Positions 1 through 64,000 of a stretch of DNA of 64,000 bases are shown here, piece by piece (position 1 is the first letter of the stretch; each line of letters begins with the position of its first letter). The notes under the pieces are model-generated. The model ran no database searches. It had not been told where the DNA came from and worked only from the letters and a program-made list of their open reading frames with translations. The translations under genes were made by a program, and so were the position numbers. This DNA comes from Gelidibacter salicanalis (GTDB lineage Bacteria; Bacteroidota; Bacteroidia; Flavobacteriales; Flavobacteriaceae), in contig NZ_JAEHJZ010000029.1 of the NCBI RefSeq assembly GCF_016469035.1, positions 33,303-97,302 on the forward strand, written 5' to 3'.

Positions 1-281
1 CCTTGGAACAAAAATCCAATTTCGGTACGTAAAAGGTCCAATTCTTTTTGCCCCATAGTAATGATGTCCTGATCTTTTATAGTGATGCTTCCTCTATCTG
101 GCTGCACCAAGCCTACGATACATTTTACCATGACCGACTTCCCTGAGCCAGATTTTCCCATAATGACAAGGTTTTCGCCTTCATAAAGCTGCATATTAAA
201 TCCTTTAAGCACATGATTTGTCCCAAAGCTTTTATGGATGTCTTTCAATTCGAGAACAGGTTTTCGGTTGTCTTTTTTCAT
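1..281 (-). CDS. Mla-type ABC transporter ATP-binding protein (3' part beyond window)
   Basis: The N-terminal 93 or so residues of an ABC ATPase are present; the rest lies beyond the window edge. The start ATG is at 279-281 and the frame opens MKKDNRKPVLELKDIHKSFG. The Walker A motif GKSGSGKS is visible, and the Q-loop region ends the window with EIGFLFQ. The ATG directly follows the TAG stop of the permease gene on the same strand, so the two are probably translationally coupled. By family, MlaF-like ATPases power phospholipid transport between the inner and outer membranes with an MlaE permease and an MCE-domain protein. The MCE partner would be expected just outside the window. The assignment to the Mla class rests mainly on the adjacent permease. 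Confidence 0.9.
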   Translation of the reverse strand, partial: MKKDNRKPVLELKDIHKSFGTNHVLKGFNMQLYEGENLVIMGKSGSGKSVMVKCIVGLVQPDRGSITIKDQDIITMGQKELDLLRTEIGFLFQ

Positions 282-1064
282 CTAGATTTCAAAAAATATA
301 TCAGAAACAAATACGGCTATAAAATCAATTATAAACAGCAACATAGAGGTATACACTACGGCGGAATTTGAGGCTTCTCCTACTCCAACGGTGCCTTTAG
401 CGCAATTGTATCCTTTATAAGTACCGACAAGTCCGATAGCAAATCCGAAAAAAACAGTTTTGACAGTTGCAGGAATCACATCATTAAAGCTTAAGGCATC
501 AAAAACCTTGTTAAAATATAAGGTATAGGAGACATCTCCCTTTAAATTTTCAATGATTGCAGATCCCACTAATGCAATCGCATCGCCCGCAATGACCAAC
601 AAAGGCAACATTAAGGTGGCGGCCAATATTCTGGTAACCACCAAATATTTAAACGGATTGGTGCCAGAAACCTCCATAGCGTCAATCTGTTCCGTTACAC
701 GCATGGAGCCAAGTTCTGCACCAATTCCAGAACCAATTCTTCCCGCACAAATCAATGCAATAATAACTGGGCCAATTTCTCTTACAATAGAAATACTTAT
801 CATAGACGGCATCCACGATTCTGCACCAAGATCTGACAAGGTTGGGCGCGACTGAAGTGTAAACACCAAACCTAAAATAAATCCGGTTACGATTACCAAA
901 AACAGAGAGCGTATGCCCATGTTGTAGCATTGCCGGATGAGTTCTTTAAATTCAAAAGGCGCACTGAACAATTCCTTAAAAAAACGCCCTGCAAAATAGG
1001 TCATGTCACCAATTTCAGCGAAAAAGGATTTTGTGCGGTCTAAAAAGGAAATTGATTTTGACAT
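282..1064 (-). CDS. MlaE-family ABC transporter permease
   Basis: This 260-residue integral membrane protein has about five hydrophobic segments (roughly residues 50-70, 90-115, 145-170, 200-225 and 238-258). It carries the MlaE/YrbE signature region around REIGPVIIALICAGRIGSG and AELGSMRVTEQIDAMEV, where the family contacts its ATPase. It is the membrane partner of the ATPase gene that follows immediately downstream with no spacer. The family moves phospholipids to keep outer-membrane lipid asymmetry; this role is inferred from family knowledge. The length is normal for the family (about 250-260 residues). Confidence 0.95.
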   Translation of the reverse strand: MSKSISFLDRTKSFFAEIGDMTYFAGRFFKELFSAPFEFKELIRQCYNMGIRSLFLVIVTGFILGLVFTLQSRPTLSDLGAESWMPSMISISIVREIGPVIIALICAGRIGSGIGAELGSMRVTEQIDAMEVSGTNPFKYLVVTRILAATLMLPLLVIAGDAIALVGSAIIENLKGDVSYTLYFNKVFDALSFNDVIPATVKTVFFGFAIGLVGTYKGYNCAKGTVGVGEASNSAVVYTSMLLFIIDFIAVFVSDIFFEI

Positions 1065-1169
1065 GTACAGATAGTGTGTTTCAAATATAGTTCAGATTTT
1101 ATTAAATATACATGATAAGCGTCAGACAACACATAAAACAACATACTGAAAGCCTTTTACTTAGCACAT

Positions 1170-1370
1170 TTATTTACACAAACTAATTAAATCTTCTCTA
1201 TCTTCCACACCATTGATTTGTTTTAAAACTCGCTTTTTTAAATCATGAGTGTCCGGTAAAACAGGTAAAAAGTTTGCAAACCCCATTAAAGCGTGATCTG
1301 TACGAGATCTTAAAAATAATACCTTACTTTTTGAAACCAATTTCACTAATAGTGATTGGGCAAATTTAAT
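1170..1370 (-). pseudogene. C-terminal remnant of an unrecognised protein
   Basis: On the minus strand an open stretch of 66 codons ends at the TAA at 1170-1172 and is closed upstream by a TAA at 1371-1373. It has no start codon in a sensible place. The translation is protein-like (for example KSKVLFLRSRTDHALMGFA and DLKKRVLKQINGVEDREDL), suggesting the tail of a once longer gene. Its upstream half lies inside a repeat whose second copy at 7404 is frameshifted and interrupted by stops in the equivalent frame. I do not recognise the family. Confidence 0.45.
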
Positions 1371-1486
1371 TTAGAATAAGGATTGTTTATCAGTCAGTTA
1401 TAATCAAATCTTTGTTCTTTTCCCGCTATCGGGACTATAAGCGCAGCGGTCTTATTCTTTATCGGACAATAATGTTTTTAAATATA
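1232..1486. repeat. Dispersed repeat R1, copy 1 (about 255 bp)
   Basis: This segment matches 7404-7662 along its whole length with scattered substitutions and small indels. Shared blocks include TTTATCAGTCAGTTA, GGGACTATAAGCGCAGCG and TTCTTTATCGGACAATAATG. It contains a CCGCTATCGG mini-palindrome, corresponding to CCGATAGCTATCGG in the other copy. It overlaps the upstream part of the minus-strand coding remnant. The surrounding 793-bp interval has no intact gene. Confidence 0.85.
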
Positions 1487-1702
1487 GAAAAGGTTTCTGA
1501 CGATTTTAATAGGTGTTTTCCAAAAGATAATTTTGATATTTAAAAAGCCGTTGTTTGTGGCTACCACAAACGTTTTAACCCGGAATTTGAAAATTTTCCA
1601 CAAAGAACAATTGATAAAATCAATCAAGACCTCTCGTCTATCAATACTGAAGAATTTCAAAGTGTGTGAACCGAACAGCTGATAAAAATCATACTAAATT
1701 GA
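1472..1702 (+). pseudogene. Possible decayed ORF with in-frame stops
   Basis: From the ATG at 1472 the frame reads 23 codons, a TAA at 1541-1543, then 41 protein-like codons (AVVCGYHKRFNPEFENFP and so on) to a TGA at 1667-1669, and a final TGA at 1700-1702. The composition after the first stop is more protein-like than random AT-rich spacer, suggesting a decayed gene rather than noise. No family was recognised. The rest of the interval up to 1857 shows nothing definite. Confidence 0.25.
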
Positions 1703-1857
1703 TAACAAATACCTTAGGTTTGATCAGTAATTAGAATGTTGATCTTTCTAAACCGTTTGAGATAGATCAAACCATTCCCTAAAGCGTGTTACCCAGATAA
1801 AATACAGGCTTGATTTGTGTTTGAATACCGTCTTAAAAAACCAATAGGTCCCACCAG

Positions 1858-2805
1858 ATGAAAACAATGCTTCCCCTTATATTCGCCTTTCTGCTTACAG
1901 GATGTTTGAACACTGATAAAGTTGAAGCTGACGCCACAACAACACCCAAAAATGAACTCGTACTCATCGATAGTTCAGCACGCGTAAAAACTTCAATCCT
2001 AAAGACAATCAACGTCAACAAGGATGTTCCAATTCGAGGTTACTTTAAGTGGATGGATAGTGTTGTAGCTGACCATAACCAACGCCATTCTTATGACATT
2101 AATGAGTATATTCTTGTGCATCACAACAAATGGATTATAGATACGCTAGCCCATACAGATTATTATTACCTCATGGACAAAGGCATTTTCAATGAAGATT
2201 CCCAGTCCCTTGTGGCCTTGCAAAAAAATCAGGTATTGATAATCCCAGATTCGTTGGAAACCCAAAACTTAAGAATACAGTTAAGCCATACATTTTTAGA
2301 ACTCAATATTCCCGAATTCAGAATCCGAATTATTCAAGATGATAAAGAACTCTATAAGTTTCCGGTGCGCGTAGGGAAAGTAGGGAAAAAATATATGGAA
2401 ATGGCTAAAGGCAATGTAGACATGCGCACAAAACCAGGCGTAGGAGAAATAATCCGGGTCAATAAAAAGCCGACCTTTGCCAATCCTACAACAAATCGTA
2501 AATATCATAGAACCACTAGAGATGATGGCAAGAGTACAATGCTTCCCGCCATTCCGTGGTTGGAGCCATCCATAAATGGTCGTAGTTTAGGTCAGTTAAT
2601 ACATCCTACCACCAATTTGGAAACTTTAGGAAAAGCGTCATCGAATGGCTGTATTGGACTACGGGAATCTGATGCCTGGATAGTATATTATTATGCGCCA
2701 CTTGGTACTAAAATCGTCATTAAATACGAATTGCAAGGGAAGAACAACCAAGGTGAACTTGTCTCATTTAAAGATATCTATCCAGGTTTTGGGAATAAGA
2801 AATAG
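1858..2805 (+). CDS. L,D-transpeptidase (YkuD) lipoprotein
   Basis: This 315-residue protein begins with a lipoprotein signal peptide (lipobox LTGC, Cys16). The C-terminal part holds a YkuD catalytic motif: His249 in QLIHPTT, then SSNGCIGL with the nucleophile Cys265, then Arg269. The family makes 3-3 cross-links in peptidoglycan, or attaches proteins to it, acting from the periplasmic face. The His is followed by PTT rather than the common GT, so the substrate may differ. It is a stand-alone gene pointing towards the stress-protein gene and separated from it by a hairpin terminator. The start used is the first ATG before the signal peptide. Confidence 0.85.
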   Translation: MKTMLPLIFAFLLTGCLNTDKVEADATTTPKNELVLIDSSARVKTSILKTINVNKDVPIRGYFKWMDSVVADHNQRHSYDINEYILVHHNKWIIDTLAHTDYYYLMDKGIFNEDSQSLVALQKNQVLIIPDSLETQNLRIQLSHTFLELNIPEFRIRIIQDDKELYKFPVRVGKVGKKYMEMAKGNVDMRTKPGVGEIIRVNKKPTFANPTTNRKYHRTTRDDGKSTMLPAIPWLEPSINGRSLGQLIHPTTNLETLGKASSNGCIGLRESDAWIVYYYAPLGTKIVIKYELQGKNNQGELVSFKDIYPGFGNKK

Positions 2806-2847
2806 ATTGGTTAATTGATTTAAGTACTACTTCCTAAATAAAAAAAG

Positions 2848-2871
2848 CCTCTCAGAATAAAATCTGAGAGG
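2848..2871. terminator. Bidirectional hairpin terminator
   Basis: A perfect 9-bp stem, CCTCTCAGA with TCTGAGAGG, closes a 6-nt loop. It is flanked by an A run upstream and T-rich sequence downstream. It sits between the convergent L,D-transpeptidase and universal-stress-protein genes, so it can serve both. Confidence 0.85.
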
Positions 2872-2908
2872 TTAGAAAATTTATATTTTTTTTGAATAAA
2901 ACCCGCGG

Positions 2909-3787
2909 TTAACGTATCACCAACAATGGCATTTTTCGGTTTCTAATCAACAAATCATTGGTTACACTTCCCACAAATAAGGATGTGATAGTGTTGGCTC
3001 CACGAGCAGAGGTGACAATGATATCAAAGTCGCCTTTTTCAGCATGAATTTCAATAGCCTCTACTACGGATAAGCTTCGTCTATCAATATATTTAAATGG
3101 TATGTCCTCTCTGAGTTTATATTTCTTTCGGAATTGAGCAACCTTTTCCTTCAAATGAAGTTTCGTTTTATCGATCGCTTTGTCTGTGTTGATGTACGGA
3201 AAGAAGAATGAAGGAATATTATAGACATGTAAAGCTTCAACTTTTCCTCCTGAACGTTCTACCAAACTATCTGCCACTTCAAAACATTTTGTAGAAGCTG
3301 AACTAAAATCGGTTGGGATGAGCACATGATCCATTCCGTGTCTCGCTTCCTCAGGCACTAACAGTACGTTAGCATCCAACATACGCACCAATTTTTGAGA
3401 TAAGGCACCTGTACCTTGTAATTCATCCTTATTACCCGTAACCATAATGTCAATTTTATACTCTTTGGCAAGATGGCTGAGAATACTTTCAGTATAATCA
3501 TCAGAAGTAATAATTACTGTAAACGGAACCGCTGCTGTATAATGGTCTTCTACGGTTTTATTCAATGCTCTATCTACTATATCTTCAACAGTAATGCCTT
3601 CTTCCAAAAAGTCATCATACAAATCATATAATTTATAGTGTTTGATGTTATGGGTAAAGTACAAATGTTCAACATTCCAAACCTTACATAAAAAGCTGAC
3701 ATATTTCAACAGAATAGGATCCATTGCCGTAAGGTCGAGAGCTACCATCACATTCAACTCGTTCTCTAATTTAATTTTCTTTGTCAT
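2909..3787 (-). CDS. Universal stress protein, tandem UspA domains
   Basis: The 292-residue protein has two Usp-like halves, roughly residues 1-145 and 150-292. The first contains VALDLTAMD and IMVTGNKDE; the second contains VLIPTDFSSAS and a G-x9-GS pattern in RGANTITSLFVGSV, the usual ATP-binding element. Tandem Usp proteins bind nucleotides and are linked to stress survival; the precise role varies. The gene lies 45 bp downstream of the BCCT transporter gene on the same strand and is probably co-transcribed, which would tie it to osmotic or substrate stress. Confidence 0.9.
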   Translation of the reverse strand: MTKKIKLENELNVMVALDLTAMDPILLKYVSFLCKVWNVEHLYFTHNIKHYKLYDLYDDFLEEGITVEDIVDRALNKTVEDHYTAAVPFTVIITSDDYTESILSHLAKEYKIDIMVTGNKDELQGTGALSQKLVRMLDANVLLVPEEARHGMDHVLIPTDFSSASTKCFEVADSLVERSGGKVEALHVYNIPSFFFPYINTDKAIDKTKLHLKEKVAQFRKKYKLREDIPFKYIDRRSLSVVEAIEIHAEKGDFDIIVTSARGANTITSLFVGSVTNDLLIRNRKMPLLVIR

Positions 3788-3832
3788 GTCTTAACTTTAC
3801 TTTTATGAGGACTATGTTCTTTTAGAATCAAT

Positions 3833-5506
3833 TTACAAATCGGTTATAGTGGGTTTCTTGTCCGGAGCTTTATCTGGATCTATCTTTTTTAAGTTTTTCT
3901 CTTCCCGTTCTTTATTCACCAAATTGAGAATGTTTTTTCTATAACTTTCTCTTTCCAACAGCTTTTCTTTTCGCTCTGCTTTATCATAATCTTCAGACAT
4001 ACCGCGATATAATGAAAAACACATGATCACCAAAAGAATGGCAAAGGGCAAGCCGGAAATGGTCACTACGGTCTGCAGTGCATTTAAGCCACCGCCATAC
4101 ATCAACACTGATGCAATTACGCCAATGGCAACCGCCCAGATGACTCTCTGATATCTTGGCGTTTTTAATTTCCCACCAGATGTAATGCTATCTACAACCA
4201 AAGCACCTGAATCTGCCGAGGTAATAATAAAGCTACAAATAAGAATAACGCCCAATACTTTTAACAGCATAGCTAACGGAAATTTATCAAAAAACACATA
4301 CAGTGCTGTAGAAATATTATCGTTTACCGCAGCAATCATGGCGGTATCTCCCAAAAGAATATCGCGCATAGTAGTGCCCCCAAAGGCGCTAAACCATAGG
4401 AAGGTTACCAAAGCGGGTAAAATCAGAACACACAGAACAAACTCTTTTATGGTTCGTCCCTTAGAAATTCGGGCAATAAACGTCCCTACGAATGGTGACC
4501 AGGATATCCACCAACCCCAGTACATAATGGTTCGCGTTTTTTGCCAGTCAGTACCCTGTAAGGACTCCGTCCATGTGGACATATCTATAAAATGCACCAA
4601 ATAACTTCCAATATTTTGAATGTAAGATTTAAAAATAAACGTGGTGGGGCCTAAAATAAGTACGAGCAGAAAGATAGTAGATGCCACTCTAACGTTCAGC
4701 TTACTCAACATCTGGACACCCCTATTAACACCACTAAAAGCAGAAATAGTAGCCGCTAAAGTCACCCCTAAAATAATGATTACCTGATAAAACAGTGAAC
4801 TCGGGATTCCAAAAACGTGCGTCAGTCCTGAGTTGATCTGCCCTACTCCAAATCCGATGGTTGTAGCCAGACCAAAAAGCGTTGTAATGACCGCCATAAT
4901 ATCAATCAGGTCTCCCATCCAACCGTGAATCCTATTCCCCAAAAGCGGATAGAATGCCGAGCGCAGGGTGAGCGGCATTTTTCTATTGAACGTAAAGTAG
5001 GCCAAGGACAGCCCGACCACGGAGTAGATGGCCCAGCCGTGAATTCCGTGGTGAAGAAATGAAAAATTAATGGCTTCTTGCGCAATTAGCGCAGGGTCTT
5101 GTCCTGCCAAACGTGGTGGATTTAAAAAATCGCGGACGGGATCTGCAATACTAAATAACACCAATCCGTTTCCAATCCCAGCACTAAAGAGCATAGCAAA
5201 CCAGGCCCATAAACTAAACTCGGGTTTTGCCTTATGACCACCAATCCGAATTTTCCCGAATTTACTAAAGGCCATATATAAACAAAACACTATAAATAAA
5301 TTAACGGCCAACGTGTAGATCCAGCCCCCGTGGGCAGACACAAAGGTTTGGGCCATACCAAAATAGTAATCCGCTTGTTCTTCAAATATTAAGGTAAACG
5401 TTACAGTTAAAATAATAACCGCAATAGCGGTTAAAAACACCGTTTTATTTACAACGAGACCTAAAAATTTAGAGGCACTTTCTTTTCTAGCGACTTTTAT
5501 CGACAT
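3833..5506 (-). CDS. BCCT-family transporter (betaine/carnitine/choline type)
   Basis: This is a 557-residue protein with about twelve membrane segments. It has the BCCT hallmarks: LFSAGIGNG at residues 106-114 and the Trp-rich substrate region YWGWWISWSPFVG at 329-341. The family takes up glycine betaine, choline, carnitine or dimethylsulfoniopropionate, usually with Na+ or H+. The C-terminal tail (about 50 residues) is highly charged, as in osmosensing members. It is followed by the universal stress gene, suggesting an osmotic-stress operon. The substrate cannot be read from the sequence. DMSP is worth considering given the sulfur genes nearby, but that is speculation. Confidence 0.92.
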   Translation of the reverse strand: MSIKVARKESASKFLGLVVNKTVFLTAIAVIILTVTFTLIFEEQADYYFGMAQTFVSAHGGWIYTLAVNLFIVFCLYMAFSKFGKIRIGGHKAKPEFSLWAWFAMLFSAGIGNGLVLFSIADPVRDFLNPPRLAGQDPALIAQEAINFSFLHHGIHGWAIYSVVGLSLAYFTFNRKMPLTLRSAFYPLLGNRIHGWMGDLIDIMAVITTLFGLATTIGFGVGQINSGLTHVFGIPSSLFYQVIIILGVTLAATISAFSGVNRGVQMLSKLNVRVASTIFLLVLILGPTTFIFKSYIQNIGSYLVHFIDMSTWTESLQGTDWQKTRTIMYWGWWISWSPFVGTFIARISKGRTIKEFVLCVLILPALVTFLWFSAFGGTTMRDILLGDTAMIAAVNDNISTALYVFFDKFPLAMLLKVLGVILICSFIITSADSGALVVDSITSGGKLKTPRYQRVIWAVAIGVIASVLMYGGGLNALQTVVTISGLPFAILLVIMCFSLYRGMSEDYDKAERKEKLLERESYRKNILNLVNKEREEKNLKKIDPDKAPDKKPTITDL

Positions 5507-5778
5507 ATAAAAAATGGGTTATTTAAAAATGACTAAGTATGCTTCAAAAAACATATAAATGAACTTATCAGTTTCCATAGAAATGGGCTATGATAAATTA
5601 GCGAAGCCCATTATACTATAATAGAACTGTCTTTACAAACTTTTGGACAATTGTTTTTTTCCATGTTGATAATTATAATTTTATCCGCAATACATGTGTC
5701 GCTTGCCTAAATTAGATAGAATTACTATATTTTTACATTTTACAGTGAAAATTTTAAGCAGATAAAACCACCCAAGAC

Positions 5779-6411
5779 ATGATAAATGATTTAAAGAAAA
5801 GTTATGGACACTTATTTGAGGACGCTTTACTCGATGAAATTGTTGAAGTTGGCACCTATAAAGAAATTCCAGAAGGTTTTAAAATGATGGAGATAGGCGA
5901 ATATGTCAAATCTATGCCCTTGCTCATTTCTGGTGCCATTAAAGTGTTACGGGAAGACAGTGAGGGTGACGAACTCCTTCTTTACTATCTTGAAAGAGGC
6001 GAAACCTGCTCTCTGACCATGACCTGTTGTTTGGGTCAAAAAAAGAGTGAGATCAGAGCTATTGCAGAAACGGATGCCACACTCATCATGATTCCCGTAG
6101 CTAAAATGGAAGAATGGACCGCAAAATATAAGTCTTGGCGGAATTTCGTTTTTGAAAGTTATCACAATAGAATCAACGAATTATTGACCACTTTAGACAG
6201 TATTGCATTTTATCAAATGGACGAACGATTGGTGAAATATTTAAAAGAAAAAGTAAGAGTCAATGACAGTAACATCATCAAAAGCACCCATCAAGAAATT
6301 GCTTATGATCTTTATACGTCTCGTGTAGTCATCTCCCGACTTTTGAAAAAACTGGAACAGCTCGGCAAGATTGAACTCAACCGAAATGTCATCAAAATTA
6401 TAAGCTTATAA
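5779..6411 (+). CDS. Crp/Fnr-family transcriptional regulator with a Cys cluster
   Basis: The 210-residue protein has an N-terminal cyclic-nucleotide-binding-like fold (about 15-130) and a C-terminal winged helix (about 160-210), with the recognition region HQEIAYDLYTSRVVISRLL. It carries three cysteines in GETCSLTMTCCLG (Cys77, Cys83, Cys84). It lacks the N-terminal cysteines of an FNR iron-sulfur cluster. The cluster suggests redox, persulfide or metal sensing; this is inference. The palindrome GTAACCTAGGTTAC begins 6 bp after the stop codon, the best local candidate for its binding site, and two more copies occur in the window. A separate regulatory input such as a nucleotide ligand remains possible. 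Confidence 0.9.
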   Translation: MINDLKKSYGHLFEDALLDEIVEVGTYKEIPEGFKMMEIGEYVKSMPLLISGAIKVLREDSEGDELLLYYLERGETCSLTMTCCLGQKKSEIRAIAETDATLIMIPVAKMEEWTAKYKSWRNFVFESYHNRINELLTTLDSIAFYQMDERLVKYLKEKVRVNDSNIIKSTHQEIAYDLYTSRVVISRLLKKLEQLGKIELNRNVIKIISL

Positions 6412-6416
6412 CCAAT

Positions 6417-6460
6417 GTAACCTAGGTTACTGCAAAATGCAATAACAGGTCTTATTTTTG
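6417..6460 (+). promoter_or_regulatory. Crp/Fnr-type operator plus -7 promoter box, copy 1
   Basis: The perfect 14-bp palindrome GTAACCTAGGTTAC (6417-6430) is followed by TATTTTTG (6453-6460), matching the Bacteroidota -7 consensus TAnnTTTG. The operator centre (6423.5) is 29.5 bp before the -7 box, which puts it near -41.5 of a start site around 6465, the class II activator position. The same geometry recurs at 16555-16598 and 31520-31563. It drives the broken HMA gene and the haem lipoprotein. Confidence 0.8.
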
Positions 6461-6512
6461 CAGATCATCTTTTAAACACTACATCACGTTTAAATAGTTT
6501 AGAATACACAGC

Positions 6513-6730
6513 ATGACAAACACCTCAATAGTAGTACAAAATTTAAAATATGGCGGTCACGTATGTAGAAGAACATAAGGTTTCTTTTGATTATCTTGAT
6601 GACGCTGATGCTATTGTTGTCAGAGAAAGATTAAAAGATCTTGGTTACCCTTTCGGTTGAAGATTCCAATTCCTTAACTTCAAAAGCAAAATCTTTTGTG
6701 AGTTGTGCCACGGGTAAGCTATCACAATAA
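6513..6730 (+). pseudogene. Broken heavy-metal-associated (HMA) domain gene
   Basis: Three reading frames together spell one HMA-domain protein. Frame one from the ATG at 6513 gives MTNTSIVVQNLKYGGH and then runs to a stop. The second frame gives VEEHKVSFDYLDDADAIVV and RERLKDLGYP. The third, from about 6653, gives SVEDSNSLTSKAKSFVSC and ATGKLSQ before TAA at 6728. Family members usually read KCGGC at the metal site; here it is KYGGH, and the stretch after it is deleted. So the metal-binding cysteines are gone and two frameshifts are present. The intact protein would have been a small copper- or metal-binding chaperone. It lies right behind the operator-promoter and just before the haem lipoprotein gene. 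Confidence 0.8.
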
Positions 6731-6743
6731 AATAAATCGAATT

Positions 6744-7385
6744 ATGAAAAAAGCTGTTTTAATTGTTACCGTATCTGTCTCATTTTTTAGCTGTAATCAA
6801 GAAAAAAAGACAAACTATATTTCTGTAGAAAATAGACTAGAGAAAAAGACGGTCCCGGAAAAAGTCCAAACAACTTTAGCCGCTGACACAATCTCATATG
6901 CTGACCGTGGCTTACAATATGCGCTAAATACGCAAGCCGTTTTAGGTAAAAATTTAATGACGGCAATTCAAAACAGTGGAACCTTAGGAGCGCTCTCCTT
7001 TTGTAATGAAAAAGCCTATCCACTGACGGATAGTATGGCGGTTTTACAGAACGCAGACCTCAAGCGTGTGACTGACAAACCCAGAAATCCGGCCAATCAG
7101 GCTAATACTACTGAATTGGAGCACGTTGAAACGTTTAAACAGGTTATTGCAAACAAGGAGCTCCCAAACCCTATTGTAGAAGATATAGATGGCAAAGTAA
7201 AAGTCTATTATCCTATTCTTACCAATCAAATGTGCTTACAATGCCACGGAAAGCCAAACAAAAATATTGAACCTTCAACACTTTCTAAATTAACCATACT
7301 CTACCCTGAAGACAAGGCAATTGGATATGGACTGAATGAAGTGAGAGGCATTTGGAGTGTTACTTTTGCTAAAACCAAACGATAA
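6744..7385 (+). CDS. DUF3365 (Tll0287-like) haem-binding lipoprotein
   Basis: This 213-residue protein starts at the ATG at 6744, giving a short lipoprotein signal peptide (SFFSC, Cys17). An upstream in-frame ATG at 6705 falls inside the broken HMA gene and would bury the signal. The C-terminal part has one c-type haem motif, CLQCH (Cys164, Cys167, His168), in the DUF3365 context (VKVYYPILTNQMCLQCHGKP). The family folds like a PAS-type sensor with a covalently bound haem and may be a redox sensor or electron carrier on the periplasmic side of a membrane. It is probably transcribed from the Crp/Fnr-type promoter at 6453, so it may report on or relieve the stress sensed by the regulator. Confidence 0.85.
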   Translation: MKKAVLIVTVSVSFFSCNQEKKTNYISVENRLEKKTVPEKVQTTLAADTISYADRGLQYALNTQAVLGKNLMTAIQNSGTLGALSFCNEKAYPLTDSMAVLQNADLKRVTDKPRNPANQANTTELEHVETFKQVIANKELPNPIVEDIDGKVKVYYPILTNQMCLQCHGKPNKNIEPSTLSKLTILYPEDKAIGYGLNEVRGIWSVTFAKTKR

Positions 7386-7403
7386 GACTAAAATTAAGCA
7401 TCA

Positions 7404-7662
7404 GCTTTTAAATCATGAGCGTTTGGTAAAACAAGTAAAAAGTTTACAAAGCTAATTAAAGTAAGACCTGGTAAGAGATATTAAAAATGGTACCTTGCTT
7501 TTTGAAACCAATTTTACTTAGAGTGATTGGGCAAATTTAATTTAGAATAACGATTGTTTATCAGTCAGTTAAATTCAAATCTCTGTTCTTTTTCCGATAG
7601 CTATCGGGACTATAAGCGCAGCGATCTTTATTCTTTATCGGACAATAATGCTTTTAAATATA
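7404..7662. repeat. Dispersed repeat R1, copy 2
   Basis: This is the partner of 1232-1486. It fills the gap between the haem lipoprotein and the TPMT-like gene, and ends 8 bp before that gene's ATG. It contains the palindrome CCGATAGCTATCGG and the shared block TTCTTTATCGGACAATAATG. The remnant coding frame readable in copy 1 is shifted and stopped here, so this copy is more decayed. An apparent 39-codon extension of the TPMT-like frame into this repeat is fortuitous. Confidence 0.85.
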
Positions 7663-7670
7663 TAATTACA

Positions 7671-8255
7671 ATGACTTTAACAGAAAATTTCTGGGATACT
7701 CGCTATATAAACAATGATATTGGGTGGGATATGGGTGAAGTTTCTCCACCGCTTAAAGCGTATGTTGATCAGTTGACCGATAAGGATTTGAAGATTCTAA
7801 TTCCAGGTAGTGGTAATTCTTACGAAGCAGAATATTTACACCATAAGGGGTTTAAAAATGTATATGTGGTAGACCTTTCCAAAACCGCACTGAACAATCT
7901 CAAACAACGCGTGCCGTCATTCCCTTCTGAACATTTACTTCACCAAAATTTTTTCGATTTAAAACAGTCTTTTGATTTGATTATCGAACAAACTTTTTTC
8001 TGCGCTATAGATCCTAAATTAAGAATTTCGTATGTTTCCAAAGCTGCTGAACTTCTCAATAAAAACGGCAAAATAGCAGGCTTGCTTTTTGATGCACCTT
8101 TAAATACTGACACACCTCCTTTTGGAGGGCATAAAGCCGAATATCTCAACTGTTTTGAACCACATTTTAATATGTTGACAATGGAACCAGCACACAATTC
8201 CCATCCTTCAAGACAGGGCAAAGAATTATTTGTAAACGTCCAAAAGAAAAATTGA
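7671..8255 (+). CDS. TPMT-family S-adenosylmethionine methyltransferase
   Basis: The 194-residue protein starts at the ATG at 7671 with MTLTENFWDTRY. It has thiopurine-methyltransferase family features: FWDTRY, WDMGEVSPPL, the SAM-binding loop ILIPGSGNSYEAEYL, EQTFFCAI and PPFGGHKAEY. TPMT-family enzymes methylate thiols, thiopurines, and in some bacteria selenium or tellurium compounds or small thiols. A thiol or chalcogen substrate fits the neighbouring sulfur genes. It is the first of four methyltransferases in 3.7 kb. The upstream leader is made of the dispersed repeat, so its native promoter may have been replaced. Confidence 0.85.
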   Translation: MTLTENFWDTRYINNDIGWDMGEVSPPLKAYVDQLTDKDLKILIPGSGNSYEAEYLHHKGFKNVYVVDLSKTALNNLKQRVPSFPSEHLLHQNFFDLKQSFDLIIEQTFFCAIDPKLRISYVSKAAELLNKNGKIAGLLFDAPLNTDTPPFGGHKAEYLNCFEPHFNMLTMEPAHNSHPSRQGKELFVNVQKKN

Positions 8256-8309
8256 GATGGCTTTTAGGATTTATATAGATATTTAGAAAGCACTACTAAC
8301 AATAATTAG

Positions 8310-8921
8310 ATGACTACAAAAGACCATTGGGAAACCATATACGAAAATAAGACTCCTGATCAAGTGAGTTGGACTCAAGATAGACCCACCGTCTCCTTGC
8401 AGTTGATCCAGGATAGAGATCTACCAAAAACAGCCAAAATTATTGACATAGGTGGCGGCGACAGCAAACTTGTGGATTATCTAATTGAAGAAGGGTATAC
8501 GGACATTACTGTACTGGATATTTCTGCCAATGCCATCGAAAAAGCAAAATTACGGTTGGGCGAAAAGGCAAAACATGTGCAATGGATTGTAAGTGATATC
8601 ACGACTTTTAAACCGACAGTGTTATACGACTTATGGCATGATCGGGCAGCGTTTCATTTTTTGACTACCCAGAAGCACATACAAGCTTACGTGGCACTGA
8701 CCAACTCCTTTGTGAACAACAGTTTGATTATCGGAACCTTTTCAAAACAAGGACCTGAAAAATGCAGCGGATTGAAAATTACCCAATATGATGCCGAAGG
8801 CTTAACAAACGTGTTCGGTAAGCATTTCCAAAAAATTGAATGCCTGACTACAGATCACATCACTCCTTTTGACACCGTACAAAATTTTCAGTTTTGTTGT
8901 TTTAAAAACAAGACCAATTAA
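8310..8921 (+). CDS. Class I SAM-dependent methyltransferase
   Basis: This 203-residue Rossmann-fold methyltransferase has motif I in KIIDIGGGDSKLVDYL (about 43-58), an acidic end of strand two in ITVLDIS, and a motif like motif IV in LYDLWHDRAAFHFL. The opening HWETIYENKTPDQVSW is typical of a bacterial group with no agreed substrate. Trp-His-Asp-Arg-Ala after motif IV is a conserved mark of that group. It lies 54 bp after the TPMT-like gene and just before the persulfide dioxygenase fusion, so a small thiol substrate is plausible but unproven. Confidence 0.85.
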   Translation: MTTKDHWETIYENKTPDQVSWTQDRPTVSLQLIQDRDLPKTAKIIDIGGGDSKLVDYLIEEGYTDITVLDISANAIEKAKLRLGEKAKHVQWIVSDITTFKPTVLYDLWHDRAAFHFLTTQKHIQAYVALTNSFVNNSLIIGTFSKQGPEKCSGLKITQYDAEGLTNVFGKHFQKIECLTTDHITPFDTVQNFQFCCFKNKTN

Positions 8922-8974
8922 AAATTATTAATAACCCAGGGTCAATTACAGGACCTCATAAAAAACATGACACT

Positions 8975-10306
8975 ATGACTATTAAACAATTTGAATACAA
9001 ACCCCTCTCCCATTACTCGTACGCCATTGTAAGTGAAGGCAAAATAGCGGTTATAGACCCCGAGCGTGATCCACAACAGTATTACGACTACGCAAAAGCC
9101 AATAACGCGACCATTGTTGCCATACTGGAAACCCATCCACACGCTGATTTTGTGAGCTCTCATCTTGAACTGCATAAAGAAACCGGAGCGACCATCTATA
9201 ACAGTGAAAAATTAGGTGCTGATTATCCGCACCAACCCTTTGATGATGGCGACAGCATAGCACTAGGAAACATCACTATAAAAGCCTTAAACACACCCGG
9301 ACACTCTCCAGACAGTATTACAATTGTGGCTACAGAAGGTGACAAAACAGCTTTGTTTACAGGCGACACACTGTTTATTGGCGATGTTGGCCGTCCCGAC
9401 CTTAGGGAGAAATCCGGTAAGATGAAGGCCAAACGTGAAGAACTGGCTGAAATGATGTACGATACCGTAAACACAAAGTTTAAGGATTTACCAGATAACG
9501 CTATTGTGTATCCTGCACACGGTGCGGGTTCACTATGTGGAAAGAATTTGAGCGAGGCCGCCAGCAGCACTTTAGGCGATGAGCGAAAATTTAATTGGGC
9601 ATTTAAGAAACAAACCAAAGAAGAATTTATTGAGTCCTTATTGGATGGGCAACCGTTTATCCCCGCCTATTTTGGTTATAATGTAGACATTAACAAAGAG
9701 GGTGCTGATAATTTAGAGCCTTCGATTGCAGAAATTCCATTTGCTAAAAAGACTACTGCTTCAGGACTCATCATTGATATGAGAACTGAAGAAACCTTCA
9801 AAAAAGGCCATTTAAAGGGAAGTTTCAATATTCAGGCAGCATCTGATATTGATAAATTTGAAACTTGGTTAGGTGCCATTGTGAAGCCAAAAGAAACATT
9901 TACTCTGGTTATTGACGCAAAGGAAAACAAGGATAAACTCTTAGATCGTTTGGCTAAGATTGGTTACGAAAAACAGGTCAAGCAAGTCATTACGCTAGCT
10001 GATGAAAACCTTGAGAAATCGGAACAATTGGATTTGGCCGATTTTAAAAAGAATCCTGATAATTATACGATTGTAGATGTTCGTAATACAAGTGAGATTG
10101 ATGAAGGCAAGTTTTTTGAAAACGCTTTAGCACATCCACTGCACGAGTTACGACATACCGCCGAGAATATTCCAACAGAGAAACCTATTGTAGTCCATTG
10201 TGCTGGGGGCTACCGTAGTGCAGCAGGAAGTAGTATCCTGGAAAGCGAATTAAAAGGCGCCACCATTTACGATTTGAGTGATGACATAGAACAATTTAAA
10301 AATTGA
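8975..10306 (+). CDS. Persulfide-dioxygenase-like MBL fold / double rhodanese fusion
   Basis: The 443-residue protein has an N-terminal metallo-beta-lactamase domain (about 1-250) with THPHADFVSSH (His54, His56, Asp58), TPGHSPDS and GDTLFIGDVGRPDL. This is the pattern of persulfide dioxygenase/CstB-type enzymes. Two rhodanese modules follow (about 255-345 and 355-443). Only the second has a catalytic loop, HCAGGYRS with Cys409; the first has no cysteine where the loop should be. The known reaction class is oxidation of glutathione or low-molecular-weight persulfide to sulfite, with sulfur transfer by the rhodanese. It points to detoxification of sulfide or persulfide. The next gene overlaps its stop by 4 bp. 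Confidence 0.92.
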   Translation: MTIKQFEYKPLSHYSYAIVSEGKIAVIDPERDPQQYYDYAKANNATIVAILETHPHADFVSSHLELHKETGATIYNSEKLGADYPHQPFDDGDSIALGNITIKALNTPGHSPDSITIVATEGDKTALFTGDTLFIGDVGRPDLREKSGKMKAKREELAEMMYDTVNTKFKDLPDNAIVYPAHGAGSLCGKNLSEAASSTLGDERKFNWAFKKQTKEEFIESLLDGQPFIPAYFGYNVDINKEGADNLEPSIAEIPFAKKTTASGLIIDMRTEETFKKGHLKGSFNIQAASDIDKFETWLGAIVKPKETFTLVIDAKENKDKLLDRLAKIGYEKQVKQVITLADENLEKSEQLDLADFKKNPDNYTIVDVRNTSEIDEGKFFENALAHPLHELRHTAENIPTEKPIVVHCAGGYRSAAGSSILESELKGATIYDLSDDIEQFKN

Positions 10307-10752
10307 GCCTAAAAACACCGATAAAGGATTATGGTTTTGTAGTAGGGCAACTACTGCTTTTTTTGGCCTATGTTGTACCTTTGCAACTATATAAAATACA
10401 ACTACCCGAATGGCTATGCTATTCGGGTTTGTTTATTTTGGGAGTTTTTGTTCTGTTTGGAATAGTGGCGCTCTTACAATTAAACACGAAGCTCTCCCCG
10501 TTTCCATCACCCGTTGCATCTGGCAAGTTGATTACCAATGGCGCATTCCGTATGTCCCGGCATCCCATTTATACGGCTTTGCTCTTTTCGGGGTTTGGAT
10601 ATGCTCTTTATGTCTCATCGCTTTATAAAGTGCTGATCACAGGAATTCTTCTCCTTTTATTCTATTATAAATCCGTTTATGAGGAGATCTTATTGATCCA
10701 AAAATATCCAGATTATTACAATTATAAACAAAGAACACGTCGCTTTATTTAA
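10303..10752 (+). CDS. Membrane methyltransferase of the ICMT/PEMT-like family
   Basis: This 149-residue membrane protein has four hydrophobic segments. The C-terminal motif FRMSRHPIYTALLFSGFG is the hallmark of isoprenylcysteine carboxyl methyltransferase/phospholipid methyltransferase-like proteins. The start is a TTG at 10303 overlapping the TGA of the previous gene; no ATG in frame precedes the first membrane segment, so coupling to the persulfide gene is likely. Relatives include enzymes that methylate hydrogen sulfide and methanethiol (MddA) as well as many of unknown substrate. The protein is shorter than MddA, so that is only a hypothesis. Confidence 0.75.
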   Translation: MSLKTPIKDYGFVVGQLLLFLAYVVPLQLYKIQLPEWLCYSGLFILGVFVLFGIVALLQLNTKLSPFPSPVASGKLITNGAFRMSRHPIYTALLFSGFGYALYVSSLYKVLITGILLLLFYYKSVYEEILLIQKYPDYYNYKQRTRRFI

Positions 10753-10757
10753 ACCTT

Positions 10758-11363
10758 ATGAAAGAATCAAAGAACAATTTTTGGAACCAACGTTACGATG
10801 CTGAAGATTACGTGTATGGTACCTCACCAAACGATTTCTTTAAAGAGCAGCTGACCAAAATCAACAAAGGAGACCTTCTATTGCCAGCAGAAGGAGAAGG
10901 AAGGAATGCCCTATATGCTGCAAAACAAGGCTGGAATGTTATGGCTTTTGATAGTAGTGAAAGCGGTAAACAAAAGGCCTTAAAACTGGCCTCAGAGCAC
11001 AAGGTAGCGTTCAACTACGAAGTGAAAGACGTGTTGTCTTTTAAGACGAATGAACGATTTGATGTTCTAGGCTTGATTTATGCCCATTTTCCGAAGGATA
11101 TCCGTAAATCGGCCAATCAGTATTTGCTACAATTTTTAAAGCCCAATGGAACGGTCATTTTTGAAGCCTTCGCAAAAGAACAATTAGCAAATGCTTCAGG
11201 CGGGCCAAAAAATTTGGATATGTTATTTTCAATTGAAGACATACAAAATGAGTTTTCTGGATTGGAATTTGAGTTATTGCAACAACAAACCATCCAACTA
11301 AACGAAGGCGAACACCATAAAGGTAAAGCGGAGGTGATTCGCTTTGTAGGCAGGAAGAAATAA
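10758..11363 (+). CDS. Class I SAM-dependent methyltransferase (TehB-like)
   Basis: The 201-residue protein begins FWNQRYDAEDYVYGTSPNDF, typical of TehB-like methyltransferases. It has the SAM motif LLPAEGEGRNALYAA (about 41-55), AFDSSESG and a motif around GLIYAHFP. TehB-like proteins are linked to tellurite resistance in some species but are mostly uncharacterised. It starts 5 bp after the membrane methyltransferase, so the two are surely in one transcript. Its stop faces the SoxB-like gene on the opposite strand. Substrate unknown; small chalcogen or thiol compounds are reasonable candidates from context. Confidence 0.85.
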   Translation: MKESKNNFWNQRYDAEDYVYGTSPNDFFKEQLTKINKGDLLLPAEGEGRNALYAAKQGWNVMAFDSSESGKQKALKLASEHKVAFNYEVKDVLSFKTNERFDVLGLIYAHFPKDIRKSANQYLLQFLKPNGTVIFEAFAKEQLANASGGPKNLDMLFSIEDIQNEFSGLEFELLQQQTIQLNEGEHHKGKAEVIRFVGRKK

Positions 11364-11391
11364 TTACAATAGAGGCAATGGTTCAATAATA

Positions 11392-12819
11392 CTAAACCAA
11401 ACGAAAACTGTCAATTCTATCCGGACTGAAATCTCGATACTCTTTTAAGTAAGCTTTCATCGCAGCCACGGCTTTTTGATCATGAGCTTTCCGATTCTTA
11501 CCGTATTTTTTGGACACCCCTTGTGTAGTTACAAAGCTTACTGTATACGACTTGGTCATATCAAGATGTGCTCCGTTGTAAAAAATCTCTTGAATCCGAT
11601 GCCCATTAGGGTTTTCAATCCGCATGTTAATTTGCAGTCCTAAAACCCGTTTGACATAGCCACCCATTTGCCCGAACGGATCCTTGCAAAACGTCCGTTC
11701 CAAATTTTCTTCTAACATTTGCTTGATTTCTGCACCAGTCAACACAACGGTAGACACTGGTGGATTCATTGGCGTGATATTGTAGAGATCATTCTCTGTA
11801 ATGTCTCCTATTCCAATTGGCGCTCCATAACGCCATCCGTTGGAAAATGCAATCTCCGTGTTAGTAGCATGAGCGATGGCCTTCAACAGAAAATTATCCA
11901 TGGTGGAGTTGATGGTATTGTACCGATGTAAAACAGTATCTGTACGACCTAACACCACCGTTCTTATAGCTTTATAAGGCTCCAGAGCCTTCTCTACCAA
12001 AATCTCTACGGCAGCACTTTTAGGAATTGAACTGTCAATTTTTATAAGTTCATAATTGGAATTTTTAATTTTATTCTCTTTAATCTCAAGACTGAATTTG
12101 CCCATAAATGCACCATGGCAACCACATTGAACAATCTGTGCGCCGTTGATCTCTATAGGGCTGTAAATTCGGTTGTGGGTATGTGCACTCAAACAAATGT
12201 CAATACCCTCTACTTGTTTTAAAAGTTCCACATCTTGAGGAAATCCGTTATGAGAAAGCAACACAATTACATCTGCGCCATCTGATTTTAGTTGTTGGAC
12301 ATATTTTGGAACCTCCTCAACACCAGATGTAAATTTGAGCCCCCCACCCATCTTCTCGGGCATGACCTTATCTACAATCATCGCACAAACACCGATCACG
12401 CCTATTTTAACGCCTTCTTTTTCATAGAGTGCTGTAGGTTGCAAAAAATTGGAGCCATTCTCTTTGTACACATTGCAACCCAAAATTGGAAACTTCAATT
12501 GGTTGTTAATCTGCTGTAGTTGTTCGGGTCCATAACCAAAATCCCAATGGCCAACCCAGGCATCGGGTTGTAGTGCATTTAAAATTGGAATAATGGCTTC
12601 TCCCTTTGAATCAACCAAGGGTTTGGTGCCATGTAAGGTATCACCACCATCAAATAAAAGCGTATTCGGGTTTTCTTTTCTAATAGTTTCCACCAATCCT
12701 GCAATATGGGCGTACCCGCCCGCCGTTTGTACCACTTCGCCCGATGCGTCGTAAAACAATTCCGAATGTGGCGCTAAGTAACCGTGGACGTCGTTTATGA
12801 ATAAGATGTTCAGTTTCAT
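11392..12819 (-). CDS. SoxB/5'-nucleotidase-like metallohydrolase, apparently cytoplasmic
   Basis: This 475-residue two-domain protein has a metallophosphatase domain followed by a 5'-nucleotidase C-terminal domain. Metal motifs are INDVHG (Asp10, His12), DGGDTLHG (57-64), GHWDFGYG (90-97), LLSHNG and SAHTHN. Ordinary 5'-nucleotidases read GNHEFDYG at the third motif; SoxB thiosulfohydrolases read GHWEFTYG, and this protein resembles SoxB there. No signal peptide is visible, unlike SoxB. The ATG at 12819 was chosen because the longer frame starts at a TTG. It is the last gene of the DoxX-DsrE-SoxB-like-TlpA run. Activity could be on thiosulfonate-type sulfur or on nucleotides. Confidence 0.82.
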   Translation of the reverse strand: MKLNILFINDVHGYLAPHSELFYDASGEVVQTAGGYAHIAGLVETIRKENPNTLLFDGGDTLHGTKPLVDSKGEAIIPILNALQPDAWVGHWDFGYGPEQLQQINNQLKFPILGCNVYKENGSNFLQPTALYEKEGVKIGVIGVCAMIVDKVMPEKMGGGLKFTSGVEEVPKYVQQLKSDGADVIVLLSHNGFPQDVELLKQVEGIDICLSAHTHNRIYSPIEINGAQIVQCGCHGAFMGKFSLEIKENKIKNSNYELIKIDSSIPKSAAVEILVEKALEPYKAIRTVVLGRTDTVLHRYNTINSTMDNFLLKAIAHATNTEIAFSNGWRYGAPIGIGDITENDLYNITPMNPPVSTVVLTGAEIKQMLEENLERTFCKDPFGQMGGYVKRVLGLQINMRIENPNGHRIQEIFYNGAHLDMTKSYTVSFVTTQGVSKKYGKNRKAHDQKAVAAMKAYLKEYRDFSPDRIDSFRLV

Positions 12820-12922
12820 ACCTTTAATGTGTTTCTTACTTGTAAGTTCCAATAAATTTGTGATGATTCCTAAAAGGGATAATACTCTGATTTGAATTTA
12901 TCATCCCTTTTTAGAATGTATG

Positions 12923-13558
12923 CTATTTCAAACTCTTTAAAAAGTCTTTGAACTCTGAGTTGCTATAATCTGCCATGCCTTTATGGGTCAATGCCAAGTT
13001 ACCTGCAGCATCAATCACATAAGTAGTCGGAATTGCCGAGGATTGGTACATTGGTGGCAAGTTACTCGCCGGGGCATAAATTGGCAGATTGTAACCTTTG
13101 CGTTTGTCAAAGGCTTTGGCCAATTCAAAATCCTGATCCAAGGACAGAATTACAAAAGCCACCTCATCACCCATCTCTTCGTGTAATTTATCGATGCTTG
13201 GCATTTCTGCAATACACGGTGGACACCAAGTGGCCCAAAAGTTCATAAAAATAACCTTGCCTTTCAAATCTGCAAGAGATGTGATGTTTCCGTCCCTATC
13301 CATTAATTTAAGACTAAAATCAGCTTTAGTTGCTGCTGGTAAAGTTGTAGCCTCACTACTGGAATTATCTGCATGTCGCACTTCAGTTATGTCCTTGACA
13401 TCAGGATTCATCAATCCGGTGGCCAATAGTCCGCGTTGCGCAAAACCAATCACTTCTGTATGTAAGCCTGTTGCATAAAGCGCAATGGCTATAACGGCAA
13501 AAATGCCGTATTGAATCCAAGTTCTCTTCGCGTTTTTATCGTTCTTATCTTTTTTCAT
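12923..13558 (-). CDS. TlpA-like membrane-anchored thioredoxin
   Basis: The 211-residue protein has one N-terminal membrane segment (about 14-34) and a periplasmic thioredoxin fold. The active site is FWATWCPPCIAEMP with Cys112 and Cys115. AIPTTYVIDAAG supplies the cis-proline loop. TlpA/ResA-type proteins reduce periplasmic disulfides, for example in cytochrome c maturation; SoxW in sulfur-oxidation clusters is the same type. It sits 12 bp downstream of the lipoprotein SoxB-like gene and upstream of the second SoxB-like gene, which favours a SoxW-like role in keeping a sulfur enzyme reduced. Confidence 0.9.
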   Translation of the reverse strand: MKKDKNDKNAKRTWIQYGIFAVIAIALYATGLHTEVIGFAQRGLLATGLMNPDVKDITEVRHADNSSSEATTLPAATKADFSLKLMDRDGNITSLADLKGKVIFMNFWATWCPPCIAEMPSIDKLHEEMGDEVAFVILSLDQDFELAKAFDKRKGYNLPIYAPASNLPPMYQSSAIPTTYVIDAAGNLALTHKGMADYSNSEFKDFLKSLK

Positions 13559-13570
13559 ATGATTTATTTT

Positions 13571-15229
13571 TTATTCAAATTTATATGCCGACCCGGGTAC
13601 GGTTGAAAACGAATACGTGCCTAAATATTCACAGTACGCTCTCCCTTCTAATGTTGGTGATACTGGCGAATTTTTCTGAAGGTACTCTTCTACAGCCTCA
13701 TGAATCGTGTAATCCTTTACCTCTACATCCTTAACGTTAGGCATCCTACATAAATTATCGAGTGGATCACCAGGACGCACACAGGCAGAAACCGTGTAAT
13801 AGTCATCATCCTTCATTTCTTCACCTTTAACGATGACACTGGAAATTCGGTGCCCTCTCTCGTTTTGACTGCTAAAACTGACTTTCATTCCTGAAAATCG
13901 CACTAACCAGCCCCCAAAACGTTCCGTTGGATTCTGAGAAAACGCATTGTGCATTTCTTTTTCCAACCAATCCTTAATCTGTTTCCCTGTAGCTCTTCCG
14001 GTTTTTACAGGTTCATTCACTGGCAGTAAATTCCATAGATTAGCTCTTGTGATTGCCGCGGGATTGCCGTCTTCAGGCACAATCGGGTTCCCAAATCTAA
14101 ATCCGTTGGAAATGGCGATATCCGCACCTGTTTTCCAACGCGCGGCATCGGTAATCATATTGTCCATTGGGTTTTCAACCGTTAAATATCTATAAATTGG
14201 TGTGCTTGTATGGCCGACCACCGTTTCCAAATAGTCTTTATAGGGCGCTTTTTCTTCGTCAATTAAGGCTTGTAAGGTTTCATCGGCTTTATAAACTTCA
14301 GGATCGACATCCATCAATTCATAATCATCACCGACTAATTTACCGTCAACAAAATGTAAGGTTAACTTCCCTACAAAGGAACCGAAGGCACCGGGCTCCG
14401 TAACTTTAGCATATTTCCCTACGATTAATTCGCGGACGCGCTCATGCGTATCGTTACCCAATATATAATCGACATTTTCAGCAATAGGATTACTGGCCAG
14501 CTCCACTTGTTTAAAAATCCCGATATGCGTCACCAAAAAGAGCACATTAACCTCCTCATTGATTTTAAAGGCGTCGATCATGGTTTTCAAGTCAGCATCC
14601 AATCCGCTAAAGCCAATCCCTTCACTAAAAATAGGATTTTGTCGCACAGGTACATCAGGATCATTAATGCCAACAAAGCCAATACGCACACCTTCAATTT
14701 CTTTCACCCAAGAGGCTGGAAATAGTGGTTCTTCGTTAGCTTCGTGATACATGTTTTGAACGATAACTTCTGTCCCGTAGTCTTGCATTACATTCATCAT
14801 AATGTCTTTGCCGTAAACCACTTCCCAATTACCGGGTATAATGACATCATACCCCATATTCTTAATAATATTGGGCATCACTTTCCCTTCAGATAAGGCG
14901 GTATAGCCACTCCCCTGAATTAAATCCCCTCCATCCACAATAATAGTGCGGTTAGGATTTTTTTGCCGTTCTTGGTCGAAAAGCGTTTTAATATTTGCCA
15001 GTCCGCCCCTATTTTTAAAGACGACTTGATCATTCTCCCAAAATAATTCAGGATGTGTATCCAACTGTCCGTGAATATCGGCTGTTTGCAGGATGGTAAT
15101 GCTCAAGGTGTCCTTCGCTATTACATTACTTGCCACTGCGTTGGAGGCTTCCGTTTTACAAGCTACTGTTACCATTAGTATTACAATAAGTGCCGCCGAT
15201 TTCAATAGTGTTTTTTTAAATGTTTTCAT
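13571..15229 (-). CDS. SoxB/5'-nucleotidase-like lipoprotein
   Basis: This 552-residue protein has a lipoprotein signal (TVAC, Cys24), a metallophosphatase domain and a 5'-nucleotidase C-terminal domain. Motifs are TADIHGQ (Asp51, His53), DGGDLIQGS (99-107), GNWEVVYG (133-140), LVTHIG and GNDTHE. The third motif is a hybrid of the nucleotidase GNHE and the SoxB GHWE forms. In the last motif the first His of the usual GHTH is replaced by Asp. The enzyme is therefore probably active but with altered metal coordination or substrate. Two residues separate it from the DsrE gene upstream, so they share a transcript. It is a distant paralogue of the gene at 11392. Confidence 0.85.
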   Translation of the reverse strand: MKTFKKTLLKSAALIVILMVTVACKTEASNAVASNVIAKDTLSITILQTADIHGQLDTHPELFWENDQVVFKNRGGLANIKTLFDQERQKNPNRTIIVDGGDLIQGSGYTALSEGKVMPNIIKNMGYDVIIPGNWEVVYGKDIMMNVMQDYGTEVIVQNMYHEANEEPLFPASWVKEIEGVRIGFVGINDPDVPVRQNPIFSEGIGFSGLDADLKTMIDAFKINEEVNVLFLVTHIGIFKQVELASNPIAENVDYILGNDTHERVRELIVGKYAKVTEPGAFGSFVGKLTLHFVDGKLVGDDYELMDVDPEVYKADETLQALIDEEKAPYKDYLETVVGHTSTPIYRYLTVENPMDNMITDAARWKTGADIAISNGFRFGNPIVPEDGNPAAITRANLWNLLPVNEPVKTGRATGKQIKDWLEKEMHNAFSQNPTERFGGWLVRFSGMKVSFSSQNERGHRISSVIVKGEEMKDDDYYTVSACVRPGDPLDNLCRMPNVKDVEVKDYTIHEAVEEYLQKNSPVSPTLEGRAYCEYLGTYSFSTVPGSAYKFE

Positions 15230-15231
15230 AA

Positions 15232-15654
15232 TTAGAGACTAAGGCTTTTATATCCCTTCTTCTGGAGTTGGAAATTATACAGAATACCATTTTCTACGGT
15301 GGTCATTTTACTTGGGACCTTGGTTTTATCAACTTTAAATTTATTCAGCGAAAAACCACAGGCTACTAATTGTACCCCTGCTTTTTCAGCCTTTTCAATA
15401 AAGGTATTGATCTTTTCAGGATCAGTAATATCACCTATTTCCTTCCCACATATAATGACTTGAAAATCGCCAAATGCATCGCATTCTTCAGCTTTTAGCG
15501 CCTCAGCCGTTAAAATAATGGGTTGTAATTGTGCTACCTTTTTGGTAAGTACCACGTAGTTATTTTTGCCGTTTGTAACATCTTGTGCAGTCATATGATT
15601 TGTTGTAACTAATGTGAGTATAAAAAATAGGGAACTAAAAATGTATGTTTTCAT
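15232..15654 (-). CDS. Exported DsrE-like sulfur-relay protein
   Basis: The 140-residue protein has a cleavable signal peptide (to about residue 23, MTAQD) followed by a DsrE/DsrF-like fold. Cysteines are Cys58, Cys69 and Cys99; the last, in LVACGFSLNKF, lies where family members place the persulfide-carrying Cys. DsrE-like proteins carry sulfane sulfur between enzymes; most are cytoplasmic, and exported forms accompany periplasmic sulfur chemistry. It lies between DoxX and the lipoprotein SoxB-like gene with only 2-6 bp spacing, so it is in the same operon and is a plausible sulfur donor for them. Confidence 0.82.
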   Translation of the reverse strand: MKTYIFSSLFFILTLVTTNHMTAQDVTNGKNNYVVLTKKVAQLQPIILTAEALKAEECDAFGDFQVIICGKEIGDITDPEKINTFIEKAEKAGVQLVACGFSLNKFKVDKTKVPSKMTTVENGILYNFQLQKKGYKSLSL

Positions 15655-15660
15655 AAGTAT

Positions 15661-16059
15661 TTATTTTAAAAGTTTATCAGTGTCGTTCAGTATAAAAAAA
15701 AGAAGTCCACCTAAAATTGCAATGTTTTTAAATAAAGGGCCGAGTGTTGTGATCTGTCCCACTTGAACCGTTAAAGAGATGGGAATTAAAATAGCCATCA
15801 AAATGATTGCCGCCCATTTGGTTTTATATCCTATAAGGAATAAAAATCCGGCGCCCAGCATGGCAATACCTGACAGAATGATAAGCCATTGCGGTTCGCC
15901 AAAAAAATGTGCGATGCCTTTAAAGCTTGCCTGCTCTATGCGTTGTGCCGTTTTTTCTACGTGTATCAGGTGATTAAACCCTGCGACCAGAAATATGCCG
16001 CTGACCATAATGCGTAATACCTGTATAGAACGGCGACTGATTGAAATGTGTGTCGACAT
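15661..16059 (-). CDS. DoxX-family membrane protein
   Basis: The 132-residue protein has four hydrophobic segments, with GIFLVAGFNHLIHVEKT near the first and the usual GxxFLIGYKTKWAA turn. DoxX-family proteins include the quinone-linked subunit of thiosulfate:quinone oxidoreductase; others are of unknown function. Its place directly upstream of the DsrE and SoxB-like genes supports a role in passing electrons from periplasmic sulfur to the quinone pool. The promoter may be the operator-controlled one at 16555, with the small secreted protein gene between them. Confidence 0.82.
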   Translation of the reverse strand: MSTHISISRRSIQVLRIMVSGIFLVAGFNHLIHVEKTAQRIEQASFKGIAHFFGEPQWLIILSGIAMLGAGFLFLIGYKTKWAAIILMAILIPISLTVQVGQITTLGPLFKNIAILGGLLFFILNDTDKLLK

Positions 16060-16180
16060 TAATTGAATGTATAAAAGAGATTGATGGATGTGGCGTGTAG
16101 GTATTATAGTTTATTTCAGTGTATTTTGAAATAAGAAAATGACGGGAGTACACACCCAATAAGATTTCAGAGATAAGAAA

Positions 16181-16561
16181 TTATGCCCAGCGTGGTGGTG
16201 GAGAAACGCTTTCTAAATAGCGATAATTTAATTTTGAAGGCAGATGATCATCCAACACTCTTATGTGATCTGAATGATTGATATGCCATGATAGCAATTC
16301 TAAATGAAACGATGTTGTACACTGTCCACTTAAGCTTAACATCTCTTTGGAACTATCTTGATCCTGATCTGAGAAATTTTGTTTTTTTGAACTGGAATCT
16401 GAGTCAACATGCTTTTTACAAAACGGATTTACAAAGGTGATATCATTACCACTCAACAATGTGTTAAGTGCGTGTGCATCTATGGCAACAAATTTTGCCA
16501 TAAATATAAATGTTAAGAGGAGCGCTATGTAAGTTTTAGGTTTCAAAGATCTTACAAACAT
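16181..16561 (-). CDS. Small secreted His/Cys-containing protein of unknown function
   Basis: I do not recognise this protein. The longest frame is 126 residues, with a hydrophobic signal-like segment (about 9-30), then a soluble part with FCKKHVDSDSSSKK, several His and two Cys, ending SPPPRWA. The ATG at 16561 lies inside the -7 box of the operator-controlled promoter, so it cannot be the start of that transcript. A TTG at 16546, which would keep the signal peptide on a nearly leaderless message, or the ATG at 16501 are alternatives. It is the first gene of the leftward run into DoxX (121 bp away). Metal or sulfur binding is only suggested by composition. Confidence 0.6.
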   Translation of the reverse strand: MFVRSLKPKTYIALLLTFIFMAKFVAIDAHALNTLLSGNDITFVNPFCKKHVDSDSSSKKQNFSDQDQDSSKEMLSLSGQCTTSFHLELLSWHINHSDHIRVLDDHLPSKLNYRYLESVSPPPRWA

Positions 16562-16598
16562 AGGGGAAACAAACCCGTTTTTATGTAACCTTTGTTAC
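16555..16598 (-). promoter_or_regulatory. Crp/Fnr-type operator plus -7 promoter box, copy 2
   Basis: The operator GTAACAAAGGTTAC (minus strand, 16598-16585) precedes the -7 box TATGTTTG (16562-16555). The centre-to-box distance is 29.5 bp, identical to the copies at 6417 and 31520. The predicted start site is near 16550. It should drive the small secreted protein and, by read-through, the DoxX-DsrE-SoxB-like-TlpA-SoxB-like operon. Confidence 0.8.
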
Positions 16599-16679
16599 TC
16601 AGGTCTGTTAAAGTCGTATTAAAAAACATGTTTCGTTTGAGTCTTACGCACTAAAATATCACACTAAAATTTCAGAGTC

Positions 16680-18704
16680 CTATTGCGGATAAATGACCAT
16701 TTTACTCATATGTGGAAAAGACCTTTCAAGTCGTTGCGGAATTTTGTCCAATTGCCCGAAATGGGAAATATAACCGCGTCTTGATGATACCAAGATAATG
16801 ATATCCGTATCTCCTATATTTTCAGTGAGCTTCATAAAATGATCCCAATCATTAAAATGTGAATAATTTAGATTTAGGGTCACCTTATGCTCTTTTGAAA
16901 ATTTCAAGATGGCTTGGTGCGTTTCTGCAGTACTATGTAGTTCTATAGGAACGGATAGCTCAATAGATAATTTTGCTATTTTATGTAACCAAATCGCAAA
17001 ACCCTCTTCAAACTCAGCATTTGGAGGAATGATCAAGATTAATTTTTTATGATTGACCAGCGGTATTTGAAAATCGCAGATAAAGAGGGTTTTCTCAGTA
17101 TTTTGTAAAATACTTTCCATTTTATCCCCTATTAACTTCTCCAAAAACCCTGTTTTTTGCGGCCAACCCAATAAAATGATATCGGCCATAATCTCTTTAG
17201 CTGCTCGCGAAATACCGCTGGCCGCATTAAAATCGATAGTTGCCATAATAGTCGCATTGGTATCAGAAGCAGTGGCTTCATTGATATAATTTTCCAAGCC
17301 TTCCTTAGCTTTAATTATGGTTTTTTCAGCCTCCTTGGTATTAGGAACTACCGTCAATATAGACAAAGGGTTGTTTGACTTTTTCTCTTTTATTAGAACT
17401 GCAAAGTCGAGCACCTTATCAATATTCACCAAATTAGCAATTGGGATAAGTATGTTTTCCTTATTAGCTCTGTAAGACAAATGCAGACTTTCTTCGTCAT
17501 CCACGTTTCGAATGATCAATTTAGCAGCACTTTCCGTCGCAAAGGATGCAATGACGCAGGTAACTAGTATGAGAATAACAGTACCATTTAAAATATTGGC
17601 ATCCAAGATCCCCGCTTTATAACCTACTAAAATCACCGCCAAGGTCGCTGCAGCATGAGCACTACTTAACCCGAAAATTAATTTGCGTTGCCCTCTAGAG
17701 AATCTAAAAATGATTTGGGTGATCCATGCCGCCATCCATTTTCCGAAAATAGCCACAAAGGTTAAGGTTCCGGCAATAATCAAGGCCATAGGTCCGCTTA
17801 AAATGACGCTGACGTCTACGATCATTCCCACACTAATTAGAAAAAACGGAATGAACAGTGAGTTTCCTATAAATCCAATACGATTCATCAAGGCTGAAGA
17901 ATGTGGAATAAGTTTATTAAGCGCCAAACCAGCAACGAAGGCTCCAATAATCGATTCAAGACCAGCCAATTCTGCCAAAAACGCCGAGAAAAACACGACA
18001 GACAATACAAAAATATAATGCGAATGTTTTTCACTCTCCAATTTCCTAAAAAACCATTTTGCGATTTTCGGGATGACTAAGAACATAAACGCCGAAAACA
18101 ACACTAGGGAGATTCCCAAACGCATCCAGAAGTCGATGGTCAATCCGCCTTGGTGAGACCCCAAAATCACAGCCAACAAAACCAATACCGCAGTATCTGT
18201 TAAAATAGTGCCCCCAACGGTTACCGCAACCGCTATATTTTTAGAAAGTCCTAATTTGCTCACTATTGGATAAGTTACTAAAGTGTGGGTGGCAAACATG
18301 CTCGAGGTGAGCAAACTGGCGTTAAAATCAAAGCCCAGAATATAATAACAAACGGGAAATCCAATACTTATCGGAATGGTAAAGGTTAGAAAGCCGAATA
18401 AGAGACTCTTATTCCGGTTAGCTTTAAATTCGTTAAGATCCAATTCCAACCCCGCAATAAACATAATATAGAGTAATCCAATGGTCGAAAACACGTCTAC
18501 AAACAGACTCTTTTCTAAAATGTTCAACCCTGCAGGACCGATAATAATTCCAGAAACAATCAATCCTATAATTCCAGGAATGCGTATTCTGTGAAGCACT
18601 ATGGGTGCTAACAGAATGATAAAAAGAATCAATGAGAAAATCAACACCGGATTATGGAGTGGCAACTGAAATTCTTCTATAAGTTGATTAATGATGGTAT
18701 CCAT
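16680..18704 (-). CDS. CPA2-type cation:proton antiporter with cytoplasmic Usp-like tail
   Basis: The 674-residue protein has an N-terminal antiporter domain of about twelve membrane segments (to about residue 390) and a soluble C-terminal part resembling a tandem universal-stress domain (for example ADIILLGWPQKTG and LILIIPPNAEFEEGF). Typical Kef/CPA2 stretches include PGIIGLIVSGIIIGPAGLN and SIIGAFVAGLALN. The family exchanges Na+ or K+ for H+. The ATG at 18704 (MDTIINQLIEEF) is preferred over one 11 codons upstream; the choice is not certain. It stands alone, divergent from the TetR gene. Confidence 0.88.
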   Translation of the reverse strand: MDTIINQLIEEFQLPLHNPVLIFSLILFIILLAPIVLHRIRIPGIIGLIVSGIIIGPAGLNILEKSLFVDVFSTIGLLYIMFIAGLELDLNEFKANRNKSLLFGFLTFTIPISIGFPVCYYILGFDFNASLLTSSMFATHTLVTYPIVSKLGLSKNIAVAVTVGGTILTDTAVLVLLAVILGSHQGGLTIDFWMRLGISLVLFSAFMFLVIPKIAKWFFRKLESEKHSHYIFVLSVVFFSAFLAELAGLESIIGAFVAGLALNKLIPHSSALMNRIGFIGNSLFIPFFLISVGMIVDVSVILSGPMALIIAGTLTFVAIFGKWMAAWITQIIFRFSRGQRKLIFGLSSAHAAATLAVILVGYKAGILDANILNGTVILILVTCVIASFATESAAKLIIRNVDDEESLHLSYRANKENILIPIANLVNIDKVLDFAVLIKEKKSNNPLSILTVVPNTKEAEKTIIKAKEGLENYINEATASDTNATIMATIDFNAASGISRAAKEIMADIILLGWPQKTGFLEKLIGDKMESILQNTEKTLFICDFQIPLVNHKKLILIIPPNAEFEEGFAIWLHKIAKLSIELSVPIELHSTAETHQAILKFSKEHKVTLNLNYSHFNDWDHFMKLTENIGDTDIIILVSSRRGYISHFGQLDKIPQRLERSFPHMSKMVIYPQ

Positions 18705-18970
18705 AGTGTCTCTAAAGCTTAAAGGATTACACTGCAACAGTTGCTAAACCAATGCAAAGTGGAAAATTATCTAGCAAACATAATAAAAAGATTGGCACAC
18801 TTATTTAACAATTACAAGGTGTGACGTTAAATTTTTAAATAATATCTACTCATTTTTAAAATACATCAGTCAAAAAGATAATCAGCTTTTTGGTAAATCC
18901 TCCAAAACCTGCAATTATATACTAAATGCTAGATAGTTACAAAATACTAAAATCATAAGATTATTTTTTG

Positions 18971-18994
18971 TATATTTGTTAACCATATGGTTAA
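18971..18994 (+). promoter_or_regulatory. tetR promoter with overlapping palindromic operator
   Basis: TATATTTG (18971-18978) matches the -7 consensus TAnnTTTG. It is followed without a gap by the perfect 16-bp palindrome TTAACCATATGGTTAA (18979-18994), which covers the likely transcription start. The TetR gene begins 13 bp further on. This is the arrangement expected of an autorepressor controlling the exporter operon. Confidence 0.85.
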
Positions 18995-19007
18995 ACTTGT
19001 TAGTTAA

Positions 19008-19613
19008 ATGAAAAAAGAAGAAACAGCGGAACATTTAATTTTGGACGCAGCTAAGGACATATTTCAATCCAAAGGCATGGACGGCGCCAGAATGCAGGAG
19101 ATAGCCGATAAAGCTGGAATCAATAAGGCAATGCTTCATTATTATTACAGAAGTAAACAATTGCTTTTTGAAGCCGTTTTTAAGAATGCCTTTTCACTCT
19201 TGGCACCACAGTTAAATACGATATTAAACGACGACTCTTCTATTGAAGATAAAGTCAGAAAATTTACAACAGATTATACGGCGTTCATGATGAAGCATCC
19301 GTATCTACCAAATTTCATTATCAATGAACTGAACAGAAATGAAGATTTCATTTTAAAACTAAAGGAGAATACCGGATTTCCAAACCTGGAAAAGTTTAAA
19401 GCTCAAGTTAATACTGAAATTAAAGCCGGAGTTTTAAAGCCTATTGATGCTGACCAATTATTCGTTAACATATTAGCGCTCAATATCTTTCCGTTTTTAG
19501 GCAAACCGTTAGTTAAAGCGCTTACCAAAAAAGATGAACTGTCTTACGCTGCATTTGTAGAAAGCAGAAAGACTGAGGTCGCCAATTTTATAATCCATTC
19601 CATAAAGAAGTAA
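19008..19613 (+). CDS. TetR/AcrR-family transcriptional repressor
   Basis: The 201-residue protein has an N-terminal helix-turn-helix with GARMQEIADKAGINKAMLHY (about 26-45) and YYRSKQLLFEAVF, then an all-helical ligand domain. It is first in an operon with TolC, an HlyD-like adaptor and an ABC-2 exporter. The E. coli YbhGFSR exporter is likewise governed by a TetR-type protein. The palindrome just upstream of the start codon is its probable operator. The inducing ligand is likely a substrate of the exporter but cannot be deduced. Confidence 0.93.
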   Translation: MKKEETAEHLILDAAKDIFQSKGMDGARMQEIADKAGINKAMLHYYYRSKQLLFEAVFKNAFSLLAPQLNTILNDDSSIEDKVRKFTTDYTAFMMKHPYLPNFIINELNRNEDFILKLKENTGFPNLEKFKAQVNTEIKAGVLKPIDADQLFVNILALNIFPFLGKPLVKALTKKDELSYAAFVESRKTEVANFIIHSIKK

Positions 19614-19617
19614 CACC

Positions 19618-20871
19618 ATGAAAGGGTTCCTTATCATATTAATAGGATTAGTTACAAGCACTATGGTGTCTCAAGAAACAATAACACTTCAGGAATGTTA
19701 TGATTTAGCTACAGTCAACTATCCTTTGGCGAAACAATCTATTTTATTAGAAGCACAGAATCAATTGGAGCAAGAAGTGGTGTCTGCCGCAAAGTTGCCA
19801 CAATTAAGTTTTGATGCGCAAGCCACCTATCAATCCGATGTGATTGAAGTTCCCATTCCTAATTCGTCCATTGAGCCACTCAACAAAGATCAATATCGTG
19901 CAACCCTATCCGTAAATCAACTGATTTATAATGGCGGTGCAACAGAGGCGTCATTGAATGTGAAATCATCACAACTCAAAACCAAGCAAAAACAGGTTGA
20001 AGTAAACCTCTATCAGCTAAAACAACACATCAATCAACTCTATTTCTCGATTTTATTGGCACAGGAAACGGACTTATTACTCCAATCAAAACAGACCTTG
20101 TTAGAGGTTAAATTGAGTGAAGTCATTTCAGGCATCAAATATGGCGTACTCCTACCTGCATCAGATAAAGTTTTGGAAGTTGAATTGATAAAAATAAACC
20201 AACAGCTGAAAGACGTTGAGAGCAATAAAGCAACCTTAATTGAAACATTGTCCAGTATCATTGGGCAACAATTGGATGCTTCCACTACATTTCAAAATAC
20301 TTTGGCTGAAATCATTACTACAACCGAATTAACCCGACCCGAATTAGACCTATTTCAACTTAAAAAAGATGAAATTGAAAGCAACGAGGCGCTTATAGCG
20401 AAACAAAATTCTCCAAAGTTATTAGGATTTGCGACGGGTGGTTATGGCAATCCTGGATTGAATATGCTCGATAATTCCTTTCAGACATTTTATACGGTTG
20501 GTGTGAAATTGAATTGGAATGTATTCGATTGGAATTCCAACAAAAAACAGCGTGAATCTTTATCGATTACTAAAGATATTATAGATACTGAAACCGAAAC
20601 CTTTAAACTTAACACCAACACGGAACTGAATCAGCAATACAACGACATCGAGAAGATTGAAGCGTTTGTAATTTCTGATTTAGAGATTATAAATTTAAGA
20701 AAAGAGGTTTTGAAATCGGCAGACTCTCAACTCAAAAATGGGGTCATCACCTCATCGGCATACATAACCGAACTCACTGATTTATACGAAGACGAAAACA
20801 CATTGATCAAACACAAAATTCAGTTACAACTGGCAAAAGCCAATTACAATGTCATTAAAGGACAACCATAA
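19618..20871 (+). CDS. TolC-family outer-membrane efflux protein
   Basis: The 417-residue protein has a signal peptide and two repeated coiled-coil/beta-strand halves typical of TolC-like channels. It opens with ITLQECYDLATVNYPL and has the second-half marker FYTVGVKLNWNVFDW. The length fits the family. It starts 4 bp after the tetR stop and is the outer-membrane exit duct for the adaptor and ABC exporter that follow. Confidence 0.92.
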   Translation: MKGFLIILIGLVTSTMVSQETITLQECYDLATVNYPLAKQSILLEAQNQLEQEVVSAAKLPQLSFDAQATYQSDVIEVPIPNSSIEPLNKDQYRATLSVNQLIYNGGATEASLNVKSSQLKTKQKQVEVNLYQLKQHINQLYFSILLAQETDLLLQSKQTLLEVKLSEVISGIKYGVLLPASDKVLEVELIKINQQLKDVESNKATLIETLSSIIGQQLDASTTFQNTLAEIITTTELTRPELDLFQLKKDEIESNEALIAKQNSPKLLGFATGGYGNPGLNMLDNSFQTFYTVGVKLNWNVFDWNSNKKQRESLSITKDIIDTETETFKLNTNTELNQQYNDIEKIEAFVISDLEIINLRKEVLKSADSQLKNGVITSSAYITELTDLYEDENTLIKHKIQLQLAKANYNVIKGQP

Positions 20872-20920
20872 CTTTCGCACGGATGATGCAGACAAAGGAA
20901 AATATAAAAAGTAAAAACAT

Positions 20921-20948
20921 TCTGCGAAAATCAGCGAAATCAGCGGGA
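20921..20948 (+). repeat. Short interspersed repeat (TCTGCGAAAATCAGCG type)
   Basis: This 28-bp unit begins TCTGCGAAAATCAGCGAAAT and matches, in direct or inverted orientation, the ends of the GxxExxY module at 24328 and 24826. It lies in the 93-bp gap between the TolC and adaptor genes. A degenerate half (CGCACGGATGATGCAGAC) precedes it at about 20877, so this may be the scar of a module without its gene. Confidence 0.8.
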
Positions 20949-20964
20949 AACAAACACACATAAC

Positions 20965-21867
20965 ATGAAATACTATAATTATATAATCGGTTTAAGCCTA
21001 GCAGCAACTACCCTATTCTCCTGCGACAACTCCAACGGGAAAGCAGATGGCTATGGCAATTTTGAGGCCACAGAAATAACCGTTTCTGCAGAAAACAATG
21101 GGAAACTGATGCAGTTTGAGGTCAATGAAGGCGATCAATTAATGAAGGAAACATTCATAGGGTATATTGACACCATTCCATTGGCGCTGCAGCGTGAACA
21201 ATTAAAAGTTTCAAAGGAGGTCATCAGCTCTAAATCTAAAGGCGTCCTATCTCAAATTAATGTTTTGAACGCAAAATTAAAAACCGCCAATACCAACAAA
21301 ACCCGATCTGAAAATCTTATTAAAGATAATGCAGGCACTCAAAAACAATTGGATGATGTTAAAGGTGAAATTGATGTGATCAAAAACCAAATCCGCAGTG
21401 TTGAAATCCAAAATGCGCCGGTTGTCAATGAATTGAGAAGTATTGATGTTCAATTAAAACAAATTGATGATCAAATCGAAAAAAGCAAAATCATCAATCC
21501 GATAAATGGCACCGTGTTAACCAAATATTCAGAGCCTGGGGAAATCACCTCGTTTGGACGACCACTGTATAAAATAGCCGATTTAGGCACCATGCAATTG
21601 CGCGTGTACATTAGCGAAACACAATTGGCAAATATACAAATAGGGCAAGAAGTCACGGTTAAAATTGACGCTGCAGACGAGATGAAATCTTATACAGGCA
21701 AAATTAGCTGGATCGCTTCGGAAGCGGAATTCACACCAAAAATCATTCAAACCAAAGAAGAACGGGTGGCATTGGTCTATGCTGTAAAAGTGGATGTTGT
21801 GAACGACGGAAGCTTGAAAATTGGCATGCCTGCGGAACTATGGCTCAACAATTCGAATACTCATTAA
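20965..21867 (+). CDS. HlyD-family periplasmic adaptor lipoprotein (YbhG-like)
   Basis: The 300-residue membrane-fusion protein has a lipobox (LFSC, about Cys20), a biotinyl-lipoyl hairpin split around a helical coil (about 60-190), and a beta-barrel domain. The loop INPINGTVLTKYSEPGE is the characteristic lipoyl second half. It links the ABC-2 exporter in the inner membrane to the TolC channel. Its order in the operon matches ybhG before ybhF in E. coli. Confidence 0.92.
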   Translation: MKYYNYIIGLSLAATTLFSCDNSNGKADGYGNFEATEITVSAENNGKLMQFEVNEGDQLMKETFIGYIDTIPLALQREQLKVSKEVISSKSKGVLSQINVLNAKLKTANTNKTRSENLIKDNAGTQKQLDDVKGEIDVIKNQIRSVEIQNAPVVNELRSIDVQLKQIDDQIEKSKIINPINGTVLTKYSEPGEITSFGRPLYKIADLGTMQLRVYISETQLANIQIGQEVTVKIDAADEMKSYTGKISWIASEAEFTPKIIQTKEERVALVYAVKVDVVNDGSLKIGMPAELWLNNSNTH

Positions 21868-21896
21868 TACATTATAACCACTAAAAAACAGAAACA

Positions 21897-22391
21897 ATGA
21901 AACATTTAATTTTTACCATCGGTCTATTGGCAATCGTAAGTTGTAAGGACAGTAAAACTCCAAAAACCGACGTGCATTCCGACGCCATTGAACAATCCGC
22001 TGAAGTCATCAATGAACCTCATAATGATGAGGCTTCCAACGTTTATGGCAATGCTTGGACAGAAGACATCGTTATGGACAATGGTGCCAAATGGCAAGCT
22101 GATTTAACAACCAATGGAGGGGTTAAACAATTGCAAAAAACCTTTTATGCACAAACCACAAACAGTTTGGAAGCGTATCACAAATTGGCCGAACAACTTA
22201 ATGAAGACAAAAACTATGTTGTAAAGAATTGCACAATGGAAGGGCCATCACACGATAATTTACACGTTTGGTTACACCCATTAATTGAGAAAATTGCAGC
22301 GCTTTCAAAAACTGAAACTGTTGAAGATGCCTCAAAAATCAAACACAGTATCGAAAAAAATATTAATGCATATTCAGATTATTTTAAGTAA
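21897..22391 (+). CDS. Uncharacterised lipoprotein in the exporter operon
   Basis: This 164-residue protein has a lipoprotein signal (IVSC, Cys16), an acidic low-complexity linker (to about 60), and a predicted helical domain. It has NGAKWQADLTTNGGVKQLQK and a C-terminal stretch NCTMEGPSHDNLHVWLHP with one Cys and three His close together. I do not know the family. Its ORF ends immediately before the ATPase ATG, so it is co-translated with the exporter. Periplasmic binding of a metal or export substrate is possible; the His/Cys group is the only hint. Confidence 0.75.
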   Translation: MKHLIFTIGLLAIVSCKDSKTPKTDVHSDAIEQSAEVINEPHNDEASNVYGNAWTEDIVMDNGAKWQADLTTNGGVKQLQKTFYAQTTNSLEAYHKLAEQLNEDKNYVVKNCTMEGPSHDNLHVWLHPLIEKIAALSKTETVEDASKIKHSIEKNINAYSDYFK

Positions 22392-23294
22392 ATGGGTATT
22401 TCAGTCTCACATATATCAAAATCTTACAAAACAGTAAAGGCTTTACAAGACATTTCATTTGACGTCAAGCCAAATGAACTTTTTGGCCTTATTGGTCCTG
22501 ATGGCGCGGGCAAAACAACATTATTCAGAATCCTGACTACGCTTTTATTCCCTGATGAAGGCACAGCCAAGGTTGCGGGTTTTGACGTGGTAGCCGATTA
22601 TAAAGAAATTAGGAAAAGTGTTGGTTATATGCCTGGGAAATTCTCGCTCTATCAGGATTTAACAGTGGAGGAAAACTTGAATTTCTTTGCTACTATTTTT
22701 GGAACGACTATCGAAGAAAATTATGATTTGATTAAAGACATTTATATTCAAATTGAACCTTTTAAAGACCGTCGTGCAGGTAAATTATCGGGTGGCATGA
22801 AGCAAAAGCTAGCGTTGAGCTGTGCGTTAATCCATAAGCCTAAAGTGTTGTTTTTGGATGAACCTACAACAGGCGTGGATCCGGTTTCGAGAAAGGAATT
22901 CTGGGAAATGTTAAAACGTTTGCAGCAAAAAGGGATCACTATTTTGGTGTCTACCCCTTATATGGATGAAGCCGCATTATGTGATAGAGTGGCTTTAATT
23001 CAAGATGGTAAAATTTTACAGATTGATACCCCTGAAGCTATTGTAAAACACTATCCAAAACCCATTTACAATGTACGGTCAACTGATATGTACCAGTTGA
23101 TCACGAGTTTAAAAGCCTATGAATATAACCATAGTGTTTACCCTTTTGGGGAGTTTGTGCATTATACGGACAGTAGAGCCGATTTTAATCCGGATGATTT
23201 AAGAGCGTATTTAGAATCTATAGACTTATTCGATACTCAAATAGAAAAAACAGAAGCAACCATTGAAGACACCTTTATGGAGTTGGCTAAATAA
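22392..23294 (+). CDS. ABC exporter ATPase 1 (N-half of YbhF-like pair)
   Basis: The 300-residue ATPase has Walker A GPDGAGKTT, a canonical signature LSGGMKQ and Walker B VLFLDEPTTGVD. The H-loop reads STPYMDEA, with Pro in place of the switch His. E. coli YbhF is a fusion of two such domains; here they are separate genes. Its normal signature and defective H-loop complement the second ATPase, implying a heterodimer with one working site. The C-terminal about 70 residues form an extension found in drug-export ATPases. The ATG abuts the stop of the preceding lipoprotein gene. Confidence 0.92.
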   Translation: MGISVSHISKSYKTVKALQDISFDVKPNELFGLIGPDGAGKTTLFRILTTLLFPDEGTAKVAGFDVVADYKEIRKSVGYMPGKFSLYQDLTVEENLNFFATIFGTTIEENYDLIKDIYIQIEPFKDRRAGKLSGGMKQKLALSCALIHKPKVLFLDEPTTGVDPVSRKEFWEMLKRLQQKGITILVSTPYMDEAALCDRVALIQDGKILQIDTPEAIVKHYPKPIYNVRSTDMYQLITSLKAYEYNHSVYPFGEFVHYTDSRADFNPDDLRAYLESIDLFDTQIEKTEATIEDTFMELAK

Positions 23295-23360
23295 ATATCA
23301 TTTCGAGCGCCGTTGAGAACGACAACACATCTCGACAGCACTCGATGGAACCTATAAAAA

Positions 23361-23590
23361 ATAAACCACTATGGATTGGAAATCCATAGTTTTAAACCAA
23401 AGAATGAAATTCTTTTCTGAAAATAGTTTGTCATTCCGAATGAGGCACGAAGAGGAATCATAATATTATAAGATTTCTCGTCACTCGTTCCTCGCTCTGT
23501 CGAAATGACAACATACTCTTAAAAGTTTATATAAACTAAAGTAACTGTAACGAAATTACACGGTTTTAACCTTTAACTAGATAATAAAAA
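23361..23590. repeat. Dispersed structured repeat R2, copy 1
   Basis: About 230 bp match 45701-45943 nearly base for base over most of their length. It contains hairpins: ACTATGGATT with AATCCATAGT, AAAGAAT with ATTCTTT, and CATTCCGA with TCGAAATG around a region with CACTCGTTCCTCGC. The tail, TTTAACCTTTAACTAGATAA, directly precedes the ATG of ATPase 2, so here the element supplies that gene's leader. It is preceded (23300-23352) by another Bacteroidota-type element with CATTTCGAGCG and CTCGACAGCACTCGA. Confidence 0.88.
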
Positions 23591-24318
23591 TGAGCACTAG
23601 CAAAGTCATACAAGTAGAAGGTTTAACCAAAATGTTTGGTGATTTTGCGGCAGTCGATGCCATCTCGTTTGAGGTTGAAAAAGGTGAAATCTTTGGCTTT
23701 TTAGGCGCCAATGGTGCCGGAAAAACCACAGCAATGAAAATGCTGATCGGAATTTCGAATCCAACTTCAGGAAAGGCCACTGTTGCCGGATTTGATGTCT
23801 ATACACAGGCCGAAGATATCAAAAAAAACATCGGTTATATGAGTCAGAAGTTTGCCTTGTATGACGATTTAACGGTTAAAGAAAACATCACCTTTTTTGG
23901 GGGAATCTATGGATTGTCGCGGAAGAGAATTAAAGAAAAATCAGATGCCCTAATTCAAGAATTAGAACTTGAAAACGTTGCCAGCCAATTGGTAGGATCC
24001 TTACCATTGGGTTGGAAACAGAAACTGTCCTTTTCAGTGTCCTTGATTCACAATCCGAAAATCGTGTTTTTAGATGAACCCACGGGAGGCGTTGACCCGA
24101 TTACCAGACGTCAATTTTGGGAAATGATCTATAAAGCGGCCAACCAAGGCACCACTGTGTTTGTAACCACCCATTATATGGATGAAGCTGAATATTGTGA
24201 TCGAGTTTCCATTATGGTGAATGGGAAAATCGAGGCATTAGACACACCAAAAAAACTTAAAGATCAGTTTAAGGCCGACACTATGAATGATGTGTTTTTA
24301 AAGTTGGCGCGCGGATAG
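23590..24318 (+). CDS. ABC exporter ATPase 2 (C-half of YbhF-like pair)
   Basis: The 242-residue ATPase has Walker A GANGAGKTT, Walker B IVFLDEPTGGVD and a normal H-loop (TTHYMDEA). Its signature is LPLGWKQ instead of LSGGQ, as in the second half of YbhF. Paired with ATPase 1 this gives one canonical and one degenerate ATP site. A 295-bp repeat-filled gap separates it from ATPase 1, which may explain how a fused ancestor was split, or may simply be later invasion. Confidence 0.92.
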   Translation: MSTSKVIQVEGLTKMFGDFAAVDAISFEVEKGEIFGFLGANGAGKTTAMKMLIGISNPTSGKATVAGFDVYTQAEDIKKNIGYMSQKFALYDDLTVKENITFFGGIYGLSRKRIKEKSDALIQELELENVASQLVGSLPLGWKQKLSFSVSLIHNPKIVFLDEPTGGVDPITRRQFWEMIYKAANQGTTVFVTTHYMDEAEYCDRVSIMVNGKIEALDTPKKLKDQFKADTMNDVFLKLARG

Positions 24319-24327
24319 AAGAAAAAA

Positions 24328-24854
24328 TCTCCCGCAGATTTCGCTGATTTACGCAGAAAAAAGAAAAGTTAATAACTATGGAATCAAAATCAGAAAACGA
24401 TATTTCATATATAATTAGAGGAGCAATTTTCAAAGTATATAATGAATTAGGTCCGGGTCTATTAGAATCTGTCTATGAAGCTGTTCTATGTTTCGAGTTA
24501 CAGAAACAAGGATTATTGGTTAAGCGACAAGTTCCTCTACCAGTTATTTATGAAGATGTTGAATTAGAAATTGGTTTCAGATTAGATGTATTGGTTAATG
24601 ATAAAATTATAATCGAAATCAAATCGGTCGAGAATTTGGAGAAAGTACATCATAAACAAATTTTAACCTATTTAAAGTTAACTGGTTTAAAACTGGGGAT
24701 TTTAGTAAACTTCAATGTTGATAATATCACTGAAGGGATTTTTAGAAAAGTAAATGGACTATAAGAAATAGCCTGCAGATTACGCAAATACCCACAAAAA
24801 AAAGATCAAAATCAAACACTAACCCTTCTGCGAAAATTAGCGAAATCCGCGGGG
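24328..24854 (+). mobile_element. Putative GxxExxY module bounded by inverted repeats
   Basis: The left end (24328-24358) contains CCCGCAGATTTCGCTGATTT and the right end (24826-24854) contains TTCTGCGAAAATTAGCGAAA followed by TCCGCGG. The two are imperfect inverted repeats of about 29 bp. An internal degenerate unit (CTGCAGATTACGCAAATACC) lies at about 24772. Between them is one gene, the GxxExxY protein. The module splits the ATPase and permease genes of the exporter operon. No transposase is present, so movement, if any, would need help in trans. Confidence 0.55.
24378..24764 (+). CDS. GxxExxY protein (PD-(D/E)XK nuclease-like)
   Basis: The 128-residue protein has the name-giving motif GLLESVY (27-33) and a PD-(D/E)XK-type core: Asp70 in GFRLDVLV, then IIIEIKSVE with Glu80 and Lys82. 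The length is normal. The family is widespread in environmental bacteria and has no established function; the nuclease fold is family knowledge. It has nothing obvious to do with export and is bounded by inverted repeats, so it was probably inserted into the operon. DNA cleavage linked to spread of the flanking repeats is a hypothesis only. Confidence 0.88.
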   Translation: MESKSENDISYIIRGAIFKVYNELGPGLLESVYEAVLCFELQKQGLLVKRQVPLPVIYEDVELEIGFRLDVLVNDKIIIEIKSVENLEKVHHKQILTYLKLTGLKLGILVNFNVDNITEGIFRKVNGL

Positions 24855-24907
24855 AAAAATAAAATTAACTACTTAAAAAGATATCCCTGCCTTCGCAGAG
24901 ACATACG

Positions 24908-26014
24908 ATGAAAAGATTTATAGGCTTCATAAAAAAGGAATTCTACCACATTTTTAGGGATAGACGCTCATTGTTTATTCTCTTCGGGATGCCTATTGCC
25001 CAAATTTTACTGTTTGGATTTGCCATTACCAATGAAATCAACAATGTGGATATTGCCATACTGGACAACTCCAAAGATGCCACTACAGAGGAAATCATCA
25101 ATAAAATAGCGGCTTCAAAGTATTTTAGCATCAAACAGATAGTCACTCGTGAAGCGGATATCGCTTCTGTATTTGAAAAAGGACACGTAAAAGCCGTGTT
25201 GAAATTTGAGAAAGATTTTAGCAAAAACCTGATCAAAGACCACAAAGCAACCATCCAAATCATTACGGATGCCACGGACCCTAATACGGCAAATACGATT
25301 ACCAATTACGTTAATGCCATCCTTCAGCACTATCAAAAAGAATTGAACAAAGACATCAACATTGCGTATCAAATAATCCCACAAACCCGTATGGTCTATA
25401 ATCCAGAACTGAAAAGTGTATATATGTTTGTTCCTGGAGTGATGACCATTATTTTGATGCTGGTTTCGGCCATGATGACTTCCATTTCGATTACCAGAGA
25501 AAAGGAATTGGGTACCATGGAAATCCTGTTGGTGTCGCCATTAAAGCCATTCCAAGTGATCATAGGAAAAGTGATTCCTTATATTTTTCTATCCATCATC
25601 AATGCCATCGTGATTGTCATGTTGAGTATATTCATTTTCAATATGCCCGTACAAGGCAGTCTTTTTCTATTAGGATTGGAAAGTGTGCTATTCATCATCA
25701 CCTCACTAGCTTTAGGTATTTTAATATCAACAATTTCCGCCACACAGCAAACCGCAATGATGATTTCATTAATGGGATTGATGCTGCCCGTCATCTTATT
25801 ATCCGGATTTATTTTCCCTATTTCGAGCATGCCCATGCCGCTCCAAATTATTAGTCATATCATTCCTGCCAAATGGTTTATCATCATTTTAAAAGCCATT
25901 ATGTTGAAAGGTGTAGGCTTGGAATTTATATGGAAAGAAACCTTGATTTTATTGGGAATGACGGTGTTTTTTATTGCATTGAGTGTGAAGAAGTATAAAA
26001 TAAGATTAGAGTAA
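24908..26014 (+). CDS. ABC-2 type exporter permease 1 (YbhS-like)
   Basis: The 368-residue membrane protein has one N-terminal segment, a large periplasmic domain (about 45-170) and five C-terminal segments, the standard ABC-2 drug-export layout. Marker stretches are FYHIFRDRRSLFILFGMPI at the start and TREKELGTMEILLVSPL before the core. It forms the channel with the second permease. Its start ATG follows the inverted-repeat module. Confidence 0.92.
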   Translation: MKRFIGFIKKEFYHIFRDRRSLFILFGMPIAQILLFGFAITNEINNVDIAILDNSKDATTEEIINKIAASKYFSIKQIVTREADIASVFEKGHVKAVLKFEKDFSKNLIKDHKATIQIITDATDPNTANTITNYVNAILQHYQKELNKDINIAYQIIPQTRMVYNPELKSVYMFVPGVMTIILMLVSAMMTSISITREKELGTMEILLVSPLKPFQVIIGKVIPYIFLSIINAIVIVMLSIFIFNMPVQGSLFLLGLESVLFIITSLALGILISTISATQQTAMMISLMGLMLPVILLSGFIFPISSMPMPLQIISHIIPAKWFIIILKAIMLKGVGLEFIWKETLILLGMTVFFIALSVKKYKIRLE

Positions 26015-26116
26015 TAAACTATTACAGAAAAGAGAAATGAGATAAGAGAAAAGAGAGGAATGACCAATAAAGAAAGTCTTGGTTCTCTATTCTCTCCTCT
26101 TTATTCTATTAAAAAG

Positions 26117-27238
26117 ATGAAAACAATCCTTTACATCATACAAAAAGAGTTCAAGCAAATCTTTAGAAATAAGGGCATGCTTCCCATTATTTTTGTGCTG
26201 CCCCTACTCCAATTAGTTATTCTTTCCAATGCCGCCACTTTTGAGGTAAAGAATATCAAATTTGGGTATATCGATAATGACCGTACCTCAACATCTAGAG
26301 CTTTGATCGAAAAATTTAATGCGTCGACGTATTTTGATGTGTTGACAGATTTTCCTTCGGAGACTTTATCCAGTGCAGCAATGCTGCGAGGTGAAGTTGA
26401 CGTCGTATTGGAAATTCCCAGACATTTTGCGCGCGACTTACAAACAGAAAAACATAACAACTTAGGCGTTACCATTAATGCTATTGACGGCGCTGCTGCG
26501 GGTGTAGAAAATGTTTATATCACACAAATCATCCAAAGCTATAACAAGCATATTAGAATAGATTTATCCCAAATTTCTGATGCTCAAATTCAACCCGTCA
26601 TCATTGAGACCATCCCCTTATTCTGGTATAATGAAACTTTAAACTATAAAACCTTTATGGTACCTGGAATTTTGGTGTTGTTAGTCACCATGATCACCCT
26701 TTTTCTTTCGGGAATGAATATTGTGCGAGAAAAAGAAATAGGCACTTTAGAACAGATCAACGTCACCCCTATCAAGAAAAGTCAATTCATTATCGGGAAA
26801 CTCTTTCCGTTTTGGGTGATCGGAATGGCCTTATTAAGTATCGGATTAATCATAGCGAAAATCATTTTTGATGTCCCTATGGTGGGCAGCTTATTGCTCA
26901 TGTATGTCTACACCTCCATTTATATCTTGGTGGTTCTGGGTATTGGGTTGTTCATTTCAAATTTTACGGACACCCAACAGCAGGCCATGTTTATTGCTTG
27001 GTTTTTTGTGGTGATTTTTATTTTGATGAGTGGTTTATTTACACCCATTGAAAGTATGCCAGAATGGGCACAACTAATTACTGAGTTCAACCCTATAAAA
27101 TATTATGTTGAAGTGATGCGGATGGTCATGCTCAAAGGTTCTGGTGTAATGGATATTCTTCCACAACTAATCAAAACGCTCGTGTATGCCATTGTGATGA
27201 ATGGCTTAGCAGTTTGGAGTTACAAGAAAACTACTTAA
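26117..27238 (+). CDS. ABC-2 type exporter permease 2 (YbhR-like)
   Basis: The 373-residue protein has the same layout as the upstream permease: EFKQIFRNKGMLPIIFVLP, a periplasmic domain, VREKEIGTLEQINVTPI and five C-terminal membrane segments. The ATG at 26117 (MKTILYIIQKEF) is preferred because it begins at the family's usual N terminus; an ATG 19 codons upstream would add a non-family extension. It completes a TetR-TolC-adaptor-ATPase-ATPase-permease-permease exporter. The substrate is unknown. Confidence 0.9.
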   Translation: MKTILYIIQKEFKQIFRNKGMLPIIFVLPLLQLVILSNAATFEVKNIKFGYIDNDRTSTSRALIEKFNASTYFDVLTDFPSETLSSAAMLRGEVDVVLEIPRHFARDLQTEKHNNLGVTINAIDGAAAGVENVYITQIIQSYNKHIRIDLSQISDAQIQPVIIETIPLFWYNETLNYKTFMVPGILVLLVTMITLFLSGMNIVREKEIGTLEQINVTPIKKSQFIIGKLFPFWVIGMALLSIGLIIAKIIFDVPMVGSLLLMYVYTSIYILVVLGIGLFISNFTDTQQQAMFIAWFFVVIFILMSGLFTPIESMPEWAQLITEFNPIKYYVEVMRMVMLKGSGVMDILPQLIKTLVYAIVMNGLAVWSYKKTT

Positions 27239-27249
27239 AACAATGCTGA

Positions 27250-27996
27250 ATGGAGACTGAAAAAAAAATAATGTTATCTAAAGATGAATCTTTATTTGTT
27301 AGAGGTCCCCTATCGCGTTTTAAAGAATTGAGTTCTGCTTTTAAAGTCTTTTTCAACTTTATAAAAGCCTTTCGAAAAATGCATTTTATTGGGCCATGTG
27401 TAACTGTTTTTGGGTCTGCAAGATTCGTACAAGATTCCAGCCACTATAAAAATGCCGAAAAAATTGGCGCCGCTTTAGCAAAAACCGGATTTACAGTCAT
27501 GACGGGTGGCGGCCCAGGTATTATGGAAGCCGCCAATAAAGGTGCTTTTGAAGCTGGAGGGCACTCCGTGGGATGCAATATTATTCTGCCATTTGAGCAG
27601 AAGCCCAATTTGTACCTTCATAAATGCATCAACATTCCGTATTTTTTTTTAAGAAAAGTGATTCTTATAAAATATTCTTACGCTTTTGTGGTCATGCCGG
27701 GTGGCATTGGCACTTTAGACGAATTGTTTGAGGCTTTAACACTGATTCAAACTAAAGTTATCCAAGACTTCCCTGTCGTGATTTTTGATTCGATATACCA
27801 TAAAGAATTATGTGAACACATTCAATTAATGGCCGAAAATGAAAGCATAAGTCCAGATGATATGGAACTGCTCTTTGTAACTGATTCTGTGGAAGATTTA
27901 ATGACTCATATCGAATCGCATACCATCAAAAAATACGGATTAATCAAAAAACAGGATAAACCAAAATGGTGGCTTGGTGAACCCATTAATTCCTAA
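27250..27996 (+). CDS. LOG-family (TIGR00730) Rossmann protein
   Basis: The 248-residue protein has the lysine-decarboxylase-like signature: VTVFGSARF, TGGGPGIMEAANKGA and PGGIGTLDELFEAL. LOG proteins release cytokinin-type bases from nucleotide monophosphates or act as nucleotide 5'-monophosphate hydrolases. It begins 11 bp after the exporter permease and may be transcribed with it, but no functional link is evident. Confidence 0.92.
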   Translation: METEKKIMLSKDESLFVRGPLSRFKELSSAFKVFFNFIKAFRKMHFIGPCVTVFGSARFVQDSSHYKNAEKIGAALAKTGFTVMTGGGPGIMEAANKGAFEAGGHSVGCNIILPFEQKPNLYLHKCINIPYFFLRKVILIKYSYAFVVMPGGIGTLDELFEALTLIQTKVIQDFPVVIFDSIYHKELCEHIQLMAENESISPDDMELLFVTDSVEDLMTHIESHTIKKYGLIKKQDKPKWWLGEPINS

Positions 27997-28001
27997 ATCA
28001 G

Positions 28002-28403
28002 ATGAAAAAGAGAAAGATGACCACTACCGTATCTGCCATTATTCTAGCAGTATTTGCAGTGCTGACGTTGTTTTTAAGTAGCGCAGTAATTTTTGATTGG
28101 TTTGGTATAAGAGCCAAAGAAGGCAATTATGTCTTGTTCATAGTGTGGGCTAATTTTACGTGTAGTCTTTTGTATCTCATTGCCGTGTATGGCTTCTTCA
28201 AAAGCCGAAAATGGACGTTTTGGGTGTTACTTGCAGCTTTGGCAGTATTGATCATAGCCTTTACTAGATTTCTTTTACATATTGACAATGGAGGGCTTTA
28301 TGAAGAAAAAACTATTGGCGCCATGATTTTTCGAATGTTGGTGACATTGATTTTTTTGCTTATTGCTTTACGTAACTTTAATTTATTATCATGGAGAAAT
28401 TAG
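28002..28403 (+). CDS. Small four-helix membrane protein, unknown function
   Basis: This 133-residue protein has about four hydrophobic segments separated by short charged turns (for example FGIRAKEGN and FKSRKWTFW). No family was recognised. It follows the LOG gene by 5 bp and overlaps the DUF2141 gene by 13 bp, so the three are likely co-expressed. Confidence 0.7.
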   Translation: MKKRKMTTTVSAIILAVFAVLTLFLSSAVIFDWFGIRAKEGNYVLFIVWANFTCSLLYLIAVYGFFKSRKWTFWVLLAALAVLIIAFTRFLLHIDNGGLYEEKTIGAMIFRMLVTLIFLLIALRNFNLLSWRN

Positions 28404-28834
28404 TCGTTTTAAGTTTACTGATATTGGGTCTGTTAATGGGTAATATCCAACCAAATTCCTATTCATTAACTATAAAAATCGAGGGTTTAGAAAACTCTGA
28501 AGGTACTATGGTATTTGCTTTATACAATAAGAAAGGGTCTATACCAGATCAAAAATTTAGAAACTATTACAGAAAAGAAAGTGTACGTATTATTAATACT
28601 AAATCAGAAATCAAATTTAATAATTTGTCGCAAGGATTTTACGCTGTAACAGTTGTCCACGATGAAAATAACAATGGAAAAATAGACACAAAATTCATGC
28701 TGCCATTACCAGTTGAAGGTGTTGGGTTTTCAAATTATGATGATTTTGGATTAAGTAACCGACCGAACTTTGAAAATGCCAGTTTTAAACTCAATAAAGA
28801 CACCACCATTGTAGTAAAAGTAATTTATAAATAA
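28391..28834 (+). CDS. DUF2141 secreted protein
   Basis: The 147-residue protein has a signal peptide and a beta-rich DUF2141 domain, marked by GFYAVTVVHDENNNGKIDT and the C-terminal GVGFSNYDDFG. DUF2141 proteins are common in Bacteroidota, often near envelope genes, and have no assigned function. The acidic VHDENNNGKID loop could bind calcium. A paralogue lies at 46666. The 13-bp overlap with the preceding gene suggests coupling. Confidence 0.85.
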   Translation: MEKLVVLSLLILGLLMGNIQPNSYSLTIKIEGLENSEGTMVFALYNKKGSIPDQKFRNYYRKESVRIINTKSEIKFNNLSQGFYAVTVVHDENNNGKIDTKFMLPLPVEGVGFSNYDDFGLSNRPNFENASFKLNKDTTIVVKVIYK

Positions 28835-28995
28835 AGTGAAATCGAAATTTATCATGCTGCTTCCTGTTCAAAAACCGAGCTTCCAATTCTGGGTTTAGAA
28901 GATGTATTTTATTTTGCTAATACTTTAATTTGATAACAATTGCAGAAAAGTGATATTCATACATGAAATTATGCTCAATATTAAAACAAATTATC

Positions 28996-29619
28996 ATGAA
29001 AAAAGCACCCTATTCTAAAACATATCGCCTCATACATTGGGCAATAGCTCTTGCATTCCTGCTCTTATTAATCACTATTTTCCTGCGTTTAACCTGGATG
29101 AATAAATTTAATATGGCAGCAATCATACAGGAGTATCTAATAGACAACGGTCAGGTTTTATCCGAAGATCAACTCATAGTCTTAGCTAAAAAATTAAGAC
29201 AACCCATGTGGGACTGGCACATTTACATCGGCTATGTATTGGTCGGACTATTTAGTATTCGGTTTTTTCTGCCTGCATTCGGACAAATGAAGATTCAAAG
29301 TCCATTAACCAAAAATCTATCCACAAAAGAGAAATTTCAGAAATGGACTTATATCATTTTTTATATCTGTGTGATTGTGTCATTAGTCACCGGATTGATC
29401 ATAGAGTTAGGACCAAAAGAATTGAAAAAACCGATGGAAGCCATTCATGTTCTCAGTATTTACTATTTGCTAGCCTTTATTGCCATACACATTTCTGGAG
29501 TTTTAATAGCTGAATTTACAGAACATAAAGGCATTATTTCAAGTATTGTAAGTGGTGCAAAGAAGAAAAACAATAAACACAAAAATAGCACAGACAGATC
29601 AATTATTGATGGTCGATAA
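28996..29619 (+). CDS. Cytochrome b561-like membrane protein
   Basis: The 207-residue protein has four membrane segments with His residues placed for two b haems: RLIHWAIAL in the first, WDWHIYIGYVL in the second, EAIHVLSIYYL and FIAIHISGVL later. This is the cytochrome b/b6-type electron carrier that passes electrons between quinol and a periplasmic partner. The ATG at 28996 is chosen because MKKAPYSKTYRLIHW is the usual family start; the longer frame adds 11 residues. It is followed by the OMPLA-like gene 15 bp downstream. Confidence 0.85.
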   Translation: MKKAPYSKTYRLIHWAIALAFLLLLITIFLRLTWMNKFNMAAIIQEYLIDNGQVLSEDQLIVLAKKLRQPMWDWHIYIGYVLVGLFSIRFFLPAFGQMKIQSPLTKNLSTKEKFQKWTYIIFYICVIVSLVTGLIIELGPKELKKPMEAIHVLSIYYLLAFIAIHISGVLIAEFTEHKGIISSIVSGAKKKNNKHKNSTDRSIIDGR

Positions 29620-29634
29620 TCAATTGAATTTCCA

Positions 29635-30531
29635 ATGAAAATAAAAACGAATATCTTATTTTGGTTTTTATGTACGACACCTTTTGTCTATTCGCAAATA
29701 GATGTTGACACAAATCTTCAATTGGATTTACACAAAATAGCGTTGATGAACCAAACCGATAGCTATATAACATTTCCCACAGATATTGGAAACATTGAAC
29801 CCTTAATGTTTGAAGCAAATGTCAATCCAGCCTTTATTGTCAGAAAACGTAAAGACTCAAAACTAATGGCTGTGCTCACGCCTCAAATTACAATTAGGAT
29901 GTATCGTGAAGACTCGTATCCTGTCCGTACACCAAGCTATATTCCACAAATTTCAGTATATTATAAAGCCAAAAAGAGAGCAGCATTAGAGTATTTAGTT
30001 ATATATGGAAAAATAGCACATCATTCCAACGGCCAAGGTGGTTCATTTTATAATGAAGACCACAGTAGTATTAATCTCGAATCAGGTAATTTTGCCACTA
30101 ATTTTATTGAGTTTGGTATTCTCAAAACAGGATACAGCAACAGATTAAGAGCCATAAAAACGATTAAAAGCGCCATTGAAATTCACCCGAAAGGTTGGAT
30201 GTTAACGGAGTTGCAAGGCCACTATAGCGGTTTGAGATGGCACAATTCGTTTACATCCTATAAGTTTCCTCAAAAAGACGACACTCTTAAAAGAGCCAAT
30301 TTTTCGTTAAAAGCTGAAACTTTTTTTATGTTGGATAATTATAATAATTTGGAAGTTTTTGATTTAGACAGAATTAATGCAAGTTTGACCTTTTATTATC
30401 ATCCAAAGTTTTTAGAGGATATAGGATTATTTGTACAGTTCTATCATGGCATGGATTATTACAACATTTACTTTAATCACCAATTATCAATGATTCGCTT
30501 CGGTATAATGACAGAAATTTTAAGATTTTGA
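29635..30531 (+). CDS. Outer-membrane phospholipase A (OMPLA)-like protein
   Basis: The 298-residue protein has a signal peptide (cleavage near YSQ, residue 20) and alternating beta strands expected of a small barrel. The motif HHSNGQ at 129-134 fits the OMPLA catalytic HxSNG (His129, Ser131). An Asn later in the same loop could complete the triad. OMPLA hydrolyses phospholipids that reach the outer leaflet. The match is limited to this motif and the general architecture, so the enzyme call is moderate. Confidence 0.6.
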   Translation: MKIKTNILFWFLCTTPFVYSQIDVDTNLQLDLHKIALMNQTDSYITFPTDIGNIEPLMFEANVNPAFIVRKRKDSKLMAVLTPQITIRMYREDSYPVRTPSYIPQISVYYKAKKRAALEYLVIYGKIAHHSNGQGGSFYNEDHSSINLESGNFATNFIEFGILKTGYSNRLRAIKTIKSAIEIHPKGWMLTELQGHYSGLRWHNSFTSYKFPQKDDTLKRANFSLKAETFFMLDNYNNLEVFDLDRINASLTFYYHPKFLEDIGLFVQFYHGMDYYNIYFNHQLSMIRFGIMTEILRF

Positions 30532-30545
30532 TCTAATTATAACTT

Positions 30546-31394
30546 ATGGAACACCACGTATATATTAAGAAGAGCAATGGAGAAACTGAGCTTTTTTCAT
30601 TTGAAAAGCTACGGAGATCGTTACAGTCAGCAGGTGCCAATAAAGATATGGTAGAGACCATTGTCCACAAAATACAAGGCCAGATCTATGACGGCATGTC
30701 CTCTAACGCGATATATAGAAAGGCGTTTAGCTTATTAAAAGGCAAAAATAAAATCTCTGCATCTCGCTACAGTTTAAAACGCGCCATTCTTGAATTGGGT
30801 CCCACCGGCTACCCTTTTGAAAGATTGATTGGAGCCTTACTAAAGGAAAAAGGCTATGACACTAAAGTGAGTGTGACCTTACATGGTGAATGTGTGACGC
30901 ACGAAATTGATGTACTGGCAGAAAAAGATGGCAATGTATATGCCATAGAATGTAAATTCCACGCAGATGCCAGAGCAACCAGCAATGTCAGAGTGCCCTT
31001 ATACATTAATTCGCGGTTTTTAGACATTCAAAAACAGTGGAATACCAATCCAAACAACAAATCACATTTAAAACAAGGGTGGTTGGTGACCAATACCCGA
31101 TTTACCGAAGATGCCGTAAATTATGGAAAATGTGTTGGGTTAACTTTGTTGAGTTGGGATTACCCAAAAAACAATGGCCTAAAAGCAAATATAGATTCCT
31201 TAGCATTATATCCAGTAACTACCTTAACAACCCTGAACAAGAGAGAAAAGCATCAACTTATTGAGACAGATATCATTTTGGTAAAAGAACTGTTCAACGC
31301 TGCGGATAAATTAAAAACCATTGGATTATCAGATACAAAGATCCAACGTGTTTTGGATGAAGTGAAGCAATTGTGCCGTTTGGACTGCAACTAA
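30546..31394 (+). CDS. ATP-cone domain fused to a PD-(D/E)XK nuclease domain
   Basis: The 282-residue protein has an N-terminal ATP-cone (about 1-90; VYIKKSNGETELFSFEKLRR). It is followed by an Mrr-like restriction-endonuclease domain with Asp122, Glu135 and Lys137 in HEIDVLAEKDGNVYAIECKF. The C-terminal region is helical. ATP-cones sense ATP/dATP in ribonucleotide reductases and NrdR. A nuclease under nucleotide control suggests DNA repair or defence, but no methyltransferase or other defence gene is adjacent. The active-site residues look intact. Confidence 0.85.
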   Translation: MEHHVYIKKSNGETELFSFEKLRRSLQSAGANKDMVETIVHKIQGQIYDGMSSNAIYRKAFSLLKGKNKISASRYSLKRAILELGPTGYPFERLIGALLKEKGYDTKVSVTLHGECVTHEIDVLAEKDGNVYAIECKFHADARATSNVRVPLYINSRFLDIQKQWNTNPNNKSHLKQGWLVTNTRFTEDAVNYGKCVGLTLLSWDYPKNNGLKANIDSLALYPVTTLTTLNKREKHQLIETDIILVKELFNAADKLKTIGLSDTKIQRVLDEVKQLCRLDCN

Positions 31395-31483
31395 CACGAT
31401 TATTAAAGTCAATCATTCTTTTCCGTAAAAAAACGGTGTCCTCCCCGCACCTTTTTATAATCATTATGAGCACTACCCCACCT

Positions 31484-31515
31484 AAAAACACCCTTGAAAG
31501 AGCGTGTTTTTTTTT
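31484..31515 (+). terminator. Intrinsic terminator after the ATP-cone nuclease
   Basis: AAAAACAC (31484-31491) pairs with GTGTTTTT (31504-31511) and the hairpin runs into a T tract ending at 31515. It separates the accessory block from the operator-controlled efflux locus just downstream. Confidence 0.65.
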
Positions 31516-31519
31516 GTAG

Positions 31520-31563
31520 GTAACATAGGTTACTGACCAGCATCGGTATCTCACGTACCTTTG
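31520..31563 (+). promoter_or_regulatory. Crp/Fnr-type operator plus -7 promoter box, copy 3
   Basis: The operator GTAACATAGGTTAC (31520-31533) is followed by the -7 box TACCTTTG (31556-31563). The centre-to-box distance is again 29.5 bp. The predicted start site near 31568 lies 16 bp before the TolC gene's ATG at 31584. It should activate the efflux locus. Confidence 0.8.
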
Positions 31564-31583
31564 CGGCATATATGATTATACAC

Positions 31584-32894
31584 ATGAAAAAGAAGCTACT
31601 TATTTTAACCTTTGCATCCTTTGGATTCACCACAATGATTCAGGCGCAAGAGGTGATACCAATTTCTAAAAATGAAGTTTTAGACAAGGTTAGCCAGGAT
31701 AATATCTCGTTAAAAATATCGGAACAGGAGTTTTTTGAGGCCAGAGCCGATTACAGACAAACAAACGCGGTTTTTCTGCCCAATATCACTGCAAGTCACA
31801 CGGGCATTGCAACGACTAATCCGCTTATGGCTTTCGGGTCTAAGTTGAATCAGGAGATTTTAACCCAAAGCGATTTTAATCCTGCAACGCTCAATGATCC
31901 GTCCCAAATTGAAAGTTTCACTACGAAATTTGAAATTCAGCAACCGCTAATCAATTTAGACGGTTTGTTCCAACGTAAAGCCGCCAAGTCAAAAATGGAG
32001 GCTATGGCTCTAAAAACAGAACGCACCTCTGACTATTTGAAATTTGAAGTAGAAAAAGCTTATATGCAATTGCAATTGGCCTATAAAGGGGTTGACGTAT
32101 TGGAAAAAGCCTATAATGCTGCACTGGCCAATAAAGAATTAGCCGACAACAGTTTTAAGCAAGGTTATCTTCAACGTGCCGATGTTTTAAATGTGGAAGT
32201 TCGTGTTACTGAAGTCCAAAACCAATTACAAACGGCAAAAAGTAATGTGCAAAATGCTTCCAATTACCTATCATTTTTAATGAATGATGAAACTTATGTA
32301 GCCTATATGCCTACGGACAGTTTAACCGTTTCTGTTACCACGATGGAAAACCATAGTATTTCAGAAAATCGTTCAGACATTAAAGCCATGCAATTGGCAA
32401 CAAACGCCTACGAAGCGATGAACAAAGCAGATAAAATGGCTTTCTTACCAAGATTAAATGCCTTTGGAAGTTTTGAATTATATGATGATCAAATTTTTCA
32501 GGCCGATGCCAATGGCTATTTATTTGGAGCACAATTGACCTGGGATATTTTTCAAGGTTCAAAACGCTTTGGGAAGACGCAAAAAAGTAGAGCAGAATTT
32601 GAAAAATCAAAATTGGAATACACCCAATACGTATCACAAACCAATTTAGAATTAAACAAAGCAAAGCGAGCGTTTTTAGATGCTGAAAATAAATTAAGGC
32701 TGACTACTTTAGCTTTAGAGCAATCTGAAGAATCCTTAAGAATCAGAACCAACAGGTTTAAAGAAGGGTTAGAAAAAACATCCGATTTACTAATCGCCGA
32801 AACCCAATTCGCCCAAAAGCAATTGGAATATTACCAAACCATTTTTGAATTCAATTACGCACAAGCGTACTTAGAGTTTCTAACTAAAGACTAG
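31584..32894 (+). CDS. TolC-family outer-membrane protein of the RND pump
   Basis: The 436-residue protein begins MKKKLLILTFASFGF, a signal peptide ending near QAQE. The ATG at 31584 is preferred over one at 31572, which would lie only a few bases from the predicted transcription start and spoil the signal. It has the duplicated TolC fold with long coiled coils. It is the first gene of a three-part RND pump and is 70 bp from the adaptor gene. It is only distantly similar to the TolC at 19618. Confidence 0.92.
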   Translation: MKKKLLILTFASFGFTTMIQAQEVIPISKNEVLDKVSQDNISLKISEQEFFEARADYRQTNAVFLPNITASHTGIATTNPLMAFGSKLNQEILTQSDFNPATLNDPSQIESFTTKFEIQQPLINLDGLFQRKAAKSKMEAMALKTERTSDYLKFEVEKAYMQLQLAYKGVDVLEKAYNAALANKELADNSFKQGYLQRADVLNVEVRVTEVQNQLQTAKSNVQNASNYLSFLMNDETYVAYMPTDSLTVSVTTMENHSISENRSDIKAMQLATNAYEAMNKADKMAFLPRLNAFGSFELYDDQIFQADANGYLFGAQLTWDIFQGSKRFGKTQKSRAEFEKSKLEYTQYVSQTNLELNKAKRAFLDAENKLRLTTLALEQSEESLRIRTNRFKEGLEKTSDLLIAETQFAQKQLEYYQTIFEFNYAQAYLEFLTKD

Positions 32895-32964
32895 AAAGAG
32901 AAAAGACTATAGAATCAAGAGAAATAATCGTGTGTTCATGGCAACCAAATAAACATCCAATAAA

Positions 32965-34044
32965 ATGAAAAAATATATCTACCTATTATCCTTAACTACA
33001 GCTTCTTTATTTATGACGAGTTGCGGTAGTGAAGACAAAAAAGCAGTTGCTGATACTACCCCAGCAATTCCTGTAACTGTTAGTCAAATTACAGCAAATA
33101 ACACCAGTCCGTTTTTATCAGTAAGTGGAAAGATCCAGGCCACTAACAGTGCCGATTTAAGCACCAGAATAATGGGCTATGTCAATAAAGTGCACGTTAA
33201 TGTTGGCGATAAAGTAAAAAAAGGACAATTATTGGTATCTATCAACAATACAGATTTACAGGCCAAACAAGGGCAAGTTAATGCTGGTATTACTGAAGCA
33301 ACAGTAGCCTATAATAATGCGAAGAAAGATTATAACCGCTTTCAAAGTTTATTTGCAGACAATAGTGCCTCTCAAAAAGAATTAGATGATAGGACGGCCA
33401 ATTTTGAAATGGCAAAAGCGCGTTTAGAATCTGCCAAACAAATGAAAAATGAAATCAACGCCCAATTTGCCTATAGCAATATTACTGCTCCTTTTAACGG
33501 CACAGTAACCAGTAAAAGCATTGAAACTGGAGACATGGCGAATCCTGGGGTTCCATTAATAAGCATTGAAACCCCTGGAAATTTTGAAGTGATGGCCATG
33601 GTGCCTGAAACAGAAATTTCACAAATTAAAAAAGGCTCTGAAGTGAGTGTGTTGGTTAAATCGATCAACCAAACCTTGAAAGGGAAAGTAGTTGAAGTAA
33701 GTACTTCAGCTAAAAATACAGGCGGACAATATTTAGTAAAGATTGATCTAGATAAAACGGACGCGAATATACTTTCTGGCATGTTTGTAAGTGTACAGTT
33801 TCCGGTTGAAAAACAATCTGCAACCGAATTGATTTTAATTCCAGCGGAAGCCGTCATCACCAACGGTCAACTAACCGGTGTGTATACGGTAAGCCAAAGC
33901 AATACGGCCATTTTACGTTGGTTGCGTTTAGGAAGAACTTTTGGAGATCAAGTAGAAGTCTTATCAGGTTTAAATTCTGACGAGGCCTATATTGTTTCTG
34001 CAGAAGGTAAACTTTACAATGGTGCTAAAATTACAATTCAATAA
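32965..34044 (+). CDS. RND efflux periplasmic adaptor lipoprotein
   Basis: The 359-residue protein has a lipobox (MTSC, Cys20), a lipoyl hairpin around a short coiled coil (about 60-185), then beta-barrel and membrane-proximal domains (ILIPAEAVITNGQLTGVY). ITAPFNGTVTSKSIETGDM is the characteristic lipoyl return strand. It connects the RND permease to TolC. It lies between the two in the operon. Confidence 0.93.
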   Translation: MKKYIYLLSLTTASLFMTSCGSEDKKAVADTTPAIPVTVSQITANNTSPFLSVSGKIQATNSADLSTRIMGYVNKVHVNVGDKVKKGQLLVSINNTDLQAKQGQVNAGITEATVAYNNAKKDYNRFQSLFADNSASQKELDDRTANFEMAKARLESAKQMKNEINAQFAYSNITAPFNGTVTSKSIETGDMANPGVPLISIETPGNFEVMAMVPETEISQIKKGSEVSVLVKSINQTLKGKVVEVSTSAKNTGGQYLVKIDLDKTDANILSGMFVSVQFPVEKQSATELILIPAEAVITNGQLTGVYTVSQSNTAILRWLRLGRTFGDQVEVLSGLNSDEAYIVSAEGKLYNGAKITIQ

Positions 34045-34205
34045 CTAAAAAGTCGCGTTAAAGATTATTCGTTGTTTATTATTTCAAATTAATGAACTCG
34101 TGAATGTAAAAACATTTGTAGTGAAAATCCTTTTTTTGCTGCCTTAAGTGGCAAAAAAAAGATTGAAACGGATAGCCTTTTAAAACGCCCAAAACATAAC
34201 CTAAA

Positions 34206-37200
34206 ATGAAAGAAGGAATCGCAGGAAAAATTGCCAAAGTATTTATACAATCAAAGCTCACAGTGCTTCTGATGATTGTATTTATGGTTGTTGGTGTGTA
34301 CAGCTCGTTTTTAATTCCGCGTGAGGAAGAGCCACAAATTGATGTGCCAATGGCTGATATTTTTGTGGGCTATCCTGGTGCAAGTCCGACGGAAGTAGAA
34401 TCGCGCGTCATTAAGCCATTAGAGCAATTAATATCCAATATTAAAGGTGTGGAATATGTGTATTCTACCTCCATGAAAGAACAAGGGATGGTTATCGTCC
34501 AGTTTTATGTGGGTGAGGATATTGAACGTTCGTTTGTAAAACTATACAACGAAATCAATAAACACATGGACCAGATGCCGGCAGGGGTGACGTTTCCGCT
34601 TGTTAAAACACGTGCTATTGACGATGTACCCATGCTAGGTTTAACCTTATGGAGTGAAAATTATGACGATTTCCAATTAAGCCAAATGGCGCAAGAATTG
34701 GAAGACGAAATAAAGAAAGTAAATGACGTGGCCATAACCCATAAAATTGGTGGTAGAGAGCGTCAAGTACGTGTGGTTTTAGATAAGGATAAATTGGCAG
34801 CTAGCGGCTTGGATTTCTTGTCTGTTTCAGAAATGATCAAGGCGAATAACAGTCAGTTAAGCTCCGGCAGTTTTGATAAAAACGATACTGAATTTTTAGT
34901 AAATACAGGCAAGTTTTTAGAATCGGCTACAGATGTAGAAAATCTTGTAGTAGGTGTGCAACAGAACAGACCAATTTATTTAAAGCAAGTTGCCAGCATA
35001 ATTGACGGTCCTGAAATTCCACTGAATTATGTGAGTTTAGGGTTTGGACAAGGCAGTGACAAAGCATTCGATTACAAATCAGATTATCCCGCAGTAACCA
35101 TTTCAGTTGCCAAACGAAAAGGTGCTGATGCCATGAAACTCTCTGAAATTATTATTGATAAAGTGGAGCGTTTGCGCAGCACCTTAATTCCTGATGATGT
35201 CCATGTAGAAATTACTAGAAACTATGGTGAAACAGCTTCTGATAAAGTGTCGGAACTGCTTTGGCACCTCATAGGATCTATCTTTGCAGTGACTCTTGTT
35301 GTGATGCTCGCTATGGGATGGCGTGGTGGATTGGTCGTGTTTTTATCCGTACCAATTACATTCGCATTGACTTTGTTGAGCTATTATATGATGGATTACA
35401 CCCTCAACCGAATTACGCTTTTTGCATTGGTTTTCGTTACGGGAATAGTGGTAGATGACTCCATTATTATCGCAGAAAATATGCATAGGCATTTTAAAAT
35501 GAAACGTTTACCGTTTAAGCAAGCCGCTTTATATGCCATTAATGAAGTAGGAAATCCTACCATACTAGCAACGTTTACAGTCATTGCGTCCGTATTGCCT
35601 ATGGCTTTTGTTTCCGGATTAATGGGACCCTATATGGCACCAATGCCAATTGGAGCATCTATTGCCATGATATTATCACTATTTGTCGCCTTAACCATTA
35701 CACCGTATTTAGGGTATATTTTCTTGAGAGAAAAGAATAGAAAAGGAGTGACTCCAAAACAAGAAAAACCTTTAGAAGACACGTTTATTTACAGAATTTA
35801 CAACAAGGTTGAGCGTCCTTTATTGGAAAATAGCGGCAAACGTTGGTTGTTTTTAGGCGGTACCTTTGTGGTGTTGATGGCTACAATGGTATTGTTCTTT
35901 ACCAATTCTGTAGCCGTAAAAATGTTACCGTTTGACAACAAGAATGAATTCCAGGTGGTTATTGATATGCCAGAAGGCACAACGTTAGAACGTACAGGAG
36001 TTGTTGCCCAAGAGATTTCTCAATATTTATCGACACGTCCTGAAGTGGTGAACTACCAAAATTATATTGGCACCTCTGCTCCTATTACTTTTAATGGTTT
36101 GGTGCGTCATTACGATTTACGTGGTGGTAGCAATATGGCGGATATTCAAGTGAATCTCATTAGTAAAAATGACCGTTCAGCGCAGAGTCATGACATTGCG
36201 AAACTGTTGCGTCCTGACATTCAGAAAATTGCTGCAAAATACAATGCGAACGTCAAATTAGTAGAAGTCCCACCAGGACCTCCTGTATTATCGACCATTG
36301 TTGCTGAAGTTTATGGACCAGATTACAATCAGCAAATAAAGATTGCAGACCACATTCAAGACATTTTGAGAAACACGGACGACGTGGTTGATATTGATTG
36401 GATGGTTGAAGATGATCAAGTTGAATATCAATTTGAAATCAATAAAGAGAAAGCCATGTTATACGGCGTAGCGCCCCAGCAAATTGCCTACACCATGAAT
36501 ATGGCTCTATCAAACAACGCCATCACCACCTTATATGATGAGGATGCCAGCAAACAGGTAAGCTTGGTGTTAACTTTGGATGAAAAGGAAAAATCGACTA
36601 TTTCAGATATTTCCCAACTTAAAGTAACCTCTAAACAAGGCAATATGGTACCCATTGCAGATTTGGTGACTATTACTAAAGGTACTGCCGCAAAGAGTAT
36701 TTACCGTAAAAACCAAAAGCGTGTGGTATATGTGTTAGCGGATATGGCAGGTGAGTTGGAAAGTCCAGCATATGCTATTTTAGGAATGGAAGATAAACTA
36801 AAGGAAATCCCTTTACCTGAGGGTTATGAGCTGAATGAATTGTATTTGGGTCAGCCCGATTATGAAGACAACTATACCGTAAAATGGGATGGTGAATGGC
36901 AAATTACCTTGGAAGTCTTTAGAGATTTAGGAATCGCATTTTTAGGGGCCATTATCTTGATATACATATTAATCGTAGGTTGGTTCCAAAACTTTAAGGC
37001 CCCAATTGTGATGATGGTAGCCATTCCATTATCCTTGATCGGAATTATTTTGGGCCACTGGATTATGGGCGCATTCTTTACCGCAACCTCATTTATTGGG
37101 ATGATTGCACTGGCGGGAATTATGGTGCGGAACTCGGTATTGTTAATTGACTTTATCAATCTCCGTACTGCCGATGGCATCCCATTAAAACAAGCCTGTA

Positions 37201-37400
37201 TTGAAGCAGGAGCTGTGAGAACCACACCTATTCTGTTAACGGCAGGAACGGTGGTCATTGGTGCCTTTGTGATCTTATTTGACCCCATATTTCAAGGGTT
37301 AGCCATTTCACTAATGGGCGGAACCATTGTGTCAACAGTATTGACCTTGCTGGTTGTACCATTGGTTTATTATATGATAGAAAAGAAGAATTATAAATAA
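34206..37400 (+). CDS. RND-superfamily efflux permease
   Basis: The 1064-residue protein has the twelve-segment RND layout with two large periplasmic loops. It carries the paired acidic residues of segment four in GIVVDDSIIIAENMHRHF, used for proton coupling, and the conserved AGIMVRNSVLLIDFINL of segment eleven. It resembles HAE1-type multidrug pumps more than strict copper pumps, but its companions (PII-like, DUF2892, rhodanese) suggest a metal or sulfur-linked substrate. The 161-bp gap before it contains a hairpin, TTTTTTTGC with GCAAAAAAA (34131-34159). Confidence 0.95.
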   Translation: MKEGIAGKIAKVFIQSKLTVLLMIVFMVVGVYSSFLIPREEEPQIDVPMADIFVGYPGASPTEVESRVIKPLEQLISNIKGVEYVYSTSMKEQGMVIVQFYVGEDIERSFVKLYNEINKHMDQMPAGVTFPLVKTRAIDDVPMLGLTLWSENYDDFQLSQMAQELEDEIKKVNDVAITHKIGGRERQVRVVLDKDKLAASGLDFLSVSEMIKANNSQLSSGSFDKNDTEFLVNTGKFLESATDVENLVVGVQQNRPIYLKQVASIIDGPEIPLNYVSLGFGQGSDKAFDYKSDYPAVTISVAKRKGADAMKLSEIIIDKVERLRSTLIPDDVHVEITRNYGETASDKVSELLWHLIGSIFAVTLVVMLAMGWRGGLVVFLSVPITFALTLLSYYMMDYTLNRITLFALVFVTGIVVDDSIIIAENMHRHFKMKRLPFKQAALYAINEVGNPTILATFTVIASVLPMAFVSGLMGPYMAPMPIGASIAMILSLFVALTITPYLGYIFLREKNRKGVTPKQEKPLEDTFIYRIYNKVERPLLENSGKRWLFLGGTFVVLMATMVLFFTNSVAVKMLPFDNKNEFQVVIDMPEGTTLERTGVVAQEISQYLSTRPEVVNYQNYIGTSAPITFNGLVRHYDLRGGSNMADIQVNLISKNDRSAQSHDIAKLLRPDIQKIAAKYNANVKLVEVPPGPPVLSTIVAEVYGPDYNQQIKIADHIQDILRNTDDVVDIDWMVEDDQVEYQFEINKEKAMLYGVAPQQIAYTMNMALSNNAITTLYDEDASKQVSLVLTLDEKEKSTISDISQLKVTSKQGNMVPIADLVTITKGTAAKSIYRKNQKRVVYVLADMAGELESPAYAILGMEDKLKEIPLPEGYELNELYLGQPDYEDNYTVKWDGEWQITLEVFRDLGIAFLGAIILIYILIVGWFQNFKAPIVMMVAIPLSLIGIILGHWIMGAFFTATSFIGMIALAGIMVRNSVLLIDFINLRTADGIPLKQACIEAGAVRTTPILLTAGTVVIGAFVILFDPIFQGLAISLMGGTIVSTVLTLLVVPLVYYMIEKKNYK

Positions 37401-37411
37401 AGCTCTGTCTC

Positions 37412-37500
37412 TTCGAGTGGTTTTTGAGGGACGAAAAAATTGTATCGAGAAGTTTTTATGGTTCTCGATACAATTCCGAAGGTGTTCGGAATCACTCGAA
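37412..37500. repeat. Three-way-junction-like structured repeat
   Basis: An outer stem TTCGAGTG (37412-37419) with CACTCGAA (37493-37500) encloses two perfect hairpins. They are TGTATCGAGAA (37441-37451) with TTCTCGATACA (37462-37472), and ATTCCGAA (37473-37480) with TTCGGAAT (37485-37492). This resembles common Bacteroidota interspersed repeats and lies between the RND permease and the PII-like gene, where it may protect or shorten the transcript. Confidence 0.8.
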
Positions 37501-37529
37501 CTGACGATAATAACTAAAAACAAAAACAC

Positions 37530-37835
37530 ATGAAATTAGTCATAGTAACCGCAGTAGAGGAATTTCAAAAAGATGTTTTGACGCTCTTCAAAAAAGCTAA
37601 TATCGAAAATTTTAGCAGCTCTGATATTGATGGCCATAAAAACGGAACGTCAATCTTGATGGCATCAAGCTGGTTTGCAGGTGCAAAAGCAGGCAATGAA
37701 TCGCGATTGTTCTTCTCGTTTACAGAAGATGAACATATTGAGGCCTTATTCGACTTAATTATCGCATACAATTTAAATTTAGAAACGAACAATCCTATCA
37801 AAGCAGTGGTTGTTCCTATTGAAAAATCTATATAA
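37530..37835 (+). CDS. PII-like protein associated with the RND pump
   Basis: The 101-residue protein opens MKLVIVTAVEEFQKDVLTLF and has the alternating beta-alpha-beta pattern of PII/CutA-like trimers. KAVVVPIEKSI at the end is the typical last strand. PII-like proteins next to RND pumps are known in several phyla and are thought to sense nucleotides or metals and regulate transport. The T-loop region (FSSSDIDGHKNG) lacks the conserved Tyr of classical GlnB. It sits between the permease and the DUF2892 gene. Confidence 0.7.
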   Translation: MKLVIVTAVEEFQKDVLTLFKKANIENFSSSDIDGHKNGTSILMASSWFAGAKAGNESRLFFSFTEDEHIEALFDLIIAYNLNLETNNPIKAVVVPIEKSI

Positions 37836-37852
37836 ACTTAAAAATCCTTACA

Positions 37853-38074
37853 ATGTTAAATACATATTTTAGAGTGATCGTCGGCACAATGGTGCTATTG
37901 AGTGTAATACTTACCGTTTATGTCCATCCAAATTGGATGTGGTTTACCGTATTTATTGGGGTCAATTTAATCCAATCAGCCTTTACAAAATGGTGTTTGC
38001 TAGAGACTATTTTACAAAAATTAGGAATTAAAAATACAGGTGTTTCCTGCTCTGTTCCTTCTAAGAAAAGTTAA
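37853..38074 (+). CDS. DUF2892 (YgaP-type) membrane protein
   Basis: The 73-residue protein has two membrane segments and the DUF2892 pattern YFRVIVGTMVLLSVIL and QSAFTKWCLLETIL, ending with a CSVPSKK tail. In YgaP this domain is fused to a rhodanese; here a separate rhodanese gene follows 387 bp downstream. Two cysteines (in KWC and SCSV) could take part in sulfur handling. It lies 17 bp after the PII-like gene and so probably belongs to the pump transcript. Confidence 0.85.
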   Translation: MLNTYFRVIVGTMVLLSVILTVYVHPNWMWFTVFIGVNLIQSAFTKWCLLETILQKLGIKNTGVSCSVPSKKS

Positions 38075-38461
38075 TTACGCAACTAATAATTGCAACTTTA
38101 CGAATTATTCATTAAGTAAGATATCGTTCTAATCATATTTGACAGCTAAAAAATGGCAATCTCGACCACCGGGCTTATTATTTTTTTAGTTTTTTTGTGA
38201 TAAAAAAGATAGCACACATAAACCTTAGTATTTCCTTAATGATACTCCGTTTAATAATTACCTTGTAGTCATAGTGTCAAAATTTGTTAAAGCAATCGCA
38301 TAGATTACACTTTGCCCCTTGGGAATTCTATCCATGATATAAAGGAGGGTTCATTAAAATTTGATACTTTTGAACATCTAAGTTTAAAATGCTATTTAAT
38401 TTTGATAAAAAAACCCTTTATATAGCGCTTTTTGTTTATAATGTCCCTAAATATAATTTCT
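38075..38461 (+). promoter_or_regulatory. 387-bp intergenic region with a probable rhodanese promoter
   Basis: No gene is visible. TACTTTTG at 38365-38372 matches the -7 consensus and lies about 90 bp before the rhodanese ATG. No copy of the GTAAC-N4-GTTAC operator was found here. A run of T-rich sequence around 38180-38200 may end the pump transcript, but without a clear stem. Confidence 0.45.
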
Positions 38462-38827
38462 ATGAAAAAATTGATTCTACTACTCCTTTTGGTCAGCCTC
38501 TCATGTAAAGAGCAAGGCAATCAAGCCAATGCGCAATCTGAAGTTTTAACTGCGACTGAATATAAGGAAGTCATTTCCAACAAGCAAGTTCAATTAGTAG
38601 ATGTAAGAACGCCTGAAGAATTTGAAGCAGGCCATATTGAAAATGCTGTAAATATTGATTTCTTTAGAGACGATTTTAAAACTGCATTTACAACTATGGA
38701 CAAGGATCAGCCCATCTATATTTACTGTAAAAGTGGTAACAGGAGTGGTAAAGCTGCAAAAATTCTGTCAGAATTGGGGTTTGAAGAAATTTATGACCTA
38801 GAAGGTGGTTTCTCAAATTATAATTAG
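38462..38827 (+). CDS. Rhodanese-domain lipoprotein
   Basis: The 121-residue protein starts at the ATG at 38462, giving a lipoprotein signal (SLSC, Cys15). A single rhodanese domain has LVDVRTPEEFEAGHIENAVN and the active loop YCKSGNRSGKA with Cys89. Rhodaneses carry sulfur as a persulfide on this Cys. Being exported, it would act on extracytoplasmic sulfane sulfur, in line with the exported DsrE protein at 15232. An upstream ATG at 38432 would bury the signal peptide and was not used. Confidence 0.92.
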   Translation: MKKLILLLLLVSLSCKEQGNQANAQSEVLTATEYKEVISNKQVQLVDVRTPEEFEAGHIENAVNIDFFRDDFKTAFTTMDKDQPIYIYCKSGNRSGKAAKILSELGFEEIYDLEGGFSNYN

Positions 38828-38849
38828 GTGTATAGATTTTATAAAATGA

Positions 38850-38889
38850 TGTGCTACTAGAATGGATAAAAATCAATTTTAGTAGCACA
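38850..38889. terminator. Convergent hairpin terminator
   Basis: TGTGCTACTA (38850-38859) pairs with TAGTAGCACA (38880-38889) around a 20-nt loop, with T-rich sequence after it. It lies between the convergent rhodanese and MscS genes. Confidence 0.75.
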
Positions 38890-38903
38890 TTTTCTTTTCA
38901 CAC

Positions 38904-40025
38904 CTATTCCTCTTTTGGCTTCTCCGCTACCGTAACCTTATTGTTGGTATCACTAATCGTATAAATTGTTCGGGTTGGGTAAGCCATTTCAATATTCGAT
39001 TCATCAAAGCGTTTTATAATGCTTTCAAAAACATCACACTTCATATTAAACGTATCTGTAAAGTTTCGGCCCCAAGCCCATGCTCTTATGGTATAGGAGG
39101 AGTCATTGATTTTGGTAAGCGCCGTTCTGACAATAGGTTTCCCGTTCTTTTTGTCAATCTCTGAGCGGTTGTCGTAAATTAAGGGATGTTTTTCACACTC
39201 TTCTTGTAAGATCTTTTTTGCGACATCAATATTGCTATCATACGAAATACCTACTTCTATATGCTCACAGCATTTCAGTTCGCCCAAATCATAATTGATC
39301 AATTTTTCTTTATTTATGACTGCATTGGGGATTACAATCATCTTATTTTCAAAATTTCTAATCACGGTATGACGTAAGGTAATATCCGTAACGGTGCCTA
39401 CCATGGTATCACTCAACTTAATGACATCGCCAATTTTAAAGGGTTTAAAAGAGATGATAAATACACCTCCCACCAAATTGGCCAGAGCTTCTTGAGAGGC
39501 CACCCCAGCAATAATGGCGATCACACCAGCGCCACCCAGAGCAGTTTGCGCAACACCTTTAAGCGATGGAAACGCTAATAGGCCAAAAAGGATGCCGACA
39601 AAACAAATCGTGAAGACCACAACATAGCGCAAGAATTTGTAGCTCGTGGGATCATATTGGTATACTATCTTTTCTTCAATCTTGCGTTTAAACCACAAGT
39701 TGGCAATAGTAGCTAAAACAATTGTTGTTATAGCAACTAACCCTAAATGCACCGCCAACCAAAAATATGCTTTTAAGGTGTCAGACTTATCACCATCAAC
39801 AAAAATAAAGCTCAATGCAATAACTCCTAAAATCAACCACAGCGCATTAAGCGTCTGTTTTAAAATTTTTAATGGTTTTATCGGGACGCCAGGATGCTTT
39901 TCTGCTTCCTTTTTCAATAACCATTTATTGATAAAATTTGTAAGAAGAAATAGCACGGATACAATCACAATTACCACCACCCCGTAGATGATATGGGCTC
40001 TGTAAGTATCAAAAAACTCAGTCAT
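38904..40025 (-). CDS. MscS-family mechanosensitive channel
   Basis: The 373-residue protein has about four membrane segments. The pore helix is recognisable in GVAQTALGGAGVIAIIAGVA, followed by SQEALANLVGGVFI and FKIGDVIKL of the MscS beta domain. It releases osmolytes on hypo-osmotic shock, complementing the BCCT importer elsewhere in the window. It is longer at the N terminus than E. coli MscS, as usual for this group. It appears to be transcribed alone. Confidence 0.93.
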   Translation of the reverse strand: MTEFFDTYRAHIIYGVVVIVIVSVLFLLTNFINKWLLKKEAEKHPGVPIKPLKILKQTLNALWLILGVIALSFIFVDGDKSDTLKAYFWLAVHLGLVAITTIVLATIANLWFKRKIEEKIVYQYDPTSYKFLRYVVVFTICFVGILFGLLAFPSLKGVAQTALGGAGVIAIIAGVASQEALANLVGGVFIISFKPFKIGDVIKLSDTMVGTVTDITLRHTVIRNFENKMIVIPNAVINKEKLINYDLGELKCCEHIEVGISYDSNIDVAKKILQEECEKHPLIYDNRSEIDKKNGKPIVRTALTKINDSSYTIRAWAWGRNFTDTFNMKCDVFESIIKRFDESNIEMAYPTRTIYTISDTNNKVTVAEKPKEE

Positions 40026-40294
40026 TTATATTTTTAATTTATTATTATCGCTACCTATTTTCAATTAACATACTGATAGTTAACAAAACATAGTAATTTA
40101 ACAAGTAGGCCTCTTTATCTGTTTTCCTCTTAAGGTCCTATTGCTGACAAGACACCATCATCGTATTTCAATGAATGTTCAAAGATATAGATTTTAGAAG
40201 TCGTACATTTTTCATTTTTAATATAATTTAAAATTCATGGGACTATTGAAAATAATAATTGGATTCTCCCTTACCAACTCGACCCATTAAAAAA

Positions 40295-40319
40295 GCCTAA
40301 TTCAAAAATTGAATTAGGC
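40295..40319 (-). terminator. Terminator downstream of dps
   Basis: GCCTAATTCAA (40295-40305) pairs perfectly with TTGAATTAGGC (40309-40319) around a 3-nt loop; on the minus strand a run of T follows. The remainder of the 321-bp interval (40026-40346) shows no gene. Confidence 0.85.
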
Positions 40320-40346
40320 CTTTTAGATATCTATGTGAAATGATTA

Positions 40347-40823
40347 TTACTTCGCAATAGTAGCTCTAAGCATCCAAGCCATTTCTTCATGTTCCATCAT
40401 AATTCCTGTTAAGAAATCAGCGGTTCCTGCATCTTTAAAATCATCTTCCACCTTTGAGATGTTTTCACGGATGTATTGGATAATGGTATCGTGATCCTCT
40501 AACAACGCTGCAGAATAATCATGGCTTGAGTTGTCCCCTGTATATTTTTCTGAAAGATGGGTCAACTCCAAAAACTCCTTTAAGGTTCCTGGTGCATAAT
40601 GCCCAACTTTTCTGATACGTTCGGCAACAGTATCTGTAAATTTTTTAATCGCATTGTAATGATCTTCAAAAAATAGATGCTTGGTATGGAAATCATGACC
40701 TTCTAAATTCCAATGTGCCCTTAATGTTTTTGTGTACAGCACAAACTCATCTGCTAATAATTTAGACAGTACTTCTGTTACTTTTTCTCTATTTGCTTTG
40801 GTAATTCCAATGTTCGTTTTCAT
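40347..40823 (-). CDS. dps: Dps-family ferritin-like protein
   Basis: The 158-residue four-helix protein has the Dps ferroxidase pattern: AHWNLEG with His37, then FHTKHLFFEDHY with His49 and Glu53. Dps forms a dodecamer that oxidises and stores iron using peroxide and shields DNA. The length and motif spacing are normal. It is a single-gene unit with its own terminator. Confidence 0.93.
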   Translation of the reverse strand: MKTNIGITKANREKVTEVLSKLLADEFVLYTKTLRAHWNLEGHDFHTKHLFFEDHYNAIKKFTDTVAERIRKVGHYAPGTLKEFLELTHLSEKYTGDNSSHDYSAALLEDHDTIIQYIRENISKVEDDFKDAGTADFLTGIMMEHEEMAWMLRATIAK

Positions 40824-41170
40824 ACTAGTTTTTAAATTTTATTATTTATTATTTGCTTGGTTTTCAATACGACTGAATCCTAATTCAACAATACACAAAT
40901 TACCCAATTTTATTGACCTAACCGTGCTTTAACGCTAATCTTTTTGACTGTTTCAAGTTGGGACACTAGTATAGAATTAGAAAATTGACACCCATCATTT
41001 TTAAGTGAAAAATTGAATGGGATTCAATGGGATTTTTTAATCATTCAAGAGGTCTTAAATTGCTTCTATTTGTGAAAAAGTTTCGGAAGGGATGGAATAC
41101 AAAATCACAGTTTGCAAATCGTAAATAATAACTTCACGACGTTTCAATAGCAGTTGCATTACTTTTTACT
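40824..41170. other. 347-bp intergenic region, no gene
   Basis: This interval holds the leftward promoter region for dps and the trailing end of the NDH-2 gene. An AT-rich stretch precedes dps. A small direct repeat of CAATGGGATT-like units occurs around 41010-41035. No coding signal, operator or strong terminator was found. Confidence 0.4.
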
Positions 41171-42454
41171 TTATTCCAACGCGGTTGGATCTGTAACTGT
41201 CTGTCCAACCATTACTCCTTGAGAATGTCCTTTACCTACGTAGGCATTGAACCAATTCCAAAACGTTCTGAATTTATTTCTATAACTTACCAATAAAAAC
41301 AAGTGTACAAATAGCCACGAAAACCAAGCAATCCAACCTGTGAGCGTTGTTTTTGGAAAGGTCATATCAGCAACGGCCTTTTGGTCTCCAATAATGGCCA
41401 TGGCACCCTTGTCATTATATTTAAAAGGCTCCCAGCTTTTGTTCATGGTCATGGCTACAAAATTTTCGGCTAATACTTTACCCTGTTGTTGTGCGACACT
41501 GCCCAATTGTGGATGCCCTTCTGGAAACTCGGGATCTGTTTTTTGAATGCAGGCATCGCCAATTGCATAAATATTACGGTAGTGAACCACTTTGTTAAAG
41601 GCGTCTACGATGAGCCTGTTGCCTTTTACATAAGCATCTTCCCTAATGCCCTTAATTTTTATTCCGGTGACGCCAGCCGTCCAGATTAAGGTTTTAGTTT
41701 CAATAGATTCTCCATCTTTAAAATACACTTTGTCATCTTTATAGTCAGACACCATTTTGTTGAGTTTCACAATGATACCCAAGTTCTCCAACGTTTTTTG
41801 CGTATATTTCTGTGATTTTTCGCTCATGGGTGGAAGCACGGTGGACGCTGCATCTACCAAATAGATATTCAACTGCTCTCCATCGAGCTCCGGATAAATG
41901 TCCATGAGTTTTCGCTTACGCATTTCGGCAATCATTCCAGCTATTTCAACACCTGACGGCCCAGCACCAGAGATCACGATATTACGCATCTTCCGTTTTT
42001 CATCCTCATTGGTGCAAAAGGTATATTTTTCGCCTTCCATTATCAGGTAGTTTCTCAACTTTATAGCATCGTTAACGTTCTTCATGGGGAGCGCATTTTT
42101 CTCAATAGTTTCCATACCAAAAAAATTGCTCTCTGTTCCGGTCGCGATAACCAAGTAATCATAATGTAAAGGCCCCGTTGATAATTGTACTGTGTTGGTT
42201 TCTGTGTCAATTGCTTCCAGTTCGCCCAACCTAAAGTGCAAATTCTTTTTCTTGGTAAAAAGTGTCCGAAACGGAATGGTGATACTCGATATATCAAGCA
42301 TTCCTGTTGCTACTTGATACAATAGCGGGGGGAAGAAATTATAATTGTTCCGGTCTACTAAAGTTACCTGTAAACCTTTTGCTCCACTCAACTTTTTTGC
42401 GAGGTTAATTCCTGCAAAACCACCCCCTATAATAATAATCTGTTGGTCTTTCAT
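41171..42454 (-). CDS. Type II NADH:quinone oxidoreductase-like flavoprotein
   Basis: The 427-residue protein has an N-terminal FAD-binding motif (IIIGGGFAGINLAKKL), a second Rossmann motif in IVISGAGPSGVEIAG, and a late FAD motif in IYAIGDACI. It ends with a hydrophobic segment (IAWFSWLFVHLFLLVSY) that anchors it to the membrane, as in NDH-2. It would oxidise NADH and reduce quinone without pumping protons. It is apparently monocistronic. Confidence 0.9.
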   Translation of the reverse strand: MKDQQIIIIGGGFAGINLAKKLSGAKGLQVTLVDRNNYNFFPPLLYQVATGMLDISSITIPFRTLFTKKKNLHFRLGELEAIDTETNTVQLSTGPLHYDYLVIATGTESNFFGMETIEKNALPMKNVNDAIKLRNYLIMEGEKYTFCTNEDEKRKMRNIVISGAGPSGVEIAGMIAEMRKRKLMDIYPELDGEQLNIYLVDAASTVLPPMSEKSQKYTQKTLENLGIIVKLNKMVSDYKDDKVYFKDGESIETKTLIWTAGVTGIKIKGIREDAYVKGNRLIVDAFNKVVHYRNIYAIGDACIQKTDPEFPEGHPQLGSVAQQQGKVLAENFVAMTMNKSWEPFKYNDKGAMAIIGDQKAVADMTFPKTTLTGWIAWFSWLFVHLFLLVSYRNKFRTFWNWFNAYVGKGHSQGVMVGQTVTDPTALE

Positions 42455-42686
42455 GTGTTAATTTTATTAATAATATATGCTCACATTGGGCTGTTTAAAC
42501 CCCATTTAAATTAGAGGTATTGACTGATGTGGATTATCGTGTTCAATGTAACTATTAACGTTATACAGATGCGGTTTTCAGGTGTAATATCTGAAGTAAA
42601 AATTTTATATCTGGTTGTCTTTAAGAACTTTTAAAGGGCTCTAAAAAGATACTAATAAAATCAGTTACAAAACAAGTACACGTAAG

Positions 42687-42742
42687 AAAAAAGTGCTTAT
42701 TAACTTCCGTTAACTGATCTACGGAAGCAATAAGCACTTTTT
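42687..42742. terminator. Long hairpin terminator after nhaA
   Basis: AAAAAAGTGCTTATT (42687-42701) pairs with AATAAGCACTTTTT (42729-42742). An inner stem CTTCCGT with ACGGAAG extends it to more than 20 paired bases around a 10-nt loop. A and T runs on both sides make it bidirectional, though it mainly serves the nhaA transcript. The rest of 42455-42762 shows no gene. Confidence 0.88.
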
Positions 42743-42762
42743 AAAACATAGGATTGTCAATC

Positions 42763-44085
42763 TTAATTTTTTAACTGTTGGTTAGTGTCTGTTTTATCTG
42801 AACCCATTCTCAAAATCGTATATCCTATTATTGCAGATATAAACGACCCGATAAGAATACCAATTTTAGCAGAATCTATATATTCTGGATGTGTAACAAA
42901 GGCTAAACTCGCAATGAAAATGGCCATCGTAAACCCAATACCAGCCAAGAAAGAAACACCAAGAATCTGTTTAAAACTAATATCTCGTGGAACTTCAATA
43001 ATGCCAATCTTTCTAGCCAATATGACGAATGATGACACACCAATACCTTTACCTACAATTAAACAGACAATGATATTAATAACCAAAACAGTATCTAAAT
43101 CTACGGAGCTATCAATTAACACCCCAGCATTGGCTAGGGCAAATATTGGAATGATAAAGTAGGCCACCCATCCATGCAAGCTATGTTCTAAATGTTGTAA
43201 AGGCGATCTGAATTTATAAGTCCAACTCTGTAGTTCATAAACATTTTTAACTTGCTCATCAGATAAAATTGGTGTTTGTAAAACACTGGACTTCTTGATG
43301 TTATTATAAACAATATCCAAATGGGAAAGAAACGTTGAAGTATCTATTTTTTGGCGGATAGGCACAGAAAATGCCAATAAAATACCTGCTACCGTAGGAT
43401 GGATTCCCGATTTTAGAAACAACACCCATATGATCAAACCTACAAAGAACATGACGAATTTTGAATAGTAGCCTTTATATGAAAGAAAATATAAAAAAGC
43501 CAATAAGCCCAGTGCAATGAATAATAATGTTGTATTAATAGTACCACTATAAAACACCGCAATAACCAATATCGCGCCAATGTCATCTACAATAGCAAAA
43601 GCGGTTAAAAATATTTTAAGACTTAATGGCACCCGTTTTCCCAATACATTTAAAATAGCCAAAGAGAACGCTATATCAGTAGCCATCGGGATTCCCCAAC
43701 CTTTTACAGTCTCAGGGTTTTGATTAAGCACCAAAAAGAAAACCACTGGTACGACCATCCCTCCTAATGCCCCTACTAAAGGAAACATCATTTTTCTGGT
43801 CGAATTGAGTTCTCCAATCAAAAGCTCCCGTTTGATCTCGAGACCTATCAAGAAAAAGAATATGGCCATTAAGCCATCATTTATCCAAAGGATCAAAGGT
43901 TTTTTGAACTCAAAACTTTGTGTGACAATTCCAATATCGTATTGCCATAATTCTCGATATGTATCGCCCAGAGGTGAATTTGCCCAAATAAGCGCCAATA
44001 TCGTACTGAGCATCAGCAAAATGCCACTAAAACTTTCAATCTTAATAAACTTCTGTAATGGTGTAAGGAATATTTTTCTAATCAT
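42763..44085 (-). CDS. nhaA: Na+/H+ antiporter NhaA
   Basis: The 440-residue protein has the NhaA pattern ATDIAFSLAILNVLGKRVP and the ion-binding pair in AIVDDIGAILVIAVFYS. The ATG at 44085 (MIRKIFLTPLQKF) is the family start; the longer frame would overlap the cardiolipin synthase gene and adds a non-family extension. NhaA extrudes Na+ using the proton gradient. It lies 22 bp after the cardiolipin synthase gene and probably shares its transcript. Confidence 0.95.
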   Translation of the reverse strand: MIRKIFLTPLQKFIKIESFSGILLMLSTILALIWANSPLGDTYRELWQYDIGIVTQSFEFKKPLILWINDGLMAIFFFLIGLEIKRELLIGELNSTRKMMFPLVGALGGMVVPVVFFLVLNQNPETVKGWGIPMATDIAFSLAILNVLGKRVPLSLKIFLTAFAIVDDIGAILVIAVFYSGTINTTLLFIALGLLAFLYFLSYKGYYSKFVMFFVGLIIWVLFLKSGIHPTVAGILLAFSVPIRQKIDTSTFLSHLDIVYNNIKKSSVLQTPILSDEQVKNVYELQSWTYKFRSPLQHLEHSLHGWVAYFIIPIFALANAGVLIDSSVDLDTVLVINIIVCLIVGKGIGVSSFVILARKIGIIEVPRDISFKQILGVSFLAGIGFTMAIFIASLAFVTHPEYIDSAKIGILIGSFISAIIGYTILRMGSDKTDTNQQLKN

Positions 44086-44107
44086 TGATAATTCATTTTC
44101 GGTAAAG

Positions 44108-45562
44108 TTAAAGAAAAGGTGAAAGTAATCGTACGATTTTCTCCCACAATAGAACAAATTTTGGTCTATTTAACCATAAATTTGGATTTATTTTAACAGA
44201 ATCCTGTAGGTCCTTCACAAAGGCATCGGTTAATTGATTTGCGATGTCTGTACTATAAACCATGGCATTCACTTCAAAATTTAAATCAAAACTTCGGTAA
44301 TCCATATTTGCTGAGCCAATAATAGCTAAATTATCATCAATAACCATAGTTTTTGCATGGACAAAACCTTTATTATATTGATAAATTTCGGCTCCAAATT
44401 GTAATAATTCTGTGTAATAAGCACTTGCGGCGGCATTTACCATTCGTGAATCTGAAATTCCGGGAACTATAATTTTAACATCCAATCCACTTTGAATTGC
44501 AATAATTAAAGCGTCCATTAAGCTTTCTCCAGGAATGAAATACGGACTGGTGATGTAAATATTTTTTTTTGCAGATCCAATAGCTTCTAATATCGAATAA
44601 AAAATAACGGGCTGAAGACTATCTGGTCCTGACGCTACCATTTGCACCACATCATTTTTAATAGACACTTGGGGTTTTTGATCAGGGAAATACGTCTCGT
44701 TATACTCAAGTTGGTTTAGGCTACAAAAATTCCAATCGCCTATAAAAAGATACTGAAGATAGGCGGTTGCCCTACCTGTTATCATTAAATGGGTATCCCG
44801 CCAAAACAAATGGTTGTCTGAATTGAGATCATTTCTATACCGATCGCTCATGTTGATGCCACCAACAAACCCTATCTCTCCATCAATAATAATAATTTTG
44901 CGATGGTTTCTATAATTGAGACGGTTGGCTAAAGCATACCAGATAATCTTATAAAAAGGAGCAATTTGAACGCCACCATCTTCCAGTTTTTTAAGAAATT
45001 GTTTTCCGAGCCCATGACTTCCAAAGTCATCGTACATAAACCGGACTTGAACCCCTTCTCTCGCCTTCTTTATGAGGAGATCTGCCACCGAATTGCCGGT
45101 GATATCATCTTCAAAAATATAGTATTCCATATGGATGTGCGAGGTGGCACTCTCTAAAGCCTTTAATAATTCAGGGAATTTTTCGTCGCCGTTAATTAAG
45201 AGTTTCACAGTATTATTGGCCGTTAACGGGCTACTGCCTGCGCCACGGATATAGGACACTAAATTCTCATATTCTTTAGGCACCAATCCAGAATCACAAA
45301 CCCTTTGCGAATAAGCATTCATACGTCCCCTCAGGATTTGACGTAGCGGTTCATCTTTAATAATCTTTTTAGTATACAATTTCCGTTTCCGATAATTGAT
45401 TCCGAAAGAGAAATAGAAAACAACCCCAACAAAAGGAACAAAGATGACGAACAGTATGTAGGCTAATGCTTTTACACTGCTTCGCGTATCATTTACGACG
45501 CGTAAAATCACGAAAATGATAAAAAGAACATATACTATTTGTGCGAGCAGCAGCCAGTTCAT
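44108..45562 (-). CDS. cls: Cardiolipin synthase (phospholipase D superfamily)
   Basis: The 484-residue protein has two N-terminal membrane segments and two HKD motifs, HRKIIIIDGEIGFVGG and HAKTMVIDDNLAIIGS, each with the downstream G-G/S-x-N element. It condenses two phosphatidylglycerols to cardiolipin or related lipid. It lies upstream of nhaA; shared expression would link membrane lipid composition to salt stress. Confidence 0.94.
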   Translation of the reverse strand: MNWLLLAQIVYVLFIIFVILRVVNDTRSSVKALAYILFVIFVPFVGVVFYFSFGINYRKRKLYTKKIIKDEPLRQILRGRMNAYSQRVCDSGLVPKEYENLVSYIRGAGSSPLTANNTVKLLINGDEKFPELLKALESATSHIHMEYYIFEDDITGNSVADLLIKKAREGVQVRFMYDDFGSHGLGKQFLKKLEDGGVQIAPFYKIIWYALANRLNYRNHRKIIIIDGEIGFVGGINMSDRYRNDLNSDNHLFWRDTHLMITGRATAYLQYLFIGDWNFCSLNQLEYNETYFPDQKPQVSIKNDVVQMVASGPDSLQPVIFYSILEAIGSAKKNIYITSPYFIPGESLMDALIIAIQSGLDVKIIVPGISDSRMVNAAASAYYTELLQFGAEIYQYNKGFVHAKTMVIDDNLAIIGSANMDYRSFDLNFEVNAMVYSTDIANQLTDAFVKDLQDSVKINPNLWLNRPKFVLLWEKIVRLLSPFL

Positions 45563-45700
45563 TTATAGAGGTATTTTTATTTAGCAAGTACTTGAGAGAC
45601 AAAAAGCGTTTTTTATCACCACTCATTTCAGCACCCAAGATAGCATATTCTATCCTAATTTTTTTCTAAACATAGATGTGACAATGAGAGCCATTTATAA

Positions 45701-45943
45701 ATAAACCACTATGGATTTGAAATCCATAGTTTTAAACAAAAGAATGAAATTCTTTTCTGAAAACAGTTTGTCATTCCGAATGAGGCACGAAGAGGAATCA
45801 TATTATTATAAGATTTCTCGTCACTCGTTCCTCGCTCTGTCGAAATGACAACATTCTCTTAAAAGTTTATATAAACTAAAGTAACTGCACTGGATCCCGA
45901 TAGCTCGGGAGCAGGGTTTTAACCTTTAACTAGATAATAAAAA
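45701..45943. repeat. Dispersed structured repeat R2, copy 2
   Basis: This is the partner of 23361-23590. It has the same hairpins and the same tail, TTTAACCTTTAACTAGATAA. In the middle a short stretch of copy 1 is replaced by one with the palindrome TCCCGATAGCTCGGGA. Here no gene follows the tail, so the leader-like end is not connected to an ORF. It fills most of the 593-bp gap between cls and the GNAT gene. Confidence 0.88.
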
Positions 45944-45946
45944 GAC

Positions 45947-45982
45947 TTCACAGTATTGAAACTATAGTTTCAATACTGTGAA
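45947..45982. repeat. Perfect 36-bp palindrome without loop
   Basis: Arms of 18 bp begin TTCACAGTATTGAAACTA and meet at TATAG-like sequence with no spacer. It starts 3 bp after the end of the R2 repeat. It could be a cruciform or strong RNA hairpin, a regulator site, or a fused pair of mobile-element ends. No T run follows on either strand, so it is a poor classical terminator. Confidence 0.9.
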
Positions 45983-46155
45983 ATGTAGTGCCCTTAGAAA
46001 AGGAGTTCAAAACATGATTTTTGAATGCACATTTTTTATGCGAAGGATATACCTATTGAAAGTAATTTTCCTAATTTAATCTCAGAAAATGACCACAATA
46101 TCTGGATACTGTTCTTTCTAAAATTTAAGGGAATGAAATTAGGAGTTTTTTTTGC

Positions 46156-46620
46156 TTAGGTATTGAAAGGTTGAGACATCAGAGTCTTCTTCATTAGCAA
46201 TCTCGGTTCATTTGCGCCATAATACGCATCGTAGGTTGTTGAGTTTATAAATCCGATCGACTCATAGATTCTTATAGCCGAAGTATTATCAGGATGAACT
46301 GTTAAGCAAATTTCTGTGCTGAGTTCATGCTCTAGTGTTTCCAGCAGTTGTTCTGTAAGCTGTCTTCCTAAATTTTTTCCACGAGCGTCAGGATGAACGC
46401 CCAAAGACAGAATCCATCCTTGATTTGTGTTTTTTACAACATTACCTAGCACATAACCAATAAGTTGTTGGTGCTCTTCAGCAACATAAAAATAATCTTG
46501 CGAAATGTCATACAACTGTCTTAAAACAAACAGCGGATAACTGCCTTTATTAAAAATCAAGGTTTCAATGAGGTGAATGCTTTCAATATCTTCTAAAGTT
46601 GCTTTTCTAATACTAACCAT
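46156..46620 (-). CDS. GNAT-family N-acetyltransferase
   Basis: The 154-residue protein has the acetyl-CoA motif A in LSLGVHPDARGKNLGRQLTE, the CoA-binding loop DARGKNLG, and the motif B stretch VHPDNTSAIRIYESIGF. It resembles RimI-type protein N-acetyltransferases and many others; the acceptor is unknown. It lies 45 bp downstream of the DUF2141 gene on the same strand. Confidence 0.9.
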   Translation of the reverse strand: MVSIRKATLEDIESIHLIETLIFNKGSYPLFVLRQLYDISQDYFYVAEEHQQLIGYVLGNVVKNTNQGWILSLGVHPDARGKNLGRQLTEQLLETLEHELSTEICLTVHPDNTSAIRIYESIGFINSTTYDAYYGANEPRLLMKKTLMSQPFNT

Positions 46621-46665
46621 GAGTGACTTAATTTGAATTGCAGGTTTCTATTGTAAATCTATGGT

Positions 46666-47082
46666 TTAATTCAACATTTTTATGGCTAAAGAAGTGTCTT
46701 CAGACAAGGTGAATTTACATTCTTTAAATGTTGGTGCGGAAAATTTAGGTTTGACATTATTTGAAAAGGCGTAACCCTCCTTAGGAATTCCGAGAAAGTT
46801 ACGGTTGCATTCATCATCAGAATTTTCATCATGATACATTGATATGGCATACTCTCCTTTAGGCAAATCAGAAATGACAATTTGTTTTGTGGTACTATCA
46901 ACTTTAAAAGTGTAGGTTTTAATGGCTGAACCATTCTCAAGAAAATTTTCATGAGTATTAAATATCCCAATAACAAGGTTGCCCTTTACGGATTCAATAT
47001 TGGTAACATTTATGGTTAATTTAGGGTTTTCAGTGGTCATAAATCCGAGGCTGAGAGCTATATAAAGAAATAATGTGGTCAT
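46666..47082 (-). CDS. DUF2141 secreted protein, second paralogue
   Basis: The 138-residue protein has a signal peptide and the DUF2141 marks KGEYAISMYHDENSDDECN and GIPKEGYAFSN. It shares architecture with the protein at 28391 but differs in the acidic loop. The function is unknown. It is followed by the GNAT gene and preceded by DUF488. Confidence 0.85.
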   Translation of the reverse strand: MTTLFLYIALSLGFMTTENPKLTINVTNIESVKGNLVIGIFNTHENFLENGSAIKTYTFKVDSTTKQIVISDLPKGEYAISMYHDENSDDECNRNFLGIPKEGYAFSNNVKPKFSAPTFKECKFTLSEDTSLAIKMLN

Positions 47083-47125
47083 ATAATATAGTGTTTAAGT
47101 TTATGAATTGTTTCTAATAGTCTTC

Positions 47126-47650
47126 TTAATGATAGGACAACTGGCCATTATCAATCTTGGCCGGTTTGGTATAGGGATGCTCTTGATGTTGATGGTCTCC
47201 CAATATATGAATAACTTCCCAACCGTCTACTTTGAGTTGATCGGCAATCATTGAACGATGGCAACGCCACCACACAGCTTCAGAGCACATAATTGCACAG
47301 CGTGCTTTGGATGCCAAGGTTTCTAAACTCCTGTACGCTTCTTGAAATCCTCTTGTTTCCATATAATCAGCATACCCTCTAAAAGACGGATGATTCCATA
47401 TCACGTTTTTAGAATCTTGGAAAGCCTTTCTTCGACCTCCCAAAGCTTCTATATGCGTATAGACAATTCCGTTTTCTATAGCCGATGACTGAAGGTTCTC
47501 CAAATTAAATTGTGGAAACTTCCGCGATCCTGGAAAGCGCCTCACATCTATTAGGTGTTGTATGGCGTCAGCTTTAAGCAAATTAAGAAACTCCTCCAAC
47601 GTTCTGGTAGAGTGCCCTAAAGTCCATATGCTATTTATTTCTTTTACCAT
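47126..47650 (-). CDS. DUF488-family protein
   Basis: The 174-residue protein has the typical opening TLGHSTRTLEEFLNLL, then LIDVRRFPGSRKFPQF and MCSEAVWWRCHRSMIAD with a conserved Cys and a Cys-His pair. DUF488 proteins are widespread and may be nucleic-acid or nucleotide-linked; no reaction is established. The conserved residues look intact. It probably shares a transcript with the two downstream genes. Confidence 0.9.
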   Translation of the reverse strand: MVKEINSIWTLGHSTRTLEEFLNLLKADAIQHLIDVRRFPGSRKFPQFNLENLQSSAIENGIVYTHIEALGGRRKAFQDSKNVIWNHPSFRGYADYMETRGFQEAYRSLETLASKARCAIMCSEAVWWRCHRSMIADQLKVDGWEVIHILGDHQHQEHPYTKPAKIDNGQLSYH

Positions 47651-47748
47651 AATATGGTTGTCTAAAATAGATTATCAAAGATTTGAAGTTAAGTTCAATT
47701 TGAAATCAGGAATATTCTGATTCATAAACTAAAATAGGGTAATGACAA

Positions 47749-48576
47749 TTAATCAAAGTATACAGCTTCAAAAACTGCCAAAGGCGCTCTTCTACCAACG
47801 TTTAAACTCAACACATCATCTATGATTGTGTAATTATCGGCAATTTCAAAAATCTTTAGAAACTCAGATTCTTTTACATCAACATCTGGGCAACTCATTA
47901 AGGTTGTTGCCAAGTTATGAAAACGGATTCTATTTCCTTCTTCTAAAGTATACTCGCCGCTGATGCTGTTACAACCTGCAAATCCTGTTATTCTATTGTC
48001 TTGAGATTTTAAAGTAAAAAAGATTTCACGTTCCTGATTGTCGGCCATCTTAACATCTTTACCTTCTAAAGTTTTTAATTTCCAATATTTTTCCACAATT
48101 GGAGATTGATCCATAACACCTTTTTCAAAAATCGCCAACGGTGCTCGCTTCGCTTTGTTAAGCGCTAATGTATTACCGCTAATTGCAAAATTATCAGCAG
48201 TTTCGAAAATACTTAAAATTTGTTGTTCATCAAAATCGGCATCTGGGCAAGCCATGCGCGTAGACGCCATTTGCGAAAATGAAATACGATTGCCTTCTTC
48301 TAACTTGTAGGTCCCCATAAAGGTGTTACATCCAGAAAAACCCGTCACGCGATTATTTTTTGAGTCGAGCATAAAGTGAATTGATTGACCATTTTGCTCT
48401 TTATGGGAAACTCCCTGCCCTTCTAGAGTAGAAATAACCCATTTGATATTTTCTACGGAAGTCATAGTCGTATTATTTTCATCAGTATTTACGGAAGAAT
48501 CAGTGCTTGATTTACCCGAGGTACAGCTCATGATGGTTAGTGCTAAGCCAGCAATTGTCGCTATTTTAATTTTCAT
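47749..48576 (-). CDS. Lipoprotein with two META domains
   Basis: The 275-residue protein has a lipoprotein signal (IMSC, Cys18) and two META repeats of about 110 residues: VTGFSGCNTFMGTYKLEEGN with STRMACPD, and ITGFAGCNSISGEYTLEEGN with TTLMSCPD. Each repeat has a conserved Cys pair likely to form a disulfide. META domains occur in heat-shock and motility-linked outer-membrane proteins (HslJ type) and in protease inhibitors. The two repeats are clearly internal duplicates. Confidence 0.9.
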   Translation of the reverse strand: MKIKIATIAGLALTIMSCTSGKSSTDSSVNTDENNTTMTSVENIKWVISTLEGQGVSHKEQNGQSIHFMLDSKNNRVTGFSGCNTFMGTYKLEEGNRISFSQMASTRMACPDADFDEQQILSIFETADNFAISGNTLALNKAKRAPLAIFEKGVMDQSPIVEKYWKLKTLEGKDVKMADNQEREIFFTLKSQDNRITGFAGCNSISGEYTLEEGNRIRFHNLATTLMSCPDVDVKESEFLKIFEIADNYTIIDDVLSLNVGRRAPLAVFEAVYFD

Positions 48577-48624
48577 TGTGATGTATTTTAAGTTATTGGT
48601 TTAGGTATTAAAAGCAATTGCAAT

Positions 48625-48664
48625 GACACTCATGATTGATTCCAGACACTCATGATTGATTCCA
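48625..48664. repeat. Tandem duplication of a 20-bp unit
   Basis: The unit GACACTCATGATTGATTCCA occurs twice head to tail with no mismatch. It lies about 50 bp upstream of the META lipoprotein gene. It may be a replication-slippage event in the promoter region. Nothing else is evident in 48577-48900. Confidence 0.95.
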
Positions 48665-48946
48665 GTAGTATCCAACTACCATGCCCCTTTAAAATAGATA
48701 TCACAATTTAATATATGTTTAACGTCCATAAATGGCTTAAAACAATGATTCAACTTCAGTCTTAACAAGTTACAATTTTGGCGTTTTGCCATTTTATGCC
48801 AAAGACAAGAGCTACGGTTTGAACTGATGATAAACAATGAACCTATCACACGAATATTGAGAGGTCAATATTAGCGAATAGAGTAAATAAATACAGAAAT
48901 TAATTGAAACTATATCGTTTTAGTATGCAATCCAATTTTGTAGTAG

Positions 48947-48954
48947 TATATTTG
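48947..48954 (+). promoter_or_regulatory. -7 promoter box of the GltS-like gene
   Basis: TATATTTG matches TAnnTTTG and lies 22 bp before the ATG at 48976. It sits inside the N-terminal extension of the longest frame, so it supports the shorter start. Confidence 0.65.
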
Positions 48955-48975
48955 CGCTTTAAATCAAATTATAAG

Positions 48976-50565
48976 ATGAAAGTTCGCGAAAAATTTATTT
49001 TAATTTCGGTTATTGTCACCATAGCCATTGTTGGAATCTCGTTGGTTTGGAGCCCTATTTTATGGGCTTTCATTATAGTCTTTCCGCTCATAATTATGGG
49101 CGTTTTTGATATCTTTCAAAAGAGTCATACTATCCGAAGAAACTTCCCTTTAATTGGGCGTTTTAGATATATATTGGAATCGATCCGACCAGAAATCATG
49201 CAGTATTTTGTGGAAACTGATACTGAAGGAAGACCTTTAAATCGTATTCTAAGATCGCTGGTTTATAGAAGAGCAAAAGGAGAAAATGACACGGAGCCTT
49301 TCGGTACCCAAATGGATTTATATCACTCTGGTTATGAGTGGCTGGAACATTCAATGTACGCAAAGCACAATCCTAAAGAAATTGGAGAATTTCCAAGACT
49401 TTTAATTGGTGGTAAGGAATGCAAACAACCTTATTCTTCAAGTTTATTAAACATTTCAGCCATGAGTTTTGGTTCTTTGAGTAAAAACGCTGTCCTCGCG
49501 TTAAACAAAGGTGCTAAAATGGGGAATTTTGCCCATAATACAGGTGAAGGTGGTATTAGTGATTACCATTTAGAACATGGGGGAGACTTGATCTGGCAAA
49601 TTGGTACAGGATATTTTGGTTGTAGAAATGATGACGGGACTTTTAACGAGGTCACTTTTAAAGACAACGCTTTACGACCACAAGTTAAAATGATCGAAAT
49701 AAAACTATCCCAAGGTGCAAAACCCGGACATGGTGGTATTTTACCGGCTTCTAAAAACACTCCAGAGATTGCAAAAATAAGACACATAAAACCGGGCGTT
49801 GCGGTTCATTCTCCACCATCCCACTCTGCTTTTGCTGACCCTATTCAATTTATGTATTTCATTAAACGCCTTAGGGACCTCTCTGACGGTAAACCAATTG
49901 GGTTTAAATTGTGTATTGGTAGAAAACAGGAGTTCATGGATTTTTGTGAAGCCATGATCTATACAGGAATTCGTCCAGATTTTATCACTATTGATGGTGG
50001 TGAAGGTGGTACAGGTGCTGCACCGGTAGAATTCTCAAACTCTATGGGAATGCCATTGCGTGAAGGATTAATTTTTGTTCACGATACGTTGGTAGGTTTC
50101 GGTTTACGGGATGACATTAAAGTAATTGTTGCCGGAAAAATTATTACTGGTTTCCATATGGCCCGTGCCATAGCATTTGGAGCCGATGGCTGTAACAGTT
50201 CTCGCGCCATGATGTTATCTATAGGTTGTATACAAGCGTTACAGTGTAACACGAATACATGTCCGGTGGGTGTAGCCACACAAAATCCTTCTTTGGTAAA
50301 AGGATTGGTTGTGGAAGATAAAGCACCTAGAGCAAAAAGATACCACGAGGCAACGATACATAGTTTCTTAGAACTTGTTGCCGCTGCTGGATTAAACGAC
50401 CCTAGTGAATTGACACGTGGTCATATCAGTAAAAGAATTGGACTGTTGGATGTTAAAACCTTTGACGAGATTTATCCTTCTCTTGAGCCTAACTCATTAT
50501 TAGACATCAACACTATTCCTGAAAGCTATAAGAAATTCTTTCACCTGACGCGCATCATGAAATAG
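48976..50565 (+). CDS. FMN-binding glutamate-synthase-like protein, membrane-anchored
   Basis: The 529-residue protein starts at the ATG at 48976 and has two N-terminal hydrophobic segments. They are followed by a glutamate synthase FMN barrel. Visible motifs are FITIDGGEGGTGAAP for FMN/substrate and the Cys set in GCIQALQCNTNTCPVG for a 3Fe-4S cluster. It lacks the amidotransferase domain of GltB, so it is not a complete glutamate synthase. Its true acceptor is unknown. It stands alone on the plus strand. Confidence 0.9.
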   Translation: MKVREKFILISVIVTIAIVGISLVWSPILWAFIIVFPLIIMGVFDIFQKSHTIRRNFPLIGRFRYILESIRPEIMQYFVETDTEGRPLNRILRSLVYRRAKGENDTEPFGTQMDLYHSGYEWLEHSMYAKHNPKEIGEFPRLLIGGKECKQPYSSSLLNISAMSFGSLSKNAVLALNKGAKMGNFAHNTGEGGISDYHLEHGGDLIWQIGTGYFGCRNDDGTFNEVTFKDNALRPQVKMIEIKLSQGAKPGHGGILPASKNTPEIAKIRHIKPGVAVHSPPSHSAFADPIQFMYFIKRLRDLSDGKPIGFKLCIGRKQEFMDFCEAMIYTGIRPDFITIDGGEGGTGAAPVEFSNSMGMPLREGLIFVHDTLVGFGLRDDIKVIVAGKIITGFHMARAIAFGADGCNSSRAMMLSIGCIQALQCNTNTCPVGVATQNPSLVKGLVVEDKAPRAKRYHEATIHSFLELVAAAGLNDPSELTRGHISKRIGLLDVKTFDEIYPSLEPNSLLDINTIPESYKKFFHLTRIMK

Positions 50566-50602
50566 TGTTGTAAATTTAAATTCAAAGAATTGATGCTCTA
50601 AT

Positions 50603-51058
50603 TTAGTCTTTTCTCATTTTACCCGTGATTTCATCAATCTTAATAATGAAAATCATGGGTAAATTTTCGTTAACCGCCTTGCTGGAAAACTCACTGATAA
50701 AGCTCAATTCTTTCAACTCTTTTTCCACTATCAAAGATTTAACACCTAAAGAAAAGTCGTGTAAATACGATTTTGCTTCGCTGGCAAAAAGCTGTTCAAA
50801 GGTGCCATGCACCATTACAGATCTCCATTTTGTAAGTGCATCTACATCAATGGCGTTCATCGCTACTTGTTTATTCTGGCGCATGGCGTGCATTTTATGG
50901 CCTTCACCAGAATAACAAATAATGACATTTCTGTCTTTGTCATAAAAATAAGTAATCGGAACTACATATGGTCTATTCTGATAAATGTAAGACAGATGCC
51001 CCAAATAGTTGTTTTCTAACACAGATTTACTGTCGGTAGCGTCGAGAGTGATATACAT
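50603..51058 (-). CDS. Pyridoxamine 5'-phosphate oxidase-like flavoprotein
   Basis: The 151-residue protein has the split-barrel flavin fold common to PNPOx-like proteins, with LGHLSYIYQNRPYVVPITYF, ICYSGEGHKMHAMRQN and WRSVMVHGTFEQL. Members bind FMN, F420 or haem and reduce varied substrates, for example nitroimidazoles. The substrate is not identifiable. It faces the GltS-like gene. Confidence 0.85.
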   Translation of the reverse strand: MYITLDATDSKSVLENNYLGHLSYIYQNRPYVVPITYFYDKDRNVIICYSGEGHKMHAMRQNKQVAMNAIDVDALTKWRSVMVHGTFEQLFASEAKSYLHDFSLGVKSLIVEKELKELSFISEFSSKAVNENLPMIFIIKIDEITGKMRKD

Positions 51059-51167
51059 GATTTGCTTATTTTAGTACACTAAGATAATAGTATTTTAGAT
51101 AGGCAACTATGACCTTGGTCAGGCATTAATTATGTCACTTCATAAAAACTTAAGCACCTACAATTGA

Positions 51168-51464
51168 TCAATGGGATTTAATGACCTTGATTAAGTCGTC
51201 TTTTTGAAGGACGCCAGATTGGCGCCACACCTGTTTTCCGTTTTTAAAGAGCACTAATGTAGGCACACCTCTTACCTGATAATTGGAGGCCAACAACTGA
51301 TTTTTATCCACATCTATTTTGACTATTTTAACGGCTTCTCCCATCTCTGATTTCACGCTCTCCAATATGGGAGCCAAAGTTTTGCAGGGACCACACCAGT
51401 CGGCATAAAAATCGACAAGCACCGGAGTTTCTGAATTTATAATGGTGTTAAAGCTATTTTTCAT
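51168..51464 (-). CDS. Thioredoxin
   Basis: The 98-residue protein is a single thioredoxin fold without signal peptide. The active site is ADWCGPCKTL with Cys24 and Cys27, and VRGVPTLVLFKNG supplies the cis-proline. It is a cytoplasmic disulfide reductant. It lies 24 bp downstream of a small charged protein gene on the same strand. Confidence 0.95.
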   Translation of the reverse strand: MKNSFNTIINSETPVLVDFYADWCGPCKTLAPILESVKSEMGEAVKIVKIDVDKNQLLASNYQVRGVPTLVLFKNGKQVWRQSGVLQKDDLIKVIKSH

Positions 51465-51488
51465 TTCAATATTTTTTTGTTGTTATAC

Positions 51489-51692
51489 TTAGGCGTTTTC
51501 AGAATCTTTATTGCTTCTGATACCCTTTAAAGCTTTTATTTTGTCGTCATCGCTTTGAGCCTTTTTATTGCCTTCGCTCTTAGGGTCCCACTCTTTTTCA
51601 CTCGGGGTGGTATTATTTTCTGAATCCGATTCTCTAGGACGTTTTTCGTCCTCTTTCCTATTGTTCTGTTTTTTATCTTCTGGCTTTTCCAT
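51489..51692 (-). CDS. Small, highly charged disordered protein
   Basis: The 67-residue protein is almost entirely Lys, Glu, Asp, Ser and Asn, with no hydrophobic core, so it is probably unstructured. The frame opens at MEKPEDKKQNNRKEDEK. Function unknown. It lies just upstream of thioredoxin and near CsbD, another small hydrophilic stress protein, which suggests a stress-related role. Confidence 0.6.
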   Translation of the reverse strand: MEKPEDKKQNNRKEDEKRPRESDSENNTTPSEKEWDPKSEGNKKAQSDDDKIKALKGIRSNKDSENA

Positions 51693-51898
51693 AAGGTCTG
51701 ATATTATAAAATTTCTACTGGGTTATTTGCGCTACAATCTGAAACACACATAAAGGTTTGATTTCAAATTTTTAGACCATTCAGATGTAAATTTCATCGT
51801 TTTAAAAATTAGTAGCGTATACACCATAATAAATTGGTCTTGACTAAACGGTTTTAAAAATCGTGTTCATTGTAAAGATACTTGGAGTCCCTTAATAA

Positions 51899-51933
51899 AA
51901 AAAGTTCTCAAACACATGTTTTGAGAACTTTTT
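51899..51933. terminator. Hairpin terminator after csbD
   Basis: AAAGTTCTCAAA (51901-51912) pairs with TTTGAGAACTTT (51920-51931) around a 7-nt loop, with A and T runs extending the stem on both sides. It lies downstream of the CsbD gene on the minus strand. Confidence 0.85.
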
Positions 51934-51953
51934 ATTAAAATCAATTGGTTATA

Positions 51954-52139
51954 CTACCACTTATCGATTTCATCTTTTAAATCTTCTTTAGATTTGCCGT
52001 AGCGTTCTTGCACTTTGCCCGCTAACTTATCAAAGTCACCTTCTGCTTCAGTGTATTCATCATTGGTGATTTTACCATATTTCTTTTTGAAATCACCTTT
52101 AATTTGTTTCCATTTTCCTTCAAATTGATCTGAATTCAT
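51954..52139 (-). CDS. CsbD-family stress protein
   Basis: The 61-residue protein has the CsbD pattern MNSDQFEGKWKQIKGDFKKK and DFDKLAGKVQERYGKSKEDL. CsbD proteins are small, hydrophilic and induced by general stress in many bacteria; their mechanism is unknown. Its length is typical. Confidence 0.92.
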   Translation of the reverse strand: MNSDQFEGKWKQIKGDFKKKYGKITNDEYTEAEGDFDKLAGKVQERYGKSKEDLKDEIDKW

Positions 52140-52333
52140 AATATTTAAGTTTTAGGTTTATATAAAGTTCTTTGATAAAATTACAGTTATAAGGGTTACT
52201 CCTATGACGCAAAAGACCAAAACATTAATGCGATTGCTAATTTGGGATATGTTTAACAAATTAGGGTGCGGCTGAGATTGTCCATACTTAACTAACTTGT
52301 AAAATTATTTCGGATTATTTCTGTGAATATAAA

Positions 52334-52341
52334 TATCTTTG
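52334..52341 (+). promoter_or_regulatory. -7 promoter box
   Basis: TATCTTTG matches TAnnTTTG and lies about 75 bp before the ATG of the small membrane protein at 52416. Confidence 0.55.
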
Positions 52342-52415
52342 ACCTTTATAAATAAGAGATTGGCTACACAGAATGGTATTAACCTCAAGCGAAGGATTGA
52401 ATTAAAAATTAAACT

Positions 52416-52766
52416 ATGAAACGTTTATGGATTGTTTTAGGACTTATTGCAGCTATTTTGGCCTTAATTTTATCGGTTACCAAATTCTTTAATGTGGCGT
52501 ATACGCCCGCTATTGCAGCGCTTATTTTTGGTATGTTCGCGTTTTATTTATCGAGGCAAAAAGAATTCCCAAAAAAAACAATTCAACTTATTTTTCTATT
52601 AACCATCATAGCAGTGGTACTGAGCAGTTACAAGTTAATGTTTGTTCCCCCTGAAAATATAGATCTTGAAAACATTGAGGTGATAGAAGAGAATCAGACA
52701 GACAATGTTCCACCACCCTTTCAAGAATCAGAATACAACCAACGAGACCTCATAAGAGATGAGTAA
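52416..52766 (+). CDS. Small membrane protein, unknown function
   Basis: The 116-residue protein has three hydrophobic segments (about 4-22, 28-46 and 56-74) and an acidic C-terminal tail with VPPPFQESEYNQRDL. I do not recognise a family. It precedes the first M28 peptidase by 65 bp and may be co-transcribed with it. Confidence 0.7.
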   Translation: MKRLWIVLGLIAAILALILSVTKFFNVAYTPAIAALIFGMFAFYLSRQKEFPKKTIQLIFLLTIIAVVLSSYKLMFVPPENIDLENIEVIEENQTDNVPPPFQESEYNQRDLIRDE

Positions 52767-52831
52767 AGTTTTGAGTTCAGTTTCTATATTTCCTGTTGTT
52801 AATATTATTTAAGCGTTATAATCCATACTAA

Positions 52832-53872
52832 ATGAAAGCCCTGCTTATTGCTTCAGCATTAACCCTTGTAGGGTCTTGCGCCACCAGTAGTTACCAACAG
52901 AAAATTGAAAACTTAGAAGAAACCATTGTTTTTGAACAGCCAGAGGTTGTAATCAATTACAGTAACACAATTACGGCTGATGAGCTTAGCTCCCACGTCT
53001 ACACCTTGGCCTCCCCTGAATTTGAAGGCAGAGAAACAGGTCACGACGGATTTGAGAAAGCATCAGAATATCTAAAAGAATTTTATATCAAGAATGGAAT
53101 ACCCTCACCTTTAGGAGGAGACAACTATTATCAGCACATTCCTAAATCTTATTTTACGCAAGACAGTCCAGCCTCTCAAAACGTAGTGGCTTTTATTGAA
53201 GGCGTAGAGCATCCGGAAGAGGTTATAATTCTGTCCGCACATTTAGACCATTTGGGAACAACTGATGACACTATTTATTATGGCGCAGATGACAATGCCT
53301 CAGGAACGGCAGCCCTTATGGAAATAGCCGAAGCATTCATGACTGCAAAAAATAATGGCCATGGCCCTAAACGCAGTATTTTATTTTTGCACTTAACTGC
53401 TGAGGAGGCGGGACTTTTAGGTTCAAATTATTACGTAAAACACCCTCTTTATACTTTAAATAACACCGTTGTCAATTTAAACATCGATATGATTGGCCGC
53501 GTTGATCCGAAATATATAGCACAACAGGATGAAAATTATATTTACATTATTGGCGCTGACAGATTGAGTACAGAACTCCATTATATCTCTGAGGCGGCCA
53601 ATGTGTGGTTTGTAAATTTAAAACTTGATTACACCTTCAATGATGACGATGATTCCCACAGGTATTACTACCGCTCAGATCATTACAACTTTGCCTCCCG
53701 TGGCATTCCTGTGATCTTTTATTTTAATGGAGAACACGAAGATTATCACCAACCTACAGATACTCCAGATAAAATCAACTATCCGCTACTTAAAAAGCGC
53801 ACGCAACTCATTTTCGCCACCGCCTGGTATCTGGCAAATAGCAAAAACCGTCTAAAAGTCAATACACACTAA
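52832..53872 (+). CDS. M28-family metallopeptidase lipoprotein
   Basis: The 346-residue protein has a lipoprotein signal (GSC, Cys16) and an M28 aminopeptidase-type zinc domain. Ligand motifs are SAHLDHLG, GADDNASGTAALME, TAEEAGLLGS, NIDMIGR and DHYNFASRGIPV with HEDYHQPTDT. It removes N-terminal residues from peptides outside the inner membrane. It lacks the inserted PA-like domain present in its neighbour and is adjacent to that paralogue, indicating a tandem duplication. Confidence 0.93.
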   Translation: MKALLIASALTLVGSCATSSYQQKIENLEETIVFEQPEVVINYSNTITADELSSHVYTLASPEFEGRETGHDGFEKASEYLKEFYIKNGIPSPLGGDNYYQHIPKSYFTQDSPASQNVVAFIEGVEHPEEVIILSAHLDHLGTTDDTIYYGADDNASGTAALMEIAEAFMTAKNNGHGPKRSILFLHLTAEEAGLLGSNYYVKHPLYTLNNTVVNLNIDMIGRVDPKYIAQQDENYIYIIGADRLSTELHYISEAANVWFVNLKLDYTFNDDDDSHRYYYRSDHYNFASRGIPVIFYFNGEHEDYHQPTDTPDKINYPLLKKRTQLIFATAWYLANSKNRLKVNTH

Positions 53873-53978
53873 GGGCTACGTCAAATTGTTAAAGTTTGTT
53901 AAATGAACAGCTTGCCAAAGATAGTATGCGTCGTTTTTTTGTATTATCGCAGCTATTAAAACAGATAATCTTATATAA

Positions 53979-55550
53979 ATGAAAAAGCTATTCATAATTG
54001 CAGGTATTGCCTTGGCCACAATTAGTTGTGGTACTTCACCGCAACAGACCACAAAAGTAGAAACAATAGTACCTGTTGACCCAACGGTGTATGCAAATAG
54101 CATTACTTCTGATGAATTGAAAGAAATGCTATACACTTTTGCTTCTGATGAGTTTGAAGGACGCCTCACTGGTGCCAAAGGTCAGAAAATGGCTGTGGAA
54201 TATTTGAAACAACATTATATTGCCATGGGCATTCCATCTCCAATTTCTGAAGGAGATTATTTTCAGGAAGTGCCTTTATTGAATCAAAAATCGGCAGAAA
54301 CTGAAATCACTGTCGATGGTGTAACGTTTAAAAACTATGTGGACTTAGTAATGTCCGGCGCCGCCGCTACACAAACAATTACCGCATCTGACATTGTGTA
54401 TGCAGGATATGGCATAGAGGATGAAAATTATTCGAGCTATAAAAACTTAAATGTTGAAGGTAAAATTGTGTTGATCAAATCAGGTGAACCAAAAAATGAA
54501 GATGGCACTTATATAACGTCAGGTACAAAAGCGGATACCAAATGGTCAGTAGGAAGACAAGCGCTGGCGTCTAAAAGAGATGTGGCACGTAAAAAAGGAG
54601 CTAAGGCACTTCTTTTTATGGACGACGCCTATTTAAATATGGTCGCCAACTATATGGAGGCCGCTGCAAAAGCAGGAAACGAAGGACGCATTGCCCTTAA
54701 GGACAAACAAGAAACAATGCTTCAAATTTTAATCAGTGAGAATTTAGGAAAAGCACTTTTAGCATCTATTGACTCTGACGACATGTCTAAAACCATACCC
54801 TCAAATTTAAAAATTGAGGTGACCAGTAATTCTGAAGAGGTCAATTCAGAAAATGTGGTGGCCTTTATCAAAGGTTCTGAAAAACCAGATGAAATCATAG
54901 TTATTTCAGCACATTTAGATCACGAAGGTGTTAAAAACGGTGAAATATATAATGGTGCTGATGACGACGGTTCAGGTACCGTTGCTATTTTAGAAATTGC
55001 AGAAGCCTTTAAAATGGCCCAAGAAGCAGGTCATAGTCCAAAGCGTTCTATTTTATTTTTACATGTTACAGGTGAAGAAAAAGGTCTCTTAGGATCGAGC
55101 TACTACGCCGATATTGATCCAATATTTCCTTTAGAAAATACGGTTGCTAATCTTAATATTGATATGATTGGAAGAATAGATCCGAAGCGTGAAGGCGATA
55201 GAAATTATATCTATTTAATTGGTTCAGATAAGTTAAGCACGGAACTTCACAATATCTCAGAAGCAGTAAACAAAAAGTTTACAAACGTTACTTTAGATTA
55301 TAAGTACAATGACGAAAATGATCCTAACCGTTTTTATTACAGATCAGATCATTATAACTTTGCAAAAAACAACATACCTGTTATCTTCTATTTTAATGGG
55401 ACCCATGATGATTACCATAAGCCATCTGATACACCAGACAAGATTGAATATGATTTGTTGGAAAACAGAGCGAAACTCGTATTTTACACGGCTTGGGAAT
55501 TGGCCAATAGAGCAGAACGTATTACCGTAGATAAAGCGGAAGTGAAATAA
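53979..55550 (+). CDS. M28-family metallopeptidase lipoprotein with PA-like insertion
   Basis: The 523-residue protein has a lipoprotein signal (ISC, Cys17). Its zinc motifs match the upstream paralogue: SAHLDHEG, GADDDGSGTVAILE, TGEEKGLLGS, NIDMIGR and DHYNFAKNNIPV. Between the N-terminal region and the catalytic domain (about residues 105-290) lies an extra domain with ASDIVYAGYGIEDENY and GKIVLIKSGEP, a protease-associated (PA) domain. The upstream copy lacks it. Both probably scavenge peptides. Confidence 0.93.
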   Translation: MKKLFIIAGIALATISCGTSPQQTTKVETIVPVDPTVYANSITSDELKEMLYTFASDEFEGRLTGAKGQKMAVEYLKQHYIAMGIPSPISEGDYFQEVPLLNQKSAETEITVDGVTFKNYVDLVMSGAAATQTITASDIVYAGYGIEDENYSSYKNLNVEGKIVLIKSGEPKNEDGTYITSGTKADTKWSVGRQALASKRDVARKKGAKALLFMDDAYLNMVANYMEAAAKAGNEGRIALKDKQETMLQILISENLGKALLASIDSDDMSKTIPSNLKIEVTSNSEEVNSENVVAFIKGSEKPDEIIVISAHLDHEGVKNGEIYNGADDDGSGTVAILEIAEAFKMAQEAGHSPKRSILFLHVTGEEKGLLGSSYYADIDPIFPLENTVANLNIDMIGRIDPKREGDRNYIYLIGSDKLSTELHNISEAVNKKFTNVTLDYKYNDENDPNRFYYRSDHYNFAKNNIPVIFYFNGTHDDYHKPSDTPDKIEYDLLENRAKLVFYTAWELANRAERITVDKAEVK

Positions 55551-55609
55551 TTGTTAAAGTTTTGAACACGAGATAGTTTGTATACTGTTTTTTACTATCT
55601 TTAATAAAC

Positions 55610-55683
55610 GTATTGGGGTGCCCATTTAATGAGCTGAGAACATACCCATTGAACTTGCTAGATAATGCTAGTAACAGGAATAC
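55610..55683 (+). promoter_or_regulatory. TPP (thiamine pyrophosphate) riboswitch aptamer
   Basis: The conserved THI-element boxes occur in order: GGGGTGCCC (55615-55623), GCTGAGAACATACCC, TTGAACTTGC, GATAATGCTAG and ACAGGAA. GTATT (55610-55614) pairs with AATAC (55679-55683) to close the aptamer. A probable promoter (TTTG at 55577, TATCTTTA at 55596) precedes it and a hairpin follows at 55691. The next gene is a GYF-like hypothetical 220 bp on, not a known thiamine gene. Confidence 0.88.
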
Positions 55684-55690
55684 AACAGGC

Positions 55691-55727
55691 AAAGGGAACA
55701 AACGATATAACTATTGTTGTTCCCTTT
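55691..55727 (+). terminator. Attenuator hairpin after the TPP aptamer
   Basis: AAAGGGAACAA (55691-55701) pairs with TTGTTCCCTTT (55717-55727) around a 15-nt loop, followed by TTATTTATAA, moderately T-rich. Its position 7 bp after the aptamer is as expected of a transcription-control terminator. Confidence 0.7.
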
Positions 55728-55903
55728 GTTATTTATAAACATTTGACGTGATAAAAGTTAAACATAACTACAAAAACAGTCATTTCATCTAAAAAAACTT
55801 CCCTAAGTCGTTCAAATGCGGTTATATGAAATAAATGATGTAGTTTTAAGTTGAAAGCATAAAGCTCATTTATGGTGTTATACTTAACCTGCATTTTTTT
55901 AAA

Positions 55904-56494
55904 TTGAGAGATATTTTATATCATATTGTCCCAAAATTAGAACCCTTCGATTATTCATTGCATCACGATACGCAATTTATAAACCAAGAATGGGTACTCA
56001 TTAACGGCATTGAAGATGCCAAGGCAATGTATCTTTTTAAACCTAACAATGAATTGTTGATTTCTGAAAACCATCAGGTCACCAAGACGCGTTGGAGTTT
56101 TATTAATTCCAACTTCCTTTCCATTACTACTGAAGATGGGATTGTACTTATTAAAGCATTTTATAAGGACAAGGATATGTTGGTCTTAAATCAAAAAGCA
56201 TCAGAAGACTATGCCTTCTTCATCAATTCCAGTGTTTATGACACTACCATTGATACAAAAGAAGATCTTCAAGCGTATTTCAAGGATAAATATTTAAAAA
56301 AAGCAGCCGACCTTATTTCAGAACATCAGTTTTATTATATCCAACGATTTAAGGAGTATGGTCCCTTTACTATGAAAGACCTCTTAAAGAAGGTCAAAAA
56401 TAAGGCAGTCAACGCCTATTGCTTGGTGAGAGATGTGAATGACTCTGATTATACCAAGAAACTCCGTATTAAAGATTTAATACAGGAGCTTTAA
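55904..56494 (+). CDS. GYF_2-like hypothetical protein downstream of the riboswitch
   Basis: The 196-residue frame opens with a TTG at 55904; no ATG lies close to it, so the start is uncertain. The C-terminal 60 residues (FYYIQRFKEYGPFTMKDLLK) resemble a GYF_2/DUF4339 domain, a small fold often used for protein contacts. The N-terminal part is unrecognised. It has no signal peptide. It is the only gene between the TPP riboswitch and the convergent terminator, so it is formally the riboswitch target, though nothing ties it to thiamine. Confidence 0.7.
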   Translation: MRDILYHIVPKLEPFDYSLHHDTQFINQEWVLINGIEDAKAMYLFKPNNELLISENHQVTKTRWSFINSNFLSITTEDGIVLIKAFYKDKDMLVLNQKASEDYAFFINSSVYDTTIDTKEDLQAYFKDKYLKKAADLISEHQFYYIQRFKEYGPFTMKDLLKKVKNKAVNAYCLVRDVNDSDYTKKLRIKDLIQEL

Positions 56495-56503
56495 ATAAAA
56501 AAA

Positions 56504-56523
56504 GCAAACATTTTCATGTTTGC
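56504..56523. terminator. Convergent hairpin terminator
   Basis: GCAAACAT (56504-56511) pairs with ATGTTTGC (56516-56523) around a TTTC loop, with A and T tracts on both sides. It separates the GYF-like and lpd genes. Confidence 0.88.
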
Positions 56524-56553
56524 CTTTTTCTATATTCTTAAATATTTTCCTCT

Positions 56554-57954
56554 TTAAATGTGCAACGCTCTATCTTCCGTGGCGGCTAAAGCTGCTTCTT
56601 TTGTGGCTTCAGCAAACGTAGGATGTGCATGAGACATACGCGCAATATCTTCTGCAGAGGCTCTATATTCCATGGCAACCACAACCTCAGCAATCATATC
56701 TGCTGCACGGGCCCCGATCATATGGACGCCAAGAATTTCATCTGTTGTTTTATCGGCAAGAATCTTTACAAAGCCATCCAAATCCATACTTGCTCTACTT
56801 CTACCCAACGCACGCATTGGGAATTGGCCGGTTTTATAGGCAACACCAGCTTCTTTTAATTCTTCTTCTGTTTTACCTACAGCTGCCACTTCTGGCCATG
56901 TGTAAACCACACCCGGAATTAAATTATAATCAATATGAGGTTTCTGACCTGCAAGAACCTCAGCCACTAAAGTACCTTCTTCAGAAGCTTTATGTGCTAA
57001 CATTGGGCCTTTAACAACATCTCCAATAGCATAAATGTTCTTAACGTTGGTTTGTAACTGCTCATTCACTTCAATTTGCCCTCTGTCTGTAAGTTTTACT
57101 CCCGCAGCTTCAGCATTCAATCCATCGGTATAAGGACGACGACCCACAGAAACTAAACAATAGTCCCCTTTAAACTCAACTTCCTCCCCTTTCTTATTGT
57201 CTGCTTTAACAATCACCTCATCGCCATTACGCTCCACAGATTTTACTTTGTGGGACACGTTCATGTTGAATTTGGCTTTCTTGAAAACTTTTGTCAACTC
57301 TTTGGACAATCCTGCATCCATGGTTGGGATGATGCGATCCATATATTCAATAACGGTCACTTCAGAACCTAATCTTCTGTAAACCTGACCAAGCTCCAGC
57401 CCAATCACACCACCACCAATAACGATAAGGTGTTTGGGAATTTCTTTGAGCTTTAATGCCTCAGTTGATGTAATGACCCGTTCTTTATCTAGAGTAATAA
57501 AAGGTAAGCTAGACGGTTTACTACCTGTAGCGATGATGATGTTTTTCGCTTCAATTTCTTCCGTTTTCTCTCCAGTAATAGTGATATGGGTCGCGTCTTT
57601 AAAAGCTCCCAATCCTTGATACACATCAATTTTGTTTTTCTTCATCAAGAAATCGATACCACCGGTAGTTTGATCTACAACTGATTGTTTACGTGCAATC
57701 ATTTGTTTTATATTCACCTTAATATCGCCAGGAATGTCAATGCCGTGCTCTTTAAAATGCTTTACAGCATCTTCATAATGATGTGATGAATCAAGAAGCG
57801 CCTTGCTAGGAATGCACCCCACATTAAGGCAGGTACCTCCAAGGGTTGTATATTTTTCAATAATTGCAGTTTTCATGCCTAATTGTGCGCAACGAATTGC
57901 GGCTACGTATCCTCCAGGACCAGAGCCAATAATGGCTACATCATATGAATTCAT
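56554..57954 (-). CDS. lpdA: Dihydrolipoyl dehydrogenase (E3)
   Basis: The 466-residue flavoprotein has IIGSGPGGYVAAIR, the redox disulfide in GGTCLNVGCIPSK (Cys42, Cys47), the NAD motif VIGGGVIGLELGQVYRRLGS, and the C-terminal catalytic HAHPTFAE. It reoxidises lipoamide in pyruvate and 2-oxoglutarate dehydrogenase complexes. It is located away from the E1/E2 genes, as often in Bacteroidota. Confidence 0.97.
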   Translation of the reverse strand: MNSYDVAIIGSGPGGYVAAIRCAQLGMKTAIIEKYTTLGGTCLNVGCIPSKALLDSSHHYEDAVKHFKEHGIDIPGDIKVNIKQMIARKQSVVDQTTGGIDFLMKKNKIDVYQGLGAFKDATHITITGEKTEEIEAKNIIIATGSKPSSLPFITLDKERVITSTEALKLKEIPKHLIVIGGGVIGLELGQVYRRLGSEVTVIEYMDRIIPTMDAGLSKELTKVFKKAKFNMNVSHKVKSVERNGDEVIVKADNKKGEEVEFKGDYCLVSVGRRPYTDGLNAEAAGVKLTDRGQIEVNEQLQTNVKNIYAIGDVVKGPMLAHKASEEGTLVAEVLAGQKPHIDYNLIPGVVYTWPEVAAVGKTEEELKEAGVAYKTGQFPMRALGRSRASMDLDGFVKILADKTTDEILGVHMIGARAADMIAEVVVAMEYRASAEDIARMSHAHPTFAEATKEAALAATEDRALHI

Positions 57955-57988
57955 AAAATTATTTTTTGATGTTTGTTAAATTCAACCA

Positions 57989-57996
57989 CAAAAATA
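57989..57996 (-). promoter_or_regulatory. -7 promoter box of lpd
   Basis: On the minus strand TATTTTTG matches TAnnTTTG, about 35 bp before the lpd ATG. Confidence 0.6.
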
Positions 57997-58064
57997 CGAT
58001 TTTGATTTACGATTTACGAATTACCTCCTAGGATTTTAAAAAACTTTGATCCTAAGTGGAACCC

Positions 58065-58691
58065 TCAATCTGGAAATCCTAACATGTGCCCCATTCCCAC
58101 TGTAAATAACCAAAAACCATAAATAGCATGCTCAATGGAGACCAGCAGCGTCGATTTTGTTCTGTCATAAGTCATGGCGAAAAGAATACCGCCCAAAAAG
58201 GTCATTAAAAGCACCAAGGGATTTCTATAAAATAGATGTGCCATAGAAAAAACAGAAGCATTTATAAATACGAAAAGCGATTTACTTTTAAAAAATGAGG
58301 CATATCGTTGAAAATATAAGGTGCGATAGATCAGTTCTTGTGGATAAACTGAAAACATGGCGTATGCAAACAAAATAATCACCCAGAGTTTTGGTTTTTG
58401 ATAAAGCACATGGAATAAATCAGATTTGGCGGTTAACAGCATATAAGCAATAGTCAGGACGGCGATAATGATAAATTTTACAAAAACGCCCGTACAAAAG
58501 GATTTCCAACGGAGGTTTGGGGCAACCTTAAACTCATTCCCTTCTACTTTTACTAAGATATACACCACATAGACAAATCCGCTGACAGCAAGAAGTGCCT
58601 TTACTAAAAAAGGATAATTCAATATAAAACTCACGGGCAAGATTATAAAAATCAAGAAAAATTCAGTAAGTTTATAGGTGACCGATTGCAT
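58065..58691 (-). CDS. CPBP-family intramembrane protease-like protein
   Basis: The 208-residue membrane protein has about six hydrophobic segments and the CPBP (CAAX-protease) layout: YPQELIYRTLYFQRY, then FSMAHLF and SIEHAIYG. The usual first motif is EExxxR; here the first Glu is Gln (QELIYR), so one catalytic acid is changed. The two His motifs are intact. It may be active through the remaining Glu or be a non-peptidase relative. It overlaps neither neighbour and lies 4 bp after the Lrp gene. Confidence 0.82.
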   Translation of the reverse strand: MQSVTYKLTEFFLIFIILPVSFILNYPFLVKALLAVSGFVYVVYILVKVEGNEFKVAPNLRWKSFCTGVFVKFIIIAVLTIAYMLLTAKSDLFHVLYQKPKLWVIILFAYAMFSVYPQELIYRTLYFQRYASFFKSKSLFVFINASVFSMAHLFYRNPLVLLMTFLGGILFAMTYDRTKSTLLVSIEHAIYGFWLFTVGMGHMLGFPD

Positions 58692-58695
58692 GACC

Positions 58696-59154
58696 TTACA
58701 AACTTATGGCCGTAGTATGCTTCACTTCATTAATGACAAACATACTATGGGTGCTGCCAATATGATTGATAGACGTTAATTTATTGACCATAAATTCTCT
58801 AAAAGCTTCCATATCTGACACAATAACCTTTAAGAGATAGTCATAATCTCCACTAATATGGTAACATTCCATCACTTCTGCAAGATTAGCGACCTCTTTT
58901 TCAAACTTAATGACGTAATCCTGTGTATGTTGCACTAATTTAATATGACAGAAGGCTACAAAATTTTTGTTCGCTTTTTCCTTTTGAATTAAGGCCACGT
59001 AATTTGAAATTACGCCTTCTTTCTCGAGTTTCTTTATGCGTTCATAAACTGCCGTAACAGAAAGATTCAACTTATTGGACAGTTCCTTGTTAGTCTGTTT
59101 ACTATTGGCTTGAAGTAGTTTTAGGAGCTTTGTATCGATGGCATCAAAATTCAT
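58696..59154 (-). CDS. Lrp/AsnC-family regulator
   Basis: The 152-residue protein has an N-terminal helix-turn-helix (KELSNKLNLSVTAVYERIKK, about 24-43) and a C-terminal RAM ligand domain (for example VMECYHISGDYDYLLKVIV). Lrp proteins sense amino acids and regulate their metabolism. It is divergent from the trans-sulfuration enzyme gene with 166 bp between, so it likely regulates that gene. Confidence 0.94.
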   Translation of the reverse strand: MNFDAIDTKLLKLLQANSKQTNKELSNKLNLSVTAVYERIKKLEKEGVISNYVALIQKEKANKNFVAFCHIKLVQHTQDYVIKFEKEVANLAEVMECYHISGDYDYLLKVIVSDMEAFREFMVNKLTSINHIGSTHSMFVINEVKHTTAISL

Positions 59155-59212
59155 AAATGAAAAATTTTCTAGAGAAACAATATAAAATGATCAAAAACAG
59201 AATTAACATCTG

Positions 59213-59220
59213 CAAAAATA
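59213..59220 (-). promoter_or_regulatory. -7 promoter box of lrp
   Basis: On the minus strand TATTTTTG matches TAnnTTTG, about 60 bp before the lrp ATG, in the divergent intergenic region. Confidence 0.6.
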
Positions 59221-59320
59221 ACTCTATTTAGATTTATAATCTAACTTTACTCATATCTATTGATAATTCATCTAAAATATAGGACATTTGAATATATTTT
59301 AACTTATTTAAACCACAGTT

Positions 59321-60520
59321 ATGGCATTTAAACCAGCAAATAATATACAGGATTTACAATATTTTGGAGAATTTGGAGGCGTTAATCCTTCTATTTCTGA
59401 TTCATCAACGTATACCTTTCTATCAGCGAAAACAATGTTCGATACTTTTGAAGGAAATGCAGACGGGTGTTATTTATATTCCCGCCACTCCACACCTTCC
59501 AATCTTTACTTAGGACAAGCGTTAGCAGCCATGGAAGGTACTGAGACTGCAACCGTAACGGCTTCTGGAATGGGTGCTATTACCGCTGTATTGATGCAGC
59601 TTTGCAGTGCAGGAGACCATATAGTGTCAAGCAGAACTATTTATGGAGGCACATATGCCTTTCTAAAAAACTTTACGCCACGGTTTAATATTGAGACGTC
59701 TTTTGTAGACATCACAAAATTGGAAACCGTTGAAGCAGCCATTACTCCAAAGACAAAAGTACTTTATTGTGAATCTGTCAGCAATCCACTATTGGAAGTT
59801 GCTGATATTGCCGCACTCTCAAAATTGGCTAAAAAACACAATCTCAAATTGGTTGTGGACAATACGTTCTCGCCACTATCCATCTCTCCAACACAATTGG
59901 GCGCTGATATTGTGATCCATAGTTTAACAAAGTTTATCAATGGCTCAAGTGACACTGTTGGTGGTGTTGTTTGTGGTACACAGGAGTTTATTGACAATTT
60001 AAGAAATGTGAATGACGGTGCGTGTATGTTATTGGGCTCTACTATGGACAGTTTAAGAGCTGCTTCTATTTTAAAGAACTTACGCACATTACACATCAGG
60101 ATGCAACAACACAGTCTTAACGCGAAGTATTTGGCTGAAAGATTTGAAAAAGACGGTCTAAAAACGGTTTATCCGGGATTGGAGTCTCATACATCTCACG
60201 AGTTGTTCAAATCAATGATGAATGAAAAATACGGTTTTGGAGGCATGCTAACTGTTGATATAGGTTCTTTAGATAAAGCAAATGCATTAATGGAATTAAT
60301 GCAAAAACAAAACCTTGGCTACCTCGCGGTAAGTTTAGGATTTTATAAAACCTTGTTCAGCGCACCTGGAAGTTCAACATCTTCAGAGATTCCAGTAGAA
60401 GAACAAAAAGAAATGGGTCTGAGTGATGGTTTGATTCGTTTTTCTATCGGATTGGATGCAGATATTGAACGCACCTACACAATGATGAATACCTGCATGA
60501 AGGAACTGGATATCCTATAA
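59321..60520 (+). CDS. Cys/Met-metabolism PLP enzyme (trans-sulfuration family)
   Basis: The 399-residue protein has the family core with the PLP lysine in HSLTKFINGS (Lys204), YSRHSTPSNLYLGQALAAME near the start, and ASGMGAI. The family includes cystathionine and methionine gamma-lyases and O-acyl-homoserine sulfhydrylases. Methionine gamma-lyase usually has Cys where this protein has YGGTYAFL, so a strict methionine gamma-lyase is less likely, though an open specificity is possible. The divergent Lrp gene suggests amino-acid control. Products could include methanethiol, sulfide or homocysteine. Confidence 0.9.
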   Translation: MAFKPANNIQDLQYFGEFGGVNPSISDSSTYTFLSAKTMFDTFEGNADGCYLYSRHSTPSNLYLGQALAAMEGTETATVTASGMGAITAVLMQLCSAGDHIVSSRTIYGGTYAFLKNFTPRFNIETSFVDITKLETVEAAITPKTKVLYCESVSNPLLEVADIAALSKLAKKHNLKLVVDNTFSPLSISPTQLGADIVIHSLTKFINGSSDTVGGVVCGTQEFIDNLRNVNDGACMLLGSTMDSLRAASILKNLRTLHIRMQQHSLNAKYLAERFEKDGLKTVYPGLESHTSHELFKSMMNEKYGFGGMLTVDIGSLDKANALMELMQKQNLGYLAVSLGFYKTLFSAPGSSTSSEIPVEEQKEMGLSDGLIRFSIGLDADIERTYTMMNTCMKELDIL

Positions 60521-60603
60521 TAGGAATTTTTGCAATCTTCAATCATTTAGGAAAGTAGGCTCAATCAAAACTTAATTATACATCACCCTGAATGGCTAAA
60601 AAC

Positions 60604-60628
60604 AAACCAGTGTTTTAAGCACTGGTTT
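60604..60628 (+). terminator. Intrinsic terminator of the trans-sulfuration enzyme gene
   Basis: AAACCAGTG (60604-60612) pairs with CACTGGTTT (60620-60628) around a 7-nt loop, followed by a T run. The rest of 60521-60865 shows no gene and no riboswitch. Confidence 0.85.
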
Positions 60629-60865
60629 TTCTTGTTTATAGGGATCGAACTCCACAAAAAAACCGACGCTTTTTCTTAAGGTATGACCTCTGTTTCTAAA
60701 AAACCTGTTCAAATAATAGCATACATCCGAGGTTAAGAATAAAAGCATTGCATTGATAAAACCCAAACCCAATCTGGTTCTGGCTTAATTTGATTTGCAT
60801 AGGTTTGTCTAAAATCGTAACATTACGTACTTGAATAACAACCAAACCACATAACGCCCTTCTTA

Positions 60866-62377
60866 ATGGAAAGCCAAAACATTAAACCCAGAGAACCTCA
60901 GGATGAACCTATAATTGAAAATAAAGAACTTAATATTTGGGAAGCCCTAATTCCTGTGTTTGTACTGGTAGCGATGCTGGCGTATAATGTATATGTTTAT
61001 GGCGGTGATGCTTTAGGTGGCTCCAATCAGTTTATATTGTTGTTAGGTGGCGCTGTGGCGGCGATAGTTGGAGTTTTTAACAACGTTTCATTTGAGCAGA
61101 TGCTCGAAGAGGTTTCAGAGAATATCAAATCAACCGGAGGCGCCATACTCATTCTCCTCATGGTTGGTGCGCTTGCGGGTACATGGCTTATCAGCGGGAT
61201 TATTCCCACAATGATTTACTATGGTTTACAAATATTAAACCCTACCATATTTTTAGCGGCCTCTGTTGTCATTTGCGCTATTATCTCTGTAGCTACCGGA
61301 AGCAGCTGGACCACTTCAGCCACTGTGGGTATTGCCCTCATAGGTATTGCGGAAGCCTTAGGTGTTCCATTAGGGATGACCGCTGGGGCCATTCTTTCAG
61401 GTGCCTATTTTGGAGATAAAATTTCACCAATGAGTGATACTACCAACTTAGCACCAGCAATGGCAGGAACTGATTTGTTTACCCATATCAGATACATGCT
61501 CTACACTACGGTTCCTACGTTAATTGTTACCTTAATCGTCTTTATTATTATAGGCTTAAATTTAGACACGACGGGATCAGCAAATACTGAAGGCATTATC
61601 AAAGCTGTAGATGAAGCCGTCAATGTAAGCCCATGGCTATTTATTGTACCCCTAGTAGTCATTGTTTTAATCATTAAGAAAACGCCGCCCTTGGTAGCGC
61701 TTTTAATAGGTACCCTATTGGCCGCAGTAACCGCACTGATCTTTCAGCCCAATATTGTTGCTGCAATTGGCGGTGGAGACTCCCTAACCTTTTACACGGG
61801 GTATAAGGGGCTTATGGATGCCATTACAATAGACACTGCAATTCCAACAGACCATGAAGCTTTAAAAGGACTTTTCTCTTCTGGAGGCATGTCTAGCATG
61901 CTGGGAACCGTATGGTTGATTCTTTGCGCCATGGTTTTTGGAGGTATTATGGACGGTATTGGTGCTTTGTCAGCAATCAGTAAAGCGCTTTTAAAAATGT
62001 TTCATACGACATTCGGACTTTTCGCCAGCACCGTGGCCAGTTGTTTGGCATTAAACCTAACAGCGAGCGATCAATATTTGGCGATTGTTGTTCCTGGAAA
62101 AATGTATTCACAAGCTTATAAGGATAAAGGACTAGCGCCTGAAAACCTTTCGAGAACTTTAGAAGATAGTGGTACCGTGACTTCTGTATTAGTCCCTTGG
62201 AATACTTGTGGAGCCTACCACAGTGGTGTTTTAGGTGTTGATACGATGCATTATGCGGGGTATGCTATTTTTAACTGGTTGAGTCCATTCATGACCCTTC
62301 TATTTGCGGCGTTCAGAATAAAAATCAGACAACTCACTACCGAGAACAAAACGGCATCTTCAGAGGCAATTCAGTAA
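60866..62377 (+). CDS. NhaC-family Na+/H+ antiporter
   Basis: The 503-residue protein has about twelve membrane segments and the NhaC pattern, with ATGSSWTTSATVGIALIGI, SGAYFGDKISPMSDTTNLA and TASDQYLAIVVPGKMY. It lies alone with a long leader. It is the third Na+/H+ antiporter in the window, with NhaA and the CPA2 protein. The substrate could also be an organic ion, since the family includes malate- and lysine-linked exchangers. Confidence 0.9.
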   Translation: MESQNIKPREPQDEPIIENKELNIWEALIPVFVLVAMLAYNVYVYGGDALGGSNQFILLLGGAVAAIVGVFNNVSFEQMLEEVSENIKSTGGAILILLMVGALAGTWLISGIIPTMIYYGLQILNPTIFLAASVVICAIISVATGSSWTTSATVGIALIGIAEALGVPLGMTAGAILSGAYFGDKISPMSDTTNLAPAMAGTDLFTHIRYMLYTTVPTLIVTLIVFIIIGLNLDTTGSANTEGIIKAVDEAVNVSPWLFIVPLVVIVLIIKKTPPLVALLIGTLLAAVTALIFQPNIVAAIGGGDSLTFYTGYKGLMDAITIDTAIPTDHEALKGLFSSGGMSSMLGTVWLILCAMVFGGIMDGIGALSAISKALLKMFHTTFGLFASTVASCLALNLTASDQYLAIVVPGKMYSQAYKDKGLAPENLSRTLEDSGTVTSVLVPWNTCGAYHSGVLGVDTMHYAGYAIFNWLSPFMTLLFAAFRIKIRQLTTENKTASSEAIQ

Positions 62378-62468
62378 TTTATACTTCAAGCCTTAAAGCT
62401 ATAGCTAAAACCTATGTCAATATAATTTTATATAATAAATAACTATGATTATTTAAGAAGTAAACGGA

Positions 62469-62476
62469 TAGATTTG
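62469..62476 (+). promoter_or_regulatory. -7 promoter box of the peroxiredoxin gene
   Basis: TAGATTTG matches TAnnTTTG and lies 37 bp before the ATG at 62514. Confidence 0.65.
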
Positions 62477-62513
62477 CACTAGAAATAATAGTAATCTAAA
62501 AATTATATTTAAT

Positions 62514-63158
62514 ATGGCATTTGTAGGAAAAAAATTTCCAAATTTAAACGTAAACGCAATGAATGAAATGGGTGATACATTCAGCCTTAACATTCTTGAA
62601 GAAGCAACAAAAAACAAAAAAAAGGTAGTTTTATTCTGGTATCCAAAAGATTTTACATTTGTATGCCCAACAGAATTGCATGCATTTCAGGCAGCTTTAG
62701 GCGAATTTGAAAAACGTAACACGATTGTTATTGGTGCATCTTGTGATACTGCTGAAGTTCACTTTGCATGGTTAAGCACAGCTAAAGATAACGGTGGCAT
62801 TGAAGGTGTAACGTATCCAATTTTAGCGGACTCTAATAGAAACCTGGCGTCAACATTAGACATTTTAGACATTACCAATGAAACGTATAATGAAGATACG
62901 GGAGTTGTTACTGTTGATGGAGATAATGTGACTTACAGAGCTACTTATATTATTGATGAAGAAGGAACTGTAGTTCACGAAAGCATCAACCATATGCCAT
63001 TGGGCAGAAACGTAAATGAGTTTTTACGCTTGATTGATGCTTACACACACGTCCAAGAAAAAGGAGAAGTTTGTCCAGCAAACTGGGAAGAAGGTAAAGA
63101 TGCTATGCAAGCCAATGCAAAAGGTACTGCTGAGTACTTAAAAGCACATTTGAACTAA
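62514..63158 (+). CDS. Two-Cys peroxiredoxin (AhpC/Prx1 type)
   Basis: The 214-residue protein has the peroxidatic Cys51 in FTFVCPTELHAF and the resolving Cys187 in GEVCPANWEEG. It reduces peroxide and is recycled by thioredoxin; the thioredoxin-like gene follows 91 bp downstream. The length and motif spacing are those of typical 2-Cys enzymes. Confidence 0.95.
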   Translation: MAFVGKKFPNLNVNAMNEMGDTFSLNILEEATKNKKKVVLFWYPKDFTFVCPTELHAFQAALGEFEKRNTIVIGASCDTAEVHFAWLSTAKDNGGIEGVTYPILADSNRNLASTLDILDITNETYNEDTGVVTVDGDNVTYRATYIIDEEGTVVHESINHMPLGRNVNEFLRLIDAYTHVQEKGEVCPANWEEGKDAMQANAKGTAEYLKAHLN

Positions 63159-63249
63159 TATAACTTGTTATTGAAAGTACAGAGAGGCAATCTTATAAAG
63201 ATTAAGATTGCTTCATTCTGCTCAATTAACTTTTTAAAAAACATGTATT

Positions 63250-63564
63250 ATGGTGAAGGAATTAGAACAAGATAATTTAGGACAATTAGTATCGGACAAC
63301 GATACAGTAGTTGTTCAATATTCTGCTACTTGGTGTGGTAATTGTAGAATTATGAAACCAAAATTTAAAAAGCTGGCAACAGAAAACGAAAACATGACTT
63401 TTGTAATGGCTGATGCTGAGAAATTTCCAGAATCTAGAAAATTAGCTACCGTAGACAATTTACCTACATTTGCTATTTTTAGAAATGGAACTTTTGTAAA
63501 TCAGGTACAAACCAACAAATATGAAGTTTTAAAAGATTTAGTCAATGAAGTTATCAGTAATTAA
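63250..63564 (+). CDS. Thioredoxin-like protein (WCGNC)
   Basis: The 104-residue single thioredoxin fold has the active site ATWCGNCRIMKP (Cys29, Cys32), with Asn instead of the usual Pro, which should shift its redox potential. VDNLPTFAIFRNG gives the cis-proline. It is the likely partner of the upstream peroxiredoxin. It overlaps the following gene by 20 bp. Confidence 0.9.
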   Translation: MVKELEQDNLGQLVSDNDTVVVQYSATWCGNCRIMKPKFKKLATENENMTFVMADAEKFPESRKLATVDNLPTFAIFRNGTFVNQVQTNKYEVLKDLVNEVISN

Positions 63565-63802
63565 ACATCTGACTCAATTTATTGAGGACAATGATGAAGA
63601 TTTTGTAGTAGAGACTATTGAAACTTTAGAGCATCTTACAGAAGTACCTTCTTTAAAAGATGAAGAATTGGATGTTATTGGAGAGTTGATATCAAATATG
63701 TATGGCGCTTTAGAAGTCCATAAAATGGTTAAGGAAGGCACGCCTAAAAAGGAAGCTTTAAACAACTTCATGTCTCGCGTATTAGGATCTATAGACAAAT
63801 AA
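63545..63802 (+). CDS. DUF6952-like small protein
   Basis: The 85-residue acidic helical protein opens MKLSVIKHLTQFIEDNDEDF and follows the thioredoxin-like gene with a 20-bp overlap. It resembles small proteins found in this position in other flavobacteria (DUF6952). The function is unknown; coupling suggests a part in peroxide handling. Confidence 0.75.
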   Translation: MKLSVIKHLTQFIEDNDEDFVVETIETLEHLTEVPSLKDEELDVIGELISNMYGALEVHKMVKEGTPKKEALNNFMSRVLGSIDK

Positions 63803-63828
63803 CACAACACTATTTTAGAATAAAAAAA

Positions 63829-63846
63829 CCACTTCATCCGAAGTGG
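63829..63846 (+). terminator. Terminator of the peroxiredoxin operon
   Basis: CCACTTC (63829-63835) pairs with GAAGTGG (63840-63846) around a 4-nt loop, with a long A run before and T run after it. Confidence 0.9.
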
Positions 63847-63954
63847 TTTTTTTATTAAGACTTGATGCGTTGTCAATAAAGCATTTAAATTTGTTACTGT
63901 AACCTTTAGTACGGAAAAGTATTTGGGCAAACAATAACAAAACTCAAATGAACA

Positions 63955-63977
63955 ACCTCGACCCAAGGGTACGAGGT
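63955..63977. repeat. Short structured repeat at window end
   Basis: ACCTCG (63955-63960) pairs with CGAGGT (63972-63977), and the inner ACCC pairs with GGGT. It resembles a hairpin element common in flavobacterial genomes, but only one copy is in the window. Confidence 0.5.
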
Positions 63978-64000
63978 ATCAAGTAGAAGTTCCTTTTTTA

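Follow-up and report, generated by a model that had tools for sequence, protein, structure and literature searches.

Among described regulators, the closest by operator is HcpR2, an FNR-like Crp/Fnr protein whose half-site GTAACnnnnGTTAC was published in 2005, which carries a residue other than Glu (a Pro) at the position of CRP 181, and whose predicted targets in most of its genomes are hcp alone, according to the available part of the source (PMC1274295). Closest by function are FisR, SqrR/BigR and CstR, which control sulfur-detoxification genes, several of them with more than one cysteine as far as the available text describes (PMC9774590), and which belong to the Fis, ArsR and CsoR families, none being Crp/Fnr. 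Two CRP-type proteins also come near, Crp of Acinetobacter baumannii with a persulfidated cysteine and Vfr of P. aeruginosa with glutathione as a thiol ligand, neither of them tied to a sulfur-detoxification regulon in the part of that source available (PMC7315123). Here we analysed a window of 64,000 nucleotides from Gelidibacter salicanalis (contig NZ_JAEHJZ010000029.1), in which a Crp/Fnr-family regulator and three operator-promoter sites probably belong to one regulon, with the regulator as a class II activator that would respond to reactive sulfur through Cys77, Cys83 and Cys84. This regulator shares with CRP and class II Crp/Fnr activators the fold, the equivalents of R180 and R185 and a site near -41.5, and differs from CRP in the loss of the Glu72 equivalent, in the cysteines within its cassette, in a Bacteroidetes -7 box and in its operator. 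Compared with HcpR2, it has a Val, three cysteines, sulfur targets and no accompanying hcp.

Exact matches to GTAAC-N4-GTTAC occur at three places in the window (Table 1), all at the positions given in the earlier note, against a shuffle expectation of 0.03 and with none of 100 shuffles reaching three. At each a TAnnTTTG box starts 22 bases past the palindrome, so the 29.5 bp from palindrome centre to box that had been reported is true of every site. The adjacency of site 1 to the regulator gene likewise stands, with the figure corrected from 6 bp to five bases, as the stop codon ends at 6411 and six is the coordinate difference. At site 2 the box TATGTTTG overlaps the listed ATG of the first open reading frame, so that the true start codon is probably further down.

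Across the 5.16 Mb draft genome (682 contigs) the palindrome by itself shows no enrichment (14 places against 22 for the reversed control); taken alone it therefore means little, and we rejected it as a signal. TAnnTTTG stands exactly 22 bases past the palindrome at five of the 14 places, three of these in the window, and four other boxes lie at scattered distances within the roughly 100 bases scanned on each side of the 14. Allowing up to two mismatches gave no enrichment of the composite (12 matches versus 15 for the control), so exact sites alone are informative and exact sites were counted. The two sites outside the window precede a Thioredoxin_9 protein on contig C662 and a DsrE protein on contig C673, and for each of the five at least one of two congeners (L176-L182) has a site ahead of a gene of the same kind.

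Table 1. Regulator, operator-promoter sites and neighbouring genes in the window.
Feature	Position	Strand	Basis
Crp/Fnr-family regulator P0001, 210 aa	5779..6411	+	PF13545 and PF00027 above cut-off
Operator site 1, GTAACCTAGGTTAC	6417..6430	+	Exact palindrome; site likewise 3' of regulator in Gelidibacter loci L196-L200
-7 type promoter box TATTTTTG of site 1	6453..6460	+	22 bases past site 1
HMA-domain gene remnant, frame broken	6514..6700	+	Three-frame translation; tblastn HMA-cluster match 6565-6696
Tll0287-like haem-binding protein	6705..7385	+	PF11845
TPMT-like methyltransferase	7554..8255	+	PF05724; regulon-cluster match from 7671
SAM methyltransferase, possible operon member	8310..8921	+	PF13649
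Metallo-beta-lactamase (MBL) fold + rhodanese protein, persulfide dioxygenase-like	8975..10306	+	PF00753 + PF00581; cluster of commonest regulon gene
PEMT-type membrane methyltransferase, possible operon member	10303..10752	+	PF04191
SAM methyltransferase, possible operon member	10758..11363	+	PF13649
Second metallophosphoesterase/5'-nucleotidase, possible operon member	11392..12852	-	PF02872; 31% to SoxB-like cluster
Redoxin/thioredoxin-like protein	12923..13558	-	PF08534
SoxB-like metallophosphoesterase/5'-nucleotidase	13571..15229	-	PF02872/PF00149; 92% to regulon cluster
DsrE-like protein (weak)	15232..15654	-	DrsE_2 E=0.0019, DsrE E=0.011, both below cut-off
DoxX	15661..16059	-	PF07681
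Small leading protein of DoxX operon (cluster 18)	16181..16561	-	No Pfam match
-7 type box TATGTTTG of site 2	16555..16562 (read 16562-16555)	-	22 bases past palindrome
Operator site 2, GTAACAAAGGTTAC as minus-strand reading	16585..16598	-	Same operon preceded by site in two congeners (L176, L181)
Operator site 3, GTAACATAGGTTAC	31520..31533	+	Same pump kind preceded by site in congener G244 (L182)
-7 type box TACCTTTG of site 3	31556..31563	+	22 bases past palindrome
RND pump outer-membrane efflux protein	31572..32894	+	PF02321; homology starts 31584
HlyD/CusB-type membrane fusion protein	32965..34044	+	PF16576
RND transporter	34206..37400	+	PF00873
Rhodanese protein beyond pump, possible operon member	38432..38827	+	PF00581

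The scan of relatives for motif plus spacing that the earlier note had proposed was strongly positive. The exact composite has 323 copies in 165 of 249 same-family genomes, against three for the reversed pattern as read from the table, and the 23 alternative spacings from 23 to 45 yielded 72 matches in total, about three per spacing and of the same order as that search's reversed control. A search over 296 genomes of the phylum found it in 26. Sorted by eye, these were 16 of the 30 family members (own genome among them), 1 of 6 from other families of the order, 9 of 37 from other orders of the class, and none of the 223 from other classes. Eighty named loci of regulator homologues revealed 199 palindromes (4 in the reversed control), TAnnTTTG following at spacing 22 in 101 of them, with a single case at each of 11 other spacings; the strict composite is absent from 20 of these loci, and 62 of the 99 unique sites lacking the strict box carry TAnnTTTA in its position. 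Shuffles, reversed control, spacing controls and the counts at homologue loci together reject a chance origin of the composite.

The bases around the operator are also conserved. In 98 strict sites, T stands at -1 in 94% and at -3 in 84%, and an asymmetric T-G directly 3' of the palindrome (70% and 78%) ends 20 bases before the box. Bacteroidetes promoters combine a -33 TTTG/TTG element with a -7 box. As the conserved T-G ends where the -33 element would end, the operator apparently extends over the upstream promoter element, the arrangement of class II activation, and together with the fixed spacing of 22 (101 cases versus single others) this fits the proposal of a class II Crp/Fnr activator at about -41.5. 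We infer binding, and activation rather than repression, from this arrangement. SqrR and BigR, of the ArsR family, and CstR, of the CsoR family, act as repressors in the available part of their source (PMC9774590), and the present regulator might by analogy be a repressor that leaves its operator on sulfide stress; yet the operator keeps a base-exact distance from the -7 box, which is what contact with polymerase would call for, and it sits where the -33 element would be, so that the promoter should need help, which makes repression very unlikely.

The best candidate to act as such an activator is the regulator encoded next to site 1. Its cNMP-binding-like domain and Crp-type HTH (PF00027 at 30.1 bits and PF13545 at 32.1 bits, both above cut-off) place it in the Crp/Fnr superfamily, and the Pfam scan found these two domains alone, with nothing of the ArsR, CsoR or Fis families; no NCBIfam model scored above its cut-off. 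Foldseek matched it to CRP-family structures, and the AlphaFold model confirms the fold only. In its own genome it is the sole match at E<=1e-25, and the closest named regulators, from Gelidibacter species, are 87-90% identical. Presence of the site follows the strength of the homologue: where this reaches E<=1e-70, 129 of 142 genomes carry the site, versus 36 of 107 others (Fisher p 7.5e-22, a value that ignores shared descent), the latter comprising 29 of 54 at 1e-58 to 1e-70 and 7 of 53 for the rest. The exact site is missing in 13 of the 142, and two congeners have sites yet regulators only about 50% identical to ours. A second regulator group has the exact palindrome in 4 of 30 loci, counting 1.5 kb flanks.

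Adjacency points the same way, with the site starting at most 400 bases past the regulator stop in 39 of the 80 named loci and at most 28 bases past it in 36. Christiangramia and Maribacter loci (L266, L269, L275, L207, L237) hold regulator and sites together. Among the 100 sites fetched, 22 have the regulator gene immediately before them in the same orientation and five have it behind them as the first or second gene, and this adjoining position suggests autoregulation in some genomes. Eight further PF13545 matches are found in the genome, two of them below cut-off, and one such protein (locus L028) has an R-non-Glu-R helix, SRAVFNR. Other regulators of the genome are disfavoured as the binder by adjacency and by the covariation described below.

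Positions equivalent to CRP 180, 181 and 185 have been related to operator bases, as stated in the available part of PMC1274295. The recognition helix here reads S181-R-V-V-I-S-R187, where Arg182, Val183 and Arg187 align with Arg180, Glu181 and Arg185 of CRP, and Val183 is found in 81 of 81 aligned sequences (the regulator plus 80 homologues). We compared residue 183 with operator flanks in 205 homologues made up of the close, second-group and class-wide sets, of which 172 have Val and 33 Glu. Within the stretches searched beside each gene, the motifs at the Val genes were GTAA/TTAC in 112, GTAA/TCAC in 7, GTGA/TTAC in 2, GTGA/TCAC in 1 and none in 52, a few having two kinds; those of the Glu genes were GTAA/TTAC in 0, GTGA/TCAC in 7, mixed in 5 and none in 21, and several Glu-type sites retain the box at spacing 22. 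This gives p=1.5e-11, a figure that ignores descent, with many Val rows being close relatives, at least one genome counted twice (L067, L202), five loci lost for want of a match or for a protein under 150 aa (L337, L342, L351, L373, L375) and two excluded deliberately (L307, L308).

The same trend, weaker, appears at genome level in 62 genomes of the class, where the GTAAC/GTTAC composite (strict rows only, picked by eye from a looser GTAA/TTAC search) occurs in 16 of 30 Val versus 4 of 32 Glu genomes and the GTGA/TCAC composite in 12 of 30 versus 24 of 32. Class-wide, that looser search matched 69 of 247 genomes with about 40 reversed-control matches by our own count, and the GTGA/TCAC composite 70 of 247 with three, sites that other CRP-like proteins could use. 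This covariation is the best evidence, from comparison of sequences, that the regulator itself reads these sites, and with co-occurrence and adjacency it upholds the earlier choice of this protein as the candidate binder.

The window sites carry the operator word of HcpR2. They could belong to an HcpR-type nitrosative stress regulator, known for the same motif GTAACnnnnGTTAC and for controlling hcp in Bacteroides, Clostridium and Thermotogales (PMC1274295, in the part available), but the hcp model TIGR01703 has no match in 100 family genomes versus matches in 5 of 14 control genomes, hcp is not among the named first genes behind the 100 fetched sites, and the residue of the regulator that aligns with CRP 181 is Val instead of Pro. 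We rejected this assignment on the hcp counts and consider it extremely unlikely; with hcp missing from all 100 genomes, what we see would be another regulon that uses the operator word of HcpR2.

Evaluating what lies behind the sites, we fetched 100 of the 323, from 53 genomes, and report raw counts without a gene-family background, under names that each derive from a single cluster member (for the pump, DoxX and regulator clusters, from their match to a window protein). The first genes encode an RND outer-membrane protein 19 times (19 genomes), MBL-rhodanese 18 times, TauE 16 times plus one by eye (L096), SulP and Thioredoxin_9 seven times each, the DoxX-operon leader six times plus one by eye (L191), DUF983 four times and a YgaP-type protein three times. 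Peroxiredoxin, rhodanese, the regulator and a DsrE-like protein follow with two each, and ten singles include SQR, cytochrome bd, YeeE, HMA, thioredoxin, P5C dehydrogenase and one without a name (L188). By our own grouping 58 of the 100 first genes are sulfur-related (MBL-rhodanese 18, TauE 17, SulP 7, DoxX operon 7, YgaP-type 3, rhodanese 2, DsrE-like 2, SQR 1, YeeE 1). Anywhere in the short operons behind the 100 sites, where two close sites count the same operon twice, MBL-rhodanese occurs in 44, a persulfide dioxygenase/sulfurtransferase-like target as judged by sequence family only, followed by TauE (20), rhodanese (15), YeeE-type (11 and 8), thioredoxin (11), SulP (8), TPMT (7) and SoxB-like (5).

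No sulfur role is obvious for the RND pump or for the Tll0287 haem protein. For 13 of the 19 sites before a pump, the best match to the regulator is found on a different contig or at a distance of over 30 kb, so synteny is not the explanation for the pump. Cytochrome bd oxidase genes also stand behind the same operator in some genomes (L169 of G049, and L204), and bd oxidases resist sulfide.

The earlier note had foreseen a response to reactive sulfur, thiol or metal stress; the targets fit reactive sulfur, whereas metal genes are not prominent among the named groups, a naming that took multi-member gene groups, so that rare metal genes could have escaped among single-member ones. The HMA domains, RND pump, peroxiredoxins and thioredoxins among the targets, together with three cysteines that could bind a metal, would suit the same regulator and regulon with a metal, oxygen, peroxide or electrophile as effector, acting at a thiolate metal site or a plain disulfide. 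Against this, the commonest targets are sulfur genes, as the operon counts for MBL-rhodanese, TauE, YeeE-type and SulP indicate, and we regard a non-sulfur effector as unlikely.

Behind site 3 of the window the RND pump locus is as previously described. At site 2 the predicted DoxX-DsrE-SoxB-like operon holds for DoxX, whereas the DsrE match stays below cut-off; the DsrE-like protein clusters with the one behind the site on contig C673, which itself matches DsrE at 7e-7, and the representative of the SoxB-like cluster matches the SoxB model TIGR04486 at 3e-81, below the curated cut-off. At locus 1, described as an HMA/haem-lipoprotein locus, the HMA part is not intact, its frame being broken. 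Five Gelidibacter loci (L196-L200) have the order regulator, site, TauE, site, MBL-rhodanese, (rhodanese), HMA, Tll0287, thioredoxin, TPMT, and that of the window is regulator, site, broken HMA, Tll0287, TPMT, another methyltransferase, MBL-rhodanese, which makes locus 1 resemble an abridged version of that sulfur operon. HMA matches in L196-L200 span 258-264 bases, and the frame broken in the window, apparently whole in relatives, may reflect decay of the gene or faulty assembly of the draft. Four methyltransferase genes (one TPMT, one PEMT, two general SAM) are packed round the MBL-rhodanese gene at 7554-11363, a group that may serve thiol or sulfide methylation.

The cysteines of the regulator may connect this target set to a signal. 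Its only cysteines, Cys77, Cys83 and Cys84, are invariant in the 81 aligned close members, and in the wider set Cys77 is kept in 205 of 205 and the full triad in 178 of 205, with Cys84 and sometimes Cys83 replaced in more distant members. Aligned with CRP by profile, the three cysteines lie in the stretch of its cyclic-nucleotide cassette, and another residue stands in the place of Glu72. The cysteine loop of the AlphaFold model is poor (pLDDT <50 at 79-84) and unreliable there. A conserved dithiol is shared with persulfide-sensing regulators, and by analogy with SqrR, CstR and FisR (PMC9774590) the most probable switch is a dithiol accepting sulfane sulfur. CX5C is also kept in one Thiothrix and one Thioclava homologue and in the solved Eubacterium protein 3dv8. 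Six loci (L290, L291, L294, L374, L376, L377) keep Cys77 and the R-V-V-x-S-R helix with Gly or Ser at 83/84, perhaps another sensor on the same operator. Homologues in plasmid and phage collections are all below 60% identity (36 and 2 records). Distant cysteine-bearing ones adjoin TauE-MBL-YeeE genes on the Spirosoma plasmid pSLIN02 (L306), a DUF2892 gene on a Thiothrix plasmid (L307) and MBL-sulfurtransferase-sulP genes on a Thioclava plasmid (L308).

Taken as a reactive-sulfur activator, a dimer of the regulator would bind TGTAAC-N4-GTTAC centred 29.5 bp before TAnnTTTG, with the operator centre about -41.5 from the start and over the place of the -33 element, and would recruit RNA polymerase by class II activation. 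Persulfides, polysulfides or sulfide would turn it on by sulfuration or by a polysulfide bridge from Cys77 to Cys83/84. Among the targets, MBL-rhodanese would then oxidise persulfide, TauE, SulP and YeeE would move sulfite, sulfate and other sulfur compounds, and thioredoxin and rhodanese proteins would reduce or transfer sulfur. The TPMT-like protein perhaps methylates thiols, the DoxX, DsrE-like and SoxB-like proteins may handle periplasmic sulfur, and the RND pump would move something out of the cell.

The earlier note had called this regulon undescribed. Its operator word is not new, being the HcpR2 motif, whereas for the regulon itself we found no description: a literature search returned no Crp/Fnr sulfur regulon and no sulfide/persulfide-defence regulator in Bacteroidota, an absence weakly tested since the slash spelling 'Crp/Fnr' was probably partly missed. 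The chances are about even that these proteins form an unrecognised Crp/Fnr branch in which the nucleotide pocket has become a CX5C(C) persulfide sensor, a master activator of reactive-sulfur defence with the RND pump as a standing member, spread through Bacteroidia and related to proteins of Proteobacteria and Firmicutes. That a sulfur regulon should repeatedly include an RND pump raises the question of what the pump exports, and the Val/Glu swap in the helix together with the A/G swap in the operator offers a natural test for protein-DNA recognition. Because the site is so regular, the members of this regulon can be read off many genomes of the large family Flavobacteriaceae.
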